This document shows positions 1 to 64,000 of a DNA stretch of 64,000 nucleotides, piece after piece. Position numbers and translations under genes: made by a program. Location of the stretch: the NCBI RefSeq assembly GCF_000010525.1, contig NC_009937.1, positions 4,968,501-5,032,500 of the forward strand, read 5' to 3'. The first letter of the stretch is position 1. Each line of letters opens with the position of its first letter. The stretch comes from Azorhizobium caulinodans ORS 571. GTDB lineage: Bacteria; Pseudomonadota; Alphaproteobacteria; Rhizobiales; Xanthobacteraceae. A model generated the notes under the pieces. That model did no database searches. It saw only the letters and a program-made list of their open reading frames with translations, and was not told the DNA's origin.

Positions 1-20
1 TCGGTTTGAAAGCCGCATTT

Positions 21-815
21 ATGGGCAAGTCGATTAAAAAAACGCCAGAGTTGCAAAATGGGCAGGGCGCCGAGGCGGATAGCGACCGGCCAACCCGGCC
101 GAAGGTGCGCGTCCGCTTCAAGCCGATGCGGCTCAAGCTCTCGGCGCAGGAGGCCAGCCGGCCGCTCCAGACCGCCTCGCTGCACGGCCAGCTTCTGGCC
201 CGCCTGCGGGAGATGGTGCTGGATGGCGAACTGCGCCCCGGCAGCCCCTTGCCCGAGCGCATGCTGTGCGAGACCTTCGGCGTCTCCCGCACGCCCTTGC
301 GCGAAGCCTTCAAGGTGCTCGCCACCGAAGGTCTGATCGAGCTGCGGCCGCACCGTACGCCGGTGGTGACGCCGGTGGATGCAGAGGAGATCGCCCACGT
401 GTTCCAGCTCATGGAGGCGCTGGAGCAACTGGCCGGCCGCCTCGCCTGCACGCTCGCGCGGGACGAGGACATCGCCCGGCTGGAAGCGATGCATGCGGAT
501 CTTGTCGCCTTCCATCGCGACGAGCGGCGATCCGATTATTTCCGCCAGAACCAGCAGATCCACGCCGAGATCACCCGCCTCGCGGCCAATCCCGTTCTGC
601 TCGGCACCTGGAGCGCCATGAACGCCAAGATCTATCGCGCCCGCGCGCAGGCCAATTACGACCACGAGCGCTGGGACGCCTCGCTGACCGAGCATGAGGC
701 CTTCATGGCCCTACTGCGCGCCCGCAATGCGGACGGTTTCGCCGCCTCCCTTGCCGACCATACCCGCCGCACGGGCACCGCCGTGCTCGCCAATCTCGCA
801 AAGGCCGCCGCATGA
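21..815 (+). CDS. GntR-family transcriptional regulator (FCD type)
   Basis: DNA-binding regulator of about 264 residues. A winged helix lies at roughly residues 55-120, with the GntR signature around GSPLPERMLCETFGVSRTPL. It is followed by an all-helical FCD ligand-binding domain containing the usual metal-site histidine region (QQIHAEITRLA). The N-terminus is uncertain: the frame is open to the window edge, ATG codons occur at 21 and 126, and neither has a convincing ribosome site, so the true start could lie upstream or nearer the helix-turn-helix. The stop overlaps the start of the downstream amidohydrolase by 4 bases, so the two are co-transcribed and the regulator probably responds to a substrate or product of that enzyme. 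The effector is unknown. Confidence 0.9.
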   Translation: MGKSIKKTPELQNGQGAEADSDRPTRPKVRVRFKPMRLKLSAQEASRPLQTASLHGQLLARLREMVLDGELRPGSPLPERMLCETFGVSRTPLREAFKVLATEGLIELRPHRTPVVTPVDAEEIAHVFQLMEALEQLAGRLACTLARDEDIARLEAMHADLVAFHRDERRSDYFRQNQQIHAEITRLAANPVLLGTWSAMNAKIYRARAQANYDHERWDASLTEHEAFMALLRARNADGFAASLADHTRRTGTAVLANLAKAAA

Positions 816-2182
816 CCGCCACCCTCGCCGCCCCCGAGCCCTGCGACCTGCTGGTCCGCGCCCGCGCGGCGCTGGTCCTCGATGCCGAGGGCACGGTGCT
901 GTCCGATGTCGCGCTGGCGATCACCGGCAACCGCATCACCCATATCGGGCCTGCGGCGGAGACCGCCCGGCTGTTCGCGCCCCGGCAGACCGTCGGCTCG
1001 CCCCATCACCTGCTGATGCCGGGGCTGGTGAACACCCACAATCACACGCCCCTCATGGTGGTGCGCGGCATGGTGGAGGACGTGGGCTTTGCCCCGGCCT
1101 ATACGCCCGGCATCCCGCAGGGCGACATGCTGTCCGAGGAGGAGGCCTTCCTCCTCGCCCGTCTCGGCGCCTATGAGATGCTGCGCTTCGGCTCCACGAC
1201 GGTGGTCGACTTCTATCGCCATCCCATGGCGCTCGCCGCCGCCGCCCACGAGATCGGCCTGCGCAGCTTCATCGGCGGCCGCATCATGGATGCGGACACG
1301 TCCGCCCTCGCCCGCCGCGAATGGCGCGCGGATCGGGACCAGGGCGAGCGCACCTTGCGCGAGGCGATGGATTTCGTTGCGGTCTGGTCCGGCCGCTCGG
1401 AGCTCATCACGCCGATCCTTGGCCCGCATGCGCCGGATACGTGCTCGCCCGGCCTGCTGCGCCATGTGGCGGAAGTGGCCGAGGTGGGGCAGATGATCCT
1501 CAACACCCACCTCCACCAGTCCCCCATGGAGGTGGAGATCGTTCAGGCCCGCGACGGCAAGCGGCCGGTGGAACTGATGGACGAAGTGGGCCTGCTCGGC
1601 CCCCGCCTCATCGCCGGCCACTGCATCCATATGACCGAGAGCGACATGGCGTTGTTCGGGTCACGCGGCGCGGTCGTCGCCCATGTACCGGTGGGCAATG
1701 CGGCCCACGGCTCGGTGGCCAGCATGCGGGCGCTGGAGCGCGCAGGAGCCCGCATCAGCCTCTGCACCGACACCAAATCGGGCGACATGTTCGAGGCCAT
1801 GCGCATGGCGATTGCCGCCACCCGCATTCGCGGCGAGGGCTTCACCGTCTCCTCCCACGATGTGCTGCGCTGGGCCACCCACAATGGCGCGGCGGCGCTC
1901 GGGCTCGAAGGCGAGATCGGCGTGCTGAAGGTGGGGGCGCGGGCGGATCTGGTGCTGCTGGACACCCGCGCGCCGAACCTCTCCCCGCTCATCGACGGGC
2001 CAGGGCTCGTGGTGCACAGCGCCTCCGGCGGCAATGTGGACACGGTGGTGGTGGATGGCGCAGTTCTGCTGGAAGGCGGCCGCCCCACCCGGTTCGACGG
2101 CGACGAGGTGGTCGCCGCCGCCCAGAAGGTGGCGCGGGGTCTGTGGGAGCGCGCCGGCCGCACGCCGCGTGTCAGTGCATAA
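812..2182 (+). CDS. Amidohydrolase-superfamily deaminase/hydrolase (TRZ/ATZ-like)
   Basis: Metal-dependent TIM-barrel hydrolase of 456 residues. Visible metal-site motifs are NTHNHT (HxH after strand 1), NTHLHQSP, AGHCIHMTESD and CTDTKSGD, in the order and spacing of the ATZ/TRZ and S-adenosylhomocysteine/methylthioadenosine deaminase group. The C-terminal part returns to the small beta-sandwich typical of the family (LGLEGEIGVLKVGARADLVLLD). It starts inside the stop of the GntR regulator gene (ATGA overlap). The substrate cannot be read from sequence: candidates are N-heterocyclic amines or purine-like compounds. Family assignment is firm, the specific reaction is not. Confidence 0.88.
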   Translation: MTATLAAPEPCDLLVRARAALVLDAEGTVLSDVALAITGNRITHIGPAAETARLFAPRQTVGSPHHLLMPGLVNTHNHTPLMVVRGMVEDVGFAPAYTPGIPQGDMLSEEEAFLLARLGAYEMLRFGSTTVVDFYRHPMALAAAAHEIGLRSFIGGRIMDADTSALARREWRADRDQGERTLREAMDFVAVWSGRSELITPILGPHAPDTCSPGLLRHVAEVAEVGQMILNTHLHQSPMEVEIVQARDGKRPVELMDEVGLLGPRLIAGHCIHMTESDMALFGSRGAVVAHVPVGNAAHGSVASMRALERAGARISLCTDTKSGDMFEAMRMAIAATRIRGEGFTVSSHDVLRWATHNGAAALGLEGEIGVLKVGARADLVLLDTRAPNLSPLIDGPGLVVHSASGGNVDTVVVDGAVLLEGGRPTRFDGDEVVAAAQKVARGLWERAGRTPRVSA

Positions 2183-2183
2183 A

Positions 2184-2207
2184 CGCCCGCACGCCATTCA
2201 ACGGGCG
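2184..2207. terminator. Possible bidirectional hairpin between convergent genes
   Basis: CGCCCG and CGGGCG form a 6-bp stem with a 12-base loop between the convergent stops of the amidohydrolase and the aldo/keto reductase. There is no T-run, so this is only a plausible shared terminator. Confidence 0.3.
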
Positions 2208-2218
2208 GGCGCCTGCCC

Positions 2219-3244
2219 TCACGCCGCGAGGCGGATGGGGCCGGTGCCAGCGCCGGTAGTCTCGATGGCCTTGGCGATTTCCGAGAGGTCGTCCGCCGTC
2301 AGTTCCAGCGTCGCGGCATCGAGCCAGCCGTCCACCTGATCGGGCGAGCGGGCGCCCACAATGGCACCGGTGACGCCCGGCCATGCCAGCGTCCAGGCCA
2401 CTGCCACGGCGGCCACCGAGCTGTTGTGGCGGGCGGCGATGGGCTTCAGCGCATCGGCGAGCTTGAGGTTCCGGGTCAGGTTCTCGCCCTGATACTCGGC
2501 ATTGCGCGAGCGCCAGTCGTCCGCCGGCAGTTGCGCCGCGCGCTCGGCCGTGAAGCGGCCGGTGAGCAGGCCGGACTGCATGGGGCTATAAACGATGACA
2601 CCCGTGCCATGGGCATGGCACCAGGCGATCTCCGCCGCGCCCGCATCGCGCCGGATGGCCGAGAAGGGCGGCTGGAGCGTATCCACATGGCCAAGCGCCT
2701 CGGCGCGCTCCAGTTGCTCCACGCTATGGTTGGAGAGGCCGACCGCACGCACCTTGCCCTCCTGCTTGAGGTCCAGGAAGGCCTGCCAGTATTCCTCTAT
2801 AGGAGAGCCGTCCTGCGCCGGCCAGTGCATCTGGTAGAGGTCGATGCGCTCCACCTGAAGGCGCTTGAGGGAGGCTTCCACCTCGCGCTTGATGCTCTCA
2901 GCCTTGCCGATGCGCTTGGGCAGCGCGGTGCGGTCCGCTTCGTCCCACACGAGGCCGGCCTTGGTGAAGACATAGGGCCGCTCGGACAGAGGAATGTCCT
3001 TCAGCGCGGCGGCCACCACCTCCTCGGAATGGCCGAGGCCATAGACGGCGGCGGTGTCGATCCAGTTGATGCCGCGCGAGACGGCATGGCGGATGGCGGC
3101 CACGGAGGCGCTGTCATCCTGCGCGCCCCAGCCCACCGCCCAGTCCGGCCCGCCAATGGCCCAGGCGCCGAAGCCGACACGGGTGATGGCCATGTCGGTG
3201 CGGCCGAAGGGTCGGGTGGGAAAAGGCGTCTGCATTGCGCTCAT
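2219..3244 (-). CDS. Aldo/keto reductase
   Basis: NADPH-dependent oxidoreductase of 341 residues with the (beta/alpha)8 fold. Visible features are the catalytic Asp/Tyr region (INWIDTAAVYGLGHSEE), the catalytic Lys region (YVFTKAG), the catalytic His region (IDLYQMHWP), the AVGLSNHS segment and a C-terminal NADP-binding GAIVGARSPDQV. The start at 3244 is chosen because AAGGA precedes that ATG at good spacing and the protein then begins just before the first barrel strand; a longer reading from 3292 lacks support. It faces the SDR gene across about 250 bases. The substrate is unknown and no pathway partner is obvious. Confidence 0.9.
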   Translation of the reverse strand: MSAMQTPFPTRPFGRTDMAITRVGFGAWAIGGPDWAVGWGAQDDSASVAAIRHAVSRGINWIDTAAVYGLGHSEEVVAAALKDIPLSERPYVFTKAGLVWDEADRTALPKRIGKAESIKREVEASLKRLQVERIDLYQMHWPAQDGSPIEEYWQAFLDLKQEGKVRAVGLSNHSVEQLERAEALGHVDTLQPPFSAIRRDAGAAEIAWCHAHGTGVIVYSPMQSGLLTGRFTAERAAQLPADDWRSRNAEYQGENLTRNLKLADALKPIAARHNSSVAAVAVAWTLAWPGVTGAIVGARSPDQVDGWLDAATLELTADDLSEIAKAIETTGAGTGPIRLAA

Positions 3245-3490
3245 CGGATCGTCCTTGCGTGGTTGCAGGGCTTGCCTGCCTTCGCTTGGCATTCAGCGGG
3301 GCGAAGATAGGAAGGCGGGCTGCCAATCGGGAGACTTCGCTGGCCGATCCGGTGCACTTTTGTGTCAACGCTCTTGCCAGCGCCGCAGAAACGCGAGCAA
3401 ATCCCGGCCGGCATCTTGGCGCACCGGCGGCATACCGCACGTGACCGGCGGCACTTCCGGCGCGCCCAACGTTCTCAGGAGAGCGAAAGC

Positions 3491-4276
3491 ATGGATCTGG
3501 GTCTCACAGGCAAGACCGCCGTCGTCATGGGCGCCAGCCGCGGCCTTGGCGCGGCGAGCGCGCGCACGCTGGCGCTGGAAGGCGCGCATGTGATCGCCGC
3601 CGCCCGCACGGTGGCGGACATCGAAAAGTGGCGCGCGGCCCTGCCGGCGGACGTTCAGGGACGGGTGGAAGCCATCCACCTTGACGGCGCCGACCTCGCC
3701 TCCATCGACGCGCTGGCCGACCACGTGCTGGCCAAGGGCGGCACGGATATTCTGGTGGGCAACACCGGCGGCCCGCCCCCCGGCGTCGCGGCCGAGATCA
3801 CCCGCGACCAGTGGATCGCCAATTTCGCGCCCATGGCCGCGAACCTGTTCCATTTCGCCGGCCGCCTGCTGCCGAAGATGCGCGAGAAGGGCTGGGGCCG
3901 CATCGTCACCATCGCCTCCTCGGGCGTGGAGCAGCCGATCCCCAACCTCGCCCTGTCCAACGGCATCCGCGCGGCGGTGCTCGGATGGTCGAAGACGCTG
4001 GCGAGCGAAGTGGCGAAGGATGGCGTGACGGTGAACATCGTGATGCCCGGCCGCATCCTCACCGAGCGCATCGGCCAGCTCGATACGGCCAATGCCGCGA
4101 AGCAGGGCAAGACCCGCGAGGAAATCGAAGCCGCCTCCAAGGCGCAGATCCCGGTGGGCCGCTATGGCGACCCGCAGGAATTCGCGGACATGGTCGCCTT
4201 CCTGTGCTCGGCCCGCGCGGCCTACGTCACGGGCAGCAAGATCCGCGTGGACGGCGGCCTGCTGCGCAACGTCTGA
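3491..4276 (+). CDS. SDR-family protein lacking the canonical Tyr/Lys pair
   Basis: Short-chain dehydrogenase/reductase fold, 261 residues. The nucleotide-binding GASRGLG sits at residues 14-20, an NTGGPPPG segment replaces the classical NNAG (about 91-98), and the Ser region is IASSGVEQP (141-149). The positions that should hold YxxxK read SNGIR (156-160), so Tyr is Ser and Lys is Arg. The C-terminal YVTGSKIRVDGG is typical of FabG-like SDRs. Start is the ATG at 3491, with AGGAGAG just upstream. Proteins with this NTGGPP/LALSN signature are often annotated as 3-oxoacyl-ACP reductase, but the missing catalytic pair makes a standard reductase reaction doubtful. Confidence 0.88.
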   Translation: MDLGLTGKTAVVMGASRGLGAASARTLALEGAHVIAAARTVADIEKWRAALPADVQGRVEAIHLDGADLASIDALADHVLAKGGTDILVGNTGGPPPGVAAEITRDQWIANFAPMAANLFHFAGRLLPKMREKGWGRIVTIASSGVEQPIPNLALSNGIRAAVLGWSKTLASEVAKDGVTVNIVMPGRILTERIGQLDTANAAKQGKTREEIEAASKAQIPVGRYGDPQEFADMVAFLCSARAAYVTGSKIRVDGGLLRNV

Positions 4277-4278
4277 TC

Positions 4279-4319
4279 CGGCGTCACCCGACGCCCTGGG
4301 CGTTCCCGGCTAGGGCCGG
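4279..4319 (+). terminator. Tandem hairpins after the SDR gene
   Basis: GGCGTC-ACCC-GACGCC (4279-4294) is followed at once by CCCGGC-TAGG-GCCGGG (4304-4319), directly after the SDR stop and before a convergent small gene. No clear T-run follows. Confidence 0.45.
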
Positions 4320-4326
4320 GGGCGCC

Positions 4327-4443
4327 TCAGTGAACGCCGGCAAGCACCCAGACGAGACCCAGCGCACACACCGCGCCGAAGATCACCCCGACCACGATGC
4401 ACATGGGGAGCGCAGCCGCGCTCTCCTTCCTCAACATCGACAT
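4327..4443 (-). CDS. Small single-span membrane peptide, 38 aa
   Basis: A reading frame of 38 codons gives a basic/acidic N-terminus (MSMLRKES) followed by about 25 hydrophobic residues (LPMCIVVGVIFGAVCALGL and on) ending in VLAGVH. An AAGGGG lies 7 bases before the ATG. The strongly hydrophobic, helix-like composition is unlike the Arg/Pro/Gly-rich shadow frames of this GC-rich DNA, which is the reason for calling it. An alternative start is the third codon (Met). It is convergent with the SDR gene and divergent from the asparaginase. Function unknown; comparative conservation would decide whether it is real. Confidence 0.5.
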   Translation of the reverse strand: MSMLRKESAAALPMCIVVGVIFGAVCALGLVWVLAGVH

Positions 4444-4675
4444 CTCGCCGCCCCTTCACTCCTCTCGCCCCGTCCGATTGCAACCGGGGCCGTGACATTC
4501 GGGCAAGGCGTGCAGCCGGCGAATCCCTGCTGCGAGCGCTCGCCCTTGGGTCATCATACTCTCACGGATATATGGCGCGAACGCGCCCGTCATTGATTTC
4601 CCGCAGAACTTCCGATTGCTTTGCCCCTGGACCACCCGCATGGGGTGGGCGTGCGCAGCCATCCAGATCGAGACC

Positions 4676-5695
4676 ATGACCGACAGCGCCAAAACCTCCC
4701 CCGATTCCCTGCCGTGCATTGCGGTTCTGGCCACGGGAGGCACCATTGCGGGCGCCGCCGATCCCCGCTCGGACGGCGGCTACAATGCCGGCGCCCTCTC
4801 CGCGGAAACGCTGCTCTCCGCCGTCCCCGGCATGGACCGGCAGGCGCGGATCGCGGCGGAGCAGGTGGCGGCCATCGGCAGCCAGGACATGAACGCGGCG
4901 GTCTGGCAGGCATTGGTGGCCCGAATCACCACCCTTCAGGCGCAGGCGGACGTGGCCGGCATCGTCATCACCCATGGCACCGACACCATGGAGGAGACGG
5001 CGCTGCTGCTGGACCTCGCCACGCAGGGCGAAAAGCCGGTGGTGATGGTCGGCGCCATGCGCCCGGCGACCGCCATCGGCGGCGAGGGCCCGCGCAATCT
5101 TCAGGCCGCCCTTCAGGTGGCGCTCTCCCCGCAGGCGCGGGGACGCGGTGTGCTCGTGGTGCTGAACGACACCATCCATGGCGCCCGCGATGTCACCAAG
5201 ACCAGCACCACCGCCGTCGAGACCTTCCGCTCGCTGAACACCGGCCCCGCGGGCGCGGCCATCTTCGACAGCGTGACCTTCTTCCGTCCCCCCGAAGGCC
5301 GGCTCCATCTGCCTTTGCCCTCGGGCGCCCTGCCCCGGGTGGAGATCGTCTATGCCTATGCGGGCGCGGACGGACGGCCCGTGGAGGCCGCCGTCGCGGC
5401 GGGGGCGCAAGGCCTTGTTCTCGCGGGCGTGGGCGACGGGAATGCGCCGGCCGCGATGATGGAAGCGCTGGCGGCGGCCGCGCGGGCGGGGGTCGCGATC
5501 GTCCGCGCCAGCCGCACCGCCTCCGGCCCGGTGGTGCGCAACATCGAGGTGGATGACGACCGCCTCGGCTTTGTCGCCTCGGGCTACCATGCGCCGGCCA
5601 AGGCGCGGGTGTTGCTGCAATTGCTGCTGGCGAACGGGCACCGGGACGTGACTGTGCTGCAAGCGGTCTTCCGCAACCACGCTTTGCCTGGCTGA
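4676..5695 (+). CDS. L-asparaginase, type II-like
   Basis: Hydrolyses L-asparagine to aspartate and ammonia; 339 residues. The two catalytic threonine motifs are present: LATGGTIAG (nucleophile Thr about residue 23) and ITHGTDTMEET (Thr-Asp pair), plus the GAMRPATAIGGEGPRNL substrate-site loop and the conserved Lys in DVTKTSTTAVETFRS. Start chosen at the ATG at 4676, where homology begins. No signal peptide is visible, so despite type II-like sequence this protein is probably cytoplasmic unless the start is wrong. It stands alone, convergent with the cytochrome c gene. Confidence 0.92.
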   Translation: MTDSAKTSPDSLPCIAVLATGGTIAGAADPRSDGGYNAGALSAETLLSAVPGMDRQARIAAEQVAAIGSQDMNAAVWQALVARITTLQAQADVAGIVITHGTDTMEETALLLDLATQGEKPVVMVGAMRPATAIGGEGPRNLQAALQVALSPQARGRGVLVVLNDTIHGARDVTKTSTTAVETFRSLNTGPAGAAIFDSVTFFRPPEGRLHLPLPSGALPRVEIVYAYAGADGRPVEAAVAAGAQGLVLAGVGDGNAPAAMMEALAAAARAGVAIVRASRTASGPVVRNIEVDDDRLGFVASGYHAPAKARVLLQLLLANGHRDVTVLQAVFRNHALPG

Positions 5696-5716
5696 GGTGC
5701 GGTCAGGCGCCAGACG

Positions 5717-6046
5717 CTATCGCGGCAGGCCGGAGTAATAGACGACAAGCGCCTCGATTTCCGGCTCTGTGAGCGCGCGGCTCATGAAGCGCATGTCCTG
5801 ATGGCGGCGTGTGCCTTTGCGGAACGCAATGAGCTGGTTCCACAGGTAGCGGTCGTGCTGGCCGGCGAGGTGCGGCACTTCCACGTCGCGGGCATGACCA
5901 TCAACGCCGTGACAGGGCGCGCACTGGCTCACGAGGGCATTGAGTTCATCCGGCCCGATCGTCTGGGCTCTGGCCGAGCCGCCCATCAGGACGGCCATGC
6001 CCATGGCCAGCAAGCCTCGCCCCATCCCGTATCGAACGCCTGCCAT
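5717..6046 (-). CDS. Small periplasmic class I cytochrome c
   Basis: 109 residues with an N-terminal signal peptide (GLLAMGMAVLMGGSARAQ) and one haem-attachment motif CAPCH; a methionine near the C-terminus (MRFMSRALTEPE) could be the distal ligand. The PHLAGQHDRYLWNQL stretch matches cytochrome c553/c4-type domains. A GGGGAGGGG precedes the ATG. It lies downstream of the haem monooxygenase and receptor genes on the same strand; transcription with them is possible, but the roughly 95-base gap does not require it. The electron-transfer partner is unknown. Confidence 0.87.
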   Translation of the reverse strand: MAGVRYGMGRGLLAMGMAVLMGGSARAQTIGPDELNALVSQCAPCHGVDGHARDVEVPHLAGQHDRYLWNQLIAFRKGTRRHQDMRFMSRALTEPEIEALVVYYSGLPR

Positions 6047-6140
6047 CGCACCCCTCCCCGCTCCGGCGCCAAAGGCACCGGAGCCAAGAGGTAAGGCCGC
6101 GACGGACGGGCGGCAATCCGGGCTTTACCTTAAGGGGGGC

Positions 6141-6470
6141 TCAGGCGGCCTTCGTGGTGGTGTCCAGCGACAGCACGGATTCGAAACCCTCGAATTCCGG
6201 CGGGCCGATGTAGTTCACCTTGTTGGTACCGGCGTCCTTGTGCGCAGCGCGGAAGGCTTCGGACTTGGTCCAGCCCTCGAAATCCGCCTTGCTCGCCCAG
6301 TGGGTGTGAGAGGCGTAGAGGGTGTAGTCCTCCTTCTGCGGCCCCTTCAGCAGGTTGAAGGCGACGAAGCCCGGCACGGTGTGCAGATAGCTGTCGCGCT
6401 CGCGCCACACGCGCTCGAACTCGGCTTCGGACCCGTTCTTCACCTTGAAGCGGTTCATCGCGATGAACAT
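6141..6470 (-). CDS. IsdG/HmuQ-like haem-degrading monooxygenase
   Basis: Small ABM-fold protein of 109 residues (MFIAMNRFKVKNGSEAEFERVW...). The N-terminal Asn in MNRFKV, the GFVAFNLLKG strand and the SKADFEGWTKSEAF segment followed by a histidine (AAHKDAG) are the family features of IsdG-type haem oxygenases; bradyrhizobial HmuQ and HmuD are of this type. Start at 6470 is supported by GGAAGGAG at good spacing; the longer frame is not. It follows the TonB haem receptor on the same strand, so it likely opens imported haem in the cytoplasm and releases iron. Confidence 0.85.
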   Translation of the reverse strand: MFIAMNRFKVKNGSEAEFERVWRERDSYLHTVPGFVAFNLLKGPQKEDYTLYASHTHWASKADFEGWTKSEAFRAAHKDAGTNKVNYIGPPEFEGFESVLSLDTTTKAA

Positions 6471-6615
6471 GGAATGCTCCTTCCCGTCTCGAAAGTCCTG
6501 GCCCGCCCCGGTCACGGCGCGAACGATAAACTGATCCCATCATAGACCGGAAGCCGCGTCCTGTCGGAGCGGCCCCGTCCCTGGAGGCGCGGCGGATGCG
6601 CCCGCCCCGCCACGC

Positions 6616-6635
6616 ACAGGCGCGCTCAACGGCGC
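6616..6635 (-). terminator. Hairpin after the haem receptor gene
   Basis: AGGCGC and GCGCCT form a 6-bp stem with an 8-base loop immediately after the receptor stop codon. There is no T-run; it may be an attenuating or mRNA-end-protecting hairpin between receptor and monooxygenase genes. Confidence 0.35.
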
Positions 6636-8930
6636 CTACTTGGTGAGGGCCGCCGGCTTGCTGGACGCCACCTCGCCGCCGCCGAAACGGATGGTCACCG
6701 CCCCGCGCACGGTGAGGCCGGCGCTCGGCAGGAACTGCTGGTACTGCGTGTACTGCTCGTTCAGCAGGTTCTCCGCGCTCAGCGACATGCGCACATTTTC
6801 ACTCGGCTGATAGCCGAGATAGACGTTCACGAGATTGAAGCTGGAGGTGGGCGCATAAACCGAGTTTGTGGGCAGGTCCGCCGCCGTCACCGCCGCCACC
6901 CACTGCCAGCGCAGCGAGAGGCTCAGCGTCTGGTCCGGCGAGCGCAGGCCGATGGTGGTCGCCACATTGTCCGGCTGGATGCTGGAGAGCGGCTGGTTGT
7001 CGCTCGTGTCCTTGCCCTCGCTCACGGTCGCCGAGATCCCCGCGAACCACAGGCGGGCGTCATACATGCTCTCCAGCTCGAAGCCCTGCAGGCGGGCGGA
7101 GGCGATGTTCTGGTACTGCGCATAGGCCGTGGTGCCGAAGCGGGTGCGGCCGAACTGCACGAGCTCGATGAAGTCGCTCACGTCGTTGCGATAGACGTCC
7201 GCCTTGAGGCGCAGCTTGTCGCCCTTGGTGAGCAGGTCGTCGAACTTCAGGTTGACGCCGATTTCCTTGTTCTTGCCCACCTCCGGCTGGAGATTTGCAT
7301 TGGGCAGGAAGCAGAAGGTGCCGATGCTGCCATCCGGGCAGGTGACGATGGGCATGGCCGGGGGATGGGCACCTGCCACCAATGTCTCGGTCACTGCGGG
7401 CGCGCGATAGCCCTCCGCGTACGTGCCATAGACGGTGAACCAGGGCAGCGGCGTGAGGCCGATGGTAAGCTTGGGCGAGAAGCGGTCGCCGCTGTTGGAG
7501 ACGCCGTTGCCGTTCAGCGTGTAGCTGTCGTAACGCACCGCCCCGATAGCCTCGAGCCAGGTGGAATAGTTCGCCTGCCACTGCACGAAGGCACCACCGA
7601 CGCCGCGCGTGCCCGAGGGATTGTAACCGTCGCCGAAACCGTAGCGGTCAATGTTGCTCACGTCGTCATGGAAATAGTCGCCGCCGACCGTAACGGCATT
7701 GCGCACCGGCCCGAGGGCGAAGCGCGTGGTGTTGTTGGCGTCGAAGCCCACCGTATCGATGGTGAAGCTGCGCGGATTGCCGACGTTTCCGGTCACCGTG
7801 CTGTTGGTGCCGGCGACCTTCACCTGATCCTGCTGCACCTGGTTCCAGTAAACGGTGCTGCGCCAGTCGAACAGGTTGTTGTCCGGGTTCGAGTAATTGT
7901 AGCTGGCGCTCACCGTCCGGTTGGTGATGTCGGTGCCGTACTGGCTGGTGGTGGGCGTGGTGATCACGCTCGCCGAGCTGGTGGTGTAGGAGCTGTCGTA
8001 ATTCAGCGCCGACAGCTTGATCTCGTGGAAATCCGCCGGGCGGATGGTGGCCTTGGCGATGCCGGTCCAGGTGGTGTTGGCGGTGCCGGGCACCTCATTG
8101 CCGTTGCCGTCGGAATAGTTGCCCTGGTCGCGATAGGTGCCGCCCCAGAACAGGTCGATGTTGGGACCGACGCGCGCCGCGCCGAAGGCCGAGCCGAAGC
8201 CCATGGGCCCGTTGGAGCCCATTTCGCCGGTGCCTTCCACACCCCAGGTCTGGCCGGGCTTCAGGATGTCGTTGGCATCCTTGGTGCGCATGGTGACGAC
8301 ACCGCCGATGGCGCCCGAACCGTAGATGTTGGACACGGGACCACGGATCACGTCCACGCCCGCCAACAACCCCGGCTCGACGAAGAAGGAGCCGGCGGAA
8401 TTGGCATGGCCGAGCTGGGTGAAGTTCTGCCGCGCGCCGTCCACGATCACCGCCACGCGGCCGAAATCCTGAAGGCCGCGGATGTTCACGGATGTCTGGG
8501 TGCTGTTGCCGTTCTGGATGGCGGTCACGCCCGGCATGCCCCAGAAGACATCCGCCGTGCGGTCCGGCAGGTACTCCTGAAGCTGATCGAGCCGAACCGT
8601 GCTCACACCCGCCAGCGCGTTGATGGTGGAGATGGGCGTGTAAGTGGCCACCACGGTGATGGCATCAAGGGCGATCTCCCCGCCCGGCCCTGTGGTCATG
8701 GCCGGCTGGGACGAGGCGGGCCAGGATGCGGAGGACGATCCGGCCGGCGCCGTGGTGGCGGACTGCGCCGCCGCGGGTCCCGCCCAGGCGAGGCCTCCGG
8801 CGACCAGCGCAGCGCCGGCGACACTGGAAAGCCCCCGCGCGGCGGCGCGGCGGAACGGCCCCGATCCCTTCCGGCAGAGCGATACGGCGGAAACCGAACG
8901 CGCAGACGCGCGCGCTGTCAGGCGACCCAT
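6636..8930 (-). CDS. hmuR: TonB-dependent haem/haemoglobin outer-membrane receptor
   Basis: 764-residue precursor. A long N-region and hydrophobic stretch ending GPAAAQ (about residue 56) form the signal peptide. A TonB box-like DAITVVA lies at about residue 90, the plug domain contains NIRGLQDFGRVAVIVDGARQ, and a 22-strand barrel ends with the aromatic-rich C-terminal strand RGAVTIRFGG. Haem-receptor motifs are recognisable as YRAP and NANLQPE (FRAP and NPNL in the family) with a His between them (GAHPP). CAGGAG precedes the start. It is divergent from hmuTUV and upstream of the haem monooxygenase, so the locus is a complete haem-uptake system except for TonB-ExbBD, which are not here. Confidence 0.9.
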   Translation of the reverse strand: MGRLTARASARSVSAVSLCRKGSGPFRRAAARGLSSVAGAALVAGGLAWAGPAAAQSATTAPAGSSSASWPASSQPAMTTGPGGEIALDAITVVATYTPISTINALAGVSTVRLDQLQEYLPDRTADVFWGMPGVTAIQNGNSTQTSVNIRGLQDFGRVAVIVDGARQNFTQLGHANSAGSFFVEPGLLAGVDVIRGPVSNIYGSGAIGGVVTMRTKDANDILKPGQTWGVEGTGEMGSNGPMGFGSAFGAARVGPNIDLFWGGTYRDQGNYSDGNGNEVPGTANTTWTGIAKATIRPADFHEIKLSALNYDSSYTTSSASVITTPTTSQYGTDITNRTVSASYNYSNPDNNLFDWRSTVYWNQVQQDQVKVAGTNSTVTGNVGNPRSFTIDTVGFDANNTTRFALGPVRNAVTVGGDYFHDDVSNIDRYGFGDGYNPSGTRGVGGAFVQWQANYSTWLEAIGAVRYDSYTLNGNGVSNSGDRFSPKLTIGLTPLPWFTVYGTYAEGYRAPAVTETLVAGAHPPAMPIVTCPDGSIGTFCFLPNANLQPEVGKNKEIGVNLKFDDLLTKGDKLRLKADVYRNDVSDFIELVQFGRTRFGTTAYAQYQNIASARLQGFELESMYDARLWFAGISATVSEGKDTSDNQPLSSIQPDNVATTIGLRSPDQTLSLSLRWQWVAAVTAADLPTNSVYAPTSSFNLVNVYLGYQPSENVRMSLSAENLLNEQYTQYQQFLPSAGLTVRGAVTIRFGGGEVASSKPAALTK

Positions 8931-9418
8931 ACACCATCTCCTGAAATGTCGAGCTGGCTACCACCCGGAACCGGGCTTGGCGGGCATGACCGACGCGCGC
9001 GGACCGCACGCAACTGATTCTCTGATTACTTGCAACAAACACCGATCCCTTAGAGACGGCGCCCGACAGGTCACAGGCCTGAGCCCGCGCCTTGAGAATA
9101 CGGTGAACGAACGCCCGGCAGGCCCATGTCGATCACATTCTCATCAGATCCCGGGCCGACCGGATGGAACCCTTCCGGCCGCTTCACCAGGCTCTGACAC
9201 GAAAGGGAGAAACGGCACTTTTCCGCCATGCAATCATGCAAGCGGAGCGCGCCCCCCGACCGACGCGGACCATGCCACGGCCACGAACAGGCTTTGGGTA
9301 GCGCCCGCATGACCGAGGGTCAAGTTGATTACCTCTAAACTAGAGCGGATGACAAAATAATCGATCCAACGTAACAGTATGCAACGTGGCGGGCGCAGTT
9401 AAGTTGGAAGAATTCGAA
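8931..9418. promoter_or_regulatory. Divergent hmuR / hmuTUV promoter region
   Basis: 488 bases without a gene separate the two haem-uptake transcripts, so promoters and iron control must lie here. The only ordered element I can point to is the palindrome CTCTA-AAC-TAGAG at 9333-9345, about 75 bases before hmuT and followed by an AT-rich GACAAAATAAT stretch that could be a -10 region. It is not a good match to the Irr box or RirA box as I know them, so the regulator is left open. Confidence 0.45.
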
Positions 9419-10411
9419 ATGCAGAAACGGCACTCTCATTTCAGCTCATTGCTGTGCGGCATGTCCGCGAATGCGCGCGCCCTCGCCGGCACCCTCGCCG
9501 CGAGTGCCCTCTGCGCTCTGCTCGCCGTCACGCCCGCCGCCGCCCATCACGTGACCGACGCCAGTGGCCGCCGGGTGGAGGTGCGCGATACCGCCCATAT
9601 CGTCTCCATCGGCAGCGCGGTGACCGAAATCCTCTTCGCCCTCGGCGTCGGCGAGCGGGTGGTGGCAGTGGACCAGACCAGCGTCTATCCGGAGGCCGCG
9701 CGCAAGCTCCCCAACGTGGGCTACATGCGCGCCCTTTCGCCCGAGGGCGTCCTGTCGAAGACGCCGAGCGTCATCATTGCCAGCGAAGGGTCCGGCCCCC
9801 GCGAGGCCATAGAGGTGCTGTCCCACTCCTCCGTCCCCGTGGTACTCATTCCCGATGGCCATTCGCCGGATGCGATCGTGCGCAAGATCGAGATGGTGGC
9901 CGATGCGGTCGGCATTCCGGAGAAAGGGCAGGAGCTCGCCAATGCGGTGCGCTCCGATTTTCGCCAGCTCGCCCATGAGATCGCCACGCTGAAGCATCAC
10001 CCCCGCGCGGTCTTCGTGCTCTCCACCGCAGGCGGCGCCCCCATCGTGGGCGGTGCCGGAACCAGCGCGGACGCCATGTTCCATCTCGCCGGCCTCGAGA
10101 ATGCGGTGGCGGGCGTGAAGGGGTACAAGCCGGCGAGCGAGGAAGTCCTCCTCACCGCCCAGCCGGACGTGATCGTGGTCATGAGCGGCGGCGGCCAGCC
10201 CCTGCCGCCGGAGACGATCTTCGCCATTCCCGCCTTCCGGAATTCCCCGGCGGCGAAGCACAAGCGGCTCATCACCCTGCCGGGCTCCTATCTGCTCGGC
10301 TTCGGCCCGCGCACGCCGGAAGCCGCGCTCGACCTCGCGCTGGCCGCCCGCGCCAATGCCAAGCTCGCACCGCTGCCGGTCCATTCCTGGTCCAGCGAGC
10401 CCAACCCGTGA
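9419..10411 (+). CDS. hmuT: Haem ABC transporter substrate-binding protein
   Basis: Periplasmic haem carrier of 330 residues. The signal peptide has a basic start, the hydrophobic core LAASALCALLAVTPAAA and cleavage before HHVTD. The PeripBP_2 fold is seen in RIVSIG-like VSIGSAVTEILFALG, the PEGVLSKTPSVIIASEGSGP segment and QPDVIVVMSGGGQP. Start at 9419 is preferred because GGAAG precedes that ATG by 8 bases. The stop overlaps the GTG start of hmuU by 4 bases. It would receive haem from HmuR and deliver it to HmuUV. Confidence 0.9.
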   Translation: MQKRHSHFSSLLCGMSANARALAGTLAASALCALLAVTPAAAHHVTDASGRRVEVRDTAHIVSIGSAVTEILFALGVGERVVAVDQTSVYPEAARKLPNVGYMRALSPEGVLSKTPSVIIASEGSGPREAIEVLSHSSVPVVLIPDGHSPDAIVRKIEMVADAVGIPEKGQELANAVRSDFRQLAHEIATLKHHPRAVFVLSTAGGAPIVGGAGTSADAMFHLAGLENAVAGVKGYKPASEEVLLTAQPDVIVVMSGGGQPLPPETIFAIPAFRNSPAAKHKRLITLPGSYLLGFGPRTPEAALDLALAARANAKLAPLPVHSWSSEPNP

Positions 10412-11499
10412 GCCTCGCGGCGCTGAAGGCCACCGCCCACGCGCATCCGAGGCGGCTGCGGCCGGCGGCGCCCGCCGGCCTCGTGGCCTGCGCGCTCCTT
10501 GCCGCCCTCGCCTTCCTCGCGGCTCTGGCGGTCGGCGCCGTGAGCATCAGCCCCGGCCGGGTGCTGGAGATCCTCGCGGGTGCCTTCTCCACGCCTGCGG
10601 ACGAGGCGGGCGCCGCCATGCGCGAGCGCATCGTCGTGCTGGATATCCGCCTGCCCCGCGCCGTCCTCGGCCTTCTCACCGGGGCCGGCACGGCCATGGC
10701 CGGGGCGGTGATGCAGGGCGTGTTCCGCAATCCGCTGGCCGATCCCGGCCTCGTGGGCGTCGCCCCCGGCGCGGCGCTGGCGGCGGTGTCCTTCTTCGTC
10801 CTCGGCGCCCCGCTCGTGGCCCTTCTGCCACCGCTGGCGCAGACGTTGGCCCTGCCGCTCTGCGCCTTTGCCGGCAGTCTGATCACCACGCTCCTCATCG
10901 CCCGCCTGTCCATGCGCGAGGGAGCCATGTCGGTGGCGACATTGCTGTTCTCGGGCCTCGCGCTCGGGGCGTTGGCCAGCGCCGGGACGGGCCTTCTGGT
11001 CTTCATCTCGAGCGAGCAGCAGTCGCGGGAATTCGTCTTCTGGACCCTCGGGAGCCTCGGCGGCGCCACATGGCCGAAGGTGGCCCTCGTCGCGCCCTTC
11101 GTCGGTTTTCTGGTGGTATGCGCGCCCGTCCTGGCGCGCGGGCTCGACGCGCTGGCGCTCGGGGAGGCGGAAGCCTTTCATGTGGGCGTGCCGGTGGAGC
11201 GGCTGAAGCGCCTCGCCATCATCGCGGTCGCGGCGGGCGTCGGCGCCTGCGTCGCTGCGGCGGGCGTCATCGGCTTCATCGGGCTCGTGGTGCCGCATCT
11301 CGTGCGCATGTGGCTGGGGCCGGGACATCGCGTGCTCCTGCCCGCGTCCGCTTTGCTCGGTGCCGCCGTCCTCATCGCCGCCGACATCTGCGCCCGCATC
11401 GCTGTGGCCCCGGCCGAACTGCCGCTGGGCGTCGTCACGGCGCTGGTCGGCGCGCCCTTCTTCCTCTGGCTGCTCCTGCGCCGCCGCATGATCGGGTGA
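10408..11499 (+). CDS. hmuU: Haem ABC transporter permease (FecCD family)
   Basis: Inner-membrane permease of 363 residues, GTG start overlapping the hmuT stop. About ten hydrophobic helices; FecCD landmarks are DIRLPRAVLGLLTGAGTAMA near residue 75, NPLADPGLVGVAPGAA about residue 110, and the C-terminal GFIGLVVPHLVRMWLGPGHR (ATPase-coupling and signature region). It is followed after 4 bases by hmuV. The protein moves haem across the inner membrane with HmuT and HmuV. Confidence 0.92.
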   Translation: MSLAALKATAHAHPRRLRPAAPAGLVACALLAALAFLAALAVGAVSISPGRVLEILAGAFSTPADEAGAAMRERIVVLDIRLPRAVLGLLTGAGTAMAGAVMQGVFRNPLADPGLVGVAPGAALAAVSFFVLGAPLVALLPPLAQTLALPLCAFAGSLITTLLIARLSMREGAMSVATLLFSGLALGALASAGTGLLVFISSEQQSREFVFWTLGSLGGATWPKVALVAPFVGFLVVCAPVLARGLDALALGEAEAFHVGVPVERLKRLAIIAVAAGVGACVAAAGVIGFIGLVVPHLVRMWLGPGHRVLLPASALLGAAVLIAADICARIAVAPAELPLGVVTALVGAPFFLWLLLRRRMIG

Positions 11500-11503
11500 C
11501 GCC

Positions 11504-12292
11504 GTGGATCCGACCCAAGCGTATCAGGCCGAAGCCGCCAGCCTTGTCCGTCAGGGGCGCGCCCTCGTGCGTGACGTCTCTCTCAGCCTCATGCCCGGCA
11601 CCGTCACCGTCATCGTCGGCCCAAACGGCGCGGGCAAGTCGAGCCTGCTCAAGCTGCTGGCCGGCGAGGTGAAGCCCAGTTCCGGGCGCGTGACACTCGA
11701 CGGCGCCGACATCCGCACGCTCAGCCCTGCCGCCCTCGCCCGACGACGGGCCGTGCTGCCCCAGTCGAGCGAGGTCGCCTTTCCCTTCCGCGTCGAGGAA
11801 GTGGTGGCCATCGGCCTTCTCGGAGATCAGCCGTCTGCGCGGGCGCGCGTGGAGCGCGTGCTGGAGCAGGTGGACCTGCCGGGCTTTGCGGCGCGCACCT
11901 ATGACAGCCTCTCCGGCGGGGAGCGCCAGCGGGTGCAACTCGCGCGTGCTCTCGCGCAGCTGGAGGTGATGCCCCCCGACCAGCCCGGCTATCTGCTGCT
12001 GGACGAGCCCACCGCGAGCCTCGATCTCGCCCATCAGCTGCTGGTGCTGCGGCACGCCCGCCGGCATGCGGAACAGGGTGGCGCGGTCCTCGCCATCCTG
12101 CATGATCTCAATCTCGCGGCCATGGCGGCGGATCGGCTCGTGGTGCTGGTGCAGGGCGCCATCGTCGCCGAGGGGCCGCCGGCCGAAATCATGACCGACG
12201 CCATCATCGGCGCGAGCTTCGGCGTGGCCGCACGGGTCAATGCGGTGCCGGACGGCCCCTTCCTGCTGCCGCAGACCGTCGCCGCCGCCTGA
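11504..12292 (+). CDS. hmuV: Haem ABC transporter ATP-binding protein
   Basis: ATPase of 262 residues with GTG start. Walker A is GPNGAGKSS, the signature LSGGERQRVQLARAL, Walker B LLLDEPTASLD and the switch His region AILHDLN. The QSSEVAFPFRVEEVV Q-loop segment is typical of HmuV/FecE-like ATPases. It closes the hmuTUV operon; its stop abuts the convergent stop of aspartate dehydrogenase with no spacer, so no separate terminator fits between them. Confidence 0.93.
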   Translation: MDPTQAYQAEAASLVRQGRALVRDVSLSLMPGTVTVIVGPNGAGKSSLLKLLAGEVKPSSGRVTLDGADIRTLSPAALARRRAVLPQSSEVAFPFRVEEVVAIGLLGDQPSARARVERVLEQVDLPGFAARTYDSLSGGERQRVQLARALAQLEVMPPDQPGYLLLDEPTASLDLAHQLLVLRHARRHAEQGGAVLAILHDLNLAAMAADRLVVLVQGAIVAEGPPAEIMTDAIIGASFGVAARVNAVPDGPFLLPQTVAAA

Positions 12293-13084
12293 TCAGACGA
12301 CGACCCGCGCGTCCAGATTCAGAACCGCACGGGCAAGGCTGTAGGGCGCCAGCATCGACGTCTTCGGATTGTCCGGCAGCGGGCGGCCTTCCATCGTCAC
12401 CGACATGCGCCCGAAGGCGCCCTCCGCCTCGATCGTGTGGCGATTTCCCGTCACCGCCGGATCGGCCATGAGCGTCACCTGCGTCTCGTCAAAGCCGAGC
12501 CCCGCCAGCGCAATGGCCGCCACCACATTGGCATTCTGCGGGAAGGCGAGGGCCGCCTCCCGTGCGGTGCCGGTGAAGACCGCGGCGGCCGCGGTGAGTG
12601 CCGACAGATCGGCCACCCGCTCGGCGGGCGTGCCGAGCCACGCGGCCGGGGGCTTGCGCGAGACATAGCGCACCGACGAAAGGCCGGCCCGCCGGGCAGC
12701 AGCCAGCGCATCGAGGCCGCCCACGGCGCCCGCTGGAATCACTAGCCGCCCGCCGCAAGCCGAGGCCGCGCGCAGGCGGGTCTCCAGCTCCGGATCGGCC
12801 AGCGCGCCCACGGCCGCGACCACGAGATCCCGACCCGCAGCGAGGATGCCGGGCCCATGGGCCTGGAGCGCCCCATGCCCCGCGCATTCCGCCACCACGG
12901 TCACGCCGCTGGCGAGGAAATCGCCCAAGGTCTCGGCCACCGCAACATCGGCCGGCAGAGCCGCCCGTACCCGTTCTGCGCCGCCGGGCCGGACCAGAAC
13001 CGCGCCAAGCGCCGCGCCTTCCTGCGCCAACACGCCGCGGAGCGCGCCCGCCATGGCGCCATGACCCACGATGCCGATCTTCAT
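12293..13084 (-). CDS. nadX: L-aspartate dehydrogenase
   Basis: NAD(P)-dependent enzyme of 263 residues that oxidises L-aspartate to iminoaspartate or works in the reverse direction. Features: N-terminal Rossmann GIVGHGAMAG, the VPAGA-like LVIPAGAVGGLDAL, the FPQNANVVAAIALAG segment and the C-terminal GNRHTIEAEGAFG plus PLPDNPKTS, which are signatures of this family. Start is the ATG at 13084 with GGAGG eight bases upstream; a TTG at 13090 would leave only two bases. No nadA or nadC lies here, so a role in NAD synthesis or aspartate catabolism cannot be chosen from context. Confidence 0.9.
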   Translation of the reverse strand: MKIGIVGHGAMAGALRGVLAQEGAALGAVLVRPGGAERVRAALPADVAVAETLGDFLASGVTVVAECAGHGALQAHGPGILAAGRDLVVAAVGALADPELETRLRAASACGGRLVIPAGAVGGLDALAAARRAGLSSVRYVSRKPPAAWLGTPAERVADLSALTAAAAVFTGTAREAALAFPQNANVVAAIALAGLGFDETQVTLMADPAVTGNRHTIEAEGAFGRMSVTMEGRPLPDNPKTSMLAPYSLARAVLNLDARVVV

Positions 13085-13291
13085 GCCCAACGCCTCCGCC
13101 GCTCCGGCGCAATATCACCCAGACAAGATCGCAGGCAGAAACCCCAGGTTGCCAAACGTGCAGCGCAAACCATAGTTGCGATTCGTGGATGCATTAAATC
13201 TTTGCTTGCAATGCTTGATTTGGGTCAACGCCCGTTGTGTTCGGCGTCTCTAGTGTTGCGACCAAGGGGGATTTTGGGAGGGCGGAATCCA

Positions 13292-13921
13292 ATGTTGGAA
13301 CATGGCACGACAGCAAAGAGAAGCGATCTGGCGCGGGAAGCGGCTCTGGCGGCGGCGGTGCGGCGCTTCTCGCAGCAGAGCTATGATCAGGTGGGCCTGA
13401 GGCAGGTGGCTGCGGACGCCAGTCTCGACGTCGCCCGCGTCCACCGGCTGTTCGGCTCCAAGGAAGCGCTGTTCGCGGCCTGTGTGCGGCGGGCCTTCGG
13501 CGGCTGGAACTGGACGTCCACCGACGGACGCAGCCTCGCCCAGGAGATCGCGCAGGACCTTCTGGTGGAGCGGGAGGCCCCCGAGGGTGATCCGCTGCAG
13601 ATGCTCGTGCGCTCGGTCTCCGATCCGCACGCAGGCCCCATCCTGCGCGCCTGGTGCGAAGAGAGCTTCCTCGAGCCCGTCGCCCGCATCCTGCGATCGG
13701 GCGGCCGCCCGGTCTCGGAGGCGGAAGTGGCCGAGCGCGTGGCGCTGGTCGCGGCCTGCTGCTTCGGCATCGCCGTCATGCGCAAGGTCATGGCCGTGCC
13801 CGCTCTCGCCAAGGCCGATGCAAGTGCGCTGTCCCGGCGCATCGAACACCTCCTCAGTTGCCCCCTTGTCATCGAGGAGGCGCCACACTCCAGTCCAGAG
13901 ATACTTGAGCCAGCTTCATGA
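13292..13921 (+). CDS. TetR-family regulator of the adjacent efflux operon
   Basis: 209 residues. The N-terminal helix-turn-helix is at about residues 15-60 (AALAAAVRRFSQQSYDQVGLR then VHRLFGSKEALFAACVRRAF). The C-terminal half is helical and unlike any group I can name. Start at 13292 with GGGAGG ten bases upstream; the gene then overlaps the HlyD-like gene by 4 bases (ATGA). By position it should repress the HlyD-ABC-ABC operon and itself. In the 207-base gap to nadX, a short TTGA-TTTGGG-TCAA palindrome could be an operator, but it is too small to claim. Confidence 0.88.
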   Translation: MLEHGTTAKRSDLAREAALAAAVRRFSQQSYDQVGLRQVAADASLDVARVHRLFGSKEALFAACVRRAFGGWNWTSTDGRSLAQEIAQDLLVEREAPEGDPLQMLVRSVSDPHAGPILRAWCEESFLEPVARILRSGGRPVSEAEVAERVALVAACCFGIAVMRKVMAVPALAKADASALSRRIEHLLSCPLVIEEAPHSSPEILEPAS

Positions 13922-14907
13922 CGCGACGCATCGGGCTTCTCGTTTTCCTCGCCATCGTCATCCTGGCGGCCGGCGGCGGATACTATGTGTACCAGCACCG
14001 CCAGACCCTGCCCGCCGGCATCCTCGCCGCCAACGGGCGCATCGAGGCAACCGAAGTGGACGTGGCGGCGAAATATGCCGGCCGCGTCGCGGACGTACTC
14101 GTGGAGGAAGGGGACTTCGTGCGCCAGGGCCAGGTGCTCGCGCGCATGGATGTGCAGGAAACGGAAGCCTCGCTGCGGAGCGCACAGGCACAGGCCGAAC
14201 AGGCCCAGCGCTCCTATGAGCAGGCCAAGCACGTGGTGGAGCAGCGGCGCGGCGAACTCGATCTCGCGGTCAAGGAGCTGGAGCGCGACGAGACGCTGCT
14301 CACCAAGGGCTTTGCCACCCAGCAGAAGGTGGACCAGCAGCGCACCGCCAAGGTCACGTCGGAAGCCGCGTTGAATGCGGCCCTGAGTGCCGTGGCCGCC
14401 TACGAGGCGGCCATCCGCTCGGCCAAGGCGGAGGTGGACCGCCTGACCCGTCAGGTGGTGGACGGCACGCTCACCGCGCCGCGGTCGGGGCGCGTGCTCT
14501 ACCGCCTCGCCGAGCCCGGCGAGGTGCTGGCGGCCGGCGGCAAGGTGCTGACCCTGCTCGACCTGTCCGACGTGTATATGACCGTCTTCCTGCCCGCAGC
14601 CGCGGCCGGCAAGGTGGGGCTCGGCGCCGACGCCCGCCTGCTGCTGGAGCCGATCCCGGATCTCGCCATCCCCGCGAAGGTGTCCTTCATCTCGGCCCGC
14701 GCCCAGTTCACGCCCAAGCAGGTGGAAACCCAGAGCGAACGGGACCGGATGATGTTCCGCACCAAGGTGCGCATCCCCACCGAGCTGGTGCAGAAATACA
14801 TGGAACAGGCGAAGACCGGCGTCACCGGCGTCGCCTATGTGCGGATCGACCCCAACACGCCCTGGCCGAGCTGGCTGGAATCCGACCTGACCCGGACCGC
14901 GCCATGA
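13918..14907 (+). CDS. HlyD-family membrane fusion protein (YhiI-like)
   Basis: Periplasmic adaptor of 329 residues anchored by one N-terminal helix (IGLLVFLAIVILAAGGGYYV). Order: anchor, lipoyl half (ANGRIEATEVDVAAKYAGRVADVLVEEGDFV), long coiled coil rich in Ala/Glu/Gln (about 80-180), second lipoyl half (DGTLTAPRSGRVLYRLAEPGEVLAAGGKVLTL), then beta-barrel. It overlaps both neighbours by 4 bases, forming TetR-HlyD-ABC-ABC, the arrangement of yhiI-rbbA-yhhJ in enterobacteria. It would bridge the ABC exporter to an outer-membrane channel not encoded here. Confidence 0.9.
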   Translation: MTRRIGLLVFLAIVILAAGGGYYVYQHRQTLPAGILAANGRIEATEVDVAAKYAGRVADVLVEEGDFVRQGQVLARMDVQETEASLRSAQAQAEQAQRSYEQAKHVVEQRRGELDLAVKELERDETLLTKGFATQQKVDQQRTAKVTSEAALNAALSAVAAYEAAIRSAKAEVDRLTRQVVDGTLTAPRSGRVLYRLAEPGEVLAAGGKVLTLLDLSDVYMTVFLPAAAAGKVGLGADARLLLEPIPDLAIPAKVSFISARAQFTPKQVETQSERDRMMFRTKVRIPTELVQKYMEQAKTGVTGVAYVRIDPNTPWPSWLESDLTRTAP

Positions 14908-17627
14908 TCGCGCAAGCCCCGGCGGCAACCGGCGGCTTCCGCGTCGCCGGCGTCGTGCACCGCTATGGCCCGGTGACCGCCGTCAACGACGTGACGCTGG
15001 CGCTGGCGGGCGGCGGGGCCATGGCGCTGGTGGGGCCGGACGGGGTGGGCAAGTCCACCCTCCTCGCCCTCATCGCCGGGGCCAAGCGCATCCAGACGGG
15101 ACAGGTGGAGGCGCTGGGCGCGGATTTCGCCTCCCGTCGCGCCCGCGAGGCGGTGCAGCCGCGCATCGCCTTCATGCCGCAGGGGCTCGGCAAGAATCTC
15201 TATCCCGGCCTGACGGTGCGCGAGAACATCGCCTTCTTCGCCCGCCTCTTCGGGGCCGACGCCAAGGCGGCCGAGGCCCGCATGGCGCCGCTGCTGGAAG
15301 CCGTCGGCCTTGCCCCCTTTGCCGACCGCCTGATGCGCAAGCTCTCCGGCGGCATGAAGCAGAAGCTCGGCCTGTGCTGCGCGCTCGTGCACGAGCCCGA
15401 TCTGCTGCTGCTCGACGAGCCCACCACGGGCGTCGATCCCCTCTCTCGCCGCCAGTTCTGGGAACTGGTGGACGCCATCCGCGCCGACCGGCCGAACCTC
15501 GCCTTGCTGGTCGCCACCGCCGACATGGAGGAAGCCGCCCGCTTCCCGCGCGTGGTGATGATGAACGATGGCAAGATCCTCGCGGACGGCACCCCGGCTG
15601 AGCTCCTCGCCCGCACCGGGGAAGGCGACCTCGAGCGCGCCTTCATCGCCTTGCTGCCGCCCGAGGCGCGGGGCAGCGACATCGCGCCCGGGGCCCGTGC
15701 GGCGATCCCGGATGATGCCCCCGTCGCCATCGAATCGAGGGGCCTCACCCGCCGTTTCGGAGACTTCGTGGCGGTGGATGCGGTCAATTTCACCATCCGC
15801 AAGGGCGAGATCTTCGGCTTCCTCGGCTCCAACGGCTGCGGCAAGTCCACCACCATGAAGATGCTCACCGGCCTCCTGCCCGCCTCAAGCGGCGAGGCGC
15901 TGCTGTTCGGCAAGCCGGTGGGGGCCAACGACATGGAGACCCGGCGCCGCGTCGGCTACATGTCCCAGAGCTTCTCGCTCTATGGCGACCTCACGGTGCG
16001 GCAGAACCTCGACCTGCACGCCCGTCTGTTCGCCCTGCCTGAGGAAGCGGGCAAGGCGCGCATCGCAGAACTCGCGCGCGACTACGACCTCGTAGACGTG
16101 CTGGACACGCTCGCCGACAGCCTGCCGCTCGGTGTGCGGCAGCGCCTGTCACTCGCGGTCGCGGTGCTGCACCGGCCGGAAGTTCTGATCCTCGACGAGC
16201 CGACCTCCGGCGTCGATCCCGTGGCTCGCGACGGCTTCTGGGCGCATCTGCTGCGCCTCTCCCGCGAGGATGGCGTCACCATCTTCATCTCCACCCATTT
16301 CATGGGCGAGGCGAGCCGCTGCGACCGCATCTCCTTCATGCATGCGGGCCGCGTCATCGCCACCGGCACGCCGGCGCAGTTGCAGGAAGACAAGCACGCC
16401 GCGAGCCTTGAAGAGGCCTTCGTCGCCTATATGGAGGCGGGGGGACGCAGCGCCGGCGGCCCGCCGCGCCTGCCGCCCTCCCCGGCCGAGAATGGCCGGC
16501 GCAAGCTGTTCTCCCTGCGCCGCATGCGGGCCTATTCCGGCCGCGAGGCGGTGGAGCTGAGCCGCGATCCCGTGCGCCTCACCTTCGCGCTGCTGGGCAC
16601 GGCGCTGCTGATGCTCATCTTCGGCTATGGCATCACGCTCGACGTGGACCATGTGCGCTTCGCCGTGCTCGACCGCGACCAGACTCCGGAAAGCCGGCTC
16701 TATGCCGACACCTTCGCCCACTCCTCCTATTTCGACGTTGAGGCGCCCCTCGCCTCGCCGGCGGAACTGGAGCGGCGGCTGCAATCCAACGACATCGCCT
16801 TCGCCATCGAGATCCCGCCCCAGTTCGGCGCCGACCTGCGCACGGGGCGGCAGACCGAAGTGCTGGTGACCGTTGATGGCGCCATGCCGTTCCGCGCCGA
16901 GACCATACAGGGCTATGTGGAAGGCGCGCACACGCAGTTCCTCACCGAGATGGCCGCGGCCGCGGGCAAGACCGTCACGACCGGCGCCAGCCTCGCCATG
17001 CGCTATCGCTACAACCAGTCCTTCCGCAGCATCGATGCCATGGTGCCGGCGGTGATCGCGCTGATGCTGGTCTTCATTCCCTCCGTGCTGACCGCGCTCG
17101 GCGTGGTGACGGAGAAGGAGCTGGGATCGATCACCAATCTCTATGTGACGCCGGTCACCAAGCTGGAATTCCTGCTGGGCAAGCAGCTGCCCTATGTGGC
17201 GCTTGGTTGCTTCAATTATCTGGTCATGGTGGGCATGGCGCTCGTCATCTTCGGCGTGCCGCTGAAGGGGAGCTTCCTCGGCCTCTCGCTGGCGGCGGTG
17301 GGCTATGTGCTCGGCACGACCGCCATCGGCCTCGTCTCCTCCACCCTCACGCGCACGCAGGTGGCCGCCCTCTTCGCCACCACGCTCGCGACCATGATGC
17401 CGGCCACCCAGTTCTCCGGCATGCTCCAGCCGGTGGCGACGCTGGAGGGCGGCGCGCGGGTGATCGGCACCCTCTTCCCCACCAGCTATTTCCTGCGGGC
17501 GAGCGTTGGCGCCTTCACCAAGGGGCTCGACTTCGGGGCGCTGCTGCCCTTCGCCATCGTCTGCTTCGCCTTCTGGCCGGCGCTGCTGCTCATCGCCCAT
17601 ACGCTCCTCAGGAAGCAGGAGACATGA
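14904..17627 (+). CDS. rbbA: RbbA-like ABC exporter: two ATPase domains fused to a permease
   Basis: 907 residues, close to the length of E. coli RbbA. First ATPase domain: Walker A GPDGVGKST, signature LSGGMKQKLGL, Walker B LLLLDEPTTGVDP. Second: GSNGCGKST, a degenerate signature LPLGVRQRLSLA, and LILDEPTSGVDP. From about residue 520 an ABC-2 permease follows, with one early membrane helix, a large extracytoplasmic loop and five C-terminal helices. Its start overlaps the HlyD gene and the next permease begins one base after its stop. The substrate is unknown; the ribosome-associated role proposed for E. coli RbbA cannot be tested here. Confidence 0.9.
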   Translation: MIAQAPAATGGFRVAGVVHRYGPVTAVNDVTLALAGGGAMALVGPDGVGKSTLLALIAGAKRIQTGQVEALGADFASRRAREAVQPRIAFMPQGLGKNLYPGLTVRENIAFFARLFGADAKAAEARMAPLLEAVGLAPFADRLMRKLSGGMKQKLGLCCALVHEPDLLLLDEPTTGVDPLSRRQFWELVDAIRADRPNLALLVATADMEEAARFPRVVMMNDGKILADGTPAELLARTGEGDLERAFIALLPPEARGSDIAPGARAAIPDDAPVAIESRGLTRRFGDFVAVDAVNFTIRKGEIFGFLGSNGCGKSTTMKMLTGLLPASSGEALLFGKPVGANDMETRRRVGYMSQSFSLYGDLTVRQNLDLHARLFALPEEAGKARIAELARDYDLVDVLDTLADSLPLGVRQRLSLAVAVLHRPEVLILDEPTSGVDPVARDGFWAHLLRLSREDGVTIFISTHFMGEASRCDRISFMHAGRVIATGTPAQLQEDKHAASLEEAFVAYMEAGGRSAGGPPRLPPSPAENGRRKLFSLRRMRAYSGREAVELSRDPVRLTFALLGTALLMLIFGYGITLDVDHVRFAVLDRDQTPESRLYADTFAHSSYFDVEAPLASPAELERRLQSNDIAFAIEIPPQFGADLRTGRQTEVLVTVDGAMPFRAETIQGYVEGAHTQFLTEMAAAAGKTVTTGASLAMRYRYNQSFRSIDAMVPAVIALMLVFIPSVLTALGVVTEKELGSITNLYVTPVTKLEFLLGKQLPYVALGCFNYLVMVGMALVIFGVPLKGSFLGLSLAAVGYVLGTTAIGLVSSTLTRTQVAALFATTLATMMPATQFSGMLQPVATLEGGARVIGTLFPTSYFLRASVGAFTKGLDFGALLPFAIVCFAFWPALLLIAHTLLRKQET

Positions 17628-17628
17628 G

Positions 17629-18750
17629 ATGAACTTCAGCGCCCTCTCTGCCCTGATCCGCAAGGAACTCATCAGCCTCTGGCGCGACCGGGGGATGCTG
17701 ATCCTGGTGCTCTATGCCTTCACCGCCGCCATCTACATGCAGGCGAACGGCATGAAGCACGACCTCAACCGCGCCACCGTGGGCGTGGTGGACGAGGACA
17801 ATTCCACGCTGTCCCACGCCATCATCGACGCCCTGATGCCGCCCCGCTTCCAGACGCCCGTCGCGCTGGCGCCGCAGGACGTGGACTGGCTGATGGACAG
17901 CGCACGCTACACTTTCGTGCTGAACTTCCCGCCCAAGTTCCAGTCGGACGTGCTGGCGGGGCGTTCCCCGTCGGTGCAACTGCTCATCGATGCCACGGCG
18001 CTGATGCAGGCCGGGCTCGGTGCCAATTACATCTCGGAGATCTTCCAGCAGGAGGTGAACCGCTTCCTCCAGCGGGAAGGCAATGGCGCCCAGACACCGG
18101 TGGAACTGCACATCCGCGCCGCCTTCAACCAGACGCTGGAATCCTCCTGGTTCACCGGCACCATGGGCCTCATCAACAACATCACCATGCTCTCGGTGCT
18201 GCTGGCGGGCGCAGCGCTCATCCGCGAGCGTGAACACGGCACGCTGGAGCATGTGCTGGTGCTGCCGGTGCGCCCGGTCGAGATCATGATGGCCAAGATC
18301 ATCGCCAATGGCGCGGTGATCCTGCTGGTGACCGCGCTTTCCATCCTCGGGGTACTGCAAGGGGTGATGGGCATGGCCATCGCCGGCTCCATCCCGCTGT
18401 TCCTGCTGGGCGTCGCCTTCTATCTCTTCTTCTCGGCCTCGTTCGGCATCTTCCTGGGCACGGTGTCCGGCTCGATGCCGCAGCTCGGCCTGCTGTTCAT
18501 CCTCACCATCCTGCCCATGAACCTGCTCTCGGGTGGCTTCACGCCATTGGAGAGCATGCCGCAATGGATGCAGTGGGCGACACAGCTCTCGCCCTCCACC
18601 CATTTCGTCGCCTTTGCGCAGGCGATCCTCTACCGGGGCGCGGGTTTCGAGGTGGTGTGGCCGCGCTTCCTCGCCGTGCTCGCCATCGGCGGCCTGTTCT
18701 TCGCCTTCAGCCTCGCCCGCTTCCGCAGCTTCATGGCCTCGCAGCAATAG
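17629..18750 (+). CDS. yhhJ: ABC-2 type permease (YhhJ-like)
   Basis: 373 residues. N-terminal RKELISLWRDRGMLILVLYAF gives the first helix, followed by an extracytoplasmic domain of about 140 residues and five membrane helices near the end (INNITMLSVLLAGAALIREREHGTLEHVLVLP is the ABC-2 signature region). The start one base after the rbbA stop gives AGGA-led translation. With the permease half of RbbA it forms the membrane channel, while the paired ATPases lie on RbbA. It ends 15 bases from the convergent yegD-like gene. Confidence 0.9.
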   Translation: MNFSALSALIRKELISLWRDRGMLILVLYAFTAAIYMQANGMKHDLNRATVGVVDEDNSTLSHAIIDALMPPRFQTPVALAPQDVDWLMDSARYTFVLNFPPKFQSDVLAGRSPSVQLLIDATALMQAGLGANYISEIFQQEVNRFLQREGNGAQTPVELHIRAAFNQTLESSWFTGTMGLINNITMLSVLLAGAALIREREHGTLEHVLVLPVRPVEIMMAKIIANGAVILLVTALSILGVLQGVMGMAIAGSIPLFLLGVAFYLFFSASFGIFLGTVSGSMPQLGLLFILTILPMNLLSGGFTPLESMPQWMQWATQLSPSTHFVAFAQAILYRGAGFEVVWPRFLAVLAIGGLFFAFSLARFRSFMASQQ

Positions 18751-18765
18751 GCCGGCAGCGCCCCC

Positions 18766-20013
18766 TCAGCCGAAGCGGCGGCGGGCTTCCAGCGCGAGGC
18801 CCGTGCCCACCGAGCCGAAGGTGTCGCCATCCACCACGCGGGCGTTCGGCACCGCCGCGAGGATGGCGGAGCGCACATGGGCGAGGCGGGTGGAGCCGCC
18901 GGTGAGGAAGACCGCATCGATCTGATCGGCCGTGAGCCCCGCCTGTTCCAGGCACACCCCGACGCGACGGGCCACCCGCTCGGCGAGCGTTGCGGTGTGG
19001 GTCTCAAGGCCACCGCGGTCGAGTTCGGCGATCAGGCCGGACTCCACCTCTTTGAGATCGAGCCGGGCCTCACCCTCCTCCGCCAGCGCGATCTTGGCGC
19101 CCTCGGTGGCGATGGCGAGCGTGTGGCCGCGCTGGTCCTCGATCACCTTCAGGAGGCGATCCAGCAGCGCCGGATGGGCGGCATCGCGCTTCACTTCGAC
19201 AATCTCCCGCACGGTCTTCGGCGTGTAGAGCCGGTTGATGGCCGACCATGTAGCGAGGTCGAAATAATAGGCGCTCGGCACATCGCGGCCCGGCTGCTTC
19301 ATGGGGCTGCGATAGCCGAGCAGGGGCATGACGATGCTGAGCGAGAGCTGGCGGTCGAAATCCGTGCCGCCGATGCGCACGCCGTCATTGGCGAGAATGT
19401 CGTCCACCCGGTCCGGCTTCGTCCGCCGTTCAGGGGCAAGGCGCACGATGGAGAAGTCCGACGTGCCGCCGCCGATATCCGCGATCAGCGCCAGTTCCTC
19501 GTGTGTCACCTGCTGCTCGTAATCGAGCGCGGCGGCAATGGGCTCGTACTGGAAGGAGACCTCCGAGAAGCCGATGCTGTGCGCGACCTCCTCCAGCGCG
19601 TCCTGCGCCTTCGCATTGCCCGCCGCATCGTCGTCCACGAAGAAGACCGGGCGCCCCATCACCACCTTGTCGAGCCTGACGCCCCGATCGGCCTCCGCGC
19701 GGGCCTTCACGGTGGCGATGAACTCGCCGATCACGGCGCGGAACGGGATGCGCCGCCGGCCGACAGCCGTCGTCTCGTCGAGGAGCGCCGTTCCGAGCAC
19801 GGATTTCAGCGCCCGCATGAGGCGGCCATCCTCGCCTTCCACATAGGCGCGCACGGCGGCGCGGCCGATGCGCGGATGGCCGGCCCGGTCATAGAAGACC
19901 GCGCTCGGCACGGTGTCGCGCCCGTCCTCCAGTGCCGCGAGCACGGCGCCGTGGCCGTCGGGCAGGCCGAGCGTGGTGTTGGATGTGCCGAAATCGAGGC
20001 CGCAGGCCGCCAT
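18766..20013 (-). CDS. yegD: Hsp70-family chaperone-like protein (YegD type)
   Basis: 415 residues containing only the actin-like ATPase domain: GLDFGTSNTTLGL phosphate-1 loop at the start, YEPIAAALDYE, ADIGGGTSDFSIV phosphate-2, and VFLTGGSTRLAHVRSAI adenosine loop near the C-terminus. There is no DnaK substrate-binding domain, as in E. coli YegD. Start at 20013 is supported by GGAG and by homology beginning at once. No DnaJ or GrpE partner is nearby. Divergent from ugpB across 168 bases. Confidence 0.9.
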   Translation of the reverse strand: MAACGLDFGTSNTTLGLPDGHGAVLAALEDGRDTVPSAVFYDRAGHPRIGRAAVRAYVEGEDGRLMRALKSVLGTALLDETTAVGRRRIPFRAVIGEFIATVKARAEADRGVRLDKVVMGRPVFFVDDDAAGNAKAQDALEEVAHSIGFSEVSFQYEPIAAALDYEQQVTHEELALIADIGGGTSDFSIVRLAPERRTKPDRVDDILANDGVRIGGTDFDRQLSLSIVMPLLGYRSPMKQPGRDVPSAYYFDLATWSAINRLYTPKTVREIVEVKRDAAHPALLDRLLKVIEDQRGHTLAIATEGAKIALAEEGEARLDLKEVESGLIAELDRGGLETHTATLAERVARRVGVCLEQAGLTADQIDAVFLTGGSTRLAHVRSAILAAVPNARVVDGDTFGSVGTGLALEARRRFG

Positions 20014-20087
20014 GGGGGATCTCCGAGGGGCGGGCTTGGTACGCGCTCGCCGCCGCGGGATCAAGGCCATTCGTTATTGCGGTAAGG

Positions 20088-20127
20088 CCGTCATCGGGCC
20101 TTCATAGGGACGTCATGGCCGCGTCAC
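20088..20127 (+). promoter_or_regulatory. Four-repeat Pho box upstream of ugpB
   Basis: Four 7-base repeats resembling CTGTCAT follow each other at exact 11-base spacing: CCGTCAT (20088), CCTTCAT (20099), ACGTCAT (20110) and GCGTCAC (20121), each separated by 4 bases. This is the layout of a double PhoB-binding site. It ends 54 bases before the ugpB start, and ugp genes are Pho-regulated in many proteobacteria. Binding by PhoB is inference from pattern and gene identity. Confidence 0.75.
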
Positions 20128-20181
20128 GCATTCCTCGCAAGCAACGAACGAGGCTGGCGCGGCCAGCAGAGGGAGGCGGAC

Positions 20182-21519
20182 ATGGGCATTCACGGAACCG
20201 TATGGAGCAAAGCGACGCGCATGCTGGCGGCAAGCCTCGCCGGCGTGATGCTGGGCGGCGCGGGCGCGCAGGCGGCAACAGAAATCCAGTGGTGGCACGC
20301 AATGTCCGGCCCGCTCGGCGAGAAGCTCGAGAAGATCGCCAGCGACTTCAACGCCTCCCAGAGCGAATACAAGATCGTTCCGGTGTTCAAGGGCTCCTAT
20401 CCCGAGGCCATGACGGGGGCGATCGCCGCCTTCCGCGCCAAGCAGAACCCGGCGCTGGTCCAGGTGTTCGAGGTGGGCACCGCCACCATGATGGCCGCCA
20501 AGGGCGCCGTCTATCCGGTCTACAAGCTCATGGCCGAGCAGAACGAGCCGTTCGACACCAAGACCTATCTGCCGGCGGTGACGGGCTATTATTCGGACAC
20601 GCAGGGCAACATGCTGTCCTTCCCGTTCAATTCCTCCACCACGATCCTTTATTACAACAAGGACCTCTTCAAGAAGGCCGGCCTCGACCCCAACACGCCG
20701 CCCAAGACCTGGCCGGAACTGGAAGAAATGGCCAAGAAACTCCAGGCCTCCGGCACCGCCTGCGGCTTCACCACCCAGTGGCCCTCCTGGGTGAATGTGG
20801 AGAACCTGTCCGCCTGGCATAACGTCGCCATCGGCACCAAGCAGAACGGCATGGGCGGGCTCGACACCCAGCTCACCATCTCCAACCCGCTGGTGCAGAG
20901 CCACTGGGAGAAGCTCGCCGAGTGGCAGAAGACGAAGATCTTCGATTACGGCGGCCGGCAGGCGAAGGCCGACCCGAAGTTCTTCTCGGGCGAATGCGGC
21001 ATGTCCATCGGCTCTTCCGCCGCTCGCGCCGCCATCCTTGCCAATGCCAAGTTCGATCTCGGCTATGGCATGATGCCCTACTGGCCGCAGGTGAAGGGCG
21101 CGCCGCAGAATTCCATCATCGGCGGCGCCAGCCTGTGGGTGCTCACCGGCCGTCCGCAGGCCGAGTACAAGGGCCTCGCCAAATTCTTCACCTATCTGTC
21201 GAAGCCCGAGGTGCAGGCCTGGTGGCACGAGCAGACCGGTTATCTGCCCATCACCCCGGCCGCCTATGACTTTGCCAAGGCGGAGGGCTTCTATGCGAAG
21301 AACCCCGGGGCCGACATCTCCATTCTCCAGATGACGCTGAACCCGCCCACGGAAAACTCCAAGGGCCTGCGCTTCGGCTCCTTCGCCCAGATCCGTGACG
21401 TGATCGAAGAGGAGCTGGAGGCGACGCTCGCCGGCCAGAAGAGCGCCAAGGCGGCGCTCGATGCGGCGCAGGAGCGCGGCAACACGCTTCTGCGCGCCTT
21501 CGAGAAGGCGAACCAGTAG
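20182..21519 (+). CDS. ugpB: sn-Glycerol-3-phosphate ABC transporter substrate-binding protein
   Basis: 445-residue periplasmic binding protein. The signal peptide has Lys/Arg then LAASLAGVMLGGAGAQAA. The mature start TEIQWWHAMSGPLGEKLEKI, FKGSYPEAMTGAIAAFRAKQNPALVQVFEVGTATMM and SLWVLTGRPQAEYKG are strong UgpB hallmarks. GGAGGCGGAC precedes the ATG. First gene of ugpBAE, behind the Pho box. It binds glycerol-3-phosphate and probably glycerophosphodiesters. Confidence 0.94.
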   Translation: MGIHGTVWSKATRMLAASLAGVMLGGAGAQAATEIQWWHAMSGPLGEKLEKIASDFNASQSEYKIVPVFKGSYPEAMTGAIAAFRAKQNPALVQVFEVGTATMMAAKGAVYPVYKLMAEQNEPFDTKTYLPAVTGYYSDTQGNMLSFPFNSSTTILYYNKDLFKKAGLDPNTPPKTWPELEEMAKKLQASGTACGFTTQWPSWVNVENLSAWHNVAIGTKQNGMGGLDTQLTISNPLVQSHWEKLAEWQKTKIFDYGGRQAKADPKFFSGECGMSIGSSAARAAILANAKFDLGYGMMPYWPQVKGAPQNSIIGGASLWVLTGRPQAEYKGLAKFFTYLSKPEVQAWWHEQTGYLPITPAAYDFAKAEGFYAKNPGADISILQMTLNPPTENSKGLRFGSFAQIRDVIEEELEATLAGQKSAKAALDAAQERGNTLLRAFEKANQ

Positions 21520-21541
21520 GTTCTTGGCGCCTAACTCACAT

Positions 21542-21568
21542 GGCCCGGCCGGAGCGTCCGGCCGGGCC
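21542..21568 (+). terminator. Perfect 12-bp hairpin between ugpB and ugpA
   Basis: GGCCCGGCCGGA-GCG-TCCGGCCGGGCC, a 12-bp perfect stem with a 3-base loop. Without a T-run it is more likely an mRNA-end-stabilising or partial-termination hairpin that keeps binding protein expression above that of the permeases than a full stop. Confidence 0.6.
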
Positions 21569-21600
21569 CTCCGCTCTCCTGAAAGCTGATCCGAGCCGCC

Positions 21601-22485
21601 ATGCAGGCCAAGCGCGCCACCTTTCCCAACCGGCTGCTGCCCTATCTGCTGCTGGCGCCGCAGCTGGCGGTGACGTTCGTCTTCTTCATCTGGCCCGCGC
21701 TGGAAGCGCTCACCGGCTCGGTCTTCACCGAAGACGCCTTCGGCCTCTCCAAGCAGTTCGTGGGCCTTGAGAATTTCGCGGCCCTGTTCCAGGATTCGGC
21801 CTATCTGGAGGCGGTGGGCGTCACCTTCCTTTTTTCCGGTGCGGTGGCGACCCTCTCGCTCGGCCTCGGGCTGCTGCTGGCGCTGGCGGCGGAGAAGACC
21901 GGCAAGCTCGCCGGCCTCTACCGCACGTTGCTCATCTGGCCCTATGCGGTGGCGCCCGCCGTGGCGGCGGTGATGTTCTGGTTCATGTTCGATCCGAGCG
22001 TCGGCATCGCCGCGCGGGGCCTGAAGGCCCTCGGCATCACCTGGAACCATTTCCTCGATGGCCGTCAGGCGCTGCTGCTGGTCATCCTCGCCGCCACCTG
22101 GAAGCAGGTCAGCTACAATCTCCTGTTCTTCTATGCGGGCCTCAGGGCCATTCCACGCCCGCTGATCGAGGCGGCCGCCATCGACGGGGCGGGGCCGTTC
22201 CGCCGCTTCACCGCCATCGTGTTTCCGTTGCTGGCGCCCACCACCTTCTTCCTGCTGGTGGTGAACGTGACGTACGCCTTCTTCGACACCTTCGGCGTGA
22301 TCCATGCCACCACCGGCGGCGGGCCGGGACGGGCCACCACGACGCTGGTCTACAAGGTGTTCAAGGACGGGTTTGAGGGGCTGGACCTCGGTGCTTCCTC
22401 GGCCCAGTCGGTGGTGCTGCTCGCCATCGTGGCGGGCCTCACCGTCATCCAGTTCCGCCATATCGAACGCAAGGTGCACTACTGA
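21601..22485 (+). CDS. ugpA: Glycerol-3-phosphate ABC transporter permease
   Basis: 294 residues with six membrane helices; the first is [25 protein letters not shown]. The inner-membrane coupling loop [24 protein letters not shown] (EAA motif) is at about residues 192-215. The [28 protein letters not shown] segment is characteristic of UgpA. The stop overlaps the ugpE start by one base. It pairs with UgpE to form the channel. Confidence 0.94.
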
Positions 22486-23351
22486 TGGCCCGCGACGGAA
22501 TGGTGGAGCGCGATCGCGGGCTGACGGTGGCCGCCCATGCCCTGCTCATTCTCGGCGTCGCCATCATGGTGCTGCCGGTCTATCTCGCCTTCATCGCCTC
22601 CACCCATCCGGGCGCCGATTTCCTCTCCGGCCGCATCGGCGTGCTGCCGGGGCCGGATCTTGTGGCCAATTATGCCGGGCTCATCGGCACGGGCGCGGGC
22701 CTTCAGGGCTTCCCGCCGGTGGGACCGATGCTCTGGAACAGCCTTGTCATGGCGCTCGGCATCGCCGCCGGCAAGATCGCCATCTCGCTGCTCTCGGCCT
22801 TCGCCATCTGCTATTTCCGCTTTCCCTTCCGGGTGACGGCCTTCTGGATCATCTTCATCACCTTGATGCTGCCGGTGGAGGTGCGCATCCTGCCCACCTA
22901 CAAGGTGGTGGCCGACCTTTCCCTGCTGAACACGCAGGGAGGCCTCATCCTGCCGCTGATCGCCAGCGCCACGGCTACCTTCCTGTTCCGCCAGGTGTTC
23001 ATGACCATTCCGGACGAGATGACGGAAGCCGCGCGCATGGACGGCGCGGGGCCTCTCGCCTTCTTCTGGCACATCCTCCTGCCGCTCTCGCGCACCAATA
23101 TCGCGGCGCTGTTCGTCATCCTCTTCATCTATGGCTGGAACCAGTATCTGTGGCCGCTCATGGTGACGACGGACGCCGACCACTACACGATCGTCACCAC
23201 CATCCAGCGCCTCGTCTCCACCGCCACGCAGGAGGCGCCGGTCTGGCATCTGGTCATGGCCACCGCCATCCTCGCGCTGCTGCCGCCGGTGGCGGTGGTG
23301 CTGCTCATGCAGCGCCTCTTCGTCGAAGGGCTGACCGCCACCGAAAAATGA
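22485..23351 (+). CDS. ugpE: Glycerol-3-phosphate ABC transporter permease
   Basis: 288 residues with six membrane helices. The EAA motif reads TEAARMDGAGPLAFFWHILLPLS (about 182-205). The C-terminal WNQYLWPLMVTTDADHYTIVTTIQRL is typical of UgpE. Translationally coupled to ugpA by a one-base overlap. The usual next gene, the ATPase ugpC, is absent: the following DNA is a regulatory leader for another operon, so the ATPase must come from elsewhere in the genome or be shared. Confidence 0.94.
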   Translation: MARDGMVERDRGLTVAAHALLILGVAIMVLPVYLAFIASTHPGADFLSGRIGVLPGPDLVANYAGLIGTGAGLQGFPPVGPMLWNSLVMALGIAAGKIAISLLSAFAICYFRFPFRVTAFWIIFITLMLPVEVRILPTYKVVADLSLLNTQGGLILPLIASATATFLFRQVFMTIPDEMTEAARMDGAGPLAFFWHILLPLSRTNIAALFVILFIYGWNQYLWPLMVTTDADHYTIVTTIQRLVSTATQEAPVWHLVMATAILALLPPVAVVLLMQRLFVEGLTATEK

Positions 23352-23481
23352 GGCCGGCCATCTGTATGCAAAAGCGCTTATGTGACGCGATTTTGGCTAA
23401 AATTTAGACATATGCCCCGCCACTGGGCGGCATTCCGATGCAACGCAATATGCCAACCCTTGATTCTACAGACCTTTTTCG

Positions 23482-23497
23482 TGGCACGCGGCTTGCT
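23482..23497 (+). promoter_or_regulatory. Sigma-54 (-24/-12) promoter of the guanidine operon
   Basis: TGGCACGCGGCTTGCT matches the sigma-54 consensus TGGCAC-N5-TTGCW exactly, with GG (23483-23484) and GC (23495-23496) separated by 10 bases. Transcription would begin near 23508, just before the 5' arm of the riboswitch. This implies activation by an NtrC-type enhancer-binding protein, fitting nitrogen-limited expression. I could not identify convincing NtrC sites upstream. Confidence 0.8.
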
Positions 23498-23510
23498 TCA
23501 TAGGACGACA

Positions 23511-23622
23511 GAGTTGGTGGCTAGGGTTCCGGCGCCGGAAGGCGTGTCTGGTCCGAGAGCTGCCACCGGTCCGGGAGACATCCGGATCGGGCGCACGGCG
23601 GGATAAAAGCCCGGGAGACCTC
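23511..23622 (+). ncRNA. Guanidine-I riboswitch (ykkC leader)
   Basis: Near-consensus ykkC aptamer: CTAGGGTTCCG (23521-23531), CTGGTCCGAGAG (23548-23559) and GGGATAAAAGCCCGGGAGA (23600-23618), in the conserved order. GGTGGC (23516-23521) pairs with GCCACC (23562-23567) as the first helix. Guanidine-I riboswitches bind free guanidinium and turn expression on. Position directly in front of a transporter/carboxylase operon supports guanidine as the true substrate of genes long annotated as urea-related. Confidence 0.95.
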
Positions 23623-23631
23623 GGTGGCCAA

Positions 23632-23685
23632 GGAATTGGTGGCACGCGAGTCTCCGCCAATTCCCCAATTTTTCAACAAGGGGAA
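23632..23685 (+). promoter_or_regulatory. Riboswitch expression platform with overlapping hairpins
   Basis: GGAATTGGTGG (23632-23642) can pair with CCGCCAATTCC (23654-23664) in an 11-bp stem with one G-U pair, followed by CCAATTTTT, which resembles an intrinsic terminator. Its 3' arm overlaps TTCCCC (23661-23666), which can instead pair with GGGGAA (23680-23685), the ribosome-binding site of the first gene. The two stems exclude each other, so control could act on termination, translation or both. Which one guanidine favours is not decided by sequence alone. Confidence 0.6.
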
Positions 23686-23689
23686 CACA

Positions 23690-24799
23690 ATGCGCTTCTC
23701 GCTTTCGACGCTTCTTCCCTCGTCCATCGCCCGCCGCACGGCGGTGCTCGGCGCGGCCGCCGCGCTGGCGCTGTCCGTCTCCGGCCTTGCCGCACCTGCC
23801 GAAGCCGCGCCTAAGAAGGACTTCAAGGTCGCCTGGTCCATCTATGTGGGCTGGATGCCCTGGGGCTATGCCGCCGACCATGGCATCGTGAAGAAGTGGG
23901 CCGACAAATACGGCATCAAGATCGACGTGGTGCAGTTCAACGACTATGTCGAGAGCATCAACCAGTATACCGCCGGCGCCTTCGACGCGTTGACCGTGAC
24001 CAATATGGACGCCCTCTCCGTGCCCGCCGCCGGCGGCGTGGACACAACCGCCGTCATCATGGGCGACTTCTCCAACGGCAATGACGCGGTGATCCTCAAG
24101 GGCAAGGACAAGCTCTCGGACATCAAGGGCCAGAAGGTCAATCTGGTCGAATTCTCCGTCTCCCATTATCTGCTGGCCCGCGCGCTGGAAAGCATCAAGC
24201 TTTCGGAGCGCGACGTGAAGGTGGTGAACACCTCGGACGCGGACATGGTGGCCGCCTACAAGACCAAGGCCGTGACCTCGGTGGTGACCTGGAACCCGCT
24301 GGTGTCGGAAATCCTCGCAGAAAAGAGCGCTCACAGCGTCTTCGACAGCTCCAAGATCCCCGGCGAGATCATGGACCTGATGGTCGCCAATACGCAGACG
24401 CTCAACGACAATCCGGACTTCGGCAAGGCACTCGCCGGCATCTGGTACGAGACCGTCGCGCTGATGACCGCCGAGAGCGAAGCCGGCAAGCAGGCCCGCA
24501 CCGACATGGGCAAGGCTTCGGGCACCGACCTCGCCGGCTTCGAGAGCCAGCTCAAGGCCACCAAGCTGTTCGACAAGGCCGCCGATGCCGTCGCCTTCGT
24601 GAAGTCGCCGGCGGTGGGCACCACCATGGACCGGGTGCGCAAGTTCCTGTTCGAGAAGAAGCTGCTCGGCGAGAACGCCAAGTCCGCCGACGCGGTGGGC
24701 ATCGCCCTGCCCGACGGCAAGGTGCTGGGCGACGCCAAGAATGTGAAGCTGCGCTTCGTGGACACCTACATGGCCCTCGCCGCCGACGGCAAGCTCTGA
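23690..24799 (+). CDS. Guanidine-operon ABC transporter substrate-binding protein
   Basis: 369 residues with a signal peptide (AVLGAAAALALSVSGLAAPAEAAP). It belongs to the NMT1/TauA-SsuA-like binding proteins long labelled urea-carboxylase-associated: FKVAWSIYVGWMPWGYAADHGIVKKWADKYGIKIDVVQF and AVTSVVTWNPLVSEIL are typical. Start at 23690 fits the AAGGGGAA site. First gene after the guanidine-I riboswitch, so the ligand is most likely guanidine or a guanidino compound (inference). A block of palindromic repeats separates it from its permease. Confidence 0.9.
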   Translation: MRFSLSTLLPSSIARRTAVLGAAAALALSVSGLAAPAEAAPKKDFKVAWSIYVGWMPWGYAADHGIVKKWADKYGIKIDVVQFNDYVESINQYTAGAFDALTVTNMDALSVPAAGGVDTTAVIMGDFSNGNDAVILKGKDKLSDIKGQKVNLVEFSVSHYLLARALESIKLSERDVKVVNTSDADMVAAYKTKAVTSVVTWNPLVSEILAEKSAHSVFDSSKIPGEIMDLMVANTQTLNDNPDFGKALAGIWYETVALMTAESEAGKQARTDMGKASGTDLAGFESQLKATKLFDKAADAVAFVKSPAVGTTMDRVRKFLFEKKLLGENAKSADAVGIALPDGKVLGDAKNVKLRFVDTYMALAADGKL

Positions 24800-24848
24800 G
24801 GCGAGGGGGAGGAGGGGCCGGGCCCGGCCGCATCTGCGGAGAGCGTCT

Positions 24849-25130
24849 TACCCCCTCCCCATCCCTCCCCCGCAAGGGGGGAGGGAGCCTGTGGCGCCCG
24901 GCGAACGGCGCGTTCCACCCTAAGGGCCAGACGCGAACCTAGCTCGCTCTGCCCACCCTCCCCGATTTCACCCTCCCCCCTTGTGGGGGAGGGCACGGAG
25001 GGGGGTAAAACGGCAGGGCTCGGACGACCGCCTTCCAATGGAGGGAGTTCAAGACGAACCGGCCGCATCCCAGGCGGCACCCGTCTTACCCCCCTCCCCA
25101 CCCCTCCCCCGCAAGGGGGGAGGGAGCCTG
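24849..25130. repeat. REP-like palindromic elements between binding-protein and permease genes
   Basis: The 386-base gap holds three copies of one GC-rich palindrome. Two read CCCTCCCCC-GCAA-GGGGGGAGGG (24863-24885 and 25102-25124); the third is in reverse orientation, CCCTCCCCC...GGGGGAGGG (24971-24993). Each is flanked by TACCCCC or its complement and GAGCCTGT-like tails. The same element recurs after another binding-protein gene at 36.2 kb. Likely a dispersed repeat family acting as mRNA-stabilising hairpins within the operon. Confidence 0.8.
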
Positions 25131-25185
25131 TCACGCCCTCCCGAATAGGGATGGCGCCAAACCCAACCCGGAGCCCGCAACGCCC

Positions 25186-26001
25186 ATGCGCCTCATCAAC
25201 CGCCGGCCGGACCGCACGGCAGCGCTGCTGCTGGCCATGCTGCCGTTCGTGCTCGTGCTCATCGCCTATATCCTCGGCTCGGCCGCGCGCCTCGCGGAGA
25301 ACCCCGCCGACAAGCTGCTGCCGAGCCTCGGCACCATTGCGGACGCCATCGCCCGCGTCGCCTTCAATCCCGACGCCCGCACCGGCGATTATCTGCTGCT
25401 CAACGATACGCTGGCGACTCTGGATCGTCTGCTCACGGCGCTTGGCCTCTCCACCGCCATCGCACTGGTGGTGGGCGTCACCATCGGCATGCTGCCGGCC
25501 GTGCGGGCGCTGCTCGCGCCCTTCGTCGCCATGGTGTCCATGGTGCCGCCGCTGGCGCTGCTGCCCATCCTGTTCATCGTCATGGGGCTGGGCGAGGCGT
25601 CCAAGGTGGCGCTCATCACCATCGGCGTCACGCCCTTCCTCATCCGCGACCTTGCCATGCGGGTGGAGGAACTGCCGCGCGAGCAGATCATCAAAGCCGA
25701 GACGCTGGGCGCGTCCTCCTGGCAGCTGGCGCTGCGCGTGGTGCTGCCGCAGATCGCGCCCCGCCTCATCGACGCGCTGCGCCTCTCCCTCGGCCCGGCC
25801 TTCCTCTTCCTCATCGCGGCGGAGGCCATCGCGGCGGAAAGCGGGCTTGGCTATCGCATCTTCCTCGTGCGGCGCTATCTCGCCATGGACGTGATCCTGC
25901 CTTACGTCGCCTGGATCACCCTGCTGTCCGTGCTGATGGACTACGCCCTTGTGCGGCTGCGCCGCGCGCTCTTTCCCTGGTTCGGCGGGAGGACCAGATG
26001 A
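25186..26001 (+). CDS. Guanidine-operon ABC transporter permease
   Basis: 271 residues with about six membrane helices, of the SsuC/TauC-like family. The EAA motif region is IIKAETLGASSWQLALRVVLPQIAPRLIDAL (about residues 167-198), preceded by MVPPLALLPILFIVMGLG. It overlaps the ATPase gene by 4 bases (ATGA). With the binding protein and ATPase it forms the importer of the guanidine operon. Confidence 0.92.
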   Translation: MRLINRRPDRTAALLLAMLPFVLVLIAYILGSAARLAENPADKLLPSLGTIADAIARVAFNPDARTGDYLLLNDTLATLDRLLTALGLSTAIALVVGVTIGMLPAVRALLAPFVAMVSMVPPLALLPILFIVMGLGEASKVALITIGVTPFLIRDLAMRVEELPREQIIKAETLGASSWQLALRVVLPQIAPRLIDALRLSLGPAFLFLIAAEAIAAESGLGYRIFLVRRYLAMDVILPYVAWITLLSVLMDYALVRLRRALFPWFGGRTR

Positions 26002-26816
26002 CCGCCATCAGCATCCGCCATCTCTGGAAGGAATATGGCGACCAGATCGTGCTCGAGGACATCAACCTCGAGTTCGCGCCCCGCTCCTTCATCGCGCTCG
26101 TCGGCCCGTCAGGCTGCGGCAAGACCACCTTCCTGCGCATCCTGCTGAGCGAGGAGACCGCCACGCGCGGCGAAGTGCTGATCGATGGCAAGCCCATCGC
26201 GCCTGAGCCGGGCGCGGACCGAGGCGTCGTGTTCCAGCGCTATTCGGTCTTTCCGCACCTCACGGTGCTCGGCAACGTGCTGCTGGCGGCGGAGCTGCCC
26301 CGCGCGCCGCTCACCGGCCGCCTGTTCGGCAGCGCCCGCCGCGCGGCGATGGAAGAGGCCCGTGCGCTCATCGCGGAAGTGGGCCTCGCCGGGGCGGAGG
26401 ACAAATATCCGGCCGCCCTCTCCGGCGGCATGCAGCAGCGCCTTGCGCTCGCACAGGCCATCATGCGCAAGCCGCGCATCCTGCTGCTGGACGAGCCCTT
26501 CGGAGCGCTTGATCCCGGCATCCGGGCCGACATCCACCAGTTGATGAAGCGGCTCTGGAACACCTGCGAGATGACGGTGGTGATGGTGACGCACGATTTG
26601 CGCGAGGCCTTCACCCTCGCCACCCGCGTCATCGCCTTCGAGCGCCGCCGTAACCGGCCCGAAGAGCGCGAGCGCTTCGGCGCCACCATCGCCCGCGACA
26701 TCGAGGTCTGGCCGCCGCGCGTGGCCGGCCAGCTTGATCTTTTCCGCCCCGACCGGGACGACCCGGTTGCTGTCGAGGGGCCCGGCCGGGACGACCCGGC
26801 ACTCATGCGCGCCTGA
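25998..26816 (+). CDS. Guanidine-operon ABC transporter ATPase
   Basis: 272 residues. Walker A GPSGCGKTT, Q-loop FQRYSVFPHLTV, signature LSGGMQQRLALAQAI, Walker B ILLLDEPFGALDP and switch VTHDLREAF. The C-terminal tail after about residue 215 (RRRNRPEERERFGATIARDIEVWPP) continues as in urea-carboxylase-associated ATPases and may serve assembly. Ten bases separate it from the next gene. Confidence 0.92.
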   Translation: MTAISIRHLWKEYGDQIVLEDINLEFAPRSFIALVGPSGCGKTTFLRILLSEETATRGEVLIDGKPIAPEPGADRGVVFQRYSVFPHLTVLGNVLLAAELPRAPLTGRLFGSARRAAMEEARALIAEVGLAGAEDKYPAALSGGMQQRLALAQAIMRKPRILLLDEPFGALDPGIRADIHQLMKRLWNTCEMTVVMVTHDLREAFTLATRVIAFERRRNRPEERERFGATIARDIEVWPPRVAGQLDLFRPDRDDPVAVEGPGRDDPALMRA

Positions 26817-26826
26817 GGAGTGAGCC

Positions 26827-27657
26827 ATGACTGCCGAACACACAGCTGCCGACACCGAGAAGGACGCCCGCATCGCCGCCAACCGGCGCCGCTATGAGGA
26901 GCTGAAGGCTGCGGGCGACCATGCTCCCGCCTCGCTCCCCGGCCCGACGCCGCGCGGCCTGCCCCTGCCCCACGGCCCGCTGACCCGCGAGATCATTCCC
27001 GCCGGCTGGTACCACACCCTGAAGCTGAAGACGGGCGAGGCGCTGCGCCTCGCGCTCATCGACGCGCCCGCCGCAGTCTCGCTCATCTGCTGGAACGCGC
27101 ACGAAACCACCGAACGCCTCAACTATGCAGACACGCTGAAGATCCAGTGGACCGCCCGCCTCCAGAAGGGCCGCGTGCTGTTCTCCGACATGGGCCGCGT
27201 GATGCTCTCGCTCATCGAGGACACCAGCGGCGCCCATGACGCGCTGATGGGCGGCTCCACCGCCGCCTCCAACCGCGCCCGCTACGGCGCGAGGGCCGAT
27301 GTGGAGCGGCTGCGCAACACGCGGGACAACTTCATCCTCGCCGCCGGCAAGCTCGGCCTCGACCGGCGCGACATTCCCCCCGCCATCACCTTCTTCGCCC
27401 CCGTGGGCACGGATGAAGGCGGCGGCCTCGTGTGGGGCACGGACAACCGGCAGGCGGGCGACTTCGTGGATCTGCGTGCCGAGATGGACCTCCTGGTCGC
27501 CCTCTCCAACTGCCCGCATCCGCTCGACCCGCGCCCGGACTATGCGGCGGGCGCCGTGGAGGCCATCCGTTTCCGGGCGACGCCGCCGGACCTCGACGAC
27601 CTCTGCCGCAACGCCACCCCCGAGGCCGCCCGCGGCTTCGAGAACCTCGCGCGCTGA
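26827..27657 (+). CDS. Carboxyguanidine deiminase subunit (DUF1989, urea carboxylase-associated protein 2 type)
   Basis: 276 residues of the DUF1989 family. Conserved stretches are IPAGWYHTLKLKTGEALRLALIDAPAAVSLICWNAHETTERLN and the C-terminal RAEMDLLVALSNCPHPLDP. At the place where its partner has a Cys/His metal site it reads TSGAHDALMGGST, keeping the His but lacking the Cys cluster. Published work on homologous operons assigns the pair of DUF1989 proteins as carboxyguanidine deiminase (CgdAB), converting carboxyguanidine to allophanate and ammonia. GAGGAG precedes the ATG. I leave the subunit letter open. Confidence 0.88.
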   Translation: MTAEHTAADTEKDARIAANRRRYEELKAAGDHAPASLPGPTPRGLPLPHGPLTREIIPAGWYHTLKLKTGEALRLALIDAPAAVSLICWNAHETTERLNYADTLKIQWTARLQKGRVLFSDMGRVMLSLIEDTSGAHDALMGGSTAASNRARYGARADVERLRNTRDNFILAAGKLGLDRRDIPPAITFFAPVGTDEGGGLVWGTDNRQAGDFVDLRAEMDLLVALSNCPHPLDPRPDYAAGAVEAIRFRATPPDLDDLCRNATPEAARGFENLAR

Positions 27658-27671
27658 AGGGAGAGACAGAC

Positions 27672-28328
27672 ATGAACGCCAAAGGCTTTTTCGCCGCCCC
27701 CGTGCGCGACCCCAAGACCGCCATCCAGACCCACCGCGTGCCCGCCGAGGCGCCGTGGTCCGGCCTCGTGAAGCGCGGCCAGTCCATCCGCATCATCGAC
27801 CTTGAGGGCCAGCAGGCGGTGGACACGCTGTTCTACAGCGCCGCCGATTTCGCCGATCGCTATTCCTCGCAGGACACCGTCCGAGTGCAGGGCGCGGCCT
27901 ATGTCACCACCGGCACGCGCCTCATCTCCAATGAAGGCCATCTGATGGGCGTCGTGACCGCCGACACCTGCGGCCGGCACGACACTTCGGCGGGCGCCTG
28001 CTCGTGCGAGAGCAACACCGCCCGCTTCGGCCAGCACACGCGCTATCTGCACGCCTGCCGCGAGAACTTCGTCTATGAGGTGACGAAGCACGGCATGTCC
28101 AAGCGCGACATCGTGCCGAACATCAATTTCTTCATGAACGTGCCCATCGCGCCCAATGGCGAGCTCGCCATTGTGGATGGCGTGTCGAAGCCCGGCGACT
28201 ATGTGGAGATCAGGGCGGAGATGGACCTGCTCTGCGTCATCTCCAACTGCCCGCAGATCAACAATCCCTGCAACGGCTTCAACCCCACCCCCATCGAAGT
28301 GCTGATCTTCGCGGGCGACGAGGGCTGA
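27672..28328 (+). CDS. Carboxyguanidine deiminase subunit (DUF1989, urea carboxylase-associated protein 1 type)
   Basis: 218 residues, DUF1989. It carries the metal-site pattern DTCGRHDTSAGACSCESN (about residues 97-115), where Cys and His residues are available for zinc, and so is probably the catalytic partner of the preceding DUF1989 protein. The C-terminal RAEMDLLCVISNCPQINNPCNGFNPTP matches the family. Start at 27672 with GGGAGAG upstream. Three bases separate its stop from the carboxylase start. Confidence 0.9.
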   Translation: MNAKGFFAAPVRDPKTAIQTHRVPAEAPWSGLVKRGQSIRIIDLEGQQAVDTLFYSAADFADRYSSQDTVRVQGAAYVTTGTRLISNEGHLMGVVTADTCGRHDTSAGACSCESNTARFGQHTRYLHACRENFVYEVTKHGMSKRDIVPNINFFMNVPIAPNGELAIVDGVSKPGDYVEIRAEMDLLCVISNCPQINNPCNGFNPTPIEVLIFAGDEG

Positions 28329-28331
28329 TCC

Positions 28332-31300
28332 ATGTTCCGCACTGTTCTGATTGCCAACCGGGGCGAGATCGCCAGCCGGATCGGGCGCACCTTGCGTGCC
28401 ATGGGCATCCGCGTCGTCGCGGTCTATTCGGATGCCGACCGCTTCACGCGCGGCGTGCTGGAGGCGGACGAGGCCCATCGCCTCGGCCCCGCCCCCGCCG
28501 CCCAGAGCTATCTGGATGTGGAGGCCGTCATCGCCGCCGCCAAAGCGAGCGGGGCTGAGGCCGTCCACCCCGGCTATGGCTTCCTGTCCGAGAATGTCGC
28601 CTTCGCCGAGCGGCTGGCGGCGGAAGGCATCGCCTTCATCGGCCCCAAGCCCAAGCATCTGCGGGCCTTCGGCCTCAAGCACACGGCCCGCGAGCTGGCG
28701 CAGGCGAGCGGCGTGCCGCTGCTGCCGGGCACCGGGCTCATCGACAGCGTGGACGAGGCGCTGGCGGCGGCCGAGGCCATTTCCTATCCCGTCATGCTCA
28801 AGAGCACGGCGGGCGGCGGCGGCATCGGGATGCAGCTCTGCGCCGATGCGCAGGAGCTGGCCGCAGCCTTCGAGCGCGTGCAGCGCACGGCCCGCGCCTC
28901 CTTCGGAGATGCCCGAGTCTATCTGGAGCGCTTCGTGGCGGAGGCCCGCCATGTGGAAGTGCAGATCTTCGGCAATGGGCAGGGCCGCGTGGTGGCGCTG
29001 GGCGAGCGCGACTGCTCGCTCCAGCGGCGCAACCAGAAGGTCATCGAGGAAACGCCCGCCCCGCTGCTGCCGGATGCGGTGCGCACGCGCCTGCACGCCG
29101 CCGCCGTGGCGCTGGGCGAGAGCGTCGGCTATGCCTCTGCCGGCACGGTGGAGTTCATCTATGACCCGGCGCGGGAGGAGTTCTATTTCCTGGAGGTGAA
29201 TACCCGCCTTCAGGTTGAGCATCCGGTCACCGAAGCCGTGTTCGGCATCGACCTCGTGGAATGGATGGTGCGGCAGGCGGCGGGGGAAGACCCCATTCCC
29301 GCGACGCCCCTCACGCCCAAAGGCGCGGCCATCGAAGCGCGCGTCTATGCTGAAATCCCCCACGCCAATTTCCAGCCGAGCGCCGGCCTGCTCACCGAAG
29401 TCGCCTTCCCGGCCGGCGTGCGGGTGGATGGATGGGTGGAGACCGGCAGCGAGGTCACGCCTTTTTACGACCCCATGCTGGCCAAGGTCATCGTCACAGG
29501 CGCCGACCGCGCCGCCGCGCTCGCGGCGCTGAAGGCGGCGCTGGCGGAGACGCGGCTTTCGGGCATAGAGACCAACCTTGCCTATCTGCGCGCCATCGCG
29601 GCCTCAGACCTGTTCGCCTCCGGCAAGGTGGCGACGACCGCCCTCAAGGATTTCGCCTTCACGCCCCGCAGCATCGAGGTGCTGACACCCGGCGCGCAGT
29701 CGAGCCTTCAGGAACTGCCCGGCCGGCTGCACCTCTGGCATGTGGGCGTGCCGCCGAGCGGACCCATGGACGCCTATTCCTTCCGCCGCGCCAACGCCCT
29801 GGTGCGTAACCATCCCGACACCGCGGCGCTGGAACTCACCGTCAACGGCCCGACGCTGCGCTTCCACACCGCCGCTGAAGTGGCCCTCTCCGGCGCGCAC
29901 ATGCCGGCGACGCTGGACGGGGCGAGCGTGCCCCACGATGCCGCCTTCGCGGTGAAGGCGGGACAGGTGCTGGCCATCGGCGCCATTTCCGGAGCCGGGC
30001 AGCGCACCTATCTTGCGGTGCGCGGCGGCTTTGATGCGCCGGAGGTGCTGGGCTCTCGTGCCACCTTCGCTCTCGGCGCCTTCGGCGGCCATGCCACCGG
30101 CACGCTGAAGGGCGGCGACGTGCTGCATCTGGGCACGGCACCGGAAGCGGCCACCGTGCCCCCGCCTTCCGCGCCGCTGACGCGGGAGTGGGAGATCGGC
30201 GTCGTCTATGGTCCCCATGGCGCGCCGGATTTCTTCCAGCCGGAAGATATAGCGGACCTGTTCGAGGCCGCTTATGAGGTGCACTTCAACAGCGCCCGCA
30301 CCGGCGTGCGCCTCATCGGCCCGACGCCCCGCTGGGCACGCACCGACGGCGGGGAGGCGGGGCTGCACCCCTCCAACCTGCACGACAATGCCTATGCCAT
30401 CGGCGCCATCGACTTCACCGGCGACATGCCCATCATCCTCGGCCCGGACGGCCCCTCGCTCGGCGGCTTCGTCTGCCCGGCGGTGATCGCCCGCGACGAG
30501 CAGTGGAAGATGGGCCAGCTGAAGCCCGGTGACACGGTGCGCTTCCGCCCCGCCGTGCGGCCGCAGGATGCCATCGCCGGCCCGGAGGTCTTCTCTGCCC
30601 CCGAGGCCGGGTCGCCCATCGTGGCGCGGCGGACGGACGGGCCGGTGGAGGTGGTCTATCGCCGGCAGGGCGACGACAACCTGCTGGTGGAGTTCGGCGA
30701 CATGCGGCTCGACATCGCCCTGCGCCTGCGCGCCCACCTCATGGCGCAGGCGGTGGAGGAGGCGAAACTGCCGGGCCTCATCGACCTCACACCGGGCATC
30801 CGCTCGCTCCAGCTGCATTATGACGGCACGAGCCTCACCCGCGCCCGCCTGCTGGGCGCGTTGCAGGAGATCGAGGCCTCGCTTCCGGCGGCGGAAGATG
30901 TGGTGGTGCCGAGCCGCACCGTGCACCTTCCCCTGTCGTGGGACGATCCCGACGCGCAGCTCGCCATGCGCAAGTACCAGGAACTGGTGCGCCCCAACGC
31001 GCCCTGGTGCCCCTCCAACATCGAGTTCATCCGCCGCATCAACGGGCTTCCCGATGAGCAGGCGGTCAAGGATATCGTGTTCGATGCGCGCTATCTGGTG
31101 CTCGGCCTTGGCGATGTCTATCTCGGCGCGCCGGTGGCGACGCCGATTGACCCGCGCCACCGCCTTGTCACCACCAAATACAATCCGGCCCGCACCTGGA
31201 CGCCGGAGAATGCGGTGGGCATCGGCGGCGCTTACATGTGCATCTATGGCATGGAGGGGCCGGGTGGCTACCAGTTGTTCGGTCGCACCATCCAGATGTG

Positions 31301-31862
31301 GAACACTTGGCGGGCGACTCCGGCTTTCGCGCCCGGCACGCCCTGGCTGCTGCGCTTCTTCGATCAGATCCGCTTCTTCCCCGTCTCTCATCAGGAGCTG
31401 ACCGAGGCGCGCGCCGCCTTCCCGCACGGGGCCTATCCGGTGCGGATCGAGGAGGGCAGCTTCTCTTATGCCGACTATGCCGCCGGGCTGAAGCGGAACG
31501 CGGCCGCCATCTCCGCCTTCAAGACCCGCCAGCAGGCGGCTTTCGAGGCGGAAAAGGCGCGCTGGAAGGCGGAGGGGCTCGACAGCTTCGTCTCCGACGA
31601 AGGCGGCCCGGCGCTCGCGCCCGATGCCATTCCCGATGGCTGCTTCGGCGTGAGCGCGAATGTGCCGGGCAATGTCTGGAAGGTTCTCGTGGAGCCCGGC
31701 GCGCCGGTGGCGGCGGGGGAGACCATCGCCATCATCGAGAGCATGAAGATGGAAATCGCCATCACCGCCCATGCGGCGGGCCGACTGCGCGAGGTGCGGG
31801 CGGTGCCCGGCCGCACCGTGCGCACGGGCGATGTGGTGGCCGTGCTGGAGGCCGTGGCATGA
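28332..31862 (+). CDS. Guanidine carboxylase (annotated in databases as urea carboxylase)
   Basis: Biotin-dependent carboxylase of 1176 residues, the full bacterial length. Order: biotin carboxylase (1-450; AVHPGYGFLSEN, KSTAGGGGIGM, EVNTRLQVEHPVTE), carboxyltransferase made of the KipA-like and KipI-like halves (about 455-1080; LWHVGVPPSGPMD, TPGIRSLQLHYD, GGAYMCIYGMEGPGGYQLFGRT), and a C-terminal biotinyl domain with the biotin Lys at about 1139 in ESMKME. ATP-dependent carboxylation would give carboxyguanidine, the substrate of the preceding deiminase pair. Urea remains possible as a side substrate; the riboswitch and DUF1989 context argue for guanidine. The stop overlaps the next start (ATGA). 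Confidence 0.92.
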   Translation: MFRTVLIANRGEIASRIGRTLRAMGIRVVAVYSDADRFTRGVLEADEAHRLGPAPAAQSYLDVEAVIAAAKASGAEAVHPGYGFLSENVAFAERLAAEGIAFIGPKPKHLRAFGLKHTARELAQASGVPLLPGTGLIDSVDEALAAAEAISYPVMLKSTAGGGGIGMQLCADAQELAAAFERVQRTARASFGDARVYLERFVAEARHVEVQIFGNGQGRVVALGERDCSLQRRNQKVIEETPAPLLPDAVRTRLHAAAVALGESVGYASAGTVEFIYDPAREEFYFLEVNTRLQVEHPVTEAVFGIDLVEWMVRQAAGEDPIPATPLTPKGAAIEARVYAEIPHANFQPSAGLLTEVAFPAGVRVDGWVETGSEVTPFYDPMLAKVIVTGADRAAALAALKAALAETRLSGIETNLAYLRAIAASDLFASGKVATTALKDFAFTPRSIEVLTPGAQSSLQELPGRLHLWHVGVPPSGPMDAYSFRRANALVRNHPDTAALELTVNGPTLRFHTAAEVALSGAHMPATLDGASVPHDAAFAVKAGQVLAIGAISGAGQRTYLAVRGGFDAPEVLGSRATFALGAFGGHATGTLKGGDVLHLGTAPEAATVPPPSAPLTREWEIGVVYGPHGAPDFFQPEDIADLFEAAYEVHFNSARTGVRLIGPTPRWARTDGGEAGLHPSNLHDNAYAIGAIDFTGDMPIILGPDGPSLGGFVCPAVIARDEQWKMGQLKPGDTVRFRPAVRPQDAIAGPEVFSAPEAGSPIVARRTDGPVEVVYRRQGDDNLLVEFGDMRLDIALRLRAHLMAQAVEEAKLPGLIDLTPGIRSLQLHYDGTSLTRARLLGALQEIEASLPAAEDVVVPSRTVHLPLSWDDPDAQLAMRKYQELVRPNAPWCPSNIEFIRRINGLPDEQAVKDIVFDARYLVLGLGDVYLGAPVATPIDPRHRLVTTKYNPARTWTPENAVGIGGAYMCIYGMEGPGGYQLFGRTIQMWNTWRATPAFAPGTPWLLRFFDQIRFFPVSHQELTEARAAFPHGAYPVRIEEGSFSYADYAAGLKRNAAAISAFKTRQQAAFEAEKARWKAEGLDSFVSDEGGPALAPDAIPDGCFGVSANVPGNVWKVLVEPGAPVAAGETIAIIESMKMEIAITAHAAGRLREVRAVPGRTVRTGDVVAVLEAVA

Positions 31863-32269
31863 GCGAGACCGCAAACACCCTGCCCATCGTCGTGGTGGGC
31901 GCCCATCTCTCGGGCATGCCGCTCAACCGCGAGCTGACGGAGCCGGGCGGCCGCCTCCTGCGCCGCTGCCGCACCGCGCCGGACTACCGGCTCTATGCCC
32001 TGCCCGGCACGGTGCCGGAGAAGCCCGGCCTCGTGCGTGAGCCCGGCTTCGAGGGGCCGGGCCTCGATGTGGAGGTGTGGGAGCTGGATGCCGCCGCCTT
32101 CGGCGCCTTTGTCGCCCGCATTCCCGCGCCGCTGGGCATCGGCAAGGTGCGGCTGGAGGATGGGAGCGAAGCCTCCGGCTTCCTCTGCGAGGCCCATGCG
32201 GTGAAGAACGCGCGGGAGATCACCGCGCTCGGTGGCTGGCGCGCCTATATGGCGCGCCTCGCCGACTGA
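31859..32269 (+). CDS. Stand-alone allophanate hydrolase C-terminal-domain protein
   Basis: 136 residues matching only the C-terminal (gamma-glutamylcyclotransferase-like) domain of AtzF/allophanate hydrolase: VVVGAHLSGMPLNRELTEPGGRLLRRCRTAPDYRLYALPG and GFLCEAHAVKNAREITALGGWRAYM. The amidase-signature domain (about 400 residues) that normally precedes it is absent, and the gene starts with a clean ATGA overlap, so this is an intended free-standing protein rather than a truncated remnant. It could act on the product of a separately encoded amidase. Confidence 0.85.
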   Translation: MSETANTLPIVVVGAHLSGMPLNRELTEPGGRLLRRCRTAPDYRLYALPGTVPEKPGLVREPGFEGPGLDVEVWELDAAAFGAFVARIPAPLGIGKVRLEDGSEASGFLCEAHAVKNAREITALGGWRAYMARLAD

Positions 32270-32275
32270 AGTGCT

Positions 32276-32304
32276 CCGCCACGGCGCCCAACGCGCCGTG
32301 GCGG
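32276..32304 (+). terminator. Strong terminator hairpin at the end of the guanidine operon
   Basis: CCGCCACGGCGC-CCAAC-GCGCCGTGGCGG, a perfect 12-bp stem beginning 7 bases after the last stop codon. No T-run follows, but position and strength support termination or 3'-end formation. Confidence 0.7.
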
Positions 32305-32387
32305 GACCCACAGGCGAACGTCATAATTTTTGCAGCGCAACAGGTCGGACAGACGCAAGCGCTGCCAAATTGATATATTTGTACATG

Positions 32388-32402
32388 AACGTCGCTGACG
32401 TT
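32388..32402. promoter_or_regulatory. Palindrome in the intergenic region before lacI-type gene
   Basis: AACGTC-GCT-GACGTT, a perfect 6+3+6 palindrome within an AT-richer stretch (around TTGATATATTTG), about 315 bases before the LacI-type start. It may be a regulator site; no regulator is proposed. Confidence 0.3.
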
Positions 32403-32513
32403 GCTTTGGCATTCCTGAATGCGCCTGACCTCCCACCTATTCTCTCCCGAAACGCCAGCGCGCATTTCGCACCGCAGCAAGAAGGGACCGAGGCGATTTC
32501 ATCGCAGGCAAAG

Positions 32514-32531
32514 TTTTAGATCGGTCTAAAA
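32514..32531. promoter_or_regulatory. Candidate LacI-family operator
   Basis: TTTTAGATCGGTCTAAAA is an 18-base palindrome with a central CG and a single mismatched pair, the usual shape of LacI-family operators. It sits 6 bases before a candidate -35 box and upstream of the LacI-type gene, suggesting autoregulation and control of the downstream transport operon. Confidence 0.6.
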
Positions 32532-32537
32532 AAGTCG

Positions 32538-32566
32538 TTGACCACCGCCGAAGCGCTCCGTTAGAC
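32538..32566 (+). promoter_or_regulatory. Candidate sigma-70 promoter of the LacI-type regulator
   Basis: TTGACC, a 17-base spacer and TTAGAC, directly downstream of the palindromic operator. The long leader to the GTG start at 32718 (about 145 bases) shows nothing else clear. Confidence 0.4.
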
Positions 32567-32717
32567 AATCACACGCCGCAAGGGCAGAACGCCCGGCGGC
32601 GCCGTTTCGCATCCCGCATGCACGGAAGAATGAGAACTGCATTCCGGCTCAATAGAGCCTGGAAAAGCATGTCCATTGCCTGTTTTCCGGCCATCATGGC
32701 CGGGGGAGAACGCCAAG

Positions 32718-33869
32718 GTGAAGACGCGCAAGGGACCCGCGCCCGATGCCTCGCGGCCATCTGCGGCCGGCGCCGGCCACACCGGCAGCGGCGCCCCGGC
32801 GCGCGTGACGCTCAACGACATCGCGGCCCATGCCGGCGTCTCCCGCGCCACCGTCTCGCTCGTGCTGCGCAAGAGCCCGCTGGTCGCCGACGACACCCGC
32901 GCCAAGGTCGACGCGGCCATGGTGGAGCTCGGCTATATCTACAATCGCCGCGCCGCCAATCTGCGCTCGGGCGCCTCGCGCACCATCGGCCTCGTCTTGT
33001 GCGAAATCATCACGCCCAACTACGCCCAGTTCACCTCCGGAATTGATGAAGTGCTGGACGGCGAGGGCTATGCCGCCTTCATCACCAATTCCGAGGAAGA
33101 TGCCACCCGCCAGCGCCGCCTCCTGGTCCGCATGCAGGAACATGGGGTGGACGGCATCGTGCTGGTGCCCGCCGAGCACACCCGCCCCGATGCGCTGACT
33201 GAGGCCCATTGCACCAGCGTGCCCTGCGTGGTGGCCCAGCGGCGCATCGAGGGCTTCCCCACCGATTATGTCGGGCCGGACTATGCCGCCGGCATGGAGA
33301 TGGTGACCGAGCATCTCATCGCCCTCGGTCACACCCACATCGGCTTCATCGGCGGCCTGCGCCGCATTTCGCCGCTGGCCGAGCGTCTCACCGGCTTCCG
33401 CCGGGCGCTGCGGCGGCACAAGCTCAAGAGCGGACCGGTGGTGCCCTGCCCCGTGCTCGACCGGGCCGACGGCTATGCCGCCGCCCGCAGCCTGCTGGCG
33501 GCCGGAGACCACCCCACCGCGCTCGTCTGCTACAATGACGTGGTGGCCTTCGGCGTCATGCTTGCGTTGACGGAACATGGCCTCACGCCGGGACGTGACG
33601 TGGCCGTCGTGGGTTGCGACGACGTGGCCGAGGCCGGCCTCCACCGCCCCGCCCTCACCACCTTCACCACCGATCCGCGTGTGGTGGGCCGCGAGGCCGC
33701 CCGCCTGCTGCTGCGGCGGATCGAGAACCCGCAGCTGCCGCCCGAGCAGATCATCATTCCGCCCCGCCTCGTCATCCGCCAGTCCTGCGGCGCCGCCTTC
33801 GGCGCTCCGGCGCGGACGGCGGGTGCCGGCAAACCGCCCGCCCGGCGCGCCACCGCGCGCCCCGCCTGA
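32718..33869 (+). CDS. LacI-family transcriptional regulator
   Basis: 383 residues. The helix-turn-helix and hinge read VTLNDIAAHAGVSRATVSLVLR (starting about residue 29) and YIYNRRAANLRSG. The sugar-binding-protein-like core begins with TIGLVLCEI and ends with the DNA/ligand-linked FTTDPRVVGREAARLLLRRIE and PPRLVIRQS. The GTG at 32718 is chosen because GGGGGAG lies 9 bases upstream; an in-frame TTG at 32676 is less likely. It precedes a polar-amino-acid-type ABC transporter and dgoK/dgoA, so its effector is probably a sugar acid or its degradation product. Confidence 0.9.
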   Translation: MKTRKGPAPDASRPSAAGAGHTGSGAPARVTLNDIAAHAGVSRATVSLVLRKSPLVADDTRAKVDAAMVELGYIYNRRAANLRSGASRTIGLVLCEIITPNYAQFTSGIDEVLDGEGYAAFITNSEEDATRQRRLLVRMQEHGVDGIVLVPAEHTRPDALTEAHCTSVPCVVAQRRIEGFPTDYVGPDYAAGMEMVTEHLIALGHTHIGFIGGLRRISPLAERLTGFRRALRRHKLKSGPVVPCPVLDRADGYAAARSLLAAGDHPTALVCYNDVVAFGVMLALTEHGLTPGRDVAVVGCDDVAEAGLHRPALTTFTTDPRVVGREAARLLLRRIENPQLPPEQIIIPPRLVIRQSCGAAFGAPARTAGAGKPPARRATARPA

Positions 33870-33890
33870 TCCCGCAAGAGGAAGCACGCA

Positions 33891-34565
33891 ATGAATTACG
33901 TCTTCCAGTTCGGCGATGTGTTCAACGCCTGGCCCGAACTGCTGATGGGTGCCCTGCTCACCATCCGCCTCTCCGCCATGGCCATGGCCATCGGCCTCGT
34001 GGTGGCCGTGGTCTGCGCGCTCGGCAAGACCGGCGGTCCGCGCCCGGTGCGCTGGCTGGTGGACACCTATGTGGAGGTGATCCGCAACACGCCTTTCCTG
34101 GTGCAGATCTTCCTCATCTTCTTCGGCCTGCCGCGCATGGGCATCCGGCTCGACGCCAATGAGGCGGCGCTGCTGGCCATGGTGGTGAACATCGGCGCCT
34201 ATGCCACCGAGATCGTGCGCGCCGGCATCGAGACCATCCACAAGGGTCAGATCGAGGCGGGGCTGGCGCTGGGGCTGAAGCCGGTCCAAGTCTTCACCTA
34301 TATCGTCATCTTCCCGGCGCTGAAGGCGATCTATCCGGCGCTCACCAGCCAGTTCATCCTCTTGATGCTCACCTCCTCGGTGGTTTCGGCCATCTCGGCG
34401 GAGGAACTGACGGCCATCGCCAACAATTTGCAGGCCCAGACCTTCCGCTCGTTCGAGATCTATATCGTCGTCACCGCCATGTATCTCGCCATGTCGCTGA
34501 TGTTCGCCGCCGTCTTCGAGCTCATCTACCGCGCGGTCTTCGCGCGGTCCGACGCCACGCGCTGA
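33891..34565 (+). CDS. ABC transporter permease, polar amino acid (HisM/GlnP) family
   Basis: 224 residues, five membrane helices. The family signature IRNTPFLVQIFLIFFGLPRMGI appears around residue 64, and the coupling loop EAGLALGLKPVQVFTYIVIFPALKAIYPALTSQF about residue 121. AGAGGAAG precedes the ATG. Twelve bases separate it from a paralogous permease, and the two form the membrane heterodimer. Family members mostly carry amino acids; here the neighbours are sugar-acid catabolic genes, so the substrate is open. Confidence 0.9.
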   Translation: MNYVFQFGDVFNAWPELLMGALLTIRLSAMAMAIGLVVAVVCALGKTGGPRPVRWLVDTYVEVIRNTPFLVQIFLIFFGLPRMGIRLDANEAALLAMVVNIGAYATEIVRAGIETIHKGQIEAGLALGLKPVQVFTYIVIFPALKAIYPALTSQFILLMLTSSVVSAISAEELTAIANNLQAQTFRSFEIYIVVTAMYLAMSLMFAAVFELIYRAVFARSDATR

Positions 34566-34577
34566 GGGAGAAGCGAC

Positions 34578-35231
34578 ATGATCCGCCAGTTCACCTCCGC
34601 CGAGTTCATGTTCCTGCTGATGGCCGTGCGCTGGACGCTGCTGCTCTCCGCCATCGCCTTCCTGGGTGGGGCCGTGGGTGGTCTGTTCGTGGCCCTCGCC
34701 CGCACTTCGCAATGGGCTTGGCTGCGGGCCATCGCCGGCGCCTATATCCAGGTGTTCCAGGGCACGCCGCTGCTGATGCAGCTGTTCCTGGTGTTCTTCG
34801 GCGCCAACTTCTTCGGCCTGTCCATCGATCCGCTCATGGCAGCGGCCATCGGCCTCACCCTCAATGGCGCGGCCTTTCTCGGCGAGATCTGGCGCGGCTG
34901 CATCCAGGCGATCCCGAAGGGCCAGTGGGAGGCTGCGACCGCGCTCGGCCTCCACTACACCACGCGGATGAAGGAGATCATCCTGCCGCAGGCGGCCAAG
35001 ATCGCGGTCGCGCCCACGGTGGGCTTCCTCGTGCTGCTGGTGAAGAGCACCTCGCTCGCCTCCATCATCGGCTTCGTGGAGCTGACCCGCGCGGGGCAGA
35101 TCGTCAACAATGCCACCTTCCGGCCGTTCCTCGTGTTCGGCATCGTGGCGGCGATCTACTTCGTGCTGTGCTGGCCGCTCTCACTCTTTTCCCGCCGCCT
35201 CGAAAAGAAATTCGGCACCGTCTCGCGCTGA
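34578..35231 (+). CDS. ABC transporter permease, polar amino acid (HisM/GlnP) family
   Basis: 217 residues. FQGTPLLMQLFLVFFGANFFGL and EAATALGLHYTTRMKEIILPQAAKIAVAPTVGFLVLLVKSTSLASIIG are the family signatures; the latter is the full EAA loop with the following helix. Paired with the preceding permease. The next gene, the binding protein, begins 70 bases on with its own GGAGG. Confidence 0.9.
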   Translation: MIRQFTSAEFMFLLMAVRWTLLLSAIAFLGGAVGGLFVALARTSQWAWLRAIAGAYIQVFQGTPLLMQLFLVFFGANFFGLSIDPLMAAAIGLTLNGAAFLGEIWRGCIQAIPKGQWEAATALGLHYTTRMKEIILPQAAKIAVAPTVGFLVLLVKSTSLASIIGFVELTRAGQIVNNATFRPFLVFGIVAAIYFVLCWPLSLFSRRLEKKFGTVSR

Positions 35232-35301
35232 GGCGAGGCCCCGTTACGCCGGCCCAAAGTCCGGACATGCCGCCCCACAGGGCAAAACTGGAGGAAAGCA
35301 G

Positions 35302-36117
35302 ATGTTTCTCGGATCGGTCCTGAAATCCGCGCGGCGCGTCATCGCCGCAACCGGCCTTGCGGCGCTCGCCGGCCTTGCCGTGCCGCATGCCGCCTCGGCC
35401 CAGTCCATCGACGACATCCTGTCGAAGAAGAAGCTCACCATCGGCATGCTCGTGGACCTGCCGCCCTTCGGCCTCCTCGATGCCCAGGGCAAGCCGGAAG
35501 GCTATGATGCGGACGTCGCCAAGCTGATGGGCAAGTATCTCGGCGTCGAAGTCGAGATCGTGCCGGTCACCGGCCCGAACCGCATCCCCTACCTGCTGAC
35601 CAACAAGGTCGATGCGCTGGTCGCCACCTTCGGCATCACGCCGGAGCGCGCCAAGCAGGTGCAGTTCTCCATTCCCTATTCGGCCATCGAGATCCAGCTT
35701 CTCGGCCCGAAGAAGCTGGACGTGAAGACCCTCGACCAGACGGTCGGCAAGAAGATCGCCGTGGCCCGCGCCTCCACGCAGGACACCGCGCTCACCGCCG
35801 CCGTGCCGAAGGGCGCCACCATCATGCGCTTCGACGACGACGCAACCGCCGCCCAGGCCTTCATCTCCGGCCAGACCGACCTGCTCGGTTCCAACAACGT
35901 CATCGGCGCCCAGCTGGCCGAGGCCAATCCGGACATGGGCATCGAGCGCAAGATCGTGCTGCGCAGCCAGTACAACGGCATCACCGTGCGCCGGGGCTCC
36001 ACGGATTTCCTCCAGTGGATCAACACCTTCCTCTATTTCGTGAAGAACAATGGCGAGCTCGACGCCATCAACCAGAAGTGGTTCAAGACCCCGCTCGGCC
36101 CGCTGCCCACCTTCTGA
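35302..36117 (+). CDS. ABC transporter substrate-binding protein, family 3
   Basis: 271 residues with a signal peptide (ARRVIAATGLAALAGLAVPHAASAQ). Two-lobed SBP_bac_3 fold: KKLTIGMLVDLPPFGLLDAQGKPEGYDADVAKLMGKYLGVEVE in lobe I and VGKKIAVARASTQDTAL in lobe II; RIPYLLTNKVDALVATFGITPERAKQVQFSIPY is characteristic. GGAGGAAAG lies before the ATG at 35302. Ligand not predictable; the usual acidic-residue pattern for amino-group binding could be tested by modelling. Followed by REP-like elements. Confidence 0.9.
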   Translation: MFLGSVLKSARRVIAATGLAALAGLAVPHAASAQSIDDILSKKKLTIGMLVDLPPFGLLDAQGKPEGYDADVAKLMGKYLGVEVEIVPVTGPNRIPYLLTNKVDALVATFGITPERAKQVQFSIPYSAIEIQLLGPKKLDVKTLDQTVGKKIAVARASTQDTALTAAVPKGATIMRFDDDATAAQAFISGQTDLLGSNNVIGAQLAEANPDMGIERKIVLRSQYNGITVRRGSTDFLQWINTFLYFVKNNGELDAINQKWFKTPLGPLPTF

Positions 36118-36157
36118 GGCATAGCCTAAGGCCGGTCGCCATCGCCCGGCCGTTCCA

Positions 36158-36285
36158 CCCCCCTCCCCAGCCCTCCCCCGCAAGGGGGGAGGGAGCACGG
36201 CGTGAGGGATAAACAGCGGATCACCACCGCCGGAGTAACATATCCCCTCCCCCTTGCGGGGGAGGGTGAGGGAGGGGGGTAAGGC
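36158..36285. repeat. Inverted pair of REP-like palindromes
   Basis: Two copies of the palindrome seen at 24.9-25.1 kb, here head to head: CCCTCCCCC-GCAA-GGGGGGAGGG at 36171-36193, and the opposite orientation at 36245-36266 (CCCTCCCCC-TTGC-GGGGGAGGG). They fill the gap between the binding-protein gene and the ATPase gene. Confidence 0.78.
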
Positions 36286-36352
36286 CCTCTCCGCATCCCG
36301 ACGAACCGAGCACCCGCGCCCGGCGCACCATCCCCCTTCCGGAGACGCTCCC

Positions 36353-37132
36353 ATGACCAGCCCCGCAAGCCCCAGCACCGTGCCCGGCGCCGCCGGTGAT
36401 GTCATGATCCGCATGGAAGGGGTCGAGAAGCACTACGGCACCTATCACGCCCTCAGGAACATCAATCTCACCGTCACAGCCGGCGAACGCATCGTCATCT
36501 GCGGGCCGTCGGGCTCCGGCAAGTCCACCCTCATCCGCTGCATCAATGCGCTGGAGCATCACCAGGGCGGGCGCATCGAAGTGGACGGCACCGAAGTCGG
36601 CTCCTCCTCCAAGGGACTCGACAAGGTGCGCGCCGAGGTGGGCATGGTGTTCCAGTCCTTCAACCTGTTCCCGCACCTGACCGTGCTCCAGAACTGCACC
36701 CTCGCCCCCCGCAAGGTGCGCGGCATCGCGCCGAAGGAGGCCGAGGCGATCGCCATGAAATATCTGGAGCGGGTGCGCATTCCCGAGCAGGCCAACAAGT
36801 TTCCCGGCCAGCTCTCCGGCGGCCAGCAACAGCGCGTCGCCATCGCCCGCGCGCTGTGCATGAACCCCAAGGTCATGCTGTTCGACGAGCCCACATCCGC
36901 CCTCGATCCCGAGATGGTGAAGGAGGTCCTCGACACCATGATCTCGCTGGCCCAGGACGGCATGACCATGATCTGCGTCACCCACGAAATGGGCTTCGCC
37001 CGGCAGGTGGCGGACCGCGTGATCTTCATGGACAAGGGCGAGATCGTCGAGCAGGGCCCGCCCGAGACCTTTTTCGCCAACCCGACGAACGAGCGCACCC
37101 GCACCTTCCTCGGCCAGATCCTGCATCATTGA
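36353..37132 (+). CDS. ABC transporter ATPase, polar amino acid (GlnQ) family
   Basis: 259 residues. Walker [11 protein letters not shown]-loop [12 protein letters not shown], signature [15 protein letters not shown], Walker [17 protein letters not shown] and switch [19 protein letters not shown], exactly as in GlnQ/HisP-type ATPases. Start at 36353, about 20 residues before the ATPase core. It completes the importer begun by the two permeases and the binding protein. Confidence 0.92.
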
Positions 37133-37150
37133 GCGGGGGCGCCCGATCCT

Positions 37151-37279
37151 GCCCCCTCCCGAGCCCTCCCCCGCAAGCGGGAGAGGGAGGTGGCGGGCGC
37201 AGGCGGAGAGGTGCAGCGAAAACAGCGAATGGCCGCCGCCCCACGCAACGGGTTCGCTCTCCCGCCTGCGGGGGAGGCA
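37151..37279. repeat. Diverged REP-like palindromes before dgoK
   Basis: Degenerate copies of the same element: CCCTCCCCC-GCAAGC-GGGAGAGGG near 37164-37187 and CTCCCGC-CTGC-GGGGGAG near 37259-37276, again facing each other. Mismatches in the stems suggest older copies. Confidence 0.6.
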
Positions 37280-37383
37280 TAGGGCGGGTCTACGACCGGG
37301 CGAACCGGGAAGCGATGGGAACCTCGCGCACCAACCACGTTTCCTATAATTGCCCTCTGACAAAGCCGCCCAAGGACGCCGCC

Positions 37384-38304
37384 ATGACCGCCCCCGCCGC
37401 CCTCATCACCCTCGACTGGGGCACCACCGCGCTCAGGGCCTATCTCCATGCCGCCGACGGCACAGTTCTCGACAGCCACGCGGCCGTTCAGGGCATCATG
37501 TCGCTGGATGGCGCGAGCCATGCGGACGTGCTCACAGCCAATGCCGGCGCCTGGGTCCATGCCCACGGCCCGCTGCCGGTTCTGCTGTCGGGCATGATCG
37601 GCAGCCGCCAGGGCTGGGTCGAGGCGCGCTATGTGCCCCTGCCGGCCGGACTGCCCGACCTTGCCGAGGGCCTGACGCCGGTGCCGGACGCGCCCCATGC
37701 CTTCGGGCCTGTGCAGATCGTGCCCGGCCTGCTGCGGGATGATGACGCCAGCCCGGACGTGATCCGGGGCGAGGAGGTGGAGGTGTTCGGCGCCCTCGCC
37801 CGCCTCGGCCGGACGGACGGGCTGTTCGTTTTGCCCGGCACACATTCCAAATGGGTGCGGGTCGAGAATGGGCGCATCGTCCACTTCGCCACCTACATGA
37901 CCGGCGACGTCTTCGCGGCGCTGAAGGGACACACCATCCTCGGCCGCATGATGCAGGCGGACGCGCCCTTCTCGGCCGAGGGCTTCCGCCGGGGGGTGGA
38001 GGCCGCGCGCGACCTCAAGGGTCCGGGCGCGCTGGTGGGCCGGCTGTTCTCCATCCGCGCGCTCGGCCTGACCGGCCGGCTGGCGGAGGCCGACAGCGCC
38101 GATTTCCTCTCCGGCCTGCTCATCGGGGCGGAGCTGTGCGACGTCACCCATGCGCACACGCCTTTCACGCTGGTCGCCAATGCCGCGCTCACCGAGCGTT
38201 ATGCGCAGGCGGCCGACATTCTCGGCCTGCCGCATCATCGTGCCCCGAGGGACTGCGCCGCCGCCGGCCAGTTCGCGGTCGCCCGTGCGGCCGGCCTCAT
38301 CTGA
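37384..38304 (+). CDS. dgoK: 2-dehydro-3-deoxygalactonokinase
   Basis: 306 residues. Phosphorylates 2-keto-3-deoxy-D-galactonate at C6 in the De Ley-Doudoroff pathway. DgoK hallmarks: TLDWGTTALRAYLHAADG, VQGIMSL, LLSGMIGSRQGWVEARYVPLPA, EVEVFGAL, LPGTHSKWVRVENGRIVHFATYMTGDVFAAL and the C-terminal loss-of-length typical of this short ASKHA kinase. Start at 37384, immediately before the phosphate-binding DWGTT. Followed by dgoA after 23 bases. Confidence 0.93.
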   Translation: MTAPAALITLDWGTTALRAYLHAADGTVLDSHAAVQGIMSLDGASHADVLTANAGAWVHAHGPLPVLLSGMIGSRQGWVEARYVPLPAGLPDLAEGLTPVPDAPHAFGPVQIVPGLLRDDDASPDVIRGEEVEVFGALARLGRTDGLFVLPGTHSKWVRVENGRIVHFATYMTGDVFAALKGHTILGRMMQADAPFSAEGFRRGVEAARDLKGPGALVGRLFSIRALGLTGRLAEADSADFLSGLLIGAELCDVTHAHTPFTLVANAALTERYAQAADILGLPHHRAPRDCAAAGQFAVARAAGLI

Positions 38305-38327
38305 CCCCTCGCCTTAAGGAGGCTCCC

Positions 38328-38957
38328 GTGCCGCTCAGCTTCACCGAGGCGCTCACCGCCTGCCCGCTGGTCGCCATCCTGCGCGGCCTCAAGCCCTCCG
38401 AGGCGCTGGAGATCGGCACGGCGCTGGTCGATGCGGGCTTCACGCTCATCGAGGTGCCGCTGAACTCGCCGGAGCCGCTCGTCTCCATCCGCACGCTGGC
38501 CGAGGCCTTCGGCGACCGGGCGCTGATCGGCGCCGGCACCGTGCTCTCCCCCGCCGATGTGGAAGCGGTGCAGAACGCCGGCGGTCGGCTCATCGTCATG
38601 CCCCATGCCGACCTTGAGGTGATCCGCGCCGCCAAGGCGCGCGGCCTCGTCTGCACCCCCGGCGTCGCCACGCCCACGGAAGCTTTCGCGGCACGGGCCG
38701 CGGGCGCCGACGCACTGAAGCTCTTCCCGGCCGAAGGGATCCCGCCGCACGTCGTGAAGGCCTGGCGGGCGGTGCTGACCGACATCCCCCTGCTCCCCGT
38801 CGGCGGCATCGATGCCTCCAACATGCGGGCCTACCGGGAGGCGGGGGCCAGCGGCTTCGGCATCGGATCGGCGCTCTACAAGCCCGGCAAGGGCGTCGCG
38901 GCCATCGCCGTCGATGGTGCCAGCCTCGTGAAGGCCGCCCGCTCCGTATTCACCTGA
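38328..38957 (+). CDS. dgoA: 2-dehydro-3-deoxy-6-phosphogalactonate aldolase
   Basis: 209 residues, class I KDPG/KDPGal aldolase. GTG start behind a perfect AAGGAGG. Motifs: LVAILRGLKPSEAL, GFTLIEVPLNSPEPL with the catalytic Glu, GAGTVLSPADVEAV, FIVMPH-like LIVMPHADLEVI, and the Schiff-base Lys in ADALKLFPAEGIPP. Cleaves KDPGal to pyruvate and glyceraldehyde-3-phosphate. The galactonate dehydratase (dgoD) that should feed DgoK is not in this operon. Confidence 0.93.
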   Translation: MPLSFTEALTACPLVAILRGLKPSEALEIGTALVDAGFTLIEVPLNSPEPLVSIRTLAEAFGDRALIGAGTVLSPADVEAVQNAGGRLIVMPHADLEVIRAAKARGLVCTPGVATPTEAFAARAAGADALKLFPAEGIPPHVVKAWRAVLTDIPLLPVGGIDASNMRAYREAGASGFGIGSALYKPGKGVAAIAVDGASLVKAARSVFT

Positions 38958-39141
38958 AATTTGCCGGTCCATCCACAAAGCGATCCGCTGAAATAGCTCG
39001 CTTCCGGGGCAGCGGGCTTGTACGCCAGCCGGAGTGCAACCGCCCTCGACAACCAGCCGGAATGGGCGGTAACACCGCAAGCATTGTTATCCGGCGAACC
39101 AGAGCATTTCAGTTCGGCCGGCCGGCTCAAGGGTACGTGCC

Positions 39142-40464
39142 ATGGTTCAACTCGCCCTGCTGCTCATCGGCGCGAATGCGGTGCGCCGGAGGTGGTGGGT
39201 CCTCGTTGGCCTCGGCTGCGCGCTCATCGCTTGTGCCGCCCTGCTCTTCGGCGATCTCGTGGACGGCTTTGCGGCGACCGCGACGAAGGCCTTCGGCCTG
39301 CTGTTCCTGCTGGAAGGCGCCTTTGCGGTCTTCGGCGCCTGGAACGCCCCCAACGGCGGCGCCCGCCTGCTGAAGGGGCTGAAGGCAGCCCTTCTGCTGC
39401 TCATCGGCTTCCTGATCATCGACCATCCGCTCCACAGCGATGCGGTGCTGGCCTGGCTGCTCGGCATCGCGCTCATTCTGGACGGCCTGTGGCGGGCCGG
39501 GACCATCACGCTTGTGCGCTACCGGCGCTGGCCGGTATCGGCCGCCATCGTTGCAGCCGAACTGGTGCTGGCCGTCCTCATCATCGCCGAATGGCCGCTG
39601 CCCCATGCCTACAACCTTCCCTTGTGCATCAGCCTGCTGCTGCTGAACTGGGGCGTCGGCGCGTTGCGCATCGGACTGTGGCTGCGCAACGAGCCGGAGG
39701 AAGTGGCGCTCTACGCCCTCCCCGCCTTCGGTGGCCGGAACTGGAATGAGAACGCCCCCGTGCTGGTGGACAGCGGCGAGCGGGAAGCCCCGCCCGAGGG
39801 CGTGCTCACCGTTCGCATCTGGACACCCGTCGGCTCGGCGGACGTGAAGGCGCGCCGCCCGGTGTTCGAGCGCTACATCGCCGCCCGCGACGTGGAGGGC
39901 GGCATGTCCACGGGCCATTCGGCCCTGGAATACGGCAACCTCTACATCAGCCACTGGCCGGGCATCGAGATCGACCCCAACAGCTCGGCCATGCGCCTGT
40001 TCGATGGCCGGGAAGCGGCCAACATTCCCGGCCTCTTCCAGCCCTCTTACGCGGTCGAATCCCAGGAATGGTGCCCGGCGGACCAGAAGGTGGAGTTGCA
40101 CCACTTCAGCCCCCGGCGCCTCAGGGCCTATTGGGCCGGCTACAAGCAGGATTCCACGTACAATCTCACCAGCCGCAACTGTTCGAGCGCCGTCGTGGGC
40201 GCGCTCGATTCCACCATCGAAGGCGTGCTGGACTGCCGCTTTCCGCTGCTGCGGCTGCTGGCGCTCCAGTTCAATCCGGACCTCTGGGCGGCCGCCTATC
40301 TGCGCGCGCAGGCCCATACCATGTGCTGGACGCCGGGAATGGTGCTTGACTATGCCCGCGCCCTGAAGCGCATCGTCGAGACCGCCCACGCTCCGTGGCA
40401 CGTGCGGGCACTCGATTTCCTCCGCCGCCTCCGGGCCGACCGCAAGCTGGACACCCCCGTCTGA
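39142..40464 (+). CDS. HdeD/DUF308 membrane domain fused to a permuted thiol-peptidase-like domain
   Basis: 440 residues in two parts. Residues 1-185 hold six membrane helices of HdeD/DUF308 type (FGLLFLLEGAFAVFGAWNAPNGGARLL, LLGIALILDGLWR). Residues 215-420 form a soluble region with GGMSTGHSALEYGNLYISHWP (His259) and, about 90 residues later, YNLTSRNCSSAVVGALD (Cys347). The His-before-Cys order with GHxAL and NCxS is that of permuted papain/NlpC-P60-like thiol hydrolases. Whether it cuts peptide, amide or ester bonds is unknown. Overlaps the MFS gene by one base. Confidence 0.72.
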   Translation: MVQLALLLIGANAVRRRWWVLVGLGCALIACAALLFGDLVDGFAATATKAFGLLFLLEGAFAVFGAWNAPNGGARLLKGLKAALLLLIGFLIIDHPLHSDAVLAWLLGIALILDGLWRAGTITLVRYRRWPVSAAIVAAELVLAVLIIAEWPLPHAYNLPLCISLLLLNWGVGALRIGLWLRNEPEEVALYALPAFGGRNWNENAPVLVDSGEREAPPEGVLTVRIWTPVGSADVKARRPVFERYIAARDVEGGMSTGHSALEYGNLYISHWPGIEIDPNSSAMRLFDGREAANIPGLFQPSYAVESQEWCPADQKVELHHFSPRRLRAYWAGYKQDSTYNLTSRNCSSAVVGALDSTIEGVLDCRFPLLRLLALQFNPDLWAAAYLRAQAHTMCWTPGMVLDYARALKRIVETAHAPWHVRALDFLRRLRADRKLDTPV

Positions 40465-41615
40465 TGACCGACACCGCCAGCCCTGCCCCGCGCGCCGATC
40501 TCGTCTCCCGCGCCGCCGTCATCCTGACGGCCACCATGTTCGGCCTCACCTATTCGCTCAGCGCCCCGCTCATCGCCCTCGATCTCGCCCAGCGGGGCCT
40601 CAGCGACGGTCTCATCGGTGCCAATGCGGCCATGCATGCGGTGGGCGTGCTCATCACCGCGCTCATCCTGCCGCGCCTCGTGGCGAAGCTCGGCCCGCGG
40701 CTGCTCATCCTCGGTTCGCTCGCCGCCTCGGCTGCCGTTCTCGTGGCCTTCTCGCAGGTTTCCGCCATCTGGCTGTTCTTCGTGCTGCGCGTGCTGCTGG
40801 GCATGTCGGCGGAAGCCCTGTTCGTGCTCTCCGAGACCTGGATCAACGCCCTCTCCACGGAGGAGACGCGCGCCCGTGCCATGGCGGTCTATACGGCCGC
40901 GCTGTCGCTGGGCCTCGCGCTCGGGCCGACCATCCTCTCCGTGCTCGGTGCGCAGGGCCCAACGCCCTATCTGGTCGGCGCGGGGCTGGCGCTCGCCGCC
41001 GGCGCCTTCATCCTCGCCCCCTTCGTGGTGGCACCCGCCTATGAGAAGCCGAGCGTCGGCAACCCTCTGCGCTTCGCCGCCATGGCCCCGGTCGCCATCG
41101 GCGCCACCGTGCTCAATGCGGCGGTGGAGACGGCCGGCCTCTCCTTCCTCGCGCTCTATGCCATCAATCTCGGCTGGGGCGAGGAAAACGCCACCCAGCT
41201 CATCTCCGTGATGATGATCGGCGCCATCGTCCTGCAACTGCCCATCGGCTGGCTGGGCGACAAGATGGACCGCCACAAGCTGGTGATCGCCTGCGGCGCG
41301 CTCGCGACCCTCGGCGCCATGCTCTGGCCATTGGCCCTGCTGCACCCGGTCTCCACCTACACGCTGCTGTTCCTCTGGGGCGGGGCCTTCGTGGGCATCT
41401 ACACGCTGACGCTGACCATCGTCGGCAGCCGCTTCAGCGGCGGCGACCTCGTGGGCATCTATGCGGTGATGGGGCTCACCTGGGGCGGCGGCGCGCTGGT
41501 CGGCCCCTTGGCGGCGGGCTTCGCCATGCAGGCGACGACGCACGGCCTCGCCGTCTTCGCCGCTCTCGCCTGCGGCCTGTTCACCGTCGCGGCGGTGCTG
41601 CGCCGGAGCGCCTGA
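40464..41615 (+). CDS. MFS transporter (YcaD-like)
   Basis: 383 residues, twelve predicted membrane helices, no soluble domain. GLTYSLSAPLIALDLAQRGLSDGLIGANAAMHAVGVLI, then the helix 2-3 loop, and TWINALSTEETRARAMAVYTAALSLGLALGPTILSVLG resemble the YcaD/UMF2 group of putative drug or metabolite carriers. The start overlaps the stop of the DUF308 fusion gene by one base, so the two are translationally coupled. Substrate unknown. Confidence 0.87.
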   Translation: MTDTASPAPRADLVSRAAVILTATMFGLTYSLSAPLIALDLAQRGLSDGLIGANAAMHAVGVLITALILPRLVAKLGPRLLILGSLAASAAVLVAFSQVSAIWLFFVLRVLLGMSAEALFVLSETWINALSTEETRARAMAVYTAALSLGLALGPTILSVLGAQGPTPYLVGAGLALAAGAFILAPFVVAPAYEKPSVGNPLRFAAMAPVAIGATVLNAAVETAGLSFLALYAINLGWGEENATQLISVMMIGAIVLQLPIGWLGDKMDRHKLVIACGALATLGAMLWPLALLHPVSTYTLLFLWGGAFVGIYTLTLTIVGSRFSGGDLVGIYAVMGLTWGGGALVGPLAAGFAMQATTHGLAVFAALACGLFTVAAVLRRSA

Positions 41616-41619
41616 GGCT

Positions 41620-41847
41620 TCAGCCGCCTCGCTCGGAGCGGCTGTAATTGCTCAAGTGCCCCTCCCGCGCTGCCTGTGCACGGGCCGCCTTCATGATGGC
41701 CTTGCTCTTCAGTTCCGGCGCCACGCGGGAGATGAGCCGCTCGAGGCTCGTGCCGCCGCAGTGCGGGCACAGCGGCGTATCCGAAAAACGCATCAGCAGT
41801 TCGACGTCCTTGTCGCATGTCGGACAATGAAAGCTGAACAACGGCAT
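41620..41847 (-). CDS. FmdB-type zinc-ribbon protein
   Basis: 75 residues. Two CxxC pairs, CPTCDKDVELLMRFSDTPLCPHC, form a zinc ribbon with the FmdB start MPLFSFHCPTC. A charged C-terminal tail follows (KAARAQAAREGHLSNYSRSERGG). Start at 41847 with GGGAGG upstream; a longer reading from 41886 is unsupported. Convergent with the MFS gene, four bases apart. The family is of unknown general regulatory function. Confidence 0.88.
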   Translation of the reverse strand: MPLFSFHCPTCDKDVELLMRFSDTPLCPHCGGTSLERLISRVAPELKSKAIMKAARAQAAREGHLSNYSRSERGG

Positions 41848-42099
41848 GTTTCGGCCTCCCTCCGGCCGGAACGAGACCGGCCGCACACCTGCAGCGCAGC
41901 GTCTCGCAAGATGGAGGCCAGACCGCGCCGGATCGGGCCGTAGCGTGATACGGCATGACCGGACGGACCGCGCCTTGAAGGGTTTTCTCCTGTCACAACA
42001 TGCGCTTAGATGCGCCGCTCTGCGCAGCCGAAGCCGCCGGGGGCGGATGCGCGATGACCGAACCTGCGCCCATGGCGCACGCGACGGAGATCACAGCGC

Positions 42100-43305
42100 G
42101 TGACCCAGCCCTCCCCTGCCGCTCCCGTTTCCCTGCCAATCCCCCTGCCGTTGACGCTGCACATCAATCTCACGCTGGACGACATGGCCGAGGCCACGCT
42201 CGCCGCCGCGCATCCCGAAATGGCCCGCAATCGACAGCACATGCTCACCCGCGGCCTGACCGTGGTGTTGGCTGCCTTCATCGTCATCATGGGCCTCAGC
42301 AGCGGCTTTAGCCCGACGGTGCTCTTTCACGTCGTCTGGGGCACGCCGCTCCTCTATCTCCTGCTCTGCATGGCGCCGATCATCCTGCTCTGGGTGCTGC
42401 ATCCCCGGCTCGCCATGCGGGGCATGCGGACCATGCTCAGGGATGGCGGGGTCCGGGAGGCGTGGGCGGCGACCCTTCAGATCACCGAAGAGGGCATCAC
42501 CAGCACCGAGCCGGACCGGACCACCTTCGTCCCCTGGCACCGCTTCCGGAGCGTTGACGAGACGCCCCGCCTCGTGGTCTGCGCCCTGTGGCCCTATGAA
42601 TCGACCATCCTGCCCAAGGCGGCCATTCCCGCAGATATTGCGCCCGCCCTCATCTCCTGGATGGCCGCGCAGATCGCCGCCCCTGCCGCCGGTGCGACGC
42701 CCGAAATCCCGCCCGCGCCGGAAACCGCCGTGCGGGTGACTCACAGCCTGACGCCCGACGATTATGCCGAGGCTCTCACATGGCAGCGGGACCAGCCCGC
42801 CGCCCGCCGACGGACCCGGCGCCACTATATGCTCTTCTGGGTGCTCGGCAGCCTCCTGCTGCCCCTCTTCATCCTGTTGCTGGTCCTCACCGATCCTCGG
42901 CCCATGGAGTGGGAGAAGATCACGTTCCTGGCCGAGCGAATGGTGCCGGACCTGCTCCGCAACACCCTGGTGCTGGGGGTCGCGACCTTCGGCTTTTACC
43001 TCTTCCGCCGCCGCATGGCCGCCCGCGCCGCACGCAAGATGGCCACACGCAACGCCGCGCAGTTTGATGCAGGCCCCATCACCACCACGTTCGCGCCGGA
43101 CGGCATCACCATCGTGCAGGGGGGCGCCATGAGCCGGTACGGCTGGCCCATGGTGATGGCGCTGGGGGAAACGCTCTCGCATGTGCTCGTGCCGCTCCGC
43201 AGCTACGGCATTCTCGCCATCCTGCGCGAGGATCTCGATCCCGCGGCCCGGCAACGTCTGCTGGACATGGCCCGCGCCGCCGGTGTGCCCACGACGGAAG
43301 CCTGA
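42100..43305 (+). CDS. Membrane protein with tandem YcxB-like domains
   Basis: 401 residues, GTG start with GGAG upstream. It looks like an internal duplication: each half has an N-terminal LTLDD/LTPDDYAEA segment, two membrane helices (HMLTRGLTVVLAAFIVIMG and PLLYLLLCMAPIILLWVL; RHYMLFWVLGSLLLPLFILLL and a second), a basic stretch, then a small soluble domain (ITEEGITSTEPDRTTFVPWHRFRSVDET; APDGITIVQGGAMSRYGWPMVMALGET). These soluble parts resemble YcxB-like C-terminal domains. Function unknown. Followed after 84 bases by an AI-2E family gene. Confidence 0.75.
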   Translation: MTQPSPAAPVSLPIPLPLTLHINLTLDDMAEATLAAAHPEMARNRQHMLTRGLTVVLAAFIVIMGLSSGFSPTVLFHVVWGTPLLYLLLCMAPIILLWVLHPRLAMRGMRTMLRDGGVREAWAATLQITEEGITSTEPDRTTFVPWHRFRSVDETPRLVVCALWPYESTILPKAAIPADIAPALISWMAAQIAAPAAGATPEIPPAPETAVRVTHSLTPDDYAEALTWQRDQPAARRRTRRHYMLFWVLGSLLLPLFILLLVLTDPRPMEWEKITFLAERMVPDLLRNTLVLGVATFGFYLFRRRMAARAARKMATRNAAQFDAGPITTTFAPDGITIVQGGAMSRYGWPMVMALGETLSHVLVPLRSYGILAILREDLDPAARQRLLDMARAAGVPTTEA

Positions 43306-43389
43306 GGGAAAAGAACAGCTTGCGCGCGACCGCGCCTTCCCCGACGGTGGCTTTCGGGCCACCATGTGGCCACAGGGGCGGGGACAGGC

Positions 43390-44415
43390 ATGGACGCATT
43401 CAAGGGACAGAAGATCCTCATTGGCCTCATCGCGACGGTGGTGCTCGCCGCCGCCGTGTCCCTCGCGCAGGTGATCCTTGCGCCGGTGGTCTTCGCCATC
43501 TTCGTCATCGCTGTCGTCTGGCCCGTGCAGCGCCGGCTGGAACAGCGGATCGGAACCGGTCTCGCCTCCCTGCTGACGCTGTTGCTCACGCTGGCGGTGA
43601 TCGGCTCCATCGTCAGCATGGTGGTCTGGGGCTTCAGCCACGTGGCGCAATGGACCTTCGCCAATGCCGGCCGCTTTCAGGCGATCTATGCGCAGGCGGG
43701 CGACTGGCTGGAGGGCCACGGCTTCCTGCTCGCCGGCTCGGTGGCCGACCATTTCAATGTGCGCTGGCTGCTGCGGGCGCTGCAGGAAATCTCCGCCCGG
43801 GCCAACAGCCTCGCGAGCTTTCTTGTCGTCACCGCCGTCTTCGTGGTGTTCGGGCTTCTGGAAGCGGACATCTTCGTCCGGCAGGTGGCGCGCCTGCCGC
43901 GCTATGGCGCCTTCCTCATGGCCTCGGGCGCTGACATCGCAAGCAAGATGCAGACCTATATGTGGGTCCGCACCCTCATGAGCATTGCCACCGGCATTCT
44001 GGTCTGGGGCTTCACGCTGGCCTCCGGCATGGAACTGGCCACCGCCTGGGGCGTGATCGCGCTGGCGCTCAACTACATCCCCGTCATCGGTCCCTTCACC
44101 GCCACGCTGCTGCCGACCGTGTTCGCGCTCGTGCAGTTCGAGAGCTGGCGCATGGCCCTCTTCGTTTTCGTCGTGCTCAACGTGGTGCAGTTCGTCTCCG
44201 GCAGCTATCTGGAGCCGCGGATCGCCGGACGGACGCTCGCCATCTCGCCCTTCCTCGTGCTGTTCGCGGTCTTCTTCTGGTCTTTCCTGTGGGGTCTGGC
44301 CGGCGCCTTCATCGGCGTGCCGCTGGTGATCGCCGCCCTCACCTTCTGCGCCCACGGCACCGGCACGCGCTGGATCGCCGACCTCTTCTCCGGCCGGGCG
44401 CCGGAGGCGGGGTGA
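43390..44415 (+). CDS. AI-2E family (PerM/TqsA-like) transporter
   Basis: 341 residues with about seven membrane helices. Family landmarks: ILAPVVFAIFVIAVVWPVQRRLEQRI near the start, the long central amphipathic region, LATAWGVIALALNYIPVIGPFTATLLPTVFAL and the C-terminal FWSFLWGLAGAFIGVPLVIAAL. Start at the ATG at 43390. Members export AI-2 or act as Na+/H+ antiporters; the sequence does not distinguish these. Confidence 0.88.
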   Translation: MDAFKGQKILIGLIATVVLAAAVSLAQVILAPVVFAIFVIAVVWPVQRRLEQRIGTGLASLLTLLLTLAVIGSIVSMVVWGFSHVAQWTFANAGRFQAIYAQAGDWLEGHGFLLAGSVADHFNVRWLLRALQEISARANSLASFLVVTAVFVVFGLLEADIFVRQVARLPRYGAFLMASGADIASKMQTYMWVRTLMSIATGILVWGFTLASGMELATAWGVIALALNYIPVIGPFTATLLPTVFALVQFESWRMALFVFVVLNVVQFVSGSYLEPRIAGRTLAISPFLVLFAVFFWSFLWGLAGAFIGVPLVIAALTFCAHGTGTRWIADLFSGRAPEAG

Positions 44416-44633
44416 GTTCCCGGTCCCTCCGGCGGGGCGGCAGAGGGACGCGCGCAAGCTTGGACGTGGCCACAACGCCTGTGGACACAAGACATTCTCG
44501 CGCACGGGCGGGGCACTGCCCTTTCCGGCCAGGCGGTAACCCTGAAGGGTAAGATCCCTTGACGGGACTTCCCGGCTTGCGCAGAAGGGCCTTCTGATCG
44601 ACGCGGTGGGCATTCGTTGCGAATGATGCGGCT

Positions 44634-46049
44634 ATGACACGGTGGACCCATGGCCTGATCAGGCGGCTGGTGATCATCTGCGACCTCGCGATGATCGCCA
44701 TGGCCAGCGCCATCGCCTATGCGGGCTGGCAGCTCGGGCCGCTCAGCCGGCACATCGTCTTCGCCGTCATCGGCGCGCTCGTCTTCGTGCAGGTGCTGCG
44801 GGTGGGCAGTGCCTACCGGGTGGAGCACTACACCCGCCTGCTGCGGCAGATGTCCCATATCGTGATCGGCCTCGTGCCCGCCATGGTCGTCGTCGTGGCG
44901 GTGGATGTGGCCGTGGGCGGATCGCTGAACCGCACCTGGCGCGATCTGCTCGCCTGGGCGATCATCACCTTCATCGCGCTGATGGCCGGGCGGCTCTTCC
45001 TCGTGCGCCCCGGCATGGCGATCGTCAGCCGAAAAGCCCTGCTGCGCCGGCGGATCGCGCTCATCGGTGAGCGGGAGCGGGCGCGGGCCTTCATTGCCAG
45101 GTGCCGCGCGGACGAGGGCAGCGATCTCGTCGAATTCATCGGCATCTTCGAGGCCTCGTCCCAGGCGCCCCGCCCCGATGCCGCCCCGCCCGACGCGGAC
45201 GACCCGCCCCTGCGCGGGGGCGTGGCCGATCTTCTGGCCCTCGCCAAATCCGAGCCGGTGGATCTCGTGGCCATCGTCGAGCCGTGGGACGATGCCCGGC
45301 GCATCAGCGCGCTGGCCGACCAGATGTACCGGATCGCCGCCGATGTGGTGGTGGACCTGGAGCCGGAAGGCTTCATGCTCCATTCCGCCCGCCTCGTGGA
45401 GATCGGCGGGCAGGAAACGCTGCAAGTGCAGCAGCGCCCGCTCAAGGGCTCGCTCGGCCTGCTGAAGACGGTGGAGGATTATGTGGTGGCCGTCATCGGC
45501 ATCATCCTCACCGCGCCCATCCTGCTGGCGGCCGCCATCGCCATCGCCCTCGACTCCCCCGGCCCCGTCCTGTTCCGCCAGCCGCGCGTCGGCCTGAACA
45601 ACAAGATCTTCAACTGCTACAAGCTGCGCACCATGCGCACCGATCCGCAGGACGACGGCTCTGCGGGCACGGTGAAGACCGATCCCCGGATCACCAGGGT
45701 GGGCGCCATCCTGCGGCGCCTGTCCATCGACGAACTGCCGCAGCTCTGGAACGTCCTGCGCGGCGAGATGTCGATTGTGGGGCCGCGTCCGCATGTGCCA
45801 AACATGCGGGTGGCGTCCAACGTGCGCTATGAAGCCGTCGACCGCTATGTGGAGCGCTATCGCGTCAAGCCGGGCATCACCGGCTGGGCCCAGATCAACG
45901 GCATGCGCGGCGGCATCCACACGGTGGAGAAGGCCGAGCAGGGGGTCGAGCTCGACCTCTATTACATCGAGAACTGGTCCATATGGTTCGACATCAGGAT
46001 CATGCTGCTGACCATCACGCGGGGCCTCGCCGGGCCGTCCGTCTTCTGA
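44634..46049 (+). CDS. Undecaprenyl-phosphate sugar phosphotransferase (WcaJ/ExoY-type, long form)
   Basis: 471 residues. Four N-terminal membrane helices, a Rossmann-like central domain ([20 protein letters not shown]), a fifth membrane segment ([25 protein letters not shown]) and the catalytic bacterial sugar-transferase domain: [66 protein letters not shown]. It transfers a hexose-1-phosphate, usually glucose or galactose, to undecaprenyl phosphate, starting exopolysaccharide repeat synthesis. It overlaps the GH18 gene by 67 bases. Confidence 0.92.
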
Positions 46050-47017
46050 CGCCGCTCCTCGCCCTGCTGGCCGGCCTGCTGCCGGCGCAAGCGGAGCCGG
46101 GACGCCCCTTTCTCGCCTATCACACCAGTTGGTCCGAGACGCCGGCCACGACGCCGGAGGAAACCTCGATCGCGCGGCTTCCGGGCTATTACACCCACGT
46201 GGCGCTGAGCTTCGTGAAGCCGGATCTCGTCTATCCGGGCGGGCTCGATCTCTCCGCCACCGGCCTCCAATATCCTTATTCCGGCGCCGTCCTGAAGGAT
46301 TCCATCGCCCTCCTCAAGGCCCGGCATCCGGCCATGCGGGTGCTGCTTTCGGTGGGCGGCTCCACCTATCTGCGCTGGGACGCTCTCAATGTGGACGCGC
46401 TGGTGCGCCTCGTCCGCGACCTCGGCGCCGACGGCGTGGACATCGATTACGAGACCGGCCAGCCGGGCTGCGCGGCGCTGCCGTCGGGCCGCATCCAGTG
46501 TTCCAGCGATGCCCTGTCAGTGCAGGTGGTGGAGGCGATCCGCGCGGCGCTGCCCCCGCCCTTCGTCGTCGCCGCCGCGGGCTGGAGCGTCGGGGCCTAT
46601 GGCGAGGGGAACTTCGTCTCCGCCCGCCCCCGCAGCCCGTGGACCGGCTCCATGCTGGCCATGCTGCGCTCTCCCGCCGGCCAGTCGCTCGATCTCGTGA
46701 CCATCATGTCCTATGACGCCGGGCCGAGCTATCGGCCGGACGAGGCGCTGCGCGCCTATCGGGCCTATTACAAGGGGCCACTGGCACTCGGCATTCAGGT
46801 GCAGCCGGGCACCTCGGGCGGGCCACGCTTCACACTGGATTATACCGTGCGCATGCTCCGCTCAGTGGAGAGCGATCCGCAGGCGGGCGCCATGCTCTAC
46901 GGGCTCCGCCTCGCGCCGCCCGGCCCGCCGGGGCCGGACAATCCGGACTATCGGGCGCTGTCCACCGCAACCTGCGTCGCACTGCGCCTCGCCGACTGCT
47001 TCGCGTCTGTGCCTTAG
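45983..47017 (+). CDS. Secreted GH18-family glycoside hydrolase
   Basis: 344 residues. The N-terminus has a 20-residue polar/basic lead and a hydrophobic core [17 protein letters not shown], then mature EPGRPFLAYHTSW. The GH18 catalytic motif is intact (GADGVDIDYE, with the acid Glu), preceded by VLLSVGGSTY and followed by LVTIMSYDAGPSY. No other ATG, GTG or TTG exists before the signal core, so the start at 45983 inside the sugar-transferase gene is the only option. Likely trims or degrades an N-acetylhexosamine-containing polymer, perhaps the local exopolysaccharide. Confidence 0.82.
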   Translation: MVRHQDHAADHHAGPRRAVRLLTPLLALLAGLLPAQAEPGRPFLAYHTSWSETPATTPEETSIARLPGYYTHVALSFVKPDLVYPGGLDLSATGLQYPYSGAVLKDSIALLKARHPAMRVLLSVGGSTYLRWDALNVDALVRLVRDLGADGVDIDYETGQPGCAALPSGRIQCSSDALSVQVVEAIRAALPPPFVVAAAGWSVGAYGEGNFVSARPRSPWTGSMLAMLRSPAGQSLDLVTIMSYDAGPSYRPDEALRAYRAYYKGPLALGIQVQPGTSGGPRFTLDYTVRMLRSVESDPQAGAMLYGLRLAPPGPPGPDNPDYRALSTATCVALRLADCFASVP

Positions 47018-47073
47018 AGCCGGATCCGAGCACATTGAAACGCTGGCGGTTCCATCTGGTCGGATCGCGCTCT
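47016..47073. repeat. 58-base palindromic intergenic element
   Basis: AGAGCCGGATCCGA at the left pairs with TCGGATCGCGCTCT at the right (14-bp arms, two mismatches) around a 30-base middle. It begins within the GH18 stop region and its right end is the insertion site of the IS element. It resembles dispersed GAGC/GATCCG palindromes common in Rhizobiales intergenic DNA. It may end GH18 transcripts. Confidence 0.6.
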
Positions 47074-47076
47074 AGA

Positions 47077-48101
47077 TGTCGAAGCTATGAAGGTTGTTCA
47101 TCCGGGGCTTGGGTGAGAGGCTTGGGTTGCGAAGCCAACAAGTCCTGACCGGAGCACCCGGATGAACATCCACAAGCATGCCCGCATGACATTCCACGGT
47201 CGAGTCCTTCTGGCGCAGCGGATCACGGTGGAAGGCTGGCGTACGGCCGACGCGGCCGGGGCCGCCGGCATCTCGGTCCGCACCGCCTACAAATGGCTGG
47301 CCCGCTTTCGGGCGGGCGGCGAAGCGGCCCTTCATGATGCAAGCTCGGCGCCCGGCCGAAAGCCCCGCGCCACGTCGGGCGAGACTGTGGCAGCCATCGA
47401 AGCCCTGCGCCGGCAGCGCCTGAGCGGCCCTGCCATCGCCCACAGCCTCGGCCTGGCCCGCTCGACCGTCGGAGCCATCCTGCGCCGGATCGGCCTCTCC
47501 CGGCTCGCCGCCCTCGATGAAAAGCGGCCCGCCAACCGCTACCAGAAGGCTATGCCGGGCGAACTCATCCACATGGATACGAAGAAGCTCGGCCGCATCG
47601 ACGGCATCGGCCACCGCATCACCGGCGACAGAACCAGGCAAAGCAACAGGCGTGGTACCGGCTGGGAATGCCTCCACGTCGCCATCGACGATGCCTCTCG
47701 CCTTGCCTACACCGAAGTCCTGCCCGACGAGAAGAAGGGCACCGTCTGCGCATTCACCGCCCGCGCGCTCGGCTGGTTTGCCCGCCACGGCGTCGTCACA
47801 GCCCGGCTGATGACCGACAACGGCAGCGCCTACAAGAGCCATGACTTCCGCGATCTGCTCCGCGCTGCCGGCGTCCGTCACGTCCGCACCCGGCCCTATA
47901 CCCCGCGCACCAACGGCAAGGCCGAGCGCTTCATCCAGACCTCCTTGCGCGAATGGGCCTATGCCGTCCCGTACACCTCCTCACGTCAGAGGACCCAAGC
48001 GATGCCGGGCTGGATCGACACCTACAATCTCAACCGGCCCCACTCCGCTCATAACGGCCTCAGCCCATGGACAAGGCTGAACAACCTTCTTGGAAACGAC
48101 A
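47077..48101 (+). mobile_element. IS481-family insertion sequence, complete
   Basis: 1025 bases, TGT...ACA ends. Imperfect terminal inverted repeats: left TGTCG...GAAGGTTGTTCA, right (complement) TGTCG...GAAGGTTGTTCA, with seven mismatched bases between the two blocks. Flanked on both sides by TCTAGA (47071-47076 and 48102-48107), a 6-base duplication of the NCTAGN type known for IS481. The intact ends, duplication and open transposase frame indicate recent insertion. Confidence 0.92.
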
Positions 48102-48106
48102 TCTAG
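47162..48106 (+). CDS. IS481-family transposase
   Basis: 314 residues. N-terminal helix-turn-helix (RITVEGWRTADAAGAAGISVRTAYKWLARF) and second HTH (LSGPAIAHSLGLARSTVGAILRRIG), then an rve/DDE integrase core: IHMDTKKLGRI (first Asp), LMTDNGSAYKS (second Asp) and TPRTNGKAERFIQ (Glu). The stop codon TAG at 48104-48106 lies outside the element, in the duplicated target TCTAGA: the last codon and stop are supplied by the target site. Confidence 0.95.
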   Translation: MNIHKHARMTFHGRVLLAQRITVEGWRTADAAGAAGISVRTAYKWLARFRAGGEAALHDASSAPGRKPRATSGETVAAIEALRRQRLSGPAIAHSLGLARSTVGAILRRIGLSRLAALDEKRPANRYQKAMPGELIHMDTKKLGRIDGIGHRITGDRTRQSNRRGTGWECLHVAIDDASRLAYTEVLPDEKKGTVCAFTARALGWFARHGVVTARLMTDNGSAYKSHDFRDLLRAAGVRHVRTRPYTPRTNGKAERFIQTSLREWAYAVPYTSSRQRTQAMPGWIDTYNLNRPHSAHNGLSPWTRLNNLLGNDI

Positions 48107-48117
48107 ACAGCGCCCGT

Positions 48118-48969
48118 TCAGGCGACCGGGCGTCCTTCCGGGTGCAGGGCGACGACGTTGCAGAAGGCGCCGGGGCGGCTGGCGAGCGGCAGCAGCGCGC
48201 CATCCTCCGCCAGCCGGAAGAAGCGGTAGCCGAGCCCCTGCAAGGCGTTCCAGGCGGCGGCGGGATCGCCTCCCGCCTTCAGCAACGTCGGGCAGTTCAT
48301 CTCGAAGATGACCGCCGGATGATAGGCCCGCAGAGTGTCCATGCCACCGGCGATCACCTGCCCCTCTGCGCCCTCCACATCGATCTTGATGCAGTCGACG
48401 CGGGCGAGGCGCTGTTCCGTCACCATCACGTCGAGCGTGGTGATCGGCACCTGCTCGGTCTCCGCATCGCTGCCGTCGCTCACCAGCGAGAAGGCCTGCG
48501 GATCGTTGCCCAGCGGATTGTGATGAAGCGAGGCGACGCCCACGCTGTCGGAGAGCGCCTTGCGCACGATGGCGACGTTGCTGAAGTGGTTCAGGGCCAC
48601 ATTGTCGGCCAGCAGGCTGCCGGCGGTGCTGCCGGGCTCCACCGCCACGACGCGCCCGGCGGTGGGGGCCATCTTGACGGTGAAGAGGCCGATATTGGCG
48701 CCCACGTCGATGAAGATGTCCCCGGGCCGCACGAACTTCTGGATATAGCGCAGCTCCGGCTCCACCTGGTCCCGCAGCAGGAAGGCGGAGACGGAGGTGT
48801 AGCGGAAGTCCGCCGGCACGCGCAGCCGGCCGCCGCCGGGCACGAGGCTGAAGGCCGGGCGGATGCCGAGCGGGGCGCAGACCGCCCACTGGGCGGCGCG
48901 TCCGAGAACCGCCAGCGGAGCCTCCTTGAAGGCCGGTTCAGAGAACAGTCGCTTGAGCCGTCGCAGCAT
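48118..48969 (-). CDS. FkbM-family methyltransferase
   Basis: 283 residues. SAM-binding motif I DIFIDVGANIGLFTVKMA (about residues 86-103), VVAVEPG, then CIKIDVEGAEGQVIAGG and PAVIFEMNC, the FkbM pattern. The ATG at 48969 with GGAAA upstream is preferred to a TTG at 48981. It overlaps the end of the polymerase gene by 32 bases and is last of the minus-strand exopolysaccharide genes; the IS element lies 16 bases beyond its stop. Probably O-methylates a sugar of the repeat unit. Confidence 0.88.
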   Translation of the reverse strand: MLRRLKRLFSEPAFKEAPLAVLGRAAQWAVCAPLGIRPAFSLVPGGGRLRVPADFRYTSVSAFLLRDQVEPELRYIQKFVRPGDIFIDVGANIGLFTVKMAPTAGRVVAVEPGSTAGSLLADNVALNHFSNVAIVRKALSDSVGVASLHHNPLGNDPQAFSLVSDGSDAETEQVPITTLDVMVTEQRLARVDCIKIDVEGAEGQVIAGGMDTLRAYHPAVIFEMNCPTLLKAGGDPAAAWNALQGLGYRFFRLAEDGALLPLASRPGAFCNVVALHPEGRPVA

Positions 48970-50323
48970 GCCGTTTTCCAATGATGCGCCGTGGCGCGGT
49001 GCGGATGAAGACGTGCCCCGTCCCCTGGGGCGCCACCGGCCGTCCCGCGCGGTGGCCGAGATAGGCGGCGAGCGCCATCACGGTGGCGAATTCGCCCGGT
49101 GTGAAGACGAGGGAATAGACCGCCGACGTGACGATGAGAAAAAGCACGTAGTCGGCCAGCGCATGGGCAAAGGGATCGCCGTTGCGCCGGGCCAGCCGGC
49201 GCAACTCCACATAGCCCCACACATGCAGGCCGAACAGCATCAGGGCGCCCACGAGCCCATATTCGAACACCACGCCCACCCAGCCGATGTCGGCAATATA
49301 GAACTGCGCGTTGCCGAAGATGTCGGCCAGCGTCACGGTGCTGAAGCGGGTGGTGGCGCCGACGCCGAAGAGCCAGTTCATCACGTCGCTGCCGAGATAG
49401 CCGGTGGCGAGCGCAAAGGAGTTCTGCCGCACCGACAGCGAGCCGCCGAGCCAGGTCTCCACCTTGTCGGCGAAGAGGAGCAGGACGAGGACCGCCACAG
49501 CCGGGACGACGATGGCCGCCGTGGCGGCGAGGATCCGGCGCCAGCGGGCGGGCAGGGAGGCGAGCACGCCCCAGCCCACCACCGCCAGGGCGGCGCCGAT
49601 GGAGGCCCGCTGCTTGTAAATGTAGAACTCGAGCGCAATGCCCACCAGCACGCCCACCGCCGGCCAGAAGGAGGGCCGGCGCATGAAGGTGCGGGTGAGG
49701 AAGAACAGCACGATCACACCGAAGAACATCGGCATGTAGATGCGATAGCCGCGCTCCAGCTCATAGAGCATGAGCTTTCCCTTGGAGGGGTCGCTCGTGT
49801 ACCAGGAGGCGGGCGCCACCATCCACAGCAGCAGCATGGCCCCGAAGGTGCCGTAGCCCAGCGCGAGCACGATGCGTCGCAGCCGTCCAGGCTCCGGATT
49901 GAGCCACACCAGCACGCCGGCCAGCGCGAAATAATAACTGAAAGGCCAGACCTTGACCGTCGTGGTGAGCGCGTCGAACAGGCCGTTGCCGAGCTTGATC
50001 ATGGAGATGAGCGGCGTCAGGCCCATCATGTAGGCCATCAGAGCCACATAGCCGCCCTTCGCCGGCAGCGGCACGCGCGCGATCGCCCAGATGGCGACGG
50101 GCGCCATCAGCACCGGCCATGCCTTGGACAGGATGTAGGGCGGCGGCAGCTCTGCGAGATAATAGAAGCACTGGCCGAACAGCGGCAGCACGACCAGCAG
50201 CACCATCCACGTCATCACCGGCGGGAAGCGCTCGCCGACCAGCGGCGGCGACGTGCTCATCCGCTCCGCGCGATGCAGCGGCATGACCAGCCGCCGCTGC
50301 GCTCCGGGCATCGCGGCGCTCAT
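48938..50323 (-). CDS. O-antigen ligase/Wzy-like polysaccharide polymerase
   Basis: 461 residues with about eleven membrane helices and a large periplasmic loop between about 305 and 370 (VETWLGGSLSVRQNSFALATGYLGSDVMNWLFGVG), as in the Wzy_C/O-antigen ligase superfamily. An arginine-bearing loop (YKQRASIGAALA) could bind the lipid-linked sugar. It starts inside the stop of the WecG-type gene (ATGA). Sequence cannot separate polymerase from ligase; the Wzx/Wza/Wzc-type neighbours argue for polymerase. Confidence 0.8.
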   Translation of the reverse strand: MSAAMPGAQRRLVMPLHRAERMSTSPPLVGERFPPVMTWMVLLVVLPLFGQCFYYLAELPPPYILSKAWPVLMAPVAIWAIARVPLPAKGGYVALMAYMMGLTPLISMIKLGNGLFDALTTTVKVWPFSYYFALAGVLVWLNPEPGRLRRIVLALGYGTFGAMLLLWMVAPASWYTSDPSKGKLMLYELERGYRIYMPMFFGVIVLFFLTRTFMRRPSFWPAVGVLVGIALEFYIYKQRASIGAALAVVGWGVLASLPARWRRILAATAAIVVPAVAVLVLLLFADKVETWLGGSLSVRQNSFALATGYLGSDVMNWLFGVGATTRFSTVTLADIFGNAQFYIADIGWVGVVFEYGLVGALMLFGLHVWGYVELRRLARRNGDPFAHALADYVLFLIVTSAVYSLVFTPGEFATVMALAAYLGHRAGRPVAPQGTGHVFIRTAPRRIIGKRHAATAQATVL

Positions 50324-51138
50324 GGCGCACCCCTTTGCCGGGTCGGGGCCATGCCATAGGCGCCCGGATTCCATTTCGCCTTGGCGACCATCCAGAGTAG
50401 CGGCATGGAGTCGATGAACACCCGCCGGGCATGGCGCACGGGATTACGCAGCAGGCGATAGAGCCACTCGACGCCCAAGGTGCGGAACACCATCGGCGCG
50501 CGCTTCACGAGGCCGGTGAGGAAGTTGAGGGAGCCGCCGACACACAGGCCCGTGCCCACGGCGCCCGCCTGCTGCACCATCCGCGCCAGATATTCCCCGC
50601 GCGGGGAGCCGACGCCGAAGAAGACGTAGCGCGCCGGATGCTGCTGCACGAAGGTGACGCAGGCCTCCGCCTCGCCGGGCTGTTCCATGAACCCCATTGG
50701 CGGATCATAAACCGCCAGCCGCGTGAGGCCGAACCGCTCCACCAGCCGGCGCCGCAACGCCTCCCCGCCACCGATCACCGTGATCGCATCGTCCGGGCGG
50801 ATATGGTCGCGGAACAGGAGTTCAGTCAGGTCGCTGCCGGCACAGTGGGGCAGATCGAGGCCGAAGACCTTGCGGGCAAAGGCGCGCGGCACCTTGCCGT
50901 CCATGAGCCGCAGCCAGGCATGGTCATAGACGTCCTGGAAGCGGGCATCCCGGATCTCGCCCAGAAGGTTGAAATGGGAGGCGTTGGGCGTGACCGCATA
51001 AGCGAAGGGCACGCCGGGTCCGCGTGCGGCGATGAGCGCCGCCGCCTCAGCGGCATCGAGACGGGAGATCGGCACTCCGAGAAAGACCGTCTCGGCCACC
51101 GGCGGCAGCGGACGGGAGATGTCCGTCAGCGGCTCCAT
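50320..51138 (-). CDS. WecG/TagA/CpsF-family glycosyltransferase
   Basis: 272 residues, GT26 family. Conserved blocks: TVFLGVPISRLDAAEAAALI, YAVTPNASHFNLLG, DHAWLRLMDGKVPRAF, GSDLTELLF, ITVIGGGEAL, YVFFGVGSPRGEYLA, GLCVGGSLNFLTGLVKRAP and GVEWLYRLLRNPVRHARR. It adds a sugar, often ManNAcA or a related residue, to the lipid-linked acceptor at the inner face of the membrane. Start at 51138 is a choice; a Met at 51192 is in frame. It lies between the exporter and polymerase genes. Confidence 0.9.
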   Translation of the reverse strand: MEPLTDISRPLPPVAETVFLGVPISRLDAAEAAALIAARGPGVPFAYAVTPNASHFNLLGEIRDARFQDVYDHAWLRLMDGKVPRAFARKVFGLDLPHCAGSDLTELLFRDHIRPDDAITVIGGGEALRRRLVERFGLTRLAVYDPPMGFMEQPGEAEACVTFVQQHPARYVFFGVGSPRGEYLARMVQQAGAVGTGLCVGGSLNFLTGLVKRAPMVFRTLGVEWLYRLLRNPVRHARRVFIDSMPLLWMVAKAKWNPGAYGMAPTRQRGAP

Positions 51139-51248
51139 GTCCTGCTCGCCCGCTCCCTTCGCACAGCCATCGCACACAGGGCGGTATAGCACTGCAACCG
51201 CGCGAATTCAGGTCCGAATATCGCCATTCGCTCTCCGGCGGCGTCCGG

Positions 51249-52232
51249 TCACGGGATGACCGTCGTGCCGCCGGTGGTGTTCGTGGTGTAGCTGCCGAGC
51301 GTGTAGCTGAAGGAACGCTGGAACGGCACCACCTTGTTGATGAACTGGTCGATCCACAGGTCCAGTTCGGCGATGGAGCTGCGCGGCACGTAGATGATGT
51401 CGCCCGCCATCAGCGGCACGTTGCCCTCGTCCCAGGCCGTCTCGATCACGTCGCGCACGTTGACGGTGCGCAGCATGGGCTCGTTGTTCGGGCCGCGGCG
51501 GATGATGGCGATCTGGCCGAGTCTTGCCTCGTCGGTGAAGCCCCCGGCCAGAAGGATGGCCTGCAGGGCGCTCACGCGCATGTCGCTCAGGCGATAGGAG
51601 CCGGGACGCGCCACCATGCCTCCCACGAACACCCGCGCCGACACCGCATCCTCGAGCGCGACGGTCACGCGCTGGTCGGTCAGGTCGTTGCGCGAGGCCC
51701 GGCGCACCGCATCCTGCACGGCAGCGAGGGACATACCCTCCACGCGCATCTGACCGGTGGAGCGCAGGGCGATGGTGCCGTCGGGCGCGACGGTGATGTC
51801 CTCGTCCATGTCGCGGGTGACGAAATACTTCACCTTCAGCTTGTCCCCCGGACCGAGGCGGTACACGGACGGGACATTCGTCCACGGGCGGAAGCCCTGC
51901 GGGTTCACCTGGGAGAAGGAGATGTTCTGGCCGGTCGCAAAGGGCGTCTGGCCGCTCTCGTTGGTGACCGGCGGCGCGCCCGCATAGGCCATGGGCGCGC
52001 TGCCGTCCGGCGGCGCGATTCCCATGGCGGCGCCGGCATAGCTCGCATAGGTCGCCGGGGGCGGAGCGATGGCGGTCTGGGGGGAATTGGTGGAAGTGGT
52101 CGTGCAGCCGGCAAGCGCCAGCCCGGCGGCGAGGAGTGCCGGTCCCATGGTCCACCGGCGGCCGGCGCGCAGCGGGCCGGCACCGGCGGCATGCGTCTCG
52201 ACCTCGGGCGTTCCGCAAAAGGGAACGGACAT
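51249..52232 (-). CDS. Wza-like polysaccharide export outer-membrane lipoprotein
   Basis: 327 residues with a lipobox (ALLAAGLALAGC, Cys about residue 43), a low-complexity Ala/Pro linker, the Poly_export domain (YRLGPGDKLKVKYFVTRDMDEDITVAPDGTIAL) and SLBB domains (VFVGGMVARPGSYRLSDMRVSALQAILLAGGF). A C-terminal region carries IYVPRSSIAELDLWIDQFINKVVPF. Start at 52232 with GAGGAG eight bases upstream. It forms the export channel working with the Wzc/GumC-like protein encoded just before it. Confidence 0.92.
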   Translation of the reverse strand: MSVPFCGTPEVETHAAGAGPLRAGRRWTMGPALLAAGLALAGCTTTSTNSPQTAIAPPPATYASYAGAAMGIAPPDGSAPMAYAGAPPVTNESGQTPFATGQNISFSQVNPQGFRPWTNVPSVYRLGPGDKLKVKYFVTRDMDEDITVAPDGTIALRSTGQMRVEGMSLAAVQDAVRRASRNDLTDQRVTVALEDAVSARVFVGGMVARPGSYRLSDMRVSALQAILLAGGFTDEARLGQIAIIRRGPNNEPMLRTVNVRDVIETAWDEGNVPLMAGDIIYVPRSSIAELDLWIDQFINKVVPFQRSFSYTLGSYTTNTTGGTTVIP

Positions 52233-52380
52233 GGCAGGGCTCCTCACGAAGGATCGGCCCGCCCGGTTACACAGTCGCGATCCGCGCCGCTGGCCGCGGT
52301 ACGGATCGCCAAGCAGGGAATCGCCGGTCCGATCTTGGTAAACCGAACCTAAATCCCCATGGTTAATGAGCGCTTAAGTG

Positions 52381-54498
52381 TCAGGAAATGCGGTAGATCC
52401 AGCCCGGCACGTAATACTTGCGGCCCATGAAGACAAAGCCCATGAGGACGCCGCCGCTCTCGAGCACGTCAGCCCGCAACCGCAGGGCCGCCGCCTTGCG
52501 GGTCTCCTCCGCGCGCACAATCAGGATGTTGGCATCCACAAGCCGGTTGAGGCGGTGCTTCACCGAGGATGCGACCGAAGCGGAGGAAGAGATGATGATG
52601 GCGTCGAACTGGTCCTCCAGTTCCTTCATCATCCGCTGCCCCTCGACCATGGGCAGCCGCACGCTGAGGAGCGGAGAGCGCTCGCTGTCGGCCACAGACC
52701 ATAGCAGCGGCACAGGCGTGCGCGCGATGGTGAGCCCGCCGCGCGCTTCCACGCCGTCATCGGCGCGGTGCGCGCCGGCGGGCTCGGACAGGTCGATGAG
52801 CAAGGTGCGCAGGCCGCGCTGGATGGCGAATTCCTCCGCCAGCCGCTGGCAGAAGACGGGCACATCCGGATGCCGCTCCTGCGACAGGAAATGGAAAGCC
52901 CGCAGCGGCCGCCCATCCAGCTCGGAATCGAGGAGCAGCGTCGCGAGCCCGCCGATGGCGGTTTCCGCCGCCACCGTCTGGAAGGGCGCGCGCCCGTCCG
53001 CGAACTCCGCGAGGGTCGGCAGGCCGAGCAGCCGCTCCACCTCCATGGGGGTGATGAAGCCGGTCCGCAGGGCGGAGGCGATGGCGCCGGCGGCGGCGCC
53101 GAACAGCAGGCCGCCGAACACACCGGCGGCGAGGAACGGCAGGGCCATGCTGCGGCTGGTCACGGCGGCGCCCGCCGCTTCCACCACGCGCACGTTGGAG
53201 GCGCGCACCTTGGAGGCGGTTTCCTCCACATTGGCGGCCACCGCCCGGCGCAGATACTCGCGATAGCCCTCGCTCAGCGTCTCGCGCTGGCGGTTCAGCT
53301 CCGTGAGGCGCGTCTCCACGCCCTGGAGGGTGGCGACGCGTCCCTGCGCCTGCTGCTTCTGCTCGTTGAGCTCGGCCTCCTGCCGGCTCAGGGCGTCCAG
53401 TTCCACGCGCAGGCTCAGCACCATGTTGTTCATGTAGCTGATGGCCGGATTGCGCACGTCGCGGTTGGTCGCATAGAGGCGCGGGTCCGGCGCGCCCATG
53501 GTCTTGCGCACCGTGTCGATCTTCTGCTCGACCTCGCGCACCTGCGGGCTCGAGGGCGTGAACTGGGAGAGCAGGCGGTCGCGCTCCACGAGGAGGCGGG
53601 TCAGGATGTTGCGGTCGTCGTCATTGCCGGAGGCATTGCTCTTCTGGGCGAAGTCGAACACCGTCTCCGGCAGGGCCTGCATCTCCTGCTCGGCCTTTTC
53701 CAGCTGGGCAGCCACCGCGACCTTGCGCTCGGCCACCTGCCGCTGGCGCTGGACGATGCCGTCCACCTGGTTCGCGGCGAGCACCGCGTCCTGGGCGAAG
53801 TCGATGACCCCCGCCTTGCGCTTCAGGCTTTCGATCTCGTTGTCGGTGGCGGTGAGGTCGCGCTTGAAGCGCTCCACCTCGACCATGAGGATGTTGGCGG
53901 TAGGGTTCTCGAAGATCTTGCGGCGATAGGCGAGATAGGCCTTCACCAGCTCATCCGTGGCCTCGATGGCGAGATCCCGGTTGGGGTTCGAGACGCTCAC
54001 CTGGACGATGTTCGAGCCCGACAGCACCGTCGTGCGCATGTTCTTGCGGAAGCGCTCGATGGCCCGGTCCATGGGACTGATCCCGCTCGGCACCAGGTCG
54101 CGCAGGAAGGACAGCCGGCCCGGCGGGAACAGGCGCTCAAGGCCGATCTGGGCGATGGCGTCGCGGATCACGTCCGCGCTTTCGATGATCTGGACCTCGG
54201 ATTCGACCTGCTTCAGGCCCTCGATGGAGAGCACCGAAGGGCCGCTGTCCGTCACGTTCTGGGTCGCCACCTCCCGGTTCACCATCACCAGCAGGAGGCT
54301 GGAGGCGGTGTATTCGGTCTTGGTGACGAGGCAGGCGAAAATGCCGACCAGGATGGGCAGCAGCGCGGCCAGCAGGACGACGCGGCGGTGGAAGAAGGCG
54401 GCGGTCCAGAAATCCCGCATGGTGAAGGCCGCGGACCGGCCTTCGGCCCACGAGGTTGGCGCCTTGTTCTCCAGTTCGCCGGCGTGCCCAGAAATCAT
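52381..54498 (-). CDS. Wzc/GumC-like chain-length protein with degenerate kinase domain
   Basis: 705 residues. Wzz domain: first helix VVLLAALLPILVGIFACLV at about 42-60, periplasmic coiled coils rich in Glu/Arg/Gln (190-420), and a second helix near 460-480 (FLAAGVFGGLLFGAAAGAIASAL). The cytoplasmic tail (about 500-690) follows a tyrosine-kinase-like fold with LLIDLSE and FDAIIISSSAS, but where Walker A (GKS/T) should stand it reads QERHPDVPVFCQRLAEEFA, and no tyrosine cluster ends the protein. So it likely controls chain length without kinase activity. The second of two ATGs fits GAGGAA better. Confidence 0.88.
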   Translation of the reverse strand: MISGHAGELENKAPTSWAEGRSAAFTMRDFWTAAFFHRRVVLLAALLPILVGIFACLVTKTEYTASSLLLVMVNREVATQNVTDSGPSVLSIEGLKQVESEVQIIESADVIRDAIAQIGLERLFPPGRLSFLRDLVPSGISPMDRAIERFRKNMRTTVLSGSNIVQVSVSNPNRDLAIEATDELVKAYLAYRRKIFENPTANILMVEVERFKRDLTATDNEIESLKRKAGVIDFAQDAVLAANQVDGIVQRQRQVAERKVAVAAQLEKAEQEMQALPETVFDFAQKSNASGNDDDRNILTRLLVERDRLLSQFTPSSPQVREVEQKIDTVRKTMGAPDPRLYATNRDVRNPAISYMNNMVLSLRVELDALSRQEAELNEQKQQAQGRVATLQGVETRLTELNRQRETLSEGYREYLRRAVAANVEETASKVRASNVRVVEAAGAAVTSRSMALPFLAAGVFGGLLFGAAAGAIASALRTGFITPMEVERLLGLPTLAEFADGRAPFQTVAAETAIGGLATLLLDSELDGRPLRAFHFLSQERHPDVPVFCQRLAEEFAIQRGLRTLLIDLSEPAGAHRADDGVEARGGLTIARTPVPLLWSVADSERSPLLSVRLPMVEGQRMMKELEDQFDAIIISSSASVASSVKHRLNRLVDANILIVRAEETRKAAALRLRADVLESGGVLMGFVFMGRKYYVPGWIYRIS

Positions 54499-54638
54499 CA
54501 TCTTCCTCGGTCTTCGTGGACGCGATACCGCGAGCCGCGATCAAACCCTTCCGGTCCGGCCCCTGCCCCGACGCCCGTACCCCCACGCGAGACAAGCCGA
54601 AAAACCTTAACAAGCCGGCCTTGTCCGGCGCCGCCCTC

Positions 54639-55925
54639 TCAGACCGCGCGCGGCAGAAGACGCCGCGCCGCGAGCGTGGTGCCGATGGCGCCCTGCGCGA
54701 TGAAGAGCGCCGTCAGGGCCGCAGCCCCCATCATACCATAGAGGGGGATGAGAACCGCCCCGAGCAGGCAGCAGGTGGCGAGCTGGCCCGCATTGAGCCA
54801 GCGCAGGACGCCGCCGTGGCCGGTCATGGCCAGCAGGATGTCCTGGCAGGGCAGCAGGCAGTTCACCAACTGGCCGACGCTCATGACCAGCAGCGCCGGC
54901 CGCGCCATCTCGAAGCCGGGGCCGATGAGATGCAGCAGGAAGGTGGGAAAGAGCATCATCGCCGCGATCACCGGCAGGCCGCACAGCCCCACCACCAGCC
55001 GCACGCGCCGGTTCAGCGCCCGCAGGCGATCCCAGGCGCCGATCCGGTGCAGGCTGGCGAAGTTCGGGGCCGCGATGGTGCCGATGGACAGAATGACCAC
55101 CCAGATCAGCATGGAGATGCGGCTCGCCACACTGAAGGCGCCGACATCCGAGGGCGGCGCGAAGACGCCGAGCACCAGCACCGGAATGGAGTTCAGCGAA
55201 ACCTGCACCACCTCCACCATGCCGAGCGGGAAGGCCGTCCGCCACAGGGGCGGCAGGGCATCCGGCGCCTGCGCTTCGTCCTCGGACGGCGGCGTGTGGC
55301 GGTGGGTCAGGATCAGCGCAACACCGCAGGCGGTGGACGCCGCATTGGCGAAGGCGAGCGCCAGCAGCATGCCATCCAGTGACTGGACTCCGGCCGCCAC
55401 GGTGGCGAGCGTGATGACCGGCCACAGCCCGTTCTGCACGAACTGGCTGGCCACGCCCCGGTTGAGGCCGGAGAGGCCGTGCCCGATGACGATGCACAGG
55501 GTCTGCGGGAGGATCACCGCTGCCGACAGAGCGAGGGACGGGCCAAGCTCCGGCTGGCCGAACACATGGGTGGAGAGCGGCTGGGCGAGCAGCAGGGTGA
55601 ACAGCGTGGCCAGTGCCCCGCCCGCGAAAGCGCTGGCGACGCCGCCGAATAGCGCCCGATGCGCCTCCGCGACGCGGCCAAGGGCCAGTTCCGCCGCCAT
55701 GTGGCGCATGATCGCCTTCTCGAACCCGCCGCGGGCGAGTGTGGAGATGAGGCCCACCCATGTGATGCACAGGAAGAAGAGGCCGGCATCGTGCGCGCCC
55801 AGCACACGCGCCGCCAGCATGTAGAGGCCCAGCTTTCCAACAAGCTCAAGCCCGCGTACCACAAGCGCGGCGGCATAGGCCCAGTGCGAGAGGGCCAGCC
55901 GCAGAAGGGATCGAAGAGCCATCAT
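54639..55925 (-). CDS. Wzx-like polysaccharide flippase
   Basis: 428 residues, about twelve membrane helices. The first two (LVVRGLELVGKLGLYMLAARVLGAHDAGLFFLCITWVGLISTLARGGFEKAIMRHMA) match the polysaccharide_synt/MATE-like flippase fold. It would move the undecaprenyl-linked repeat to the periplasm. It is first of the minus-strand exopolysaccharide genes, and its start (55925 or 55922) has no good ribosome site. About 65 bases separate it from a divergent secreted-protein gene. Confidence 0.87.
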   Translation of the reverse strand: MMALRSLLRLALSHWAYAAALVVRGLELVGKLGLYMLAARVLGAHDAGLFFLCITWVGLISTLARGGFEKAIMRHMAAELALGRVAEAHRALFGGVASAFAGGALATLFTLLLAQPLSTHVFGQPELGPSLALSAAVILPQTLCIVIGHGLSGLNRGVASQFVQNGLWPVITLATVAAGVQSLDGMLLALAFANAASTACGVALILTHRHTPPSEDEAQAPDALPPLWRTAFPLGMVEVVQVSLNSIPVLVLGVFAPPSDVGAFSVASRISMLIWVVILSIGTIAAPNFASLHRIGAWDRLRALNRRVRLVVGLCGLPVIAAMMLFPTFLLHLIGPGFEMARPALLVMSVGQLVNCLLPCQDILLAMTGHGGVLRWLNAGQLATCCLLGAVLIPLYGMMGAAALTALFIAQGAIGTTLAARRLLPRAV

Positions 55926-55992
55926 GCCGAAGTCGCGAGGAACCGCCTCCGCTGGTCACACCGCGCCGGTCGCCCGTACGGCCGGGGGCAGG

Positions 55993-56418
55993 ATGAAACA
56001 TGCGCTCGCGAAAGTCGCAAGCGCCTTGGCCGGCGGTGCCCTTCTGGCCGCAAGCCTCGCGGAACCCGCCGGCGCCCAGTTGCAGGGCATGCCCCGCAGC
56101 GATCTGCCGGCACAGGGCAGCACCGATCCGGAGATCGACCCCTTTCCGTTCGATCCGCGCCTCGAGATCCGCAGCTACGTTGCAAGCCGCCTGCCGACCG
56201 AATGGTGGGCCAAGGAGCCGATCTACAATCTCGGCCTCTTCTCCGTGGAGATTCATCCGCCCGCCGCATGGCGGGGCAATCCGACCTCGGCCATGATGCG
56301 CCTGTGTCCTCCGGCCCGGCATGAAATCTGGCGGCACCTGCAGAAGATCGAGCTGCGCCCTTTTTATCACGACGCCCCCTGGCCTGCCTTCACCTGCCGC
56401 CCCGGAACGGTGCCCTAA
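55993..56418 (+). CDS. Secreted hypothetical protein, 141 aa
   Basis: A signal peptide (KHALAKVASALAGGALLAASLAEPAGAQ) precedes a mature region of about 113 residues with no domain I recognise: aromatic/proline-rich, with DPFPFDPRLEIRSYVASRLP, EWWAKEPIYNLGLFSVEIHPP and two cysteines (MRLCPPARHEIW and FTCRPGTVP) that may form a disulfide. GGGGGCAGG precedes the ATG. Lies between the flippase and the carrier-protein operon; may belong to the polysaccharide locus. Confidence 0.65.
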   Translation: MKHALAKVASALAGGALLAASLAEPAGAQLQGMPRSDLPAQGSTDPEIDPFPFDPRLEIRSYVASRLPTEWWAKEPIYNLGLFSVEIHPPAAWRGNPTSAMMRLCPPARHEIWRHLQKIELRPFYHDAPWPAFTCRPGTVP

Positions 56419-56588
56419 GGACAGCTGAAATCGTCTGTATGCCTGACAAAGAGGCTGCTCACGGCCGCGTGACTATGGTAGTTAAGTGCCTCCATGGAGA
56501 GTGCTGGCGCGATGGGTAAGCCGGCCGTTTCCGGAAGGCGCCCGGACCGGGCCCGCCCGGCGGGAATGGCTCGAGGAGGCATGCGGAC

Positions 56589-56855
56589 GTGACCGATCAG
56601 GCAATCGAGAACCAGCTGCGCGAGATCCTCAAGGTGCAGGGCAAGGTGGCCGTCGCCGCTGCCGCCATCGGGCCGGACGACGACCTCTACGGCCTCGGCC
56701 TCTCCTCGCTCGCCACCGTCAATGTGATGCTGGAAATCGAGGCCCGGTTCGACATCGCCTTTCCGGACGATGCCCTCACCCGTGCGACCTTCCAGACGCT
56801 GGGCGGGCTCGCGGCGCTGGTCCGCCGGCAGCTCGGCGCGGCCGCAGCGGCATGA
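56589..56855 (+). CDS. Acyl/aminoacyl carrier protein
   Basis: 88 residues, GTG start with GAGGAGG nine bases upstream. Four-helix carrier fold with the phosphopantetheine site in DDLYGLGLSSLATVNVML (Ser40, followed by Leu). Its acidic helix II (EIEARFDIAFPDDAL) is normal for carriers. The next genes encode an acyl-CoA-dehydrogenase-like protein and an amino acid:[carrier protein] ligase, so the cargo is probably an aminoacyl group rather than a fatty acid. Overlaps the following gene (ATGA). Confidence 0.93.
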   Translation: MTDQAIENQLREILKVQGKVAVAAAAIGPDDDLYGLGLSSLATVNVMLEIEARFDIAFPDDALTRATFQTLGGLAALVRRQLGAAAAA

Positions 56856-58042
56856 CCGGCGCCCTCGACCTCGCCCCGCGGGCCGAGGCGCCCGATCGCG
56901 AACTTTGGGCGCAGGTCTGCGAGACGGCCCGCACCCACGCCGCCGCCGTCGATCAGGAGGGCCGCTACCCCGCGGAGGCCGTGGCGGCGCTGAAGGCCTC
57001 CGGCGCGCTCGGCTGCGCCGTGCCACCGGCACTCGGCGGCGCGGGAACCGGCATGGCGACGCTGGCGCGAATGGCCTGCGAGCTCGGGGCGGCCTGCGCC
57101 TCCACCGCCATGGTCTTCGCCATGCACCACAACCAGCTCGCCTGCCTCGTCCGGCATGCGGGCGACAATGCGTGGCTGCGCGACTTCACCGCCGCCGTGG
57201 CAGCGCAGGGCCTGCTGCTCGCCTCCGTCACGTCCGAGGAGGGCATTGGCGGGCGCCTGCGCACCAGCCGCTGCGCCGTCGAGCCGGCCGGCGAAGGGCG
57301 CTTCCGGCTGGAGAAGCAGGGCTCGACCGTGTCCTACGGCGCCGAGGCCGACGCCTTCCTCCTGACGGCCCGCAAGGACGCCGAGGCGGATGCCTCCGAT
57401 CAGGTGCTCGTGGTGCTGCCGCGCGCCGGGGCGACCGTCGAGCCCTATCGTGGCTGGAATGCGCTGGGCCTGCGCGGCACCGGCAGCGGCGGCTTCCGCA
57501 TCAGCGGCACGGGCGACCGGGCACAGGTTCTGGACGTCCCTTTCGGCGAGATCGCGCAACAGACCATGGTGCCCAATGCCCACATCCTGTGGGGCGCGGT
57601 CTGGCTCGGCATTGCAACCGACGTGCTGGCCCGCTGCCGCGCCTTCCTGCGCACGCGGATGCGCAGCGGCTCGTCTGCGGCCGAGCGCGGCCTGCCGACG
57701 CTCGCGCGCATGCACGGGCACCTCCAGGACATGGAGGCCGCCCTCGCTCGCGCCATCACCGTGTATGACGGACAGCGGGCAGATCCGGGCGCGCTGGAGG
57801 CGATCCTGCTCAAGACGCGGCTCTCCGACACCGCGCTCACCGTGGCCGACATGGGCATGCGCCTGTGTGGCTTCACCGCCTATAGCAACGAGGGGCCCTA
57901 CAGCCTGAGCCGCCATCTGCGCGACCTCTATGCGGCGCCCCTGATGATCAACAATGACGCCATCCTCGCCGACGCCGGGCGGCTGCTGCTGGTGAACCGC
58001 ACCGCCTTCGGCGCCTTCGACGCAGAACAGGACCTGCCATGA
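56852..58042 (+). CDS. Acyl-CoA-dehydrogenase-like flavoprotein
   Basis: 396 residues. N-terminal helical domain, FAD-binding middle strand region (LLASVTSEEGIGGRLRTSRC), and C-terminal helical domain ending GFTAYSNEGPYSLSRHLRDLYAAPLMINNDAI, the equivalent of the terminal GGxGY...R..RDA signature with a candidate Glu in SNEGP. In this operon the substrate may be the carrier-bound aminoacyl group: alpha,beta-oxidation or imine formation are possible, as for prolyl-carrier oxidases. Overlaps the genes on both sides by 4 bases. Confidence 0.88.
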   Translation: MTGALDLAPRAEAPDRELWAQVCETARTHAAAVDQEGRYPAEAVAALKASGALGCAVPPALGGAGTGMATLARMACELGAACASTAMVFAMHHNQLACLVRHAGDNAWLRDFTAAVAAQGLLLASVTSEEGIGGRLRTSRCAVEPAGEGRFRLEKQGSTVSYGAEADAFLLTARKDAEADASDQVLVVLPRAGATVEPYRGWNALGLRGTGSGGFRISGTGDRAQVLDVPFGEIAQQTMVPNAHILWGAVWLGIATDVLARCRAFLRTRMRSGSSAAERGLPTLARMHGHLQDMEAALARAITVYDGQRADPGALEAILLKTRLSDTALTVADMGMRLCGFTAYSNEGPYSLSRHLRDLYAAPLMINNDAILADAGRLLLVNRTAFGAFDAEQDLP

Positions 58043-58974
58043 GCCGCGTGGAACTGGCCTTTCCCGTAAGTTCGGCCGCCGCCTTCCGGGCCGAGCTGAT
58101 CGCCGCCGGCCTGCTGATCCCCACCGGCGTCGATGGCCTCTACGGCCGCGGCGCCGCCTACGAGACCGTGGCGGACGCGCTCGAAGCCGCCATCACGCGC
58201 CTTGCGGCGGCCGATGCGCCCGAGCGGATGCGCTTTCCTCCGGTCATGTCGCGGCAGGAGTTCATCGCCAGCGGCTATCTCAAGGGCTTTCCCCATCTCG
58301 CCGGCACGGTGAACTGCTTCTGCGGCAATGAGGCGGACCACCGCCGCATGCTGGCCTGCATCGAGGCCGGAGAGGACTGGGACGATCTCCAGCAGCCCTC
58401 CGAAGTCGTGGTGACGCCGGCCGCCTGCTATCCGGTCTATCCGGTCGTCGCCGCACAGGGCCCTCTGGCCGAGGCCGGACGGCTGGTGGACGTCTCCTCC
58501 TACTGCTTCCGGCACGAGCCCTCCGTGGACCCCTGCCGCATGCAGATGTTCCGCATGCGCGAACTGGTCCGCATCGGCAGCGAGGCCCAGGTGCTGGCCT
58601 TCCGCGATGGATGGATGGCCCGCGCCAGTCGCTGGCTGGAAACGCTCGGCCTGCCCTCCGCGACCGCGCCGGCGAGCGACCCCTTCTTCGGGCGCGGCGG
58701 CAAGATCATGGCCGCCGGGCAGATGGAGCAGTTGCTCAAGTTCGAGCTGCTGGTGCCGGTGGGCAGCACCAGCGAGCCCACCGCCTGCATCAGCTGCAAC
58801 TATCACATGACGCATTTCTCGGAGATCTGGCCCCTGAGGGACGCCGCCGGCGGAATGGTGCGCAGCGGATGCGTGGCCTTCGGCATCGAGCGGCTGACGC
58901 TGGCGCTGTTTCGGCATCACGGCTTCGATGCCCGGCTCTGGCCGGCCGGGGTCCGGGCCGAACTGTTCGTCTGA
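58039..58974 (+). CDS. Amino acid:[carrier protein] ligase (truncated seryl-tRNA-synthetase-like)
   Basis: 311 residues: a class II synthetase catalytic core without a tRNA-binding arm. Motif 2 is FRHEPSVDP (158-165) and motif 3 GCVAFGIERLTLALFRHHG. Cys130, Glu175 and Cys278 fall at the positions of the three zinc ligands of the Bradyrhizobium enzyme Bll0957 (as I recall, 131, 176, 279). Members adenylate glycine or alanine and load it on the phosphopantetheine of a carrier encoded next to them, as here. The amino acid cannot be chosen from sequence alone. Confidence 0.92.
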   Translation: MSRVELAFPVSSAAAFRAELIAAGLLIPTGVDGLYGRGAAYETVADALEAAITRLAAADAPERMRFPPVMSRQEFIASGYLKGFPHLAGTVNCFCGNEADHRRMLACIEAGEDWDDLQQPSEVVVTPAACYPVYPVVAAQGPLAEAGRLVDVSSYCFRHEPSVDPCRMQMFRMRELVRIGSEAQVLAFRDGWMARASRWLETLGLPSATAPASDPFFGRGGKIMAAGQMEQLLKFELLVPVGSTSEPTACISCNYHMTHFSEIWPLRDAAGGMVRSGCVAFGIERLTLALFRHHGFDARLWPAGVRAELFV

Positions 58975-58991
58975 CGGCGGCCGCCCCCACC

Positions 58992-60749
58992 ATGCTTCCC
59001 ATCAGCTTCGACGGTTGCGCCGGCTGGCTGCACCTGCCGGCGGAGGGACGGGCGCGCGGGCGCGGCGTGATCATCTGCGAAAGCTTCGGCTATGAGGCCC
59101 TGAGCACCCAGCGCGCCACGCTGGTGCTCGCCCGCACGTGCGCCGAAGCCGGGCTGCCGACGCTGAGCTTCCATTATCCGGGAACGGGGGATTCCGCAGG
59201 GGAAGAAACGCCGGGCCAGATCGAGCGCTGGATCGCCAGCATCGGCGCGGCGGCGGCTTTCCTCAAGGCGCAGACCGGCCTTGAGGATATCGCCCTGTGC
59301 GGACTGCGCCTTGGCGGGCTGCTAGCGATCGAGGCGGCGCAGACGTTCGGCGGCATCTCCGCCCTGGCGCTCCTCGCGCCCGTCCTGTCGGGAAAGACCT
59401 ACGCCCGTGAGCTTCTGCTCAGCGGCTCGATGGTGCCCTCACGCGAGGGCAGCCTGCCGCCCGGCTGGCGGGAGTTCCTCGGCTATCGGCTGCACAATGA
59501 TGATCTCGCACGGCTGCGGATTCTGGACGGCGAGGCCCGGCTCGGCAGCCTTTCCCATGTGCGGGTGCGGATCGCTTCCCCAGCCGCCCGGCCCGCGGCG
59601 CTCCCCGCGGACATCGCGTGGGGGCCCTTCCAGCACCATGACGGCCTGGCGCAGCATGCGCAGGATCTGATGCTTCCGCTGTGCGCCTTCCGCGAGACGG
59701 CGGCATGGCTCGCCGAGGGAGCGGCAGGCGCGGCGGTTCCACCAGTTCCGCCGGCCCGAGAGGCGCTGGAGGTCGCGCCGGGTCTTCAGGAGCTCGTGCT
59801 GCGGCTCGGGCCCGGCGGCCGGGCGCTCGGCATCCTCACACGCCCCGCGCATGTGAAGGCCGACTGGGGAGCGGTGATCCTAAATTCCGGCCTCAATCAC
59901 CACACCGGCAATGGCCGCAGCGGCGTGCGGCTGGCCCGGCGGCTGGCGGCCCAGGGTGTGCCGACCCTGCGGCTCGACCTCGACAAGATCGGAGATTGCG
60001 CACCGGCCGACCCCGACGAAACCGTCGGCTTCCATGATCTCGGCCGCGTGGAGGATGTCCGCGCCGCCGTGGACCAACTGGTGCAGCAGGGCAGCAGCCG
60101 GGTGCTGCTCACCGGCATCTGCGCCGGCGCCTATATCGGCCTTCATGCGGCGGCGAACGATCCCCGCATTCGGGCCGCGGTGCTCGTCAATCTCCCCTAT
60201 TTCTACATTCGCGACGAGGACCCGGCCATTCCGCTCTGGCGCCGCCCGCTCCGGCTGGCGGTGCGCCTCGCAGACAGGACGCGCCGCTGGCGCGCCGCCC
60301 TCCTCTGGAACCGGAATCCGGAGTTCGGCCCCGCCTTCTTCCGGCGCCGCTATGTGACGCAGCGGGTGCTGCTGCTCTGGCATTATGCCCTTCTGTCCGT
60401 GAGCTGCCGCCTCAAGGGCACGCTCCGGCGCTTCCTTCCCGCGCTTCAGCCGGGCGCCCGCGCCCGCCGCCTGCTACAGGCGCTGGTCGCCCACGGCACG
60501 GCCCTCACGCTGGTCTACGGCACGCAGGATTGGGGTCTGGTGGAGCTCGGCATCCTCTTTCCCGACCACCAGCGGGATCTGGTCGATGCCGGATATGCCG
60601 ACCTGCGCTTCATCGAGAATGCGGATCACACGCTCACCAACGCGTGGATGTTCGATGCCTATGCGCGCATCCTCGAGGAGATGCTCGGCCTACCCCCCGA
60701 GGCGCCGGAGGCTGGCAGCCGACAGGCGAGCGAAGAACATCCGGCGTAA
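58992..60749 (+). CDS. Double alpha/beta-hydrolase, second domain with Cys nucleophile
   Basis: 585 residues in two alpha/beta-hydrolase units. Domain 1 (1-250) has GRGVIICESFGYEAL, FHYPGTGDSAG and the elbow ALCGLRLGG, where Arg106 replaces the nucleophile, so it is probably inactive. Domain 2 (about 262-565) has LNSGLNHHTGNGRSG, LRLDLDKIGD, elbow TGICAGAY (Cys377), YGTQDWG (Asp513) and NADHTLTN (His546), a full Cys-Asp-His triad. The resemblance is to exosortase-associated hydrolases and, in its Cys nucleophile, to aminoacyl-shuttling enzymes such as SyrC and CmaE. It ends the carrier-protein operon, 17 bases after the ligase. Confidence 0.8.
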   Translation: MLPISFDGCAGWLHLPAEGRARGRGVIICESFGYEALSTQRATLVLARTCAEAGLPTLSFHYPGTGDSAGEETPGQIERWIASIGAAAAFLKAQTGLEDIALCGLRLGGLLAIEAAQTFGGISALALLAPVLSGKTYARELLLSGSMVPSREGSLPPGWREFLGYRLHNDDLARLRILDGEARLGSLSHVRVRIASPAARPAALPADIAWGPFQHHDGLAQHAQDLMLPLCAFRETAAWLAEGAAGAAVPPVPPAREALEVAPGLQELVLRLGPGGRALGILTRPAHVKADWGAVILNSGLNHHTGNGRSGVRLARRLAAQGVPTLRLDLDKIGDCAPADPDETVGFHDLGRVEDVRAAVDQLVQQGSSRVLLTGICAGAYIGLHAAANDPRIRAAVLVNLPYFYIRDEDPAIPLWRRPLRLAVRLADRTRRWRAALLWNRNPEFGPAFFRRRYVTQRVLLLWHYALLSVSCRLKGTLRRFLPALQPGARARRLLQALVAHGTALTLVYGTQDWGLVELGILFPDHQRDLVDAGYADLRFIENADHTLTNAWMFDAYARILEEMLGLPPEAPEAGSRQASEEHPA

Positions 60750-60981
60750 TCTTCCAAAAGTTGCAATATTTTCGCAAGACACGCTGCCGCGCGATTATTT
60801 CGGGACGCGGCGACGCCTAATGGATCAGGTCCATCTGACCCTAGGTCAACAATCCGGCACCCATGTTTCCGAGATGAACGCCGGCAAATAATGGTACAAG
60901 CATCGCACGTTGATACCTCTGATTGCTATCACTTGTTATGCTCGGCGATATTCCTGATGAATAGTAGGATCAAAGACGAGC
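60750..60981. other. Intergenic region before the PAP2 autotransporter
   Basis: The 308-base gap after the hydrolase gene is markedly less GC-rich than the rest of the window. Apart from a candidate Pho box in its last third I see no hairpin terminator, repeat or credible small gene. AATATTTTCGC and TTGTTATGC stretches could be promoter parts, without firm support. Confidence 0.4.
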
Positions 60982-60999
60982 ACGTCATCAATCTGTAAC
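60982..60999 (+). promoter_or_regulatory. Candidate Pho box upstream of the PAP2 autotransporter
   Basis: ACGTCAT, 4 bases (CAAT), then CTGTAAC: two 7-base half-sites at 11-base spacing, similar to the repeats upstream of ugpB and to CTGTCAT. It ends 58 bases before the proposed GTG start, a spacing close to that at ugpB. A third, weaker half-site may follow at 61004. Confidence 0.45.
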
Positions 61000-61057
61000 G
61001 CAGCCTATCTAAGCGCATCGCCAGCACGCGCCATGGTGGGCTCGTATGGAGGGTGAA

Positions 61058-64000
61058 GTGCGTCGTCTATCGATCGCGTTGTTTTCGTCTACTTTTCTTT
61101 TGCCGGCTTACGCCCTGGCGCAGCAGGTTCCCACCTCTCCGCCCGTCAACTTCGTCAACAGCACGACTCCCGCGACCGGCACCACGCTGACCAAGGTGCT
61201 CGACGCCTACACTGATCTGATGGTCAACCATCCCGAAGTGATGGTGAAGAACTATCAGACCGTGGTCTCCATGACGCAGAACCGCACGGCGGCGCAGACG
61301 GAAGCAGCGATCCGCGCAGACCGGACCTCGCAGGCCTACAACGTGATGAACGGCCTCGGTCCGCTGACGAATTTCTACCTGACGGGCGCCGGCGCCTCCA
61401 CCTCGGGCACCGCGCCCCAGAGCCTGACCCCGACCACTTATGTCACCGGCACGCTCGCGGACTACCAGCGCGACATCAACTATCTCAGCAATGCCAGCGC
61501 CGGCTCCCAGACCTTCGGCAATGGCACGAAGACGCCGCTCGCCTCGGCGGTGAACTTCATCGACAACATCGCCCGCGCCAACGCCTCGACCGAGCCGGCC
61601 AAGCGCACGTTCGACCGCTATCAGGGCGCGACCCCGGCCATCAATCCGCTGGACTCCCGCTACCAGAACTACAGCGCCGCCACCAAGACGGGCCTCACCA
61701 CCGCCGATACCGCAAGCTTCGTGGTGCCGGGCTATCTCTCGCAGTTCACCGTGCCGGCGGCTTACGGCACCGTCGACAACTGGGTGAAGGGCTTCACCGT
61801 CACGGCGGCCATGGTGGCGGCCAATGGCGGCCAGCCCATCAGCGTGCCGAACGTCGGCAGCTATGACGCGGCCGGCAACTTCACGCCCACCCTGTTCAAT
61901 GTGGGCGACTACGTGCCGGGCATCGGCACCTCCCCGCGTCCGTTCCGCGTCACCAGCGCCGTGAACATCCCGACGCTGCTCTACCAGCGCATCAACGGCA
62001 CCAATCCCTATGCGGACGGCGGCTTCCCGAGCGGCCATACCAATTCGGGCTATCTCCAGTCCTACGCCGTCGCCTTCCTCGTGCCGCAGCGCGGCCAGGA
62101 AATGCTGATGGCGGCCTCGGAGCTCGGCAACAACCGCATCCTCGCCGGCATGCACTCGCCGCTCGACGTGATCGGCGGCCGCATGGAATCGAGCGCCATC
62201 GTCGCCACCAACATCTACGGCGCGCTCTATGATTCCACCGGCAACCGCCTCGACTGGACCAATCCGGCCAATGCCTCGGCCTATGCGGTCTATCAGGCCT
62301 ATAACGACACCCAGAACTATCTCGCCGCCTCCTGCAATGCGGTGAGCGTACAGGCCTGCATCCAGCAGGCGCAGGCGGCAGGCTTCGGCGCGACCGATCC
62401 GCTCGCCTATTCGGCCGCCAACAAGGCGCTCTATACGGCCCGGCTCACCTATGGCCTGCCGGTCATCGGCCCGGTGAAGGCCATGACGGCGGCGGACGTG
62501 CCCGTTCAGGCCCAGGTGCTGCTGCTGACCCGCTTCCCCTATCTGAGCGACGCGCAGCGCACCGAGATCCTCGCCACCACCGCGCTGCCCTCCGGCTATG
62601 CCCAGCTGAGCGGCAACACCTATGATGGCTGGGGCCAGCTCAACCTCTACGCCGCCTTCGACGGCTATGGCGCGTTCAACAGCCAGGTGAACGTGACCAT
62701 GGACGCGAGCCTCGGCGGCTACAACGCGGCCGACGCCTGGCGCAACGACATCACCGGCACCGGCGGCCTCACCAAGGGCGGTACGGGCCAGCTCACCCTC
62801 TCCGGCAACAACACCTACACCGGCCCCACCGTCATCAATGGCGGCTACCTGATCGTGAACGGCTCCATCGTCTCGCCGACCACGGTCAACTCCGGCGGCA
62901 CGCTGGGCGGCACCGGTCGGGTCGGCAACGTGACCGTGAACGGCGGCGGCACGCTCATGCCGGGCACGCTCGGCAGCGCCGGCACACTCACCGTCAACGG
63001 CAACCTCGCCATGGCGGCCAATTCCAAGCTCCTCATCACCGCCACCCCCACGGCCACGAGCAACGTGCAGGTGAACGGCACCGCCACCCTTCAGGGCGGC
63101 ACGGTACAGGTGGGCGCCACCGGCACCTTCCTGCCCTTCACCCAGGTGGCGCTCATCAGCGCCACCGGCGGCGTGAACGGCCAGTTCGCCGGCGTCACCA
63201 CGAGCGGCTCGAACCTGACGTCCGCTCTGTCCTATGACGCCAAGACCGTGACGCTGACCATGAACCGCACGGACGTGAACTACGCTACCGTCGCGGCCAC
63301 GGCCAATCAGCGCAGCGTCGGCGCCGCCCTCAACGCGGCGGCGCCCTCTGCGGCCACCGCCGCGGCCGGAACGCTCGTCAACGGCGTCTTCCTGAGCAAC
63401 CAGGCGTCCGCCGGCCTTGGCCAGGCGGCTCTCGACAGCGTCAGCGGCGCGGGTCTGACCGCCAGCCAGGGCGCGGCCCTCCAGGCCACCTCCGCCTTCA
63501 CCTCCAACATCCAGGACCAGCAGGACACCTGGTTCACCTACGGCCGCACCGCGCCGGCAGCGTCCGCGTCGTCCCCGGCGCTGAACTATGCCGCCGCGCC
63601 GAAGACCAAGTTCCCGCCCGTGAAGGCGGTGCCGGCGCCCGCGCCGGAACAGCGCTGGAACGTGTGGGGCGGCGCCTTCGGCAGCACCACCAGCATCGAC
63701 AGCGCGCCCGGTCTCACCGGCCAGAGCAGCACCACCTGGGGCGGCCTCGTCGGTCTCGACTATCGCGTGCAGCCGGACTGGCTGGTGGGCATCGCGCTCG
63801 GCGGCTCCACCTCACAGTTCAGCACCACGAGCCTCAACACATCGGGCACGGTGGATGGCGCGCACATCTCGCTCTACACCACCTATGCCCTGCCGTCGGA
63901 CAGCTATGTGCGCGGCGTCTTCACCTTCAGCGGCTTCTCCAATGATGTGAAGCGCGTCGCCGGCGGCGTCGGCGCGTTGGCGGCCGAGAACGAGAAGGGC
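61058..64000 (+). CDS. PAP2-phosphatase autotransporter (partial, runs off the window)
   Basis: 981 codons are open to the window end. The GTG at 61058 has GGAGG 5 bases upstream; an ATG at 61046 is the alternative. Signal peptide RRLSIALFSSTFLLPAYALAQ. Passenger: PAP2/vanadium-haloperoxidase motifs GTSPRPF, PSGHT (324-328) and NRILAGMHSPLD (Arg360, His366, Asp370). An autotransporter-associated repeat follows (about 567-620; GGLTKGGTGQLTLSGNNTYTG), then a linker rich in Ala/Pro and the start of the beta-barrel (WNVWGGAFGSTTSI; WGGLVGLDYRVQPDWLVGIALGG). The likely role is a cell-surface acid phosphatase. Confidence 0.9.
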   Translation, partial: MRRLSIALFSSTFLLPAYALAQQVPTSPPVNFVNSTTPATGTTLTKVLDAYTDLMVNHPEVMVKNYQTVVSMTQNRTAAQTEAAIRADRTSQAYNVMNGLGPLTNFYLTGAGASTSGTAPQSLTPTTYVTGTLADYQRDINYLSNASAGSQTFGNGTKTPLASAVNFIDNIARANASTEPAKRTFDRYQGATPAINPLDSRYQNYSAATKTGLTTADTASFVVPGYLSQFTVPAAYGTVDNWVKGFTVTAAMVAANGGQPISVPNVGSYDAAGNFTPTLFNVGDYVPGIGTSPRPFRVTSAVNIPTLLYQRINGTNPYADGGFPSGHTNSGYLQSYAVAFLVPQRGQEMLMAASELGNNRILAGMHSPLDVIGGRMESSAIVATNIYGALYDSTGNRLDWTNPANASAYAVYQAYNDTQNYLAASCNAVSVQACIQQAQAAGFGATDPLAYSAANKALYTARLTYGLPVIGPVKAMTAADVPVQAQVLLLTRFPYLSDAQRTEILATTALPSGYAQLSGNTYDGWGQLNLYAAFDGYGAFNSQVNVTMDASLGGYNAADAWRNDITGTGGLTKGGTGQLTLSGNNTYTGPTVINGGYLIVNGSIVSPTTVNSGGTLGGTGRVGNVTVNGGGTLMPGTLGSAGTLTVNGNLAMAANSKLLITATPTATSNVQVNGTATLQGGTVQVGATGTFLPFTQVALISATGGVNGQFAGVTTSGSNLTSALSYDAKTVTLTMNRTDVNYATVAATANQRSVGAALNAAAPSAATAAAGTLVNGVFLSNQASAGLGQAALDSVSGAGLTASQGAALQATSAFTSNIQDQQDTWFTYGRTAPAASASSPALNYAAAPKTKFPPVKAVPAPAPEQRWNVWGGAFGSTTSIDSAPGLTGQSSTTWGGLVGLDYRVQPDWLVGIALGGSTSQFSTTSLNTSGTVDGAHISLYTTYALPSDSYVRGVFTFSGFSNDVKRVAGGVGALAAENEKG

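Follow-up and report, generated by a model that had tools for sequence, protein, structure and literature searches.

An operon of Azorhizobium caulinodans ORS 571, a nitrogen-fixing, nodulating soil bacterium, was confirmed to comprise four intact open reading frames, all on the + strand at positions 56589–60749 of the window (the whole stretch of DNA analysed, 64,000 nucleotides). The operon is a variant of an already known, unsolved aminoacyl-carrier system. Our best explanation, held at somewhat short of even confidence, is that it is a reduced (type III) rhizobial form of that system, which would load an aminoacyl group, oxidise it and transfer it to an acceptor, likely a surface sugar. 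Sequence analysis shows which genes are present, how tightly they are coupled, which catalytic residues are kept and how the genes co-occur; we infer every chemical step and the acceptor. The genes of the operon and the polysaccharide-type genes beside it are:

44634–46049, + strand, bacterial sugar transferase of the WcaJ type (PF02397, 2.5e-67)
50320–51192, - strand, WecG/TagA (PF03808)
51249–52247, - strand, Wza-like protein (Poly_export, PF02563)
52381–54501, - strand, weakly Wzc-like protein (PF02706, 20.8 bits, below the cut-off of 25.5)
54639–55925, - strand, Wzx (PF01943)
56589–56855, + strand, carrier protein (GTG start; phosphopantetheine site S40 in GLSSL)
56852–58042, + strand, flavoprotein with acyl-CoA dehydrogenase fold (PF02771, 6e-14; A243 and I366, no Glu at either usual catalytic position)
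58039–58974, + strand, amino acid:[carrier protein] (aa:CP) ligase, class II aaRS-like (NF005479; C130/E175/C278)
58992–60749, + strand, double alpha/beta-hydrolase (TIGR03101/TIGR03100 below cut-off; Arg106, Cys377, Asp545-His546)

The four genes overlap by 4 and 4 bases and are then separated by a 17-base gap, in agreement with the tight coupling described in an earlier note on this DNA; the gene identities given there (carrier, flavoprotein like the acyl-CoA dehydrogenases, ligase and double hydrolase) agreed with profile searches and with the intact frames. The operon holds no NRPS or PKS module, which bears out its description as a free-standing aminoacyl-carrier pathway. The wider interpretation of the operon in that note was supported in part, as set out below. 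An AGGAGG was located 9 bases 5' of the carrier GTG start, and promoter and terminator scans returned matches no more numerous than in shuffles.

The carrier scored 83.7 bits against NF005480 (cut-off 72) and 1.3e-10 against PF00550, and matched the Agrobacterium aminoacyl carrier Atu2571 (2jq4, 4h2w_C); S40 was invariant in 23/23 aligned carriers of its own cluster, from which type II carriers were left out. The ligase, the sole match in the A. caulinodans genome, belongs to NF005479 at 476 bits (curated cut-off 357) and matched PDB entries 4h2w/3mey (Bll0957) at E 2e-83 to 3e-82. It is 311 aa long, of which residues 22–307 align to the 3mey/4h2w core, and it consists of the catalytic core only, without a tRNA-binding domain. 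Solved complexes exist for the ligase and carrier families. C130, E175 and C278, which we take to correspond to the zinc-ligand positions of Bll0957, were invariant in 42/42 aligned ligases (42 of the 44 collected loci); all three ligands (Cys/Glu/Cys) are present, as had been claimed. The ligase would use ATP to activate a small amino acid, by analogy Gly or Ala, and would load it on the phosphopantetheine of its dedicated carrier.

A neighbourhood check that had been set beforehand upheld the linkage of carrier, flavoprotein and ligase: of the 44 loci collected for the ligase, 42 have the flavoprotein adjoining it and 42 have a carrier gene close by. The ligase is present in 88/397 sampled genomes of the order, and the double hydrolase in 66 of these 88 versus 0/309 of the others (E 1e-8, with up to 3 candidates per genome scored). 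This linkage is far beyond chance by a statistic that ignores phylogeny. In 15/66 genomes, several of them drafts, hydrolase and ligase are more than 50 kb apart or on different contigs. DUF1839 was found in 64/88 ligase-positive genomes, always (64/64) together with the hydrolase and no more than 3 kb away from the ligase; 22/88 have neither hydrolase nor DUF1839. DUF1839 was not found in the A. caulinodans genome by the model that found it in the 64 relatives, nor was a GH2-like protein, for which the query had no positive control. The reduced set recurs in the same order in A. oxalatiphilum, and a MAG contig (L013, 4.4 kb) follows the window gene order as far as it reaches, breaking off within the hydrolase; their ligases are 72% and 68% identical, respectively, to that of the window. 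No flavoprotein was detected at type III loci L075 and L080. Type II ligases form a separate clade (100/100) with other partners, on which ground the reading of all aa:CP loci as one system was rejected. No hydrolase lies near the type II loci; SDR and AMP-ligase genes occur at 7/11 of them, and a further carrier gene at one (L103).

The flavoprotein matched Acyl-CoA_dh_N (PF02771). Glu is absent from both the C-terminal and the helix-G site, presumably the catalytic-base positions of acyl-CoA dehydrogenases, in 41/41 aligned flavoproteins; the former is I or V and the latter S, A, T or C throughout (41/41 each). The flavoprotein thus lacks the catalytic Glu, at either position, of a classical acyl-CoA dehydrogenase. 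Its AF2 model (pLDDT 89.5) had DszC as best Foldseek match, and the top fold matches were DszC-type FMN monooxygenases mixed with dehydrogenases. The fold is held in common with DszC/TdsC and with acyl-CoA dehydrogenases, at ~20% identity to these proteins, and the substrate here would presumably be an aminoacyl-carrier. The motif W-x-x-[LI]-G-[LM]-R-x-T-x-S-G is common to DszC, TdsC and the L013 flavoprotein (the protein compared), and reads W-N-A-L-G-L-R-G-T-G-S-G in the window. Ordinary alpha,beta-dehydrogenation is less likely because neither usual position holds Glu, and an ordinary dehydrogenase was set aside on these missing glutamates, although the nearest PDB profile match, the cyclohexene-carboxyl-CoA dehydrogenase 7p98, has Thr and no Glu at the C-terminal place, so that the loss is compatible with dehydrogenation. 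The earlier description as an enzyme like the acyl-CoA dehydrogenases therefore holds for the fold and less probably for the usual chemistry; the flavoprotein would oxidise the aminoacyl group on the carrier, with monooxygenase or amine/alpha-carbon oxidase chemistry more probable than ordinary alpha,beta-dehydrogenation.

The hydrolase halves scored 87.8 bits against TIGR03101 (cut-off 202.75) and 82.8 bits against TIGR03100 (cut-off 168.45), which places the protein outside exosortase A hydrolases 1 and 2 by the curated cut-offs; these models carry the type 'hypothetical equivalog'. The halves are homologous, in identical order and with identical Cys, to the hydrolase 2/hydrolase 1 pair in 2/4 loci with an above-cut-off TIGR03100 member. 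Only the C-terminal domain has a Cys nucleophile (C377), which the AF2 model sets between strand 370–376 and helix 378–389; the equivalent N-terminal residue, at the nucleophile elbow, is R106. Among 24 aligned rows the C377 position is Cys in 21 (2 gaps, 1 Thr), and D545 and H546 are kept in 20 (4 gaps). The claim of a Cys-type hydrolase thus stands for the C-terminal domain, where acyl transfer is plausible, and not for the N-terminal one. Cys377 would accept the acyl group as a thioester and hand it on; the likeliest acceptor would be a sugar, either in a surface polysaccharide or in its lipid-linked precursor. At three loci of one genus (L068, L084 and L085; g58) the hydrolase follows a Wzx-like flippase in one fused protein.

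Attachment to a surface sugar had been proposed in 2010, presumably by Iyer et al. In the excerpt of PMC2922099 available, a note in proofs put forward that an amino acid is linked to a sugar of the cell surface by the Agrobacterium-type operon, and named Atu2574 as the amide-forming enzyme. The function suggested here is consequently not a new idea: in that excerpt the predicted seryl-tRNA-synthetase-paralogue pathway agrees with ours in ligase, carrier, redox enzyme, polysaccharide context and general function. It names no alpha/beta-hydrolase there, and a relative of its Atu2574, which we infer to be a DUF1839 protein, was not found in the A. caulinodans genome. DUF1839, a papain-like family whose triad is C(T/S)H, has been suggested to act on glycans (PMC10318531). 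The Agrobacterium-type (type I) operon has DUF1839 and GH2-like genes behind the ligase, both missing from the window operon; common to the two are the order carrier, flavoprotein, ligase on one strand and a double hydrolase in the genome. In most relatives the DUF1839 and GH2-like proteins would also be involved. The Bradyrhizobium and Agrobacterium systems (Bll0957; carrier Atu2571 and ligase Atu2573) share ligase family and carrier type with the window, and the former has an acyl-CoA-dehydrogenase-like gene alongside its ligase (bll0958, adjacent by number); the window differs from both in having no DUF1839-type or GH2-like genes and in placing the double hydrolase directly behind the ligase. 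Type II loci were read as Bradyrhizobium-like (family f1, genus g24). No later functional study of these ligases in rhizobia was found in the open-access literature, with query wording that was perhaps too narrow. As far as searched, the new points are that the hydrolase constantly accompanies the DUF1839-type ligase, that it is related to exosortase-A hydrolases 2 and 1, that in one genus it is fused to a Wzx-like flippase, and that the flavoprotein has no Glu at either usual catalytic position.

The polysaccharide locus (50320–55925) is divergent from the operon. Polysaccharide-type genes lay near 17/28 type I versus 5/11 type II loci, a partly circular comparison in which some HMM seeds were taken from these very loci (the flippase fusion and the L103 Wzx among them) and others from single window proteins; none were detected near the other 11/28 type I loci, and four control stretches (window 1–20000 and 20001–40000; two A. 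oxalatiphilum flanks) were empty. A PF02397 sugar transferase lies ~7 kb from the ligase in at least 11 genomes of one genus, among the matches listed (read by eye). PF02563 and PF02397 both occur in 80/80 ligase-positive genomes given (of 88), so presence alone is uninformative. Among five type III loci, one of them the 4.4 kb L013 contig, such genes appeared only in the window, and a search of 60 kb around the A. oxalatiphilum operon (contig 57–117 kb; ligase at ~87 kb) detected none. The polysaccharide acceptor suggested earlier thus keeps a real locus and similar genes near part of the relatives' loci, and its functional tie to the operon is weakened because none were detected around the A. 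oxalatiphilum operon. PMC6801904 describes the A. caulinodans exopolysaccharide as a pyruvylated galactan and, in the portion available, mentions no amino acid.

The lack of detected polysaccharide genes around the A. oxalatiphilum operon, together with the divergent orientation and the SDR and AMP-ligase genes (and further L103 carrier) of type II loci, which resemble small-molecule pathways, would suit a small diffusible molecule or free modified amino acid as product, with the hydrolase a releasing thioesterase and the polysaccharide locus a chance neighbour. We consider this possible but doubtful, given the Wzx–hydrolase fusions, the 17/28 type I loci (subject to the circularity above), the sugar transferase ~7 kb from the ligase and the homology to hydrolases of exosortase-A-type loci.

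It is less probable again, and in our judgement unlikely, that the hydrolase merely proofreads, clearing misloaded carrier as a thioesterase, while the protein that really performs the transfer is DUF1839 in the majority of relatives and, in Azorhizobium, the product of some gene elsewhere. The triad and suggested glycan action of DUF1839, its constant proximity to the ligase, the naming of Atu2574 as amide-forming and the frequent non-adjacency of hydrolase and ligase agree with such a role. Yet A. caulinodans, in which DUF1839 was not found, retains the hydrolase adjoining the ligase, and a Cys nucleophile and a flippase fusion suit transfer better than editing. Decay of the full system once both DUF1839 and the GH2-like protein had been lost would explain why neither was found (the latter with the uncontrolled query), but is very improbable: the four frames are intact, the catalytic residues are retained, and the same set and order recur in A. 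oxalatiphilum and, up to its end, in L013.

The reading as a reduced aminoacyl-carrier system is preferred, at a confidence lowered by the 7p98 counter-example and by near-cut-off scores against TIGR03098 (ligase_PEP_1). The latter model (cut-off 592.35) reached 220 bits at best in A. caulinodans and exceeded its cut-off in 0/25 aa:CP genomes, four falling just below (G621, 589; G055, 579; G482, 558; G588, 549), and in 4/4 genomes with above-cut-off TIGR03100. If one branch constantly has the double hydrolase as its partner, and this protein takes over the aminoacyl group, the function of the system could be put to a direct test, and a chemical role would be indicated for the exosortase-A hydrolases; a partner hydrolase kept in many relatives would make a long-unexplained enzyme family easier to test. 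More speculatively, and on balance improbably, surface polysaccharides may be decorated by a general kind of carrier-borne module with two forms: an exosortase-A form (ANL-type ligase, carrier, hydrolase 2 and hydrolase 1) and a rhizobial one (aaRS-like ligase, carrier, flavoprotein, fused hydrolase). In either form the Cys-type alpha/beta-hydrolase domain, assisted by a nucleophile-less partner domain, would transfer the group, acyl or oxidised aminoacyl, from the carrier onto a lipid-linked sugar at the step of the flippase. The main text of the 2006 exosortase paper (PMC1569441) makes no mention of hydrolase, acyl-CoA ligase, carrier protein, AMP-dependent or decarboxylase. Exosortase A (XrtA) loci (TIGR03100, TIGR03101, TIGR03098) have hydrolase order and Cys/Arg motifs as in the window, but two separate hydrolases, where the window has one protein, an aaRS-like ligase as loader and an extra flavoprotein. 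In the XrtA-type locus L120, which shares a carrier-like gene and polysaccharide context with the window and has an AMP-forming loader, ligase_PEP_1 (other strand), the carrier-like gene, hydrolase 2, hydrolase 1 and an acyltransferase lie side by side, with a polysaccharide sugar transferase 3 kb away.

On re-examination of the window, the four genes described in the earlier note were matched exactly, spacing included:
56589-56855, + strand, carrier protein
56852-58042, + strand, flavoprotein
58039-58974, + strand, amino acid:[carrier protein] (aa:CP) ligase
58992-60749, + strand, double alpha/beta-hydrolase
Curated family cut-offs were passed by both carrier and ligase. The carrier matched the Agrobacterium aminoacyl carrier Atu2571; the ligase matched Bll0957 (PDB 3mey, 4h2w; E 2e-83 to 3e-82) and was the only member of its family in the Azorhizobium caulinodans genome, a single contig of 5,369,772 bases with the window at 4,968,501-5,032,500. 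The operon is an intact-looking, reduced variant of a known, unsolved aminoacyl-carrier system.

The available text of a 2010 paper (PMC2922099, presumably by Iyer et al.) links these ligases to genes for a carrier, a redox enzyme, the uncharacterised protein Atu2574, a glycosidase and liposaccharide biosynthesis, and proposes that an amino acid is ligated to a cell-surface sugar derivative and that the redox enzyme carries out a modification, probably monooxygenation. From gene order, we infer that Atu2574 is the DUF1839 protein, a family later classed, in the available part of that report, as papain-like and possibly glycan-processing (PMC10318531). Excerpts of a 2022 review still call the role of amino acid attachment unknown (PMC9437257), and those of a 2024 PhaR regulator study place bll0957 and the dehydrogenase gene bll0958 in the same table (PMC10888616). 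The double hydrolase was not named as a ligase partner anywhere in the available portions of the literature surveyed on these ligases.

A non-random selection of 44 ligase loci was compared, comprising the window, 40 fetched stretches (including L065, from Azorhizobium oxalatiphilum) and L013-L015. The flavoprotein adjoined the ligase in 42/44 loci, and a carrier gene lay no more than ~2.2 kb from it in 42/44. Three architectures were found. Type I (n = 28), defined by the presence of DUF1839, has the order carrier, flavoprotein, ligase, DUF1839, followed by a GH2-like protein in 27/28, with a double hydrolase within 12 kb in 19/28. In type II (n = 11) the carrier is divergent in 10/11, these being all the loci where a carrier was found, and no hydrolase was found near the ligase in any of the 11. 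Seven type II loci carry SDR and AMP-ligase genes (L069, L070, L071, L078, L101, L103 and L104), seemingly a different pathway on the same ligase; L103 has a further carrier gene at 12674-12952 and a Wzx-like gene at 6303-7670. In type III (n = 5, including the window) the hydrolase lies behind the ligase, DUF1839 is absent and no GH2-like gene was seen; the L013 contig stops inside the hydrolase gene, and the flavoprotein was not found at L075 and L080. In the ligase tree, type II formed a single clade (support 100/100), the window, A. oxalatiphilum and L013 formed one clade (100/98), and L075 and L080 formed another, apart from the window's.

In an evenly drawn sample of 397 genomes from the order, the ligase was present over its family cut-off in 88 (95 at E 0.001), DUF1839 in 64, and a match to the window hydrolase in 66 (E 1e-8, up to three candidates scored per genome). 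All 66 hydrolase genomes fell within the ligase-positive 88 and none within the other 309 (Fisher 1.5e-56, phylogeny ignored). DUF1839 lay <3 kb from the ligase in 64/64 genomes, and all 64 also had the hydrolase. In this sample, ligases of the DUF1839-bearing type were never without the double hydrolase, and this complete co-occurrence is one of the three most useful new points. Only two genomes had the hydrolase without DUF1839. One is that of the window; the other is G666, whose hydrolase matches are two, separate, each of half length and remote from the ligase. Neither gene was found in 22/88 ligase genomes. By genus, the counts were 35/142 for ligase (E 0.001), 26/142 for hydrolase and 24/142 for DUF1839. 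Hydrolase and ligase were ≤20 kb apart in 51/66 genomes, and >50 kb apart or on different contigs in 15/66.

Both hydrolase halves are alpha/beta-hydrolase-like in the AF2 model (pLDDT 83), in which Cys377 of the C-terminal half follows strand 370-376 and precedes helix 378-389, where a nucleophile elbow is expected. Position 377 is Cys in 21/24 aligned rows, with two gaps and one Thr, in L080, whose sequence seems out of frame at this point. Asp545 and His546 each occur in 20/24 rows (4 gaps) and Asp513 in 18/24 (4 gaps, 1 Lys, 1 Glu). The N-terminal half is without an ordinary nucleophile, since its elbow residue is Arg (12/24), Gly (11/24) or a gap (1/24). In three loci, all from one genus (g58), a Wzx-like flippase is fused ahead of the double hydrolase:
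L068:15372-18698, flippase-hydrolase fusion
L084:1456-4767, flippase-hydrolase fusion
L085:1317-4628, flippase-hydrolase fusion

The second such point is that the double hydrolase is related to the pair of exosortase-A hydrolases. Its halves matched hydrolase 2 (TIGR03101) and hydrolase 1 (TIGR03100), below cut-off. Of four loci whose TIGR03100 member exceeds the cut-off, L107 and L108 contained matches to these halves and L109 and L110 contained none; in both matching loci hydrolase 2 stands ahead of hydrolase 1, the order of the fusion, and the Cys is retained. L120, a re-fetched version of one of these two loci, contains:
L120:5235-9954, exosortase-A-type cluster of ligase_PEP_1 (TIGR03098; other strand), carrier-like gene, hydrolase 2, hydrolase 1 and acyltransferase, contiguous
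The carrier-like gene scored 27 bits, below every cut-off, and a polysaccharide sugar transferase lies 3 kb away. TIGR03098 was over cut-off in 0/25 aa:CP genomes versus 4/4 TIGR03100 genomes tested; the best A. caulinodans score was 220 (cut-off 592), and four of the 25 scored 549-589. In three of these (G621, G055, G482) the ligase_PEP_1-like gene is on the aa:CP ligase's chromosome contig, but far away, and in G588 it is on a different contig; given this remoteness, both module types may coexist. Available text on the Burkholderia cenocepacia biofilm exopolysaccharide cluster places a TIGR03100-type hydrolase, Bcam1334, inside it, with a polysaccharide-processing role proposed by its authors (PMC3584217).

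The third is an atypical flavoprotein active site. Fold and profile matches are those of acyl-CoA dehydrogenases, in which the catalytic glutamate occupies either a C-terminal position or, alternatively, one in helix G. In all 41 aligned flavoproteins the former is Ile/Val and the latter Ser/Ala/Thr/Cys. Sequence profiles lean to dehydrogenases, the best being 7p98, a cyclohexene-carboxyl-CoA dehydrogenase; because 7p98 has Thr at the C-terminal place, the missing glutamate alone is compatible with dehydrogenation. Foldseek placed FMN-bound DszC first and dehydrogenases immediately after, and a W-x-x-[LI]-G-[LM]-R-x-T-x-S-G stretch is common to DszC, TdsC and the L013 flavoprotein. A role as a putative monooxygenase or oxidase is favoured.

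The polysaccharide locus that the earlier note had placed beside the operon is a genuine assembly locus, divergent from it. Polysaccharide-type genes were detected with seeded HMMs in 17/28 type I, 5/11 type II and 1/5 type III stretches and in 0/4 control stretches, counts that are partly circular because several seeds came from the same loci. In at least 11 genomes, of one genus among the matches listed, the ligase has a PF02397 sugar transferase ~7 kb away. Against a polysaccharide link count the A. oxalatiphilum operon, where no polysaccharide gene was found in the 60 kb searched, and the A. caulinodans exopolysaccharide, a pyruvylated galactan according to the available text (PMC6801904). 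In Azorhizobium the link rests on one genome, and polysaccharide is a putative acceptor.

Three further features were observed around the operon:
47162-48106, + strand, IS481-type transposase inside the polysaccharide region
55993-56418, + strand, small protein whose start resembles a signal peptide, located between polysaccharide genes and operon
61046-64000, + strand, large exported protein downstream of the operon, extending past the window end
The small protein had no Pfam match and no relative at E 1e-6 among the other loci searched. The large protein has passenger repeats followed by the apparent start of an autotransporter barrel, and its N-terminal PSGH...G.H is presumably an acid-phosphatase-like motif.
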